Source: a virus
DNA: 22,675 bases
Direction: 5' to 3' (one strand)
Virus record (IMG/VR): IMGVR_UViG_3300046002_001897
Coordinates: 1 to 22,675 of that record
The first letter of the stretch is position 1; the number at the start of each line of letters is the position of its first letter. Below the pieces are notes generated by a model, which made no database searches, was not told the origin of the DNA, and worked only from the letters and a program-made list of their open reading frames with translations. The position numbers were made by a program, and so were the translations under genes. Of this stretch, positions 1-22,675 are shown one piece after another.

Positions 1-1
1 C

Positions 2-481
2 TATCTATTGGCAGTAATTCACTTCTTCCGTTCCATGACTAAGATGTTCTACGGGCAAGATTCTAATCCTAAAAATGGTACTCCTCCTCCCCTATGCTAC
101 ATGTTTGGTATGGGCGGATATCAGTTTGCAGCGCATCCCCTAGCAATTCAAGGTTTCTCATATACACTACCTGATGACGTAGACTATATCAAAACAACAA
201 GTGCAAGTCCAGCTGGCACGCCTAAACCATCAAAATATACTGCTAGCGACAATAGATTAGCAGGATCGGGTGTAGGCAAAGGCGGCAAAGGTCCGGGCCC
301 TAATTTTAGTACTAGCCCCGGAAACGACACAGTTACCTGGGTTCCTACTAGAATTCAGATGTCTATCACTTGTGTACCGATAATGAGCAGAAATTCAGTA
401 TCGAATAGATTCAGTCTACGTGATTATGCATCTGGTGCATTACTCAATGGCACTAGAGTTCCTGGCGGAGGTATGTGGTAA
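2..481 (+). CDS. Tail-tube/baseplate junction protein, gp48/gp54-like, C-terminal part (5' truncated)
   Basis: The frame is open from the left edge (codons from base 2), so this is the last 159 residues of a longer protein. A TTG at 8 or the internal ATG at 35 would give a truncated product, and neither is a convincing start. Visible features are a hydrophobic/aromatic opening (VIHFFRSMTKMFYGQ), a PPPLCYMFGMGGYQF segment, PDDVDYIK, a Gly/Ser-rich loop near 280-330, and a closing VPTRIQMSITCVPIMSR stretch. From memory, this pattern (tip strand, 'DVDYI', then a beta-strand 'P..SRN' ending) matches the C-terminal half of T4-like gp48/gp54 proteins, which cap the baseplate and start the tail tube. 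Lying directly before gene 53 fits. I cannot separate gp48 from gp54 on this fragment, and a tube-like protein of another family remains possible. The stop overlaps the next start (TAATG). Confidence 0.6.
   Translation, partial: YLLAVIHFFRSMTKMFYGQDSNPKNGTPPPLCYMFGMGGYQFAAHPLAIQGFSYTLPDDVDYIKTTSASPAGTPKPSKYTASDNRLAGSGVGKGGKGPGPNFSTSPGNDTVTWVPTRIQMSITCVPIMSRNSVSNRFSLRDYASGALLNGTRVPGGGMW
467..471 (+). promoter_or_regulatory. Shine-Dalgarno site of gene 53
   Basis: GGAGG lies inside the last codons of the upstream gene, 9 bases before the ATG at 481. It decides the start of gene 53, because the alternative GTG at 475 is too close to it. Confidence 0.7.
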
Positions 482-795
482 TGTCAAATCAAAGTTTATA
501 CGGACCAGCTAGTCCATACTATAGCACTAATATAGTAGAAAATAAATTCTTAGATGTAATGATAGCCCGTCCCATACCACAAAATCCTAGCGATGTATAT
601 ATGGTGCTACAGGAAACTTATCAGTATCGACCTGACCTATTAGCATTCGACTTATACAACGATGCTAGATTGTGGTGGGTATTTGCTGCACGAAATCCTA
701 ATAGATTAGGACCTGATCCTTACTTTGACTTTAAAGCAGGTGTCGGAATTTATGTACCTACTCAAACAGCGTTGAACACTGCATTGGGGCTATAA
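481..795 (+). CDS. 53: Baseplate wedge subunit gp53
   Basis: A 104-residue protein of the T4 gp53 family, a small wedge component that in T4 helps join wedges around the hub. The signature is clear: YRPDLLAFDLY (about residues 49-59), then WWVFAARNP (65-73), then PYFDFKAGVGIYVP near the C-terminus. This is the conserved pattern of gp53-like proteins, whose fold resembles LysM. T4 gp53 is longer (about 196 residues), so this is a compact version. The ATG at 481 is chosen over the in-frame GTG at 475 because GGAGG at 467-471 lies 9 bases before the ATG but only 3 before the GTG. The start overlaps the upstream stop by one base (TAATG), which suggests translational coupling. The next gene starts 1 base after this stop. 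Confidence 0.88.
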   Translation: MSNQSLYGPASPYYSTNIVENKFLDVMIARPIPQNPSDVYMVLQETYQYRPDLLAFDLYNDARLWWVFAARNPNRLGPDPYFDFKAGVGIYVPTQTALNTALGL

Positions 796-796
796 A

Positions 797-3700
797 ATGT
801 CGTCTATTCAAAATCTTACCCTTGCTCGAGGCATAGTATTAGACACAAATGGACAAAAAATCAAGGTAATAGTCGATGGCTACACCTATGGTCCGGCATA
901 TGATCTAGCAGCAATTCAAGAACGTATGCAGAAGGCAATTACTCAATACGACGAGCTTTACATAGCAGCAGAGCGAGCCAAGGCAAACCCTGATACTGCA
1001 CTAATCGCTTCTGCCATCAAGACGCAGGAACGTCTTAAGCGGGCAATCTCATTACTAAATCCAAACGGCCCTGCTGACCAAGCTATTAAAGCAGATAATG
1101 CAGCAGAAGCAGCCGCAAGAAAGGCTAGAGGAGAAGCAGATCCGCCGCCACCCCCGCCTCCCCCAACCCCGCCACCGCCCGCACCTACTCCGCCCCCTTC
1201 GCCAACAGCAAATGCAGCAGTTGTAACATCAAATGCAGCGCCAACTACTAGTACCGGTACAGCCACTAAAGCTCCCTTAACTGGAGCAGCAAGCGATGAC
1301 AGTGGTGCCAAGCAAGCTAACCCAGCTGGCTCAACTGGCGCGCCTCCTTCTACTCCACCAGGTAGTGCAACCGGCACTGCGGCACCCCCGGCTGGCTCAG
1401 GTTCTCAGGCTAGTGCAGACAGCACTTCACCTTCTTTACGGACAGAAGTATCAAAGACTCAACCACCGGGCAAAAGATTAAAGAACCCCTTGGGTTATTG
1501 CTCTAGTTACACGTATCAGCTAAGTCTTTACATGATTACTCCAGATGGGTATGATGCATTTATTCAATCCGGTAGAAAAACAGTCAATGCTCTTAATGTT
1601 GCGGCAGCAGGCGGCGGATATAAAAATTCGGGCGGCGCGTTTTTAGTAGCACAAAGCGGCGGCATTAACAATACACAAGAAAATCGTGCTCCGGGATTTT
1701 CATTTGACTATGCTATGGACAACCTATCATTTAGAACATCAACTAATGGTAAAGATAACCAGAGTAACACTAACACAACTGAAATTAAATTCAACATTAC
1801 TGAACCATATGGATTTTCTTTTGTTAATAATTTAAAAAAAGCACAGGATGCACTAAAAAAATATTCCGGTGACAAGGTACTGTTGCCCGGCAATCCGTCA
1901 AAGCAATTTTTTATTTTAGGAATAAGATTTTTCGGGTATGACGAGGTTGGAAACATAATGACGGGATCAGAGGTGTTTGACGGACAGACGCTGGATCCAA
2001 CTGCTTCGGGAAGTGGTGCTCTGTTTGAACGATATTATGATATTGTTATAACCTCACTAAAGTTTAAGATTGACGGTAATGCAGTAGTGTATTCAATTGA
2101 AGCAGCATCTACTCCGCCGAAGGCAACTATGACTACTAAGCGCGGCTCAGTAGACGATAAGATTGCGTTTTCGGCATCAACCGTCGGCGAAGCTTTTACT
2201 AAATTTGTAGCATCACTAAACAAACGACAACAAGATTTAGCATCTAAGACCAAAGAACCAAATTTATATAACAAATATAATATAGTATTCGTTGGCGATG
2301 CTGAATCAGTCATCGGTAAATCGAAAACAGTTTCTCCTGCCGACTTGGATAAGTATAAGTGGCCAGGATCAGGGGCAAAAACAACGTCACAATCAAATGA
2401 GTTGACAGCCACTAAAAGTAATACACCTAATAATACTGCGAGAGAAATAACAATTGATACTGGAAAAATGATACCTGCCGCTATCAATGATATCATTGTT
2501 TCTAGTCAATTTCTCGAACAAGGATTGCAAACAGTTTATTCTACTGCACTAGAACCACCTAAGGATAAAAAAATTGTACCTCAGGTTGATCAAGGCACTA
2601 AAAAACTTCTTAAGTGGTATAATTGTAGTTCACAAATATCTAACGCTAGATGGAATGGGGCAATCAGTGACTGGGTGTATGACATTGATTATATTATTCA
2701 AACGTATGAAACTCCAGTAATTGATAGTGCGTACAAGAACGTTACCACTGCATATTATGGACCTCATAAAAGATATGATTACTGGTATACTGGTAAAAAT
2801 TCTGAAATATTATCTTACGTTCAAGAATTAAACAACACTTACTTTACTGTTGCAATTAGTCCTCCCAATGAACAAGGTGACGTAACAGTTCTTGACAGTG
2901 CAGCTAAAGAAAATGCTGATGCCTCAACGGCAACAACTGACAGCGGGGCCCCAGCGGTAAAAACAGGCGGTAATCAGACTCAGGGTACTACCGAAAATAC
3001 ACTTGGTGCAGGCAAAGAAGCACAAAACAGTTACATAACTTCACTACATGATCCGTCTTCACAGGCCTATGCTAAGTTGACTATTTTAGGTGACCCGGAT
3101 TTCATTATGTATGACTCAAGTGTGGTTGTAACTGGGGGGAAAACACAATCAGTTAACGAATCACAAATATATAATAAATTCTACGGTTCTGATGGATACA
3201 CCGTAAATCCAAATGGTGGACAAGTCTTTATCGAAGTTGATTTCAAAGAAGCAGTTGACTATTCAGATGAAGGTGTTAACAACGGTCCTATAACAGGCCA
3301 ACCCGGAACACTTTCTATTAACGAGAGCATTTTGTTTTGGGAATATCCAGAAGATATCGCAAAATTGGTCAAGGGCGTTAGTTATATGATTGTTGCTGTA
3401 ACCAGCACATTTTCTGGCGGCTCATTTAAACAAACACTGGAGTGTGCGATCAACACGTTTAATAAAAAGCCTAAAACTGACAGCGCCGGCGGCAGAGAAC
3501 CAAACAGTAGTCAGACCGGACAAGCTGCTGGAACAAATCCTGCATCTGGTACAAATGTGGCGTCGGGATCACCAGCCGGCGGTCCTAACACAACAGTGGC
3601 CGACTCAGGTTTAAAACCGGACAGTCCTGCTAAATTACCAGTGATGACAGTTACCGATCCCGGACCACTAGTAGTTTCGGCCAACTCCGATGCATTGATA

Positions 3701-3931
3701 GCAGAAATACTTGCTAGTACGCCGTCTGGGTTAGTAGTAGATGATGACGCTAGTAGCACTGCCAGCGCCGCACCGGTAAGTAGACAAGCTGATATTAACG
3801 CTGCACAACAAAGAGAGCTAGCACCTGCGTTTTCATTGAATAATACGCAGCTTGGTCAGCCAGGACGATTTAATTCAGGGTTTGGTCCGCCACCGTTTGA
3901 CCCATTCCCAACTGATTTCCCATTAACGTAA
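797..3931 (+). CDS. Large baseplate structural protein, probable hub (gp27-like) component
   Basis: A 1044-residue protein lying directly before gene 5. Layout: a short beta start plus Ala-rich helical segment (1-110); a low-complexity linker (about 111-227) opening with near-uninterrupted proline (about 115-135) and continuing Ala/Thr/Ser/Gly/Pro-rich; a folded core from LKNPLGY (228) to about 890 with ITEPYGFSF, FFILGIRFFGYDE, LLKWYN (about 604) and ILGDPDF (763-769); then a disordered tail of about 155 residues ending FGPPPFDPFPTDFPLT. I recall the core motifs (NPLG..SSYTY, EPYG.SF, LKWYN, GDPDF, VEV.F) from large uncharacterised virion proteins of aquatic T4-like phages. The hub role is inferred from position beside gp5 and gp53 and from the beta-rich core; no direct match to T4 gp27 (391 residues) is visible. 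GGGG at 786-789 precedes the ATG by 7 bases. Another baseplate or tail-lumen protein is possible. Confidence 0.6.
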   Translation: MSSIQNLTLARGIVLDTNGQKIKVIVDGYTYGPAYDLAAIQERMQKAITQYDELYIAAERAKANPDTALIASAIKTQERLKRAISLLNPNGPADQAIKADNAAEAAARKARGEADPPPPPPPPTPPPPAPTPPPSPTANAAVVTSNAAPTTSTGTATKAPLTGAASDDSGAKQANPAGSTGAPPSTPPGSATGTAAPPAGSGSQASADSTSPSLRTEVSKTQPPGKRLKNPLGYCSSYTYQLSLYMITPDGYDAFIQSGRKTVNALNVAAAGGGYKNSGGAFLVAQSGGINNTQENRAPGFSFDYAMDNLSFRTSTNGKDNQSNTNTTEIKFNITEPYGFSFVNNLKKAQDALKKYSGDKVLLPGNPSKQFFILGIRFFGYDEVGNIMTGSEVFDGQTLDPTASGSGALFERYYDIVITSLKFKIDGNAVVYSIEAASTPPKATMTTKRGSVDDKIAFSASTVGEAFTKFVASLNKRQQDLASKTKEPNLYNKYNIVFVGDAESVIGKSKTVSPADLDKYKWPGSGAKTTSQSNELTATKSNTPNNTAREITIDTGKMIPAAINDIIVSSQFLEQGLQTVYSTALEPPKDKKIVPQVDQGTKKLLKWYNCSSQISNARWNGAISDWVYDIDYIIQTYETPVIDSAYKNVTTAYYGPHKRYDYWYTGKNSEILSYVQELNNTYFTVAISPPNEQGDVTVLDSAAKENADASTATTDSGAPAVKTGGNQTQGTTENTLGAGKEAQNSYITSLHDPSSQAYAKLTILGDPDFIMYDSSVVVTGGKTQSVNESQIYNKFYGSDGYTVNPNGGQVFIEVDFKEAVDYSDEGVNNGPITGQPGTLSINESILFWEYPEDIAKLVKGVSYMIVAVTSTFSGGSFKQTLECAINTFNKKPKTDSAGGREPNSSQTGQAAGTNPASGTNVASGSPAGGPNTTVADSGLKPDSPAKLPVMTVTDPGPLVVSANSDALIAEILASTPSGLVVDDDASSTASAAPVSRQADINAAQQRELAPAFSLNNTQLGQPGRFNSGFGPPPFDPFPTDFPLT
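1138..1480 (+). other. Polyproline and Pro/Ala/Ser/Thr-rich linker in the hub-like protein
   Basis: Codons from about residue 115 encode runs of six to eight prolines separated by single Thr or Ala, then an Ala/Thr/Ser/Gly/Pro-rich stretch lasting until the folded core begins at LKNPLGY (residue 228). The DNA is locally C-rich (CCGCCACCCCCGCC), unlike the rest of the window. It is likely a stiff then flexible tether between the short N-terminal domain and the core. Confidence 0.75.
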
Positions 3932-3941
3932 GAGAGATAAT

Positions 3942-6900
3942 ATGCCAACTGAGGTAATTAAAACAACAGGTAGTACTAAAGAAAGTAAACCAGGCGCCAA
4001 TGGCGGTAATAACAAAACTGTTCCATTAATTGGGATAGTTAAAGATAATATTGACCCTACTCGCTCTGGAAGAATCAAAGTATTACTCGCAGATAAAGGT
4101 ATTCCTACAGATAGTGATAGTTCAGGAAATTGGGTGTCTGTTAGCTATCTCAGTAACTTTTTTGGTATGGTTAAACCCACAGCGGGACAAACTGGCTTAG
4201 GTGACTATGTTGCAAACCCAAGCAGTTACGGTGAATGGCATGCTCCTCCCGATATCGGTACAAAGGTAATTTGTATATTTGTCAACGGCGACCCCAACTA
4301 TGGTTTCTACATTGGTTGTATTCCAGAAGCAGATGCCCTACAGATGGTGCCAGCAATTGGTTCAAGTGACAATATTGTTACTAATGCAGGTGAAGCAAAT
4401 AGTTACGGCGGTGCAACTAGATTGCCTGTCACGAATATCAATACCAATGATAAAAGTGTATCGGACAGCAACAAATATCTAGACACTGCAAGACCAGTTC
4501 ATAGCTACACAGCAAGTATCATGAGCCAACAAGGAATCATTCGTGACCCTATTCGCGGCCCTATTAGTTCAAGTGCAAGTCGTGAAACAGCTAGCCGAGT
4601 GGGCTGGGGTGTATCTACTCCCGGTAGACCTATCTACGAGGGCGGCTTTGATGATTCTTCTCTTGCGTCAAATTTGGAGCCTGCGGGCGGGCTTGAAACT
4701 GCAACAAGGCTAAAAGTTATTGCTCGTAGAGGCGGACACAGCTTCGTTATGGATGACGGTGACGTTATCGGGCGTGACCAGTTAATTCGTATTCGTACAG
4801 CATTAGGTCATCAAATCTTAATGAGCGATGATGGTCAAACGTTAATGATTCTTCACTCAAACGGACAATCATATATTGAGTTGGGTAAGGAGGGTACGAT
4901 TGATATGTACTCTACCAACTCAGTAAACATTAGAACACAGGGAGATTTAAATCTTCACGCTGACCAAAATGTTAACATTCATGCTATGGAGAATCTAAAT
5001 CTTCAGGGTAAAAACATCCAAACTAACTCAGAAGAAGATACTAAGATTCGATCCGGTAAAGATATTCAGGCATTTTCTATTGGTAATTATTTAGGAAAAG
5101 CGGGCGGCGCCGTTGCATTTCAAGCGGGCGGCGAAGCTTCGTTAGTTGCTGGTGGTATTGCATATGTTAATGGTAGCAAAGTAAATCTTAACTCAGGTGG
5201 CCCAGGTACTAGTCCACAAGATGTTGCTGTCATTCCAATCATCGCACAGACTGATACATTGTTTGATGAAGAAAAAGGATTTATCGCAGCGCCAGCAAAA
5301 CTATTAACTATTGCGTCTCGTGCTCCGGCACACGCACCATGGTCAAACGCAGGTCAAGGGGTTGATGTCAAGACTACTCTTAACGCAAGTGATTCACTTC
5401 CGGCAGCACCTTCTGCGGCTGTAGAACAGACAACTACGGCAGCAGCAACTAACGCTACTCCCCCTGCTATTGCGACAGCAGCGTCAGTGCCAGCTACTAC
5501 TCCATCAGTTTCGAAAGCAATGGGTCCTGGACCAACTAATGCAGCGATTGCAGGTGTTGCCACTACGGCTGCGCAAGGCGCTGCTGCGGCAGCAACTACT
5601 CAAGGTGCTGCGGTTGTTTCGGCATCCGGCGTAACTACGTCAGTAACCTCTTCTTCATCAACTACTACTACCACAGCTAACGGAGTAACGACAACAACTA
5701 AAACATCGTCTTCCGAATCTGCAACGGTAGCAGTAGGTTCATTTGCGATGACACCAAAACAGATGGAACAAGCCGGAGTACTCAAGCCCGGTGCATCTAC
5801 GTTGATTAATGGTATCGCTACACAAGCAAACGATATCATTAAGGTGACTGCAACCGGCCTAAATGCTGCTACATCTATCATTGATAAAGCATTGCCTTCA
5901 ACATTGTTCACTGCTATACCGGGCGCCGAAAATCTTACATCATTCGTAAAAAATACTTCTGCACAAGCGCAAGGAATGGCGACTACAATGCAGAAAGCAC
6001 AAACAGCTCTCACGAACAGCGGAGTACTGACCGGAAATGAATCTGCGGGCACAACTGCTGGTTTAGTCACAGCCGCTGCTACAGTAGGACCAAAAGAAAC
6101 TATTGCTGCAATCTCTCAGGTTGCCGGAAAAGCAAGTAGCACATTGAGCAGCGTATCAGGCGCAGTCAGTGGACTAGTGGGTTCAGCCGCAGGTCAAGCA
6201 TTGAATCAAGTATCAGGTGCATTGAATCAAGTGTCTGGAGCTATCAATACTGCTAACAAAATAGCTGGTGCTGTAGGCGGCGCAACAAATGCACTTAAAG
6301 CAATTGGCGCTGGAACAGCAGCAGCAGGACTCGCTGATAAGTTAGGTGGTTTGGGAGGACTCTCAAGTGCGTTGAACGCCATGAAGAATGCAGGCGGACC
6401 TGCTGGTCTAACTGGAATTCAAGACGCAGCAAAGGGCATTGCTACTAATGCGTTCAACTCAATTAAGGATTCATTCAAGGCATTCAAGCCCGGCGTACCG
6501 CAGAATCTTACTGCGATTGCCAAAGAAGCAGCAGCCAAAGCACAGGCAGAAGCTGGTCAACTTTCACAACTTAGTGCAACATTGACTACAGCTTCTAAGG
6601 GACTTACTGAGGGGCTATCAAACGTTGGTAAAGCGGCTGGGCAGCTAACCAACGCTATTGGCGGGGTGACCGGCGCACTTAGTGGTGCTTCAGCCGCATT
6701 GAAAAATGTCGGTGGCTCGTTAAGTACTCTAGCTGATAATGCGAAAAGTATATCCAACACTGTAAACACTGCGACCGCATCCGTATCCGGTGCCTTAGGT
6801 GCAGTATCGTCATTAACCGGTTCAATCAAGTCAACTACATCTTCGTTAAGTTCGATTACAAGTTCAATGCAAAATACTGTTGCTGGCGTCAGTGGAGCCG

Positions 6901-8228
6901 TCTCAGCAGTTAACGGTTCACTCGGACAATTAACTAATAAAATTAGTGGCTCGGTTGGTTCATTTGCTAACACTCTAAACTCCGTATCTACTGCTGCAAC
7001 ATCTATTACTAGCACCGCTAATAAGATTACTGGGGCAATTGATAATGTAAGTAGTCTTGCTGGCGCTGGTCCAGCTCTAAGAGCAGGCGGCACGGCTGCA
7101 TTATCTACTGCCGCATCAACTGTTGCTAAAGGCGCGTCTGCCGCAGTGTCATCTCAAGTAGCATCTGGTATTAGTAATTTAGCAGGTGGTATTAAGTCAG
7201 TAACCTCAGTGCTTGATAAGGCGAACGGAGCAGTGAACAGCATTCCGGGTGCAGGCAGTCTTACTGGACTTATTAAGGATGCACAGACATCAGTAATGAG
7301 TGGTCTGCAAAGTGCAGAAAAACTTGCAAACGATATCGGTGGACAATTAGATAATCTAACTGCACTTGTTTCTAAAGGCTTGCCAGCAGGCGCGGCCGCA
7401 GAACTAGCATCATCGGTGTCAGCACTTAGTGCCGGCGGCGCTGCTGCAATCAAGCTTCCGGCGGTAGGATTTAATACCACTGATAGAGGTTCTATTACCT
7501 CACAGATTAAAAATGTTCTTGGCAATCCTAAAATTCCGGTACCAAATCTACTAGGTGAAATTACTCAGGATGTTAAGGATCAAGCACAGAAACTACTTGA
7601 TGTTGGTAAAAAATATCAGCAGCTTCAAGATAAACTTGCTGAATTTGATAAAAAGATTTTTGAAAAATCAAAAGCATATAATGAAGCAGAACTAAATCTC
7701 CCTGCAGGAGATCCTGCAATTGAAAAAGCACTTGCTGAATTTGATAAGGCAACAACTGATCCTGAATACGCTAAACTGTTAGATGACATCATTAATTTAG
7801 ATAATATTAATAATGTTGCTGGAGATATTCTTGCTGGTGCCGGAGAGACTGCTAGTGGAATCGCTAACGCAGCATCAAGCTTAACGTCTGGACTATCTGA
7901 GTTAACAGGGTCATTGACCGGCGCGGTAGGAGGGATATCTAGAGGAGCATCTTCACTTAGTGGTTCACTGACTTCTTTAACTAAAGCAGCAACATCGGTA
8001 TCATCTACCGCTTCCTCAGTAAATTCAACTATCAAATCAGTTACGAACTCAATTACTACAGTAACCTCTAGTGCTACGCAAATAACGGCTACTGCTAAAA
8101 CAGCATTGTCCTCAGTTACTGGATCTGGTGCAACTGCAATTGAAGGTATACAAACAAAAATAAATACAAGTAAAGCAGAGTTGAATAATACAATTGCGGG
8201 TATTATAGGACCTTCAGGAAATGGATAA
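3942..8228 (+). CDS. 5: Baseplate central spike gp5, lysozyme-less, with very long C-terminal extension
   Basis: A 1428-residue spike protein. Residues about 27-140 form the gp5/VgrG OB fold (VPLIGIVKDNIDPTRSGRIK; later GEWHAPPDIGTKVICIFVNGD and GFYIGCIPE). From about 262 to 427 lies the beta-helix needle, with the VgrG-like strands GGHSFVMDDGD, GHQILMSDDG and IELGKEGTIDMYST, followed by alternating N/D/I/V repeats (VNIRTQGDLNLHADQNVNIH). APAHAPW (about 460) then closes the canonical part. T4 gp5 (575 residues) has a lysozyme domain between OB fold and needle; none is seen here, as also in cyanophage-type gp5. Unusual are residues about 483-1428: Ala/Ser/Thr/Gly-rich sequence with short repeats, one charged coiled-coil-like segment (about 1198-1290), then another Ser/Thr-rich run. 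The extension resembles tape-measure or filamentous helical sequence. AGAGAG at 3931-3936 lies 5 bases before the ATG. Confidence 0.9.
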   Translation: MPTEVIKTTGSTKESKPGANGGNNKTVPLIGIVKDNIDPTRSGRIKVLLADKGIPTDSDSSGNWVSVSYLSNFFGMVKPTAGQTGLGDYVANPSSYGEWHAPPDIGTKVICIFVNGDPNYGFYIGCIPEADALQMVPAIGSSDNIVTNAGEANSYGGATRLPVTNINTNDKSVSDSNKYLDTARPVHSYTASIMSQQGIIRDPIRGPISSSASRETASRVGWGVSTPGRPIYEGGFDDSSLASNLEPAGGLETATRLKVIARRGGHSFVMDDGDVIGRDQLIRIRTALGHQILMSDDGQTLMILHSNGQSYIELGKEGTIDMYSTNSVNIRTQGDLNLHADQNVNIHAMENLNLQGKNIQTNSEEDTKIRSGKDIQAFSIGNYLGKAGGAVAFQAGGEASLVAGGIAYVNGSKVNLNSGGPGTSPQDVAVIPIIAQTDTLFDEEKGFIAAPAKLLTIASRAPAHAPWSNAGQGVDVKTTLNASDSLPAAPSAAVEQTTTAAATNATPPAIATAASVPATTPSVSKAMGPGPTNAAIAGVATTAAQGAAAAATTQGAAVVSASGVTTSVTSSSSTTTTTANGVTTTTKTSSSESATVAVGSFAMTPKQMEQAGVLKPGASTLINGIATQANDIIKVTATGLNAATSIIDKALPSTLFTAIPGAENLTSFVKNTSAQAQGMATTMQKAQTALTNSGVLTGNESAGTTAGLVTAAATVGPKETIAAISQVAGKASSTLSSVSGAVSGLVGSAAGQALNQVSGALNQVSGAINTANKIAGAVGGATNALKAIGAGTAAAGLADKLGGLGGLSSALNAMKNAGGPAGLTGIQDAAKGIATNAFNSIKDSFKAFKPGVPQNLTAIAKEAAAKAQAEAGQLSQLSATLTTASKGLTEGLSNVGKAAGQLTNAIGGVTGALSGASAALKNVGGSLSTLADNAKSISNTVNTATASVSGALGAVSSLTGSIKSTTSSLSSITSSMQNTVAGVSGAVSAVNGSLGQLTNKISGSVGSFANTLNSVSTAATSITSTANKITGAIDNVSSLAGAGPALRAGGTAALSTAASTVAKGASAAVSSQVASGISNLAGGIKSVTSVLDKANGAVNSIPGAGSLTGLIKDAQTSVMSGLQSAEKLANDIGGQLDNLTALVSKGLPAGAAAELASSVSALSAGGAAAIKLPAVGFNTTDRGSITSQIKNVLGNPKIPVPNLLGEITQDVKDQAQKLLDVGKKYQQLQDKLAEFDKKIFEKSKAYNEAELNLPAGDPAIEKALAEFDKATTDPEYAKLLDDIINLDNINNVAGDILAGAGETASGIANAASSLTSGLSELTGSLTGAVGGISRGASSLSGSLTSLTKAATSVSSTASSVNSTIKSVTNSITTVTSSATQITATAKTALSSVTGSGATAIEGIQTKINTSKAELNNTIAGIIGPSGNG
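6198..6239 (+). repeat. 21-bp tandem duplication in gene 5 (heptad repeat)
   Basis: Two adjacent 21-base units (6198-6218 and 6219-6239) both begin GCATTGAATCAAGT and encode ALNQVSG twice. Seven residues is one coiled-coil heptad, so the duplication lengthens the helix by exactly two turns without shifting register. Confidence 0.8.
7634..7747 (+). repeat. Dispersed 18-base direct repeat in gene 5 coiled-coil segment
   Basis: ACTTGCTGAATTTGATAA occurs at 7634-7651 and again at 7730-7747, encoding LAEFDK each time inside the charged helical segment. It suggests an old internal duplication of about 96 bases (32 codons). Confidence 0.65.
8159..8166 (+). promoter_or_regulatory. Candidate T4-type late promoter box upstream of gene 25
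   Basis: AATAAATA followed by CA gives ATAAATACA (8160-8168), close to the T4 late consensus TATAAATA and to the NATAAATA form reported for marine T4-like phages. It lies inside the end of gene 5, about 73 bases before the gene 25 start, so transcription would begin near 8172. The same nonamer occurs upstream of gene 6. Read directly from sequence; promoter activity is inferred. Confidence 0.45.
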
Positions 8229-8238
8229 GGAATAATTA

Positions 8239-8688
8239 ATGGCACAGTATGTAGGGTTTAGTACCAAAGACGCTTGTAAGCCAAAAACTACTAATGCAGT
8301 AGGCGGAATCGACAATGGCGCAGGCGGCATTCGGCAACCTATTATTTGGGGAAAGAAGTATAGATTGACTGATACCCAATTAGTGATGCAAGATTTCTTA
8401 AATGCCCTTAATATTCCTTTAGGTAGTAAAGTAGGACAACCGGGATATGGAACTAAAGTTTGGAGCTTTATATTTGAACCAAACACCGCAGATGTGCAGT
8501 TCCAACTAGAAAATGAGATCTTTAGAGTTGCCGCAACAGACCCCAGAATTATTCTTAATTCAGTTAAAGCATTTCCTAAAGAAAACGGTATCTTATTAGA
8601 AGTTGAACTTGCAATTAACCCGTTCAATCAAGCAGAACTTGTTAGTGTATTCTTTAACAGAGCAACTACTACCGCTACATTCATTTAA
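8239..8688 (+). CDS. 25: Baseplate wedge subunit gp25
   Basis: A 149-residue member of the GPW/gp25 family, the wedge core subunit that joins gp6 and gp53 to the sheath-starting face of the baseplate and is shared by phage tails, R-pyocins and type VI secretion (TssE). Visible family features are KYRLTDTQLVMQDFLNALNIPLGSKVGQPGYGTKVW (quoted in part: LTDTQLVMQDF and GQPGYGTKVW, about residues 43-75), then FIFEPNTADVQFQLENEI and TDPRI, a hydrophobic strand, and a C-terminal FFNRATT strand. The N-terminal leader (MAQYVGFSTKDA) is the longer form I associate with aquatic T4-like phages. AAGGA at 8227-8231 overlaps the gene 5 stop and lies 7 bases before the ATG, giving a strong start. A late promoter box lies about 70 bases upstream. 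Confidence 0.93.
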   Translation: MAQYVGFSTKDACKPKTTNAVGGIDNGAGGIRQPIIWGKKYRLTDTQLVMQDFLNALNIPLGSKVGQPGYGTKVWSFIFEPNTADVQFQLENEIFRVAATDPRIILNSVKAFPKENGILLEVELAINPFNQAELVSVFFNRATTTATFI

Positions 8689-8695
8689 CAAAACC

Positions 8696-8731
8696 TGCTC
8701 TTTTCCTAATGATAAATACATGAAAAGAGTA
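8696..8731 (+). promoter_or_regulatory. 10-bp inverted repeat covering the gene 6 ribosome binding site
   Basis: TGCTCTTTTC (8696-8705) pairs with GAAAAGAGTA (8722-8731) with one G-U pair and a 16-base loop. The 3' arm holds the purine-rich AAAAGAG that serves as the gene 6 Shine-Dalgarno site 9 bases before the ATG, so in a transcript reading through from gene 25 the site would be paired. The loop contains a late promoter box. No U-run follows, so it does not look like an intrinsic terminator. Confidence 0.55.
8711..8718 (+). promoter_or_regulatory. Candidate T4-type late promoter box of gene 6
   Basis: GATAAATA, followed by CA, matches seven of eight bases of TATAAATA and repeats the nonamer ATAAATACA seen before gene 25. 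It lies in the only intergenic gap of note in the window (50 bases). With T4 spacing (box at -13 to -6), RNA would start near 8724, inside the 3' arm of the inverted repeat, leaving a leader of about 15 bases that keeps AAAGAG. Confidence 0.6.
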
Positions 8732-8738
8732 TTAATCT

Positions 8739-11700
8739 ATGGCAACAAGTTCAAGACAATCTGCGTTGTTTGGCCTCAACGACTGGAAAACTATATACCA
8801 GACGTTCCGTGAAGCCGACTTTAGAAGTTATGATTATGAAACCCTACGCAAGAGTTTCATCGATTACCTTCGTGTATATTATCCTGAAACTTTCAATGAC
8901 TATACTGAGTCAAGTGAATTCATTGCGTTGCTTGATGTTATTGCATTTATGGGTCAGGGTCTTGCATTCCGCGGCGACTTGAATGCTCGTGAGAACTTTA
9001 TTGATACTGCTGAGCGTAGAGACAGTGTTATTAAGCTTGCCAATCTTGTCAGCTATATTCCAAAAAGAAACATTGCTGGACAGGGCTACCTAAAAATATC
9101 TAGCATCAGCACTACACAGAACATCACTGACATCAATGGATTAAATCTTAGCAACCAAACTATTCTTTGGAATGACCCTGCTAATCCGAACTGGCTGGAA
9201 CAATTCAATACTATTGTAAATGCTACGCTAGTTAATACTCAACGAATCGGTCGCCCCGCTAATATTTCTGAGTTAGCAGGTGTTAGTACTAGCGAATACA
9301 CCATGCAGATTCCACCTAATGCATTGCCTATTGTTCCGTTTAATAGCACCATCGATGGTCAGACTATGAATTTTGAACTATGCAGTGTTTCAACTGTAGA
9401 TTCAACTAGTGTATATGAAATTCCACCAGCACCAACTGGCAGATTCAATATGGTGTATCGCAATGACCAATTGGGCTTCGGCTCTGCTGAGACTGGATTC
9501 TTCTTCTACTTCAAACAGGGTAGTCTTCAGAATTACGATTTCACCTTGCAACAACAAATCAGTAATCAGAATATTCCTATTGATGTTCAGGGCGTAAACA
9601 ACAGTGACACATGGTTATTCCAACTCAATGAAGATGGTACTAGAACACCTTGGAAGCAAGTAGAAAATGTATATGCAGACGCATATTTGCAAACTGAATT
9701 CTCAGACAGAAAGATTTTCTCAGTAGGTTCTCGCTTCAACGATCAAGTAACTTATACCTTTGGTGACGGAGTGTTCAGCCAGATTCCGGTCGGCAATTTC
9801 CGTGCATATGTAAGAGCGGGTAATGCGCTGACTTATGCAATTAGCCCTAGTGAGATGCAAGGCATCTCAGTCACCTTCACTTATATCAGCCGCGTAGGTA
9901 GAGCAGAACAAATTACATTTGGTCTTGAATTACCATTAACAGTTAACACTGCCCAAGCTCGTGAAACTCTTGCTAATATCAAACAACGTGCTCCTACTCG
10001 TTACTACACACAAAATCGTATGGTCAATGGCGAAGACTACAATAACTTCCCATACACTTTATATAGCTCTATCGTTAAGAGTAAAGCAATCAATCGTTCA
10101 AGCGTAGGCACTTCTAAGAATCTAGATTTACTTGACCCTACTGGTAAGTATTCCAGCACAAATAGTTTTGGTAGCGATGGCGCGCTATATCAAGACAACG
10201 CGGATGGCTTCTTGAATCTAACTATTAATAATACTAGTGACATTATTGCTTTCTTCACTGATACACTGTCAAATATATTGTCATTGAACAGAGCGACCCA
10301 GTATTATATTCAAAATTATACAAGATATCCTGTCAATGCAGCATCAGGTGACGGGACTGTTTATTGGAGAACAAGTACAGTAGACACCGGCACTGAATCA
10401 GGTTACTTCTATACAGTTACCGGTAGTTTAGAGCAACCACTAAGTGTTGGCATCTTCAACAGCCAAAACATGAAGTATGTAACAACCGGCGCTATCTGTA
10501 AGTTTATTGCACCTACTGGATTCTATTTCGATCTTGCTACTAACAGATTAGTTCAGGGTATTCCTCCTAGCCCCGAACAAACTTATATTTGGTCAACTAT
10601 TCTTAATGTTGCAGGTGACGGTAGCAATAATGGCAACGGTAGTTTTGCTAATGGTGTTGGTCCTATTAAATTAAATGGGTATGTTCCCACCGATATACAG
10701 ATTGCAGAGATAATTCCTGTATTCGGCAATGCGTTCCCGACAACGCTGATTCAAGAATGTTTATTCAGAATGGAATTGCAACAAGACTTTACATTAGTGT
10801 TTAATAATTCATTGATGATTAATCAAGATCGGTGGTCTATTTCCGGCTTTACTGATCCGAATTATTTTGTAAAGTTCACTAGCACTGGCGCAAATACATA
10901 TAGCATTACTTACCGTTCATTGACATATTACTTTGGAAGTGTCGCTGATACTAGATTTACTTTTGCTAAAGATGAACTAGTATACGACCCCTTTAGTGGA
11001 AAAATCATTCAAGATTTTGTCAATATACTTTCTGTAAATACTCAGTTCGGAACAAATATTCCCTTAGGTCAAGACTTACAGGTAAATATTGTAGGACAGA
11101 CAGTAGAGAGCGACGGGTACATTAACGATTTCCAAGTTGAAGTAGCTGCGACCGATGTTAACAATCGCCAATTAATTTTAAATCCAGACTTTTTTACTGA
11201 GGTTACTGGTTATAGCACAGGCTCATCTAATATTGGAAAATATGTATTTTTTAGAACGATACAAGATGCTATTAATTTATCTAGGCAGTATATTATTCCT
11301 AGTGCGGATGTAAATTATGCTTATGCAACAACATCTCAGATTGAAGTTGTAAAATATGATTATCCAGTAGGAACATTATTCTATGCATATGGTGAGAACA
11401 AGTTTTATAAAACTGTTCAAGACCAAACCATCATTACCCCGTTCTATTTGTTAGTAGAGCAAGACTCATATTCAGTTGAGACAGGTAGACAAGGATTGTC
11501 ATACCAATATAGACATAACAGTAATAACACTACTAGAATTGATCCGGTAACAACTAATATTATTGACTTGTATTTGGTTACGCAAGCGTACTACACTGAA
11601 TATACTAATTGGCTTGTGGATACAACTAATACTATTCCAGAACCGATACGCCCTTCTATCACTGAATTAAGCACTGAATACAGCGGTGTAAATAACTATA

Positions 11701-12110
11701 AGATGATGAGCGATGCAGTAATCATGAATAGTGTAGTCTTTAAACCATTGTTTGGACCTAAAGCAGTTCCTGCATTACGAGCAACAATTAAGGTAATCAA
11801 GAGTTCAAGTACAAATGCAAGTGATAGTGAAATTCGCAGCACAGTACTTGCAGCAATGAACAATTACTTCAGTATCAATAATTGGAACTTTGGAGATACA
11901 TTCTACTTCTCAGAACTTAGTGCATTTTTACACACAACTTGCGGAGAGTTGATTAGTTCTGCTGTTCTTGTTCCTAATGACCCAACTATGAGCTTCGGAG
12001 ATTTATATGAGATAAAATGTATGCCGTATGAGATTTTCGTAAATGCTGCAACTGCAAATGATGTAGTGGTAGTACCAGCCCTCACACCCGCTGAATTACA
12101 GGTAAGATAA
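8739..12110 (+). CDS. 6: Baseplate wedge subunit gp6
   Basis: A 1123-residue gp6, the wedge protein whose dimers make the continuous inner ring of the T4 baseplate (related to the J protein of other phages and TssF). Evidence: the N-terminal SFIDYLRVYYPETFNDY and SEFIALLDVIAFMGQ motifs (about residues 45-80) followed by the DLNARENF and PKRNIAGQG stretch; FGDGVFSQIPVGNFRAYVRAG (middle part, about 340-360; quoted here as two halves FGDGVFSQIP and VGNFRAYVRAG); APTRYYTQNRMVNGEDYN (about 418-435); and a C-terminal dimerisation-type region (DSEIRSTVLAAMNNYF, INNWNFGDTFYFSEL). T4 gp6 is about 660 residues; the extra length lies mainly between about 450 and 1000, in beta-rich sequence. The ATG at 8739 follows AAAAGAG by 9 bases and gives the expected N-terminus. 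The gene ends 8 bases before the giant gene, as gp6 precedes gp7 in T4. Confidence 0.93.
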   Translation: MATSSRQSALFGLNDWKTIYQTFREADFRSYDYETLRKSFIDYLRVYYPETFNDYTESSEFIALLDVIAFMGQGLAFRGDLNARENFIDTAERRDSVIKLANLVSYIPKRNIAGQGYLKISSISTTQNITDINGLNLSNQTILWNDPANPNWLEQFNTIVNATLVNTQRIGRPANISELAGVSTSEYTMQIPPNALPIVPFNSTIDGQTMNFELCSVSTVDSTSVYEIPPAPTGRFNMVYRNDQLGFGSAETGFFFYFKQGSLQNYDFTLQQQISNQNIPIDVQGVNNSDTWLFQLNEDGTRTPWKQVENVYADAYLQTEFSDRKIFSVGSRFNDQVTYTFGDGVFSQIPVGNFRAYVRAGNALTYAISPSEMQGISVTFTYISRVGRAEQITFGLELPLTVNTAQARETLANIKQRAPTRYYTQNRMVNGEDYNNFPYTLYSSIVKSKAINRSSVGTSKNLDLLDPTGKYSSTNSFGSDGALYQDNADGFLNLTINNTSDIIAFFTDTLSNILSLNRATQYYIQNYTRYPVNAASGDGTVYWRTSTVDTGTESGYFYTVTGSLEQPLSVGIFNSQNMKYVTTGAICKFIAPTGFYFDLATNRLVQGIPPSPEQTYIWSTILNVAGDGSNNGNGSFANGVGPIKLNGYVPTDIQIAEIIPVFGNAFPTTLIQECLFRMELQQDFTLVFNNSLMINQDRWSISGFTDPNYFVKFTSTGANTYSITYRSLTYYFGSVADTRFTFAKDELVYDPFSGKIIQDFVNILSVNTQFGTNIPLGQDLQVNIVGQTVESDGYINDFQVEVAATDVNNRQLILNPDFFTEVTGYSTGSSNIGKYVFFRTIQDAINLSRQYIIPSADVNYAYATTSQIEVVKYDYPVGTLFYAYGENKFYKTVQDQTIITPFYLLVEQDSYSVETGRQGLSYQYRHNSNNTTRIDPVTTNIIDLYLVTQAYYTEYTNWLVDTTNTIPEPIRPSITELSTEYSGVNNYKMMSDAVIMNSVVFKPLFGPKAVPALRATIKVIKSSSTNASDSEIRSTVLAAMNNYFSINNWNFGDTFYFSELSAFLHTTCGELISSAVLVPNDPTMSFGDLYEIKCMPYEIFVNAATANDVVVVPALTPAELQVR

Positions 12111-12118
12111 GTATATAC

Positions 12119-15100
12119 ATGGCTAGAGTAAGAACATTAGATTTCCTTCCGGAAGTATTTCAAACACCAACCAACGCTGAATTTTTAGCAGCTACCCTTG
12201 ACCAAATCGTCAATCCACCGAATACTACTCGTATCCAAGGATATGTTGGTAGTAGGTTTGGTTATGGAATAAACGCTACAGATAGGTATGTGCTAGAACC
12301 AACGAAGGTCCGCACAGATTACCAACTTGATCCAGGTGTTGTCTTTACGAAAACTAATGAACCAGTTGCAAAAGACTTCATTTCATATCCTGGCATTATT
12401 GATGCGTTAAAATTAGCGGGCGGAGCTACTGATAACAACAGTAGAATGTTTGAATCTGAGTTTTATTCATGGGACTCATTTATTGAACTTGACAAGCTAA
12501 TCAACTTCAACGAATACTACTGGTTGCCATATGGTCCTCCCGCAGTAACAGTGGCGCAATCATTAATATACTCCAGAGCCGATTACAGAGTAACAGATAA
12601 CCCTAATTCATACAGCATCGTAGAACTCGGTGCATCGGGTACTAATGCTAATCCAACTCTTACTCTATTGCGCGGCGGAACTTATACGTTTCTTGTAGAC
12701 CAAGATTCTCAGTTTTGGATTCAGTCAGAGCCTGGCGTTACTGGGTTTTCTGCAAACTTCCCCAACATTCCTGTTCGTGACGTTTATGGCGTAGAAAACA
12801 ACGGTGCTAATTTAGGTTTGGTTACATTTAATGTTCCGCAAAAAGATGCACAGAATGAATATATTCTTCCTGGTAAAAACCCAGTAGACTTGATTTCTAC
12901 TCTACCATTCAGTGAAGTTAACGGTGTACAACTCAGTGCCTTAGGTAACATTGATGGTGTTACTGGATTAGAAGGACTACGTGTAGCATTCTATAACACC
13001 GGTGTTCCTAATGAAATAGGTTTTGTCTCACAATATTATAGTGAAGATAATTTTGATGTCAACAATAATCAGTATGTCCCGCCGCTAACTGTTACCATCA
13101 CTAGCTGCAACACAACTACTCTTACTATCGCAACCGGTGACACATCAACCTTTACTGCTGGGCAGAGCATCACATTTGATACCCCTACAATTGGTGGATT
13201 AACTGACGGCCAAGTTTACTATGTTCGTGACATTGTAAGTCCAACTCAATTTACTATCAGCGATTACATTGACGGTCCAGTATTTGGTCTTGTCGCTGGT
13301 ACAGGCACAATGACTGCAAACATCAATCAGGGCTTACTTGAAGAAGGCTTCTATACTAACGTTTCAGAAAACTACTATCGTATCACATATGTTGGTAACC
13401 CAGACTCACCTGTCCTTAGATTAGTTCCAGATGGAGTTATTCCTATTGGTGAAAACATCATTCCCATCTACGGTGAGCTTTGGTCTAACCGTCCCTTCTA
13501 TCGTGACGTAAATGGTGTACTTAATCTACTCCCACAAATTACTGCCCCATCAGATATTCTTTATTATCAGGATAGTACAAACCCGAACAAGGTTGGTATT
13601 ATTAGAATTGTTGAAAGTAATAATACTAACACATTAAATGTAGATGCTGACATTTTAACTCAAGCAAACTTTACCGCAACTAATGGTGTAGTATTTACTA
13701 ATGGGCTTAAAGTAAGATTTAACGGTGATGTAATCCCTGCCAGTTACCTTGAGGGTGAATACTATGTTGAGGGTGTAGGCACTAGAATAGAACTAGTTCC
13801 AGTTGACTCATTAGTGTGTCCAGAAGCATTTACACAAGGCGGATTCATTCCGTGGGACACTGCTCCGTATGATATTGGCAATTTCGACATTGAACTTTTC
13901 ATTCCAGTTGAACCAGACTACATCACTATTGCTAGAAATAGCATAAGCAAAAATGCATGGTCAAGAAGCAATCGCTGGTTCCACGTTAGTGTTATTAATG
14001 CAACAGCCGGTTATAATAATAATCCAAATATCTTAACTGAATATGCTAACAGTGATAACAAAGCTAGAAGACCTATCATTGAGTTTTATCCGAATCTTAA
14101 GTTATTCAACTCTGGATCACAAGGTAAAGCTGCGGTAGATTTTGTTGATACTCGTGCGACTGATGCACTATCAGATGTTGCCGGACTTAATGCTTACTAC
14201 CCAGACGTAGAAGTATACACTTCTAATGGTGCAACTATCGATGCAGTCTCTATTACACCAGTAAGTGTCACTTCAACGATTGTTGGTCAGACTTACAAAA
14301 TTGAAACTTTAGGCAACACCAACTGGAATACTTTTGCTGGCACGACCGGCGTTGACTATGTTGACGGAAACATTGTACGCTGTGCAGTTACAGGGACTGG
14401 CACAGGTACTGTCGTTAAATACTCAACTGATATTACTGTTGCAGAATCAGATATAACAGGCGCATTTCAAATCGGTATGTATTTGGGAGATACTGATGCA
14501 GTCCTCCCCGTAAACTCACAAGTTACAAACCTAACAGGCGCCGGTACAGGCACACTCACAATTACTGCTGCTTGGTTAACTGCAAACACAGTAAGTGCTG
14601 TTGTTAATGCATCTATTGTAGGAACCGATACTACTGTAAACAATTACGGACTGTTTACGGGTGCAAGAATTGTATTTGCGGCTGATACCGACGCTAATAC
14701 TTTAAATAAAATTTATGTTGCTGAACTATCAACTATTACCCCGGGCGCAAAGCCAACCATTACTCTGTCATTAGCAGAAGACGGTGAAGTATTAGTTAAT
14801 GAGCAAGTAGCAGTATTGCGCGGCTACAACTATCAGGGTGCGTCTTTCTACTATGATGGTTTTGAATGGTTAGAAGCGCAACTAAAGAGCAACGTAAACG
14901 AGCCGCCACTGTTTGATGTTTTTGATGACAATGGTATATCTTTTGGTAATTCTGATATCTACGGAAGTACAACGTTTAAAGGTTGTAAGCTTTTTGCGTA
15001 TGGTATTAATGACACCACAATTGATGACCCAATCTTAGGTTTCCCGGTCCGCTACTCAGCTATCGATAACGTAGGTGACATCAGTTTCGATGTATCATTA

Positions 15101-18100
15101 AACTTAGACACCTTTAATTATGTTGCAGGTGGTGCTCCAATTACTCAAAAAGTCAATACCGGATATGTCTACAACTTTGCTAACCTAGTAACATTTACTA
15201 GAGAGTTAGGATGGCAAACTGCTGTTGCACCTAGTACCCAGTATCAAGCGTTTGACTTTCCCTATACTGCTGGCGTTACACCAAATTACTTTACATGCGA
15301 CATCGCTAAGTTACCAGATTTAGCATTGGATGAACTTGGCTGGCCAAGAATTCAAGTATTCATTAATAACAGGTATCTGACTGAGGACGAGTATCAGGTC
15401 TATGGAACTAGCACCTCAACAGTAGTTATTTTGAATCAAGCGCCAGTAGTTGACACTGCAATACAAATTCTATTACTAAGTGACCAGGTAAGTAAAACTG
15501 CTTACTACACTATTCCTATCAACTTGAACAACAACCCGTTCAACACTGATTTGGAAACTGCGGATATCGGCGACATCAGATCACATTATCGTGATATCTT
15601 TATTAACGCACCTAATACAAGCGGCGAGATTTTTGGAAATAATAACTTTAGAGATTGCGGAGATTTAATATCTTACGGTACTAAAATTATTCAGAACAGT
15701 GCAAGTCTTGTTCTGCCAGGCACATTCCTTCGCAAACAGAACCATGATCTATTCTCTGCATTAATGTTTAACAGCCGCGAGTATATCAAATATAAGCAAT
15801 TACTCGTTGATACTGTACAAAACAGCGAGTTCACACAACGTTATACTCCATCTGAAATGCTTGATGGAGCACTAGATCAAATCACCGCTGCTAAAAGTCA
15901 AGGCAATGCATTCTTTTGGTCAGACATGCTGCCAGGTAAGGCAGCATTCCGAACCAACACATATACTTTCGCAAATAGTCTAGACACCTCAATTTACCCA
16001 TTGACTCGTGTATACAATTTTGAAACTGCAAATTATAATGGTGTATTAGTATATCTTTCTAGAACCGTTGACAACAACATTGTTCAGACACAGTTGACTA
16101 ATGGCGTAGACTACACTATTAGTACAGATTCTCCGTCGCTCACTGTTACTTTGGATTTGATTGCTAACGATAAAATCACTATCAAAGAATATAATCAGAC
16201 ATACGGTTCATATGTGCCTAATACCCCAACTAAGTTGGGCCTGTATTCATCATTTCAACCTACCGTAGTACTAGATGCTGACTATAATACACCAACTTAC
16301 TTTATCTTAGGGCACGATGGATCATACACTAAGTTGTACGGGGAATATATTCCTGAAACAAATACGTTGACGAATTTTGTTGACCAAGTATTACTAGAAT
16401 TTGAAAAGAGAATTTATAACAACCTGAAGCTAGGTACTGAAGTCGTAATTAAGGATTACGAAGTTCTTCCTGGATTCTTCAGAGATTCAGATTATTCTTT
16501 GGAAGAGTGGCTGGCAATGTACACTCCTAATTTCTTAAATTGGATTGGACAGAATCGCTTAGACTACAAGACTCAGTTCTACAACAAGAATGATTTCTTT
16601 ACATATAACTATACCAATAGCCAAGAAAAATTGACCCGTGAGCCAATTAAACAAGGCTACTGGCGCGGATTGTATGAATATTTCTACGACACCGTGACTC
16701 CAAACTCTACTCCTTGGCAGATGCTAGGATTCGCAGATGAGCCTACTTGGTGGCAAGAACGTTATGGTCCAGCTCCGTACACAAGTGACAACTTATTACT
16801 TTGGCAAGATTTAGAAATAGGCTTTGTGTGGAACAACACTGCAAGTTATGTTGTGCCAGAACTAGCTCGTCCTGGACTCACTCAAGTACTTCCCGTAGAT
16901 TCAAACGGGGACATTGTGGCTCCCTGGACTAGTATTGTAGGAAACTATAACCCAAGCACATTCCAGAAAGACTGGAAGATCGGTGACATGGGTCCCGTAG
17001 AACTTAGCTATCGTCGTAGTTCTACTTGGCCGTTCGATCTTGTCAAGCTGTTTGCGTTAACTAAGCCTGCTGAATTCTATAATCTTGCAGTTGATTTAGA
17101 CAATTACAAATACAATGTGGAATTCAACCAATATCTAGTAAACGACCGCAGCCACTTAATTATTAGTGATGTAGAAATCTATGGTAATGGTACTGCTAAA
17201 ACCTCATACATCAACTGGATTGTTGATTATGAAAAACAATTAGGTATCGATGCAACTACTAATATCACTACTCTACTAGATAATTTAGATGTAAGACTAG
17301 TGTATCGTTTAGCAGGATATTCAGACAAGAACTTACTACAGTTCTACGTAGAAAAAGGTTCGCCAAACAGTAATAACGCAAGTTTGCTAATTCCAGATGA
17401 GAGCTACTCAGTACTACTATACGATAACCAACCATACGACAAATTAGCCTACAGTAGTGTAGTAATACAGTCTGTTGATGGCGGATACACTGTATACGGT
17501 AACTCACAAACATTTTCATATTTTACTGTAAAAGAACCTATCTATAACGGAAAGTGGGTTAACTATGATGTTACTGGAGTTACTACCCGCGTAGCAGAAG
17601 ACTATGCTACTACTGATGTTTTAGTTCCATATGGAACTAAGTTCTATACTATCCAAGAAGTAGCACAGTTCTTAGCTAGTTACAGTGCCTGGACGCAGTC
17701 CAAAGGAATGATCTTCCAAGAAATAGAAAGTGGAATCGAAATTAATTGGCGCTTGATGATTCAAGAATTTATGTATTGGACTCAGACCGGCTGGGTAGAA
17801 GGTAGTGTTCTTACCCTCAATCCTGCGGCTACTGTTTTGGAAATTGATCAAGTAAGCACTATCGTACAACCTCTCACTGTTCAGAATCAAAACTTCATTC
17901 TGAATCAAAATCTGTACCCAGTACAGTTGAATAACATTTGCGTATTGAGAGATGGAACTAGATTTAGAGTTCACACGTTGAATCAAGGAGATGCATTCTC
18001 CTATGCTCAATTCAATTTGAGTAACTTTGAACATGGTATTGTTTTTAACAACGAAACTCTATTCAATGATACCATCTATAATTTAACTACTGGCTTACGT

Positions 18101-21100
18101 CAAAACAGAATCTATTTACGTGGTACTAAAACTGCTGAGTGGGACGGTACAGTCGATGCATGGGGCTTTGTATTAAATCAAGACAACGTAGTTGAATGGT
18201 CACGTGAACTCAAATACACCAAAGGTTCAATTGTCCTGTACAAGAACAAGTATTGGTCTGCACTAAAGATTGTTGAACCAAGTTCAGTGTTCAATGAACT
18301 AGAGTGGAAAGAAATTGATTACGCAGATATTCAAAAGGGCTTGTTACCAAACGCAAGTACTCGTGCGTATGAAAGCACCTTGTACTACGATATCAACAAT
18401 GCAAATCTAGAGAATGATGCTGACCTATTGTCATACTCATTAATTGGATATCGTCCAAGAGACTATCTTGCACTTGCAGATTTGACCGACGTTACCCAAA
18501 TCAATGTTTATCGAAACTTGATTCGTGATAAAGGTACACTGAATGCTGCTAATGCGTTTAAGGGTGCAAATCTTCCACAAGGTGGAATTGATTATACTCT
18601 GTATGAAAACTGGGCAATTTTGTCCGGTGAGTACGGTGGTCTACTAAACGATAATTTTGTAGAATTCAAGCTTGATCAGCCATCGCTGACCGGCAACCCA
18701 TCAATCGTATCACTCAACAACGGAATTTATACTCCGGGCGCTCAACAAGAAGTTTCACTATACAGCCTGTTTAATTACGGAAGACTTCCTGAATCGCCAA
18801 ATATCCTAAGCACCACAACAGAAACATATCCTGTTGCGCTGTATCCTAATGCAGGCTACGTGAATTTCAATGATGTTAAAATGGCATCTTACTATTACGC
18901 TGGTTTACCCTCAGCTATCAACCGCTCAGGCACTTATATTCCAGTAAATCAGTTTTATGTGCGTGATTATCTATGGCTTGCTAACTTTAAAGAAAAGTGG
19001 GCCGTGTATTCATGGAAGCCGATTGCAGAAGTAATTCAAGTAAGAGGCAACATTAACGATACTGCAACAATAACCTTTAGTAAGCCACATGGATTAAGCA
19101 AGCTTGATCCAATCGCAATTATTAATTTTGCTGACAATATTGACGGCTACTATATCGTGAGTGATATTGTAAATCTAACACAAATTATTATCAATCTTAC
19201 TGCACCTACAGCACAGAACACTCCACTCATTGGACGAGGCTTAGGCATGAAGTTTGTCAATCAGAGAGTTGCAACTCCTGCTGACATTAAGGATCTAGAT
19301 TTACTAGAAGCAGAATTCACAAAGAATACCGTTTGGGTAGACGAAAATACCGACGGTGGCTGGGCAGTCTATAGAAAGAATATCAACTATCAATTACAGA
19401 CTGAGCTTTCTAGACCTATCTCAGAATTTGAAACCGGCTACGGTGTAACATTTGGTTCAAGTGTTGCTTACACTTCACAAGCAGGTTATCTAATCGGTGA
19501 TGCTGGTGCAGGCAAAGTATATCGTTATGCAGTCAATCTATTGTCAGGTGATTTTAATGTTGTTGAAACATTAACTAACGGTACTTCGTTTGGTGCAAAG
19601 ATTGTGTATGGACAAAATGTCTATGCTATCTCAGAACCAACAAGCGTTACTCCAGCAGTATACCTGTATATCATTAATAACTCAGTCGTTAGCGATGATA
19701 TGACCGATAATACAACTCTTACTCCTGAGCCGTATCAGACAATTTTAGCTCCAGGCGGTGTAACTGATTGGGGTAGCCAACTAGCAATGTCAGATGACGC
19801 CAATTGGATTTATATTTCAGATGTTGACAACGATCAGGTTTACGTATATCGTAGACAGAACTTCTCACTAGATGCCGGATACTTTGTTCCAACAGAAACC
19901 TATATTATTACTTCTTTGGGTGACACTGATTTCACATTGATTGGCGCAGTAGAAAACAAAGTAGGTATTACGTTTGTTGCTACTGGCGCTGGAACAGGAA
20001 CTGGTACAGCAACACAATCATCATATAAGTTTGCTACTATCATCGACGGCTCACTAGAAGTGGCTGCTGGTTCAAACTTTGGTTCTGCAATCGCAACAGA
20101 CTATAAGGGCGACACTGTTATCATCGGTGCACCTAATGTTGACTACAGCACGACCGTTAATGATTGGGGTAAGGCTCTAGTCTATCAGCGCAGAATGCAG
20201 AATGTAGAAGTTCAGTATACATCAATTCCTAATGAACCGCAAGTATATTCTTTGGGTTGGAGTCCAACTAGTTTGGATGTGACTGTAACCTCAATCAGCG
20301 GAAATGAACTAGTGTGCGTAGACACAACCGGAATGGCCGTAAACGATCCGGTATTGTTTAGTGGTTCAGTGTTCTCAGGAAGTGATGTATCAGTAGGTGG
20401 CATCGTATATTACGTTGAAGATGTAGTTGACGCTACTCACTTTACCATCAAAACTAGCAGAAGCTCATCTACGGCAGTAACTATTAATAACTTTACCCCG
20501 AGCGTAGATGCAGCAACAGCAATTGTTCCTGGTCAGACATACAGAATTGTTTCTGTAGGTACTACTGACTTTACTGCAATCGGTGCATCTGCTAATACTG
20601 TAGGTGTAGTGTTTACTGCAACTACTGCTGGTACTGGTACAGGAACAGCAAGTAAAGTAATGATTGCAAATGTGCAAACCAATCCACTATATGTTTCGGT
20701 AAATGGAACATTGGTTGCAGACAATAACTATGCTATCGTGTCTGACGATCTATATTATGTCGGTTCAGTAAACGCCGGCGATATTGTCAATATAAGTGAC
20801 AGTGGATTTGATTTCGTACAAGAAGTCAATTCTCAATTTAATGATAGACCAGGCATTCAATTCGGTTATGCATTAGATTGTGATACTCAGGGTGCAATGT
20901 TTGTAGCCGGCGCCCCTTACGAAATCAATAGCGACAACGTTGAGGGCGCTGCATATACGTATGTTAATGGCGGCGCAAGATACGGTGTTGTTATTGGTAC
21001 TAACGAGTGCAATATTACCACTGACAGAAATCTATTACTTAACGGATATCTTGTCCCGCTAACAGCCGGTAACGCAACACTCGCTGCTCAAATCATTAAT

Positions 21101-22675
21101 GGTACTAATATTACCAATGTTCAGGCAAGCGCAACAGCAGACAACAAGTTAATCATTCAAGTTATTAACACTGATCTATCCATATACAATGAGAAGTTAC
21201 TGGTAGCTGCCGATTCTGCTACGCTAAGTGAATTGGGTATTGAGTTGTATACCAACACTCAGATTGTAACTATTCCTCATGTCTATGGTCAGTCACAGTT
21301 TGGTAAAGCAATCAAGTTTAATGACAGAGGTTCATTATTAGTCTCAGCTCCAGTTGGCACTAGATTTGCAGCAACTACCTTTGATTTTACCGACGATGAG
21401 AACCTAGACAACGACACTATATTTGATAATAACGCTACCCGTTTCATAGATGAGTATCCAAATGCAGGCGCAGTTTATATGTTCGATTATTTAGGAACAT
21501 ATAATGAAAATCTATTGAATTCCGGCAAGTTTGTTTACGCTCAAGCGGTAAACTATACTCAAACCGAATATGGATTTAATCCTTATTACGGTGAAGCAAT
21601 CGAATTCAATGACAATGTTGTAATGGTCGGCGCACCTGACTTTATTCCCGCACAACAAGGTGGTCTAATTACTGTATTTGATAATGCATCTGGCATCAGT
21701 GACTGGTCAGAATTTAGACAATCTTCTCCAATAGTTGATGTCAATAAGATTCAGAATAGTCAAATCTTTAGTGCAGAGACAAACAATACTCTAGCAAATC
21801 TAGATTACATGGACCCTCTACAAGGCAAGTTGTTGGGCGTTGTTCGTGAGAACTTAGACTATGTTGCCGGTATTGACCCTGCGAAGTATAACTCAGACTT
21901 AGCAGATCAAACTGGATACAACTGGGGTTCGGAACAAGTCGGTCAACTTTGGTTCAATACTAATAATATACGATTCATGAACTACCATCAGAATGATGTA
22001 GTTTATAATTCTGAGTATTGGGGAACACTCTTCCCTGGATCAGACATTGCAGTGTATACATGGGTAGTCAGTAATGTTCCTCCCAATCAGTATCAGGGTC
22101 CCGGTATCCCGTTCAACACTAACCTATATTGTGTAGCAAGCACTATTAATGCTTCAGGTGTAGTTGTGCCTATCTATTATTTCTGGGCACGAAACACAAA
22201 CGTAATCTCAGAGTATAGAGAAAAGACATTATCTGATTTTGTAATCGCCAACTATATTTCTAATCCCCGCGGTTCAGGCGTTGCTTACATGGCTCCTCTA
22301 TTGCCTAATACGTTTGCTCTATACAATTGTTCATCGGTTATTAATGCTAATGATTCTGTATTCCATATCGGTTATGCAAACGGAACTTCAGATGACGTTG
22401 GTCACCAAGAGTTCACTTTGATTAGACAAAACTATCCTGATGACTTCTTACCTGGATTGCCCAATTCAGTCATTATGCACGGTAACAATACGAATGTCAA
22501 TCAAAATGTCTACAACACTCAACTTCCTTCTGGGTTGTATGATAGAATGCTTGATTCATTGTCCGGATGTGATGAGGATGGTCAAGTAGTACCTAATCCA
22601 TTCTTACCTAAAGCAGTTCAGTCAGGTGTGTTAGCTCGTCCAAGACAGAGCTTCTTCTTTGACAGATTTGATGCC
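12119..22675 (+). CDS. Giant virion protein in gene 7 position, modular, with FG-GAP-like propeller (3' truncated)
   Basis: One frame read codon by codon from ATG 12119 to the right edge: 3519 codons, no stop. The N-terminus (MARVRTLDFLPEVF, then ATLDQIVNPP, FNEYYWLPYGP) looks like the conserved start of giant virion proteins in aquatic T4-like phages and anchors the start, although the only SD-like purines (GGTAAG, 12101-12106) are weak and 12 bases away. Further marks: LLRGGTYTF (about 184), SKNAWSRSNRWFH (about 610), FLRKQNHDLFSALMFN (about 1203), PGFFRDSDYSLEEW (about 1451), KQGYWRGLYEYFYD (about 1511), YENWAILSGEYGG (about 2162), and DRFDA at the edge. About 2441-3193 hold FG-GAP-like blades with inserted modules. 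No signal peptide or membrane segment was seen. Position after gene 6 suggests a gp7-like wedge role (T4 gp7 is 1032 residues), but homology to gp7 is not visible. Host contact is a plausible inference. Confidence 0.85.
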   Translation, partial: MARVRTLDFLPEVFQTPTNAEFLAATLDQIVNPPNTTRIQGYVGSRFGYGINATDRYVLEPTKVRTDYQLDPGVVFTKTNEPVAKDFISYPGIIDALKLAGGATDNNSRMFESEFYSWDSFIELDKLINFNEYYWLPYGPPAVTVAQSLIYSRADYRVTDNPNSYSIVELGASGTNANPTLTLLRGGTYTFLVDQDSQFWIQSEPGVTGFSANFPNIPVRDVYGVENNGANLGLVTFNVPQKDAQNEYILPGKNPVDLISTLPFSEVNGVQLSALGNIDGVTGLEGLRVAFYNTGVPNEIGFVSQYYSEDNFDVNNNQYVPPLTVTITSCNTTTLTIATGDTSTFTAGQSITFDTPTIGGLTDGQVYYVRDIVSPTQFTISDYIDGPVFGLVAGTGTMTANINQGLLEEGFYTNVSENYYRITYVGNPDSPVLRLVPDGVIPIGENIIPIYGELWSNRPFYRDVNGVLNLLPQITAPSDILYYQDSTNPNKVGIIRIVESNNTNTLNVDADILTQANFTATNGVVFTNGLKVRFNGDVIPASYLEGEYYVEGVGTRIELVPVDSLVCPEAFTQGGFIPWDTAPYDIGNFDIELFIPVEPDYITIARNSISKNAWSRSNRWFHVSVINATAGYNNNPNILTEYANSDNKARRPIIEFYPNLKLFNSGSQGKAAVDFVDTRATDALSDVAGLNAYYPDVEVYTSNGATIDAVSITPVSVTSTIVGQTYKIETLGNTNWNTFAGTTGVDYVDGNIVRCAVTGTGTGTVVKYSTDITVAESDITGAFQIGMYLGDTDAVLPVNSQVTNLTGAGTGTLTITAAWLTANTVSAVVNASIVGTDTTVNNYGLFTGARIVFAADTDANTLNKIYVAELSTITPGAKPTITLSLAEDGEVLVNEQVAVLRGYNYQGASFYYDGFEWLEAQLKSNVNEPPLFDVFDDNGISFGNSDIYGSTTFKGCKLFAYGINDTTIDDPILGFPVRYSAIDNVGDISFDVSLNLDTFNYVAGGAPITQKVNTGYVYNFANLVTFTRELGWQTAVAPSTQYQAFDFPYTAGVTPNYFTCDIAKLPDLALDELGWPRIQVFINNRYLTEDEYQVYGTSTSTVVILNQAPVVDTAIQILLLSDQVSKTAYYTIPINLNNNPFNTDLETADIGDIRSHYRDIFINAPNTSGEIFGNNNFRDCGDLISYGTKIIQNSASLVLPGTFLRKQNHDLFSALMFNSREYIKYKQLLVDTVQNSEFTQRYTPSEMLDGALDQITAAKSQGNAFFWSDMLPGKAAFRTNTYTFANSLDTSIYPLTRVYNFETANYNGVLVYLSRTVDNNIVQTQLTNGVDYTISTDSPSLTVTLDLIANDKITIKEYNQTYGSYVPNTPTKLGLYSSFQPTVVLDADYNTPTYFILGHDGSYTKLYGEYIPETNTLTNFVDQVLLEFEKRIYNNLKLGTEVVIKDYEVLPGFFRDSDYSLEEWLAMYTPNFLNWIGQNRLDYKTQFYNKNDFFTYNYTNSQEKLTREPIKQGYWRGLYEYFYDTVTPNSTPWQMLGFADEPTWWQERYGPAPYTSDNLLLWQDLEIGFVWNNTASYVVPELARPGLTQVLPVDSNGDIVAPWTSIVGNYNPSTFQKDWKIGDMGPVELSYRRSSTWPFDLVKLFALTKPAEFYNLAVDLDNYKYNVEFNQYLVNDRSHLIISDVEIYGNGTAKTSYINWIVDYEKQLGIDATTNITTLLDNLDVRLVYRLAGYSDKNLLQFYVEKGSPNSNNASLLIPDESYSVLLYDNQPYDKLAYSSVVIQSVDGGYTVYGNSQTFSYFTVKEPIYNGKWVNYDVTGVTTRVAEDYATTDVLVPYGTKFYTIQEVAQFLASYSAWTQSKGMIFQEIESGIEINWRLMIQEFMYWTQTGWVEGSVLTLNPAATVLEIDQVSTIVQPLTVQNQNFILNQNLYPVQLNNICVLRDGTRFRVHTLNQGDAFSYAQFNLSNFEHGIVFNNETLFNDTIYNLTTGLRQNRIYLRGTKTAEWDGTVDAWGFVLNQDNVVEWSRELKYTKGSIVLYKNKYWSALKIVEPSSVFNELEWKEIDYADIQKGLLPNASTRAYESTLYYDINNANLENDADLLSYSLIGYRPRDYLALADLTDVTQINVYRNLIRDKGTLNAANAFKGANLPQGGIDYTLYENWAILSGEYGGLLNDNFVEFKLDQPSLTGNPSIVSLNNGIYTPGAQQEVSLYSLFNYGRLPESPNILSTTTETYPVALYPNAGYVNFNDVKMASYYYAGLPSAINRSGTYIPVNQFYVRDYLWLANFKEKWAVYSWKPIAEVIQVRGNINDTATITFSKPHGLSKLDPIAIINFADNIDGYYIVSDIVNLTQIIINLTAPTAQNTPLIGRGLGMKFVNQRVATPADIKDLDLLEAEFTKNTVWVDENTDGGWAVYRKNINYQLQTELSRPISEFETGYGVTFGSSVAYTSQAGYLIGDAGAGKVYRYAVNLLSGDFNVVETLTNGTSFGAKIVYGQNVYAISEPTSVTPAVYLYIINNSVVSDDMTDNTTLTPEPYQTILAPGGVTDWGSQLAMSDDANWIYISDVDNDQVYVYRRQNFSLDAGYFVPTETYIITSLGDTDFTLIGAVENKVGITFVATGAGTGTGTATQSSYKFATIIDGSLEVAAGSNFGSAIATDYKGDTVIIGAPNVDYSTTVNDWGKALVYQRRMQNVEVQYTSIPNEPQVYSLGWSPTSLDVTVTSISGNELVCVDTTGMAVNDPVLFSGSVFSGSDVSVGGIVYYVEDVVDATHFTIKTSRSSSTAVTINNFTPSVDAATAIVPGQTYRIVSVGTTDFTAIGASANTVGVVFTATTAGTGTGTASKVMIANVQTNPLYVSVNGTLVADNNYAIVSDDLYYVGSVNAGDIVNISDSGFDFVQEVNSQFNDRPGIQFGYALDCDTQGAMFVAGAPYEINSDNVEGAAYTYVNGGARYGVVIGTNECNITTDRNLLLNGYLVPLTAGNATLAAQIINGTNITNVQASATADNKLIIQVINTDLSIYNEKLLVAADSATLSELGIELYTNTQIVTIPHVYGQSQFGKAIKFNDRGSLLVSAPVGTRFAATTFDFTDDENLDNDTIFDNNATRFIDEYPNAGAVYMFDYLGTYNENLLNSGKFVYAQAVNYTQTEYGFNPYYGEAIEFNDNVVMVGAPDFIPAQQGGLITVFDNASGISDWSEFRQSSPIVDVNKIQNSQIFSAETNNTLANLDYMDPLQGKLLGVVRENLDYVAGIDPAKYNSDLADQTGYNWGSEQVGQLWFNTNNIRFMNYHQNDVVYNSEYWGTLFPGSDIAVYTWVVSNVPPNQYQGPGIPFNTNLYCVASTINASGVVVPIYYFWARNTNVISEYREKTLSDFVIANYISNPRGSGVAYMAPLLPNTFALYNCSSVINANDSVFHIGYANGTSDDVGHQEFTLIRQNYPDDFLPGLPNSVIMHGNNTNVNQNVYNTQLPSGLYDRMLDSLSGCDEDGQVVPNPFLPKAVQSGVLARPRQSFFFDRFDA
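13091..13321 (+). repeat. 'YYV-D' beta module, copy 1, in giant protein
   Basis: Residues about 325-401. A small beta module with the pattern T..T..F.AGQ..TF, GGL.DGQ, then YYVRDIVSPTQFTI (from about 367) and a closing GTGT. It shares its key positions with residues 2721-2792 and more loosely with 2344-2360. Confidence 0.55.
14282..14416 (+). repeat. 'GTGT' module, copy 1, in giant protein
   Basis: Residues 722-766: VGQTYKIETLGNTNW, then a G..DYVDGNIVRCAV strand, ending TGTGTGTV. It matches two other copies at 19892-20014 and 20528-20653 in the pattern (G)xTYxIxxxGxTxFxxIGA-(x)n-VGxxFxATxxGTGTGT. Confidence 0.75.
19892..20014 (+). repeat. 'GTGT' module, copy 2, inserted between propeller blades 3 and 4
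   Basis: Residues 2592-2632: PTETYIITSLGDTDFTLIGA, then VGITFVATGAGTGTGTA. Nearly the same as copy 3 in protein pattern, more distant from copy 1. Confidence 0.8.
20279..20494 (+). repeat. 'YYV-D' beta module, copy 2, inserted between propeller blades 4 and 5
   Basis: Residues about 2721-2792: VTVTSISGNELVCVD, then FSGSV..GSDVSVGG and YYVEDVVDATHFTI (from 2764). The same positions are conserved as in copy 1 at 13091-13321 (GG..G/V..YYV.D.V..T.FTI). Confidence 0.6.
20528..20653 (+). repeat. 'GTGT' module, copy 3, inserted between propeller blades 4 and 5
   Basis: Residues 2804-2845: PGQTYRIVSVGTTDFTAIGA, then VGVVFTATTAGTGTGTA. It directly follows the second YYV-D module, so the two modules are stacked in one insertion. 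Confidence 0.8.
21014..21253 (+). other. Flagellin IN-motif-like module inserted between propeller blades 5 and 6
   Basis: Residues about 2966-3044: ITTDRNLLLNGYLVPL, then TLAAQIING, NVQASATADNKLIIQV and LSELGI. The order (INGV strand, helix with A-x-x-I-N, 'V.As...n.kLii' strand pair, 'L..LGI' end) resembles the IN motif of flagellin and hook-associated proteins. Resemblance is judged by eye. Confidence 0.4.

Follow-up and report, generated by a model that had tools for sequence, protein, structure and literature searches.

A late promoter box within a hairpin ahead of baseplate gene 6 in a large myophage: a probable promoter-dependent translation switch

Gene Order and the gp25-Gene 6 Gap

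The window, the stretch of 22,675 nucleotides of viral DNA analyzed here, is a fragment of a large myophage genome whose gene 6 product shares 31-40% amino-acid identity with those of the jumbo phages RaK2, GAP32, CBB, Atu_ph07 and PA5oct. Its plus-strand genes are tightly packed in a structural block that runs from position 8 to beyond 12119 and includes the end of a structural gene (8-481), a wedge protein (475-795), a structural protein (797-3931), a hub or tail lysozyme-like protein (3942-8228) that belongs to the same late operon as gene 6, a gp25-like baseplate wedge protein (8239-8688, stop codon at 8686-8688) and the gene 6-like baseplate wedge protein (8739-12110, ATG at 8739; 1123 aa, phrog_10646). 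A giant structural ORF on the same strand (12119-22675; 3519 aa in the window, off which it runs, and 5700-6600 aa in relatives) begins 8 nt past gene 6, and its translation may for this reason be coupled to that of gene 6. The gap between gp25 and gene 6 measures 50 nt; no other in the block exceeds about 11 nt. Upstream of gene 6 the window has a single plus-strand copy of the octamer GATAAATA, which is in this gap.

A Late Promoter Box in the Loop of a Hairpin

In this gap, on the plus strand, the 5' arm TGCTCTTTTC (8696-8705), which begins 7 nt after the gp25 stop codon, can pair with the 3' arm GAAAAGAGTA (8722-8731) over 10 bp including one G-U. The 3' arm contains the Shine-Dalgarno (SD)-like sequence AAAAGAG (8723-8729), whose core GAG (8727-8729) is located 9 nt before the ATG and pairs with CUC at 8698-8700, and the late-promoter box GATAAATA (8711-8718) lies in the loop. 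The minimum free energy structure of 8670-8770 retains the 10-bp stem and adds three loop pairs (8709-8711 with 8719-8721). The earlier note, made from the sequence of the window, had placed a late-type box in the loop of an SD-hiding hairpin at exactly these positions, and this description holds.

Judged from the window alone the pairing is suggestive, amounting to a coincidence of about 0.5-1%: shuffles of the 5'-arm region attained a 10-bp helix in 25 of 5000 cases and the energy in 13 of 5000, and a helix of at least 10 bp occurs at 30 of 3231 window positions with the same geometry. The z-score of the whole 101-nt stretch is only -0.78 and uninformative, and global folding energy alone would miss the hairpin, which is made secure by the comparison with relatives described below. 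A search of Rfam gave no credible match for the hairpin, only one sub-threshold match to a lncRNA. An A-tract followed by a T-tract (AAAAACC-n-GGTTTTT) occurs at 8689-8710 of the window and in the same gap of most relatives, possibly as a second promoter or RNA element; it also precedes late boxes at the operon heads G004:100618, G005:93504 and G009:20266.

Several observations support the assignment of GATAAATA as a late promoter element. The box shows a strong preference for intergenic positions in nine relatives (for example, one contig, 95% of which is coding, has 24 copies between genes and 10 within them), the motif ATAAATA was proposed as a late motif in phages CBB and GAP32, the former of which has a gp55-like sigma factor (PMC5259590), and gp55 homologs were detected in two relative contigs (E-values of 5e-6 and 3e-5), the phage of the window itself being known from 22.7 kb only. 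By analogy with T4 spacing, late transcription is predicted to start six nt after the box, at 8724 on the plus strand, and the resulting RNA would omit the 5' arm. No paper on the late promoters of phages carrying GATAAATA, or on the gene 6 hairpin, was found in the literature. A comparison with 44 other late boxes of these phages rules out the hairpin as a general late-promoter feature and hence as a mere part of the promoter: most of them have no such structure, and the 37 whose folding energy lies above -10 kcal/mol do not fold more stably than their permuted versions.

The predicted cost of opening the GAG in the window is 6.3 kcal/mol in the read-through RNA, 0.6 kcal/mol in the late RNA starting at 8724 and 2.7 kcal/mol in arm-swapped sequences. 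Among 60 leaders from relatives the corresponding means are 3.7, 0.5 and 2.4 kcal/mol, and the medians over all leaders are 4.0 for read-through and 0.3 kcal/mol for late RNA. The GAG is fully paired in the window and in 36 of the 60 leaders, while one or two of its bases are paired in 12 and none in the remaining 12; the hairpin is therefore general, and complete occlusion is not strictly kept.

Conservation of the Box and Co-adaptation of the Arms

Gene 6 leaders of 80 relatives were taken from viral contigs and the 60 distinct ones were folded, the 5' arms being exchanged between phages to obtain chimeras and kinship being handled by clustering only. The distance from the gp25 stop codon to the gene 6 ATG ranges from 44 to 63 nt, and GATAAATA is kept in all 80 leaders, 24-33 nt before the ATG. 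The real leaders fold with a mean of -9.3 kcal/mol vs. -6.6 kcal/mol for arm-swapped ones. This difference persists among 33 cluster representatives (-9.41 vs. -6.31 +/- 0.37 kcal/mol permuted), at the level of 15 clusters (-8.99 vs. -6.28 +/- 0.57) and within the clade of the window (-11.0 vs. -7.4 +/- 0.8), with none of 5000 permutations reaching the observed value in any of the three groupings, and it is weaker in the largest sub-clade (-9.2 vs. -7.7). The sequences of the paired arms differ by clade, as illustrated by GUCUUUUUUGAU/AUCAAAAGAGAC (L004), CUCGGUU/AACCGAG (L019) and GGUGUUUUC/GAGAACACC (L029). Compensatory change between the arms with the box retained, which the earlier note had proposed to look for in related phages, is thus borne out in the sense that the arms vary and remain matched.

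Folding of the sense strand exceeds that of the antisense strand in the real leaders (-9.3 vs. -6.7 kcal/mol) more than in the chimeras (-6.5 vs. -5.4 kcal/mol), as expected for an RNA with G-U pairs, and selection thus appears to act on the RNA. Column-by-column covariation in the largest sub-clade (38 leaders of fixed spacing, with two registers) did not rise above that of shuffled alignments, because the box and the AAAAGAG on the 3' side are nearly invariant and two pairing registers alternate. Relatives that keep the box and lose the pairing, which the earlier note had named as evidence against its reading, were also looked for: most relatives pair, but the GAG lies outside the stem in about one-fifth of the leaders. 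Taken together, the leaders suggest that the box-in-hairpin arrangement at gene 6 is common to a large family of giant phages.

In the named relatives GAP32, CBB, XbC2, Kaldavass, BF and PHA46, gene 6 likewise opens a late unit of its own, with GATAAATA following closely on gp25, but a GC-rich intrinsic terminator before the box takes the place of the box-in-loop hairpin. In these leaders (L143-L146, L150, L151) the terminator and the box lie about 20-80 nt before gene 6, and in the leader past the box the SD may pair with the end of the box (ATATTTCT/AGGTGTAT). The 90 nt before gene 6 contain no box in PA5oct, Atu_ph07, RaK2, 121Q and Phosso, and no late box in T4.

The RNA That Reads into Gene 6

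The window genes upstream of gene 6 are late structural genes. The head of their operon adjoins a divergent gene in all eight long relative contigs and carries its own late-type box, NATAAATA, in seven of them, the head of the window's own operon lying outside the window. With a late-type box at the head of a late baseplate operon, the RNA reading into gene 6 is most simply late. This argues against the part of the earlier note according to which the hairpin silences an early read-through message, and gene 6 does not share a polycistron with early or middle genes ahead of it. An unrecognized early or middle promoter inside the operon is possible.

Comparison with Known Systems

The design is known for T4 genes e, soc and 49 and for several homing endonucleases (PMC3014915, PMC2988022). 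T4 gene e (lysozyme), whose hairpin was reproduced by the same folding procedure, shares with the window a T4-type late box inside a hairpin, an SD in the 3' arm and a late RNA that starts at the edge of the SD; it differs in that e is downstream of early and middle transcription whereas the RNA upstream of gene 6 is most likely late, and the stem of the window is AU-rich and its SD weaker (AAAAGAG vs. GGAGG). In T4 soc, gene 49, I-TevI, I-TevII, I-TevIII and segB as well as Aeh1 mobE, RNA initiated upstream hides the ribosome-binding site, which is free in RNA from a late promoter that lies close by or is embedded (PMC3014915, PMC2988022). None of them, however, is a late-operon gene for a baseplate protein, and the regulated genes of the known cases belong to long polycistrons with early and middle products (PMC2988022). 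A baseplate gene with RNA structure at its start is also known in T4, namely gene 25, where a split ribosome-binding-site hairpin aids translation by shortening the SD-AUG distance (PMC3014915), whereas the hairpin of the window covers the SD. The predicted mechanism is already known for T4 e, soc and I-TevI, and what seems new is its occurrence at baseplate gene 6, apparently shutting out a late rather than an early message.

A Probable Switch and Its Alternatives

The gp25-gene 6 gap is probably a promoter-dependent translation switch. It would act as a translational insulator and keep gene 6 for the late promoter that belongs to it. Read-through RNA started upstream would carry both arms and hide the gene 6 SD, while RNA from the internal late promoter would start in the 3' arm, remain unstructured and be translated. 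Gene 6, and perhaps also the giant gene 8 nt downstream, would in this way be insulated from the long late message of the operon, and gene 6 output would be set by its own promoter. In the named relatives, the terminator and late box at this place seem to have the same role. With a late operon upstream and a late-type box at its head, we infer that the switch mainly insulates gene 6; since either arrangement, hairpin or terminator, would tie gene 6 to its own promoter, insulation is favored with moderate confidence over a block on early translation.

Such a block is rather unlikely at this locus. Just as for T4 e, soc and I-TevI, the hairpin would keep early or middle read-through RNA from being translated into gp6, and the late promoter would relieve this. 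The anatomy would be the same as that of T4 e and of the T4 cases reviewed (PMC3014915, PMC2988022), and an even stronger box-in-loop hairpin precedes a head-tail adaptor gene of the same phages that is flanked by MazG-like and dNMP-kinase-like genes, a setting that makes read-through of early or middle RNA plausible; against it stand the late structural genes upstream of gene 6, the operon head with its late-type box after a divergent gene, and the presence of a GATAAATA box of its own ahead of gp25 in a few other relatives. It is improbable that the hairpin instead couples gp6 to gp25 output, with gene 6 on the polycistron staying closed until a ribosome that terminates at the gp25 stop codon opens the lower stem. 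The CUC paired with the GAG begins in the window 10 nt past that stop codon, about the reach of a terminating ribosome, but in leaders with a fully paired GAG the partner lies 6-22 nt past the stop, about half of them beyond 13 nt, so this reach is not conserved, and coupling leaves the promoter box in the loop unexplained.

That the pairing has no function in RNA, an A-tract/T-tract near the promoter matching the A-rich SD by chance, is more doubtful still. AAAAACC-n-GGTTTTT precedes the box in many leaders and TAAAAA..TTTT lies upstream of a few other late boxes, and both the low z-score of the whole stretch and the weak column covariation in the main clade would agree with such an origin; the arm permutations in several groupings and the sense-strand bias speak against it, as does the fact that G-C-containing arm pairs change together (L019, L029 and L004). 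Least credible of all is a role as terminator or 3'-end stabilizer of the upstream gp25 message, despite the true intrinsic terminator found at the same place in the named relatives: no terminator was found in the gap of the window, where the AU-rich stem without a U-run after it rules out an intrinsic terminator (GC-rich stem plus U-run), and the 3' arm of the hairpin is the SD of gene 6.

The usual explanation of the T4 switch is that it prevents late proteins from being made early. A late gene might be shielded from a late message for the sake of dosage: if the same anatomy works within a late operon, it may also serve to adjust the amounts of late proteins relative to one another, with translation set by the promoter from which the RNA derives. 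If true, this would suggest that a terminator and a hairpin hiding the ribosome-binding site could replace each other in evolution. A wider proposal, put forward tentatively, is that the late promoter in a hairpin constitutes a general insulator module of these jumbo phages, which would have replaced the terminator in the clade of the window, would allow a structural gene in a late operon to be translated only from its own promoter, and would also guard head-tail adaptor and endonuclease genes.

Other Box-Hairpin Leaders in the Same Phages

The leader of the 265-aa head-tail adaptor gene (phrog_211; L157 and relatives L156-L235; G001:158588, G003:179784) forms a very strong hairpin with the box in its loop, GTGTTACCT-GATAAATA-..-AGGTAACAC-NN-ATG. 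This hairpin is longer than that of gene 6 and its arms are co-adapted as well (47 leaders; 16 clusters with -12.6 vs. -9.8 +/- 0.65 kcal/mol, reached in 0 of 5000 permutations). The classical T4 logic of an early block is plausible for this gene, which would represent a cleaner T4-type switch than gene 6.

On the minus strand of G005 (reverse-complement coordinates 93092, 91511 and 89669), three genes, which encode an HNH endonuclease, a protein of unknown function and an endonuclease I-like protein, each have their ribosome-binding site hidden by a strong hairpin with GATAAATA in its loop. The strongest box-hairpin cases in one contig precede endonuclease-like genes, and these hairpins resemble those of T4 I-TevI and Aeh1 mobE. 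Ahead of two further genes, of 1110 and 931 aa (G001:147294 and G003:167698), the hairpin begins at the 3' edge of the late box (AGTGTAA..TTACACTT-ATG), and a late start six nt past the box would likewise remove the 5' arm.
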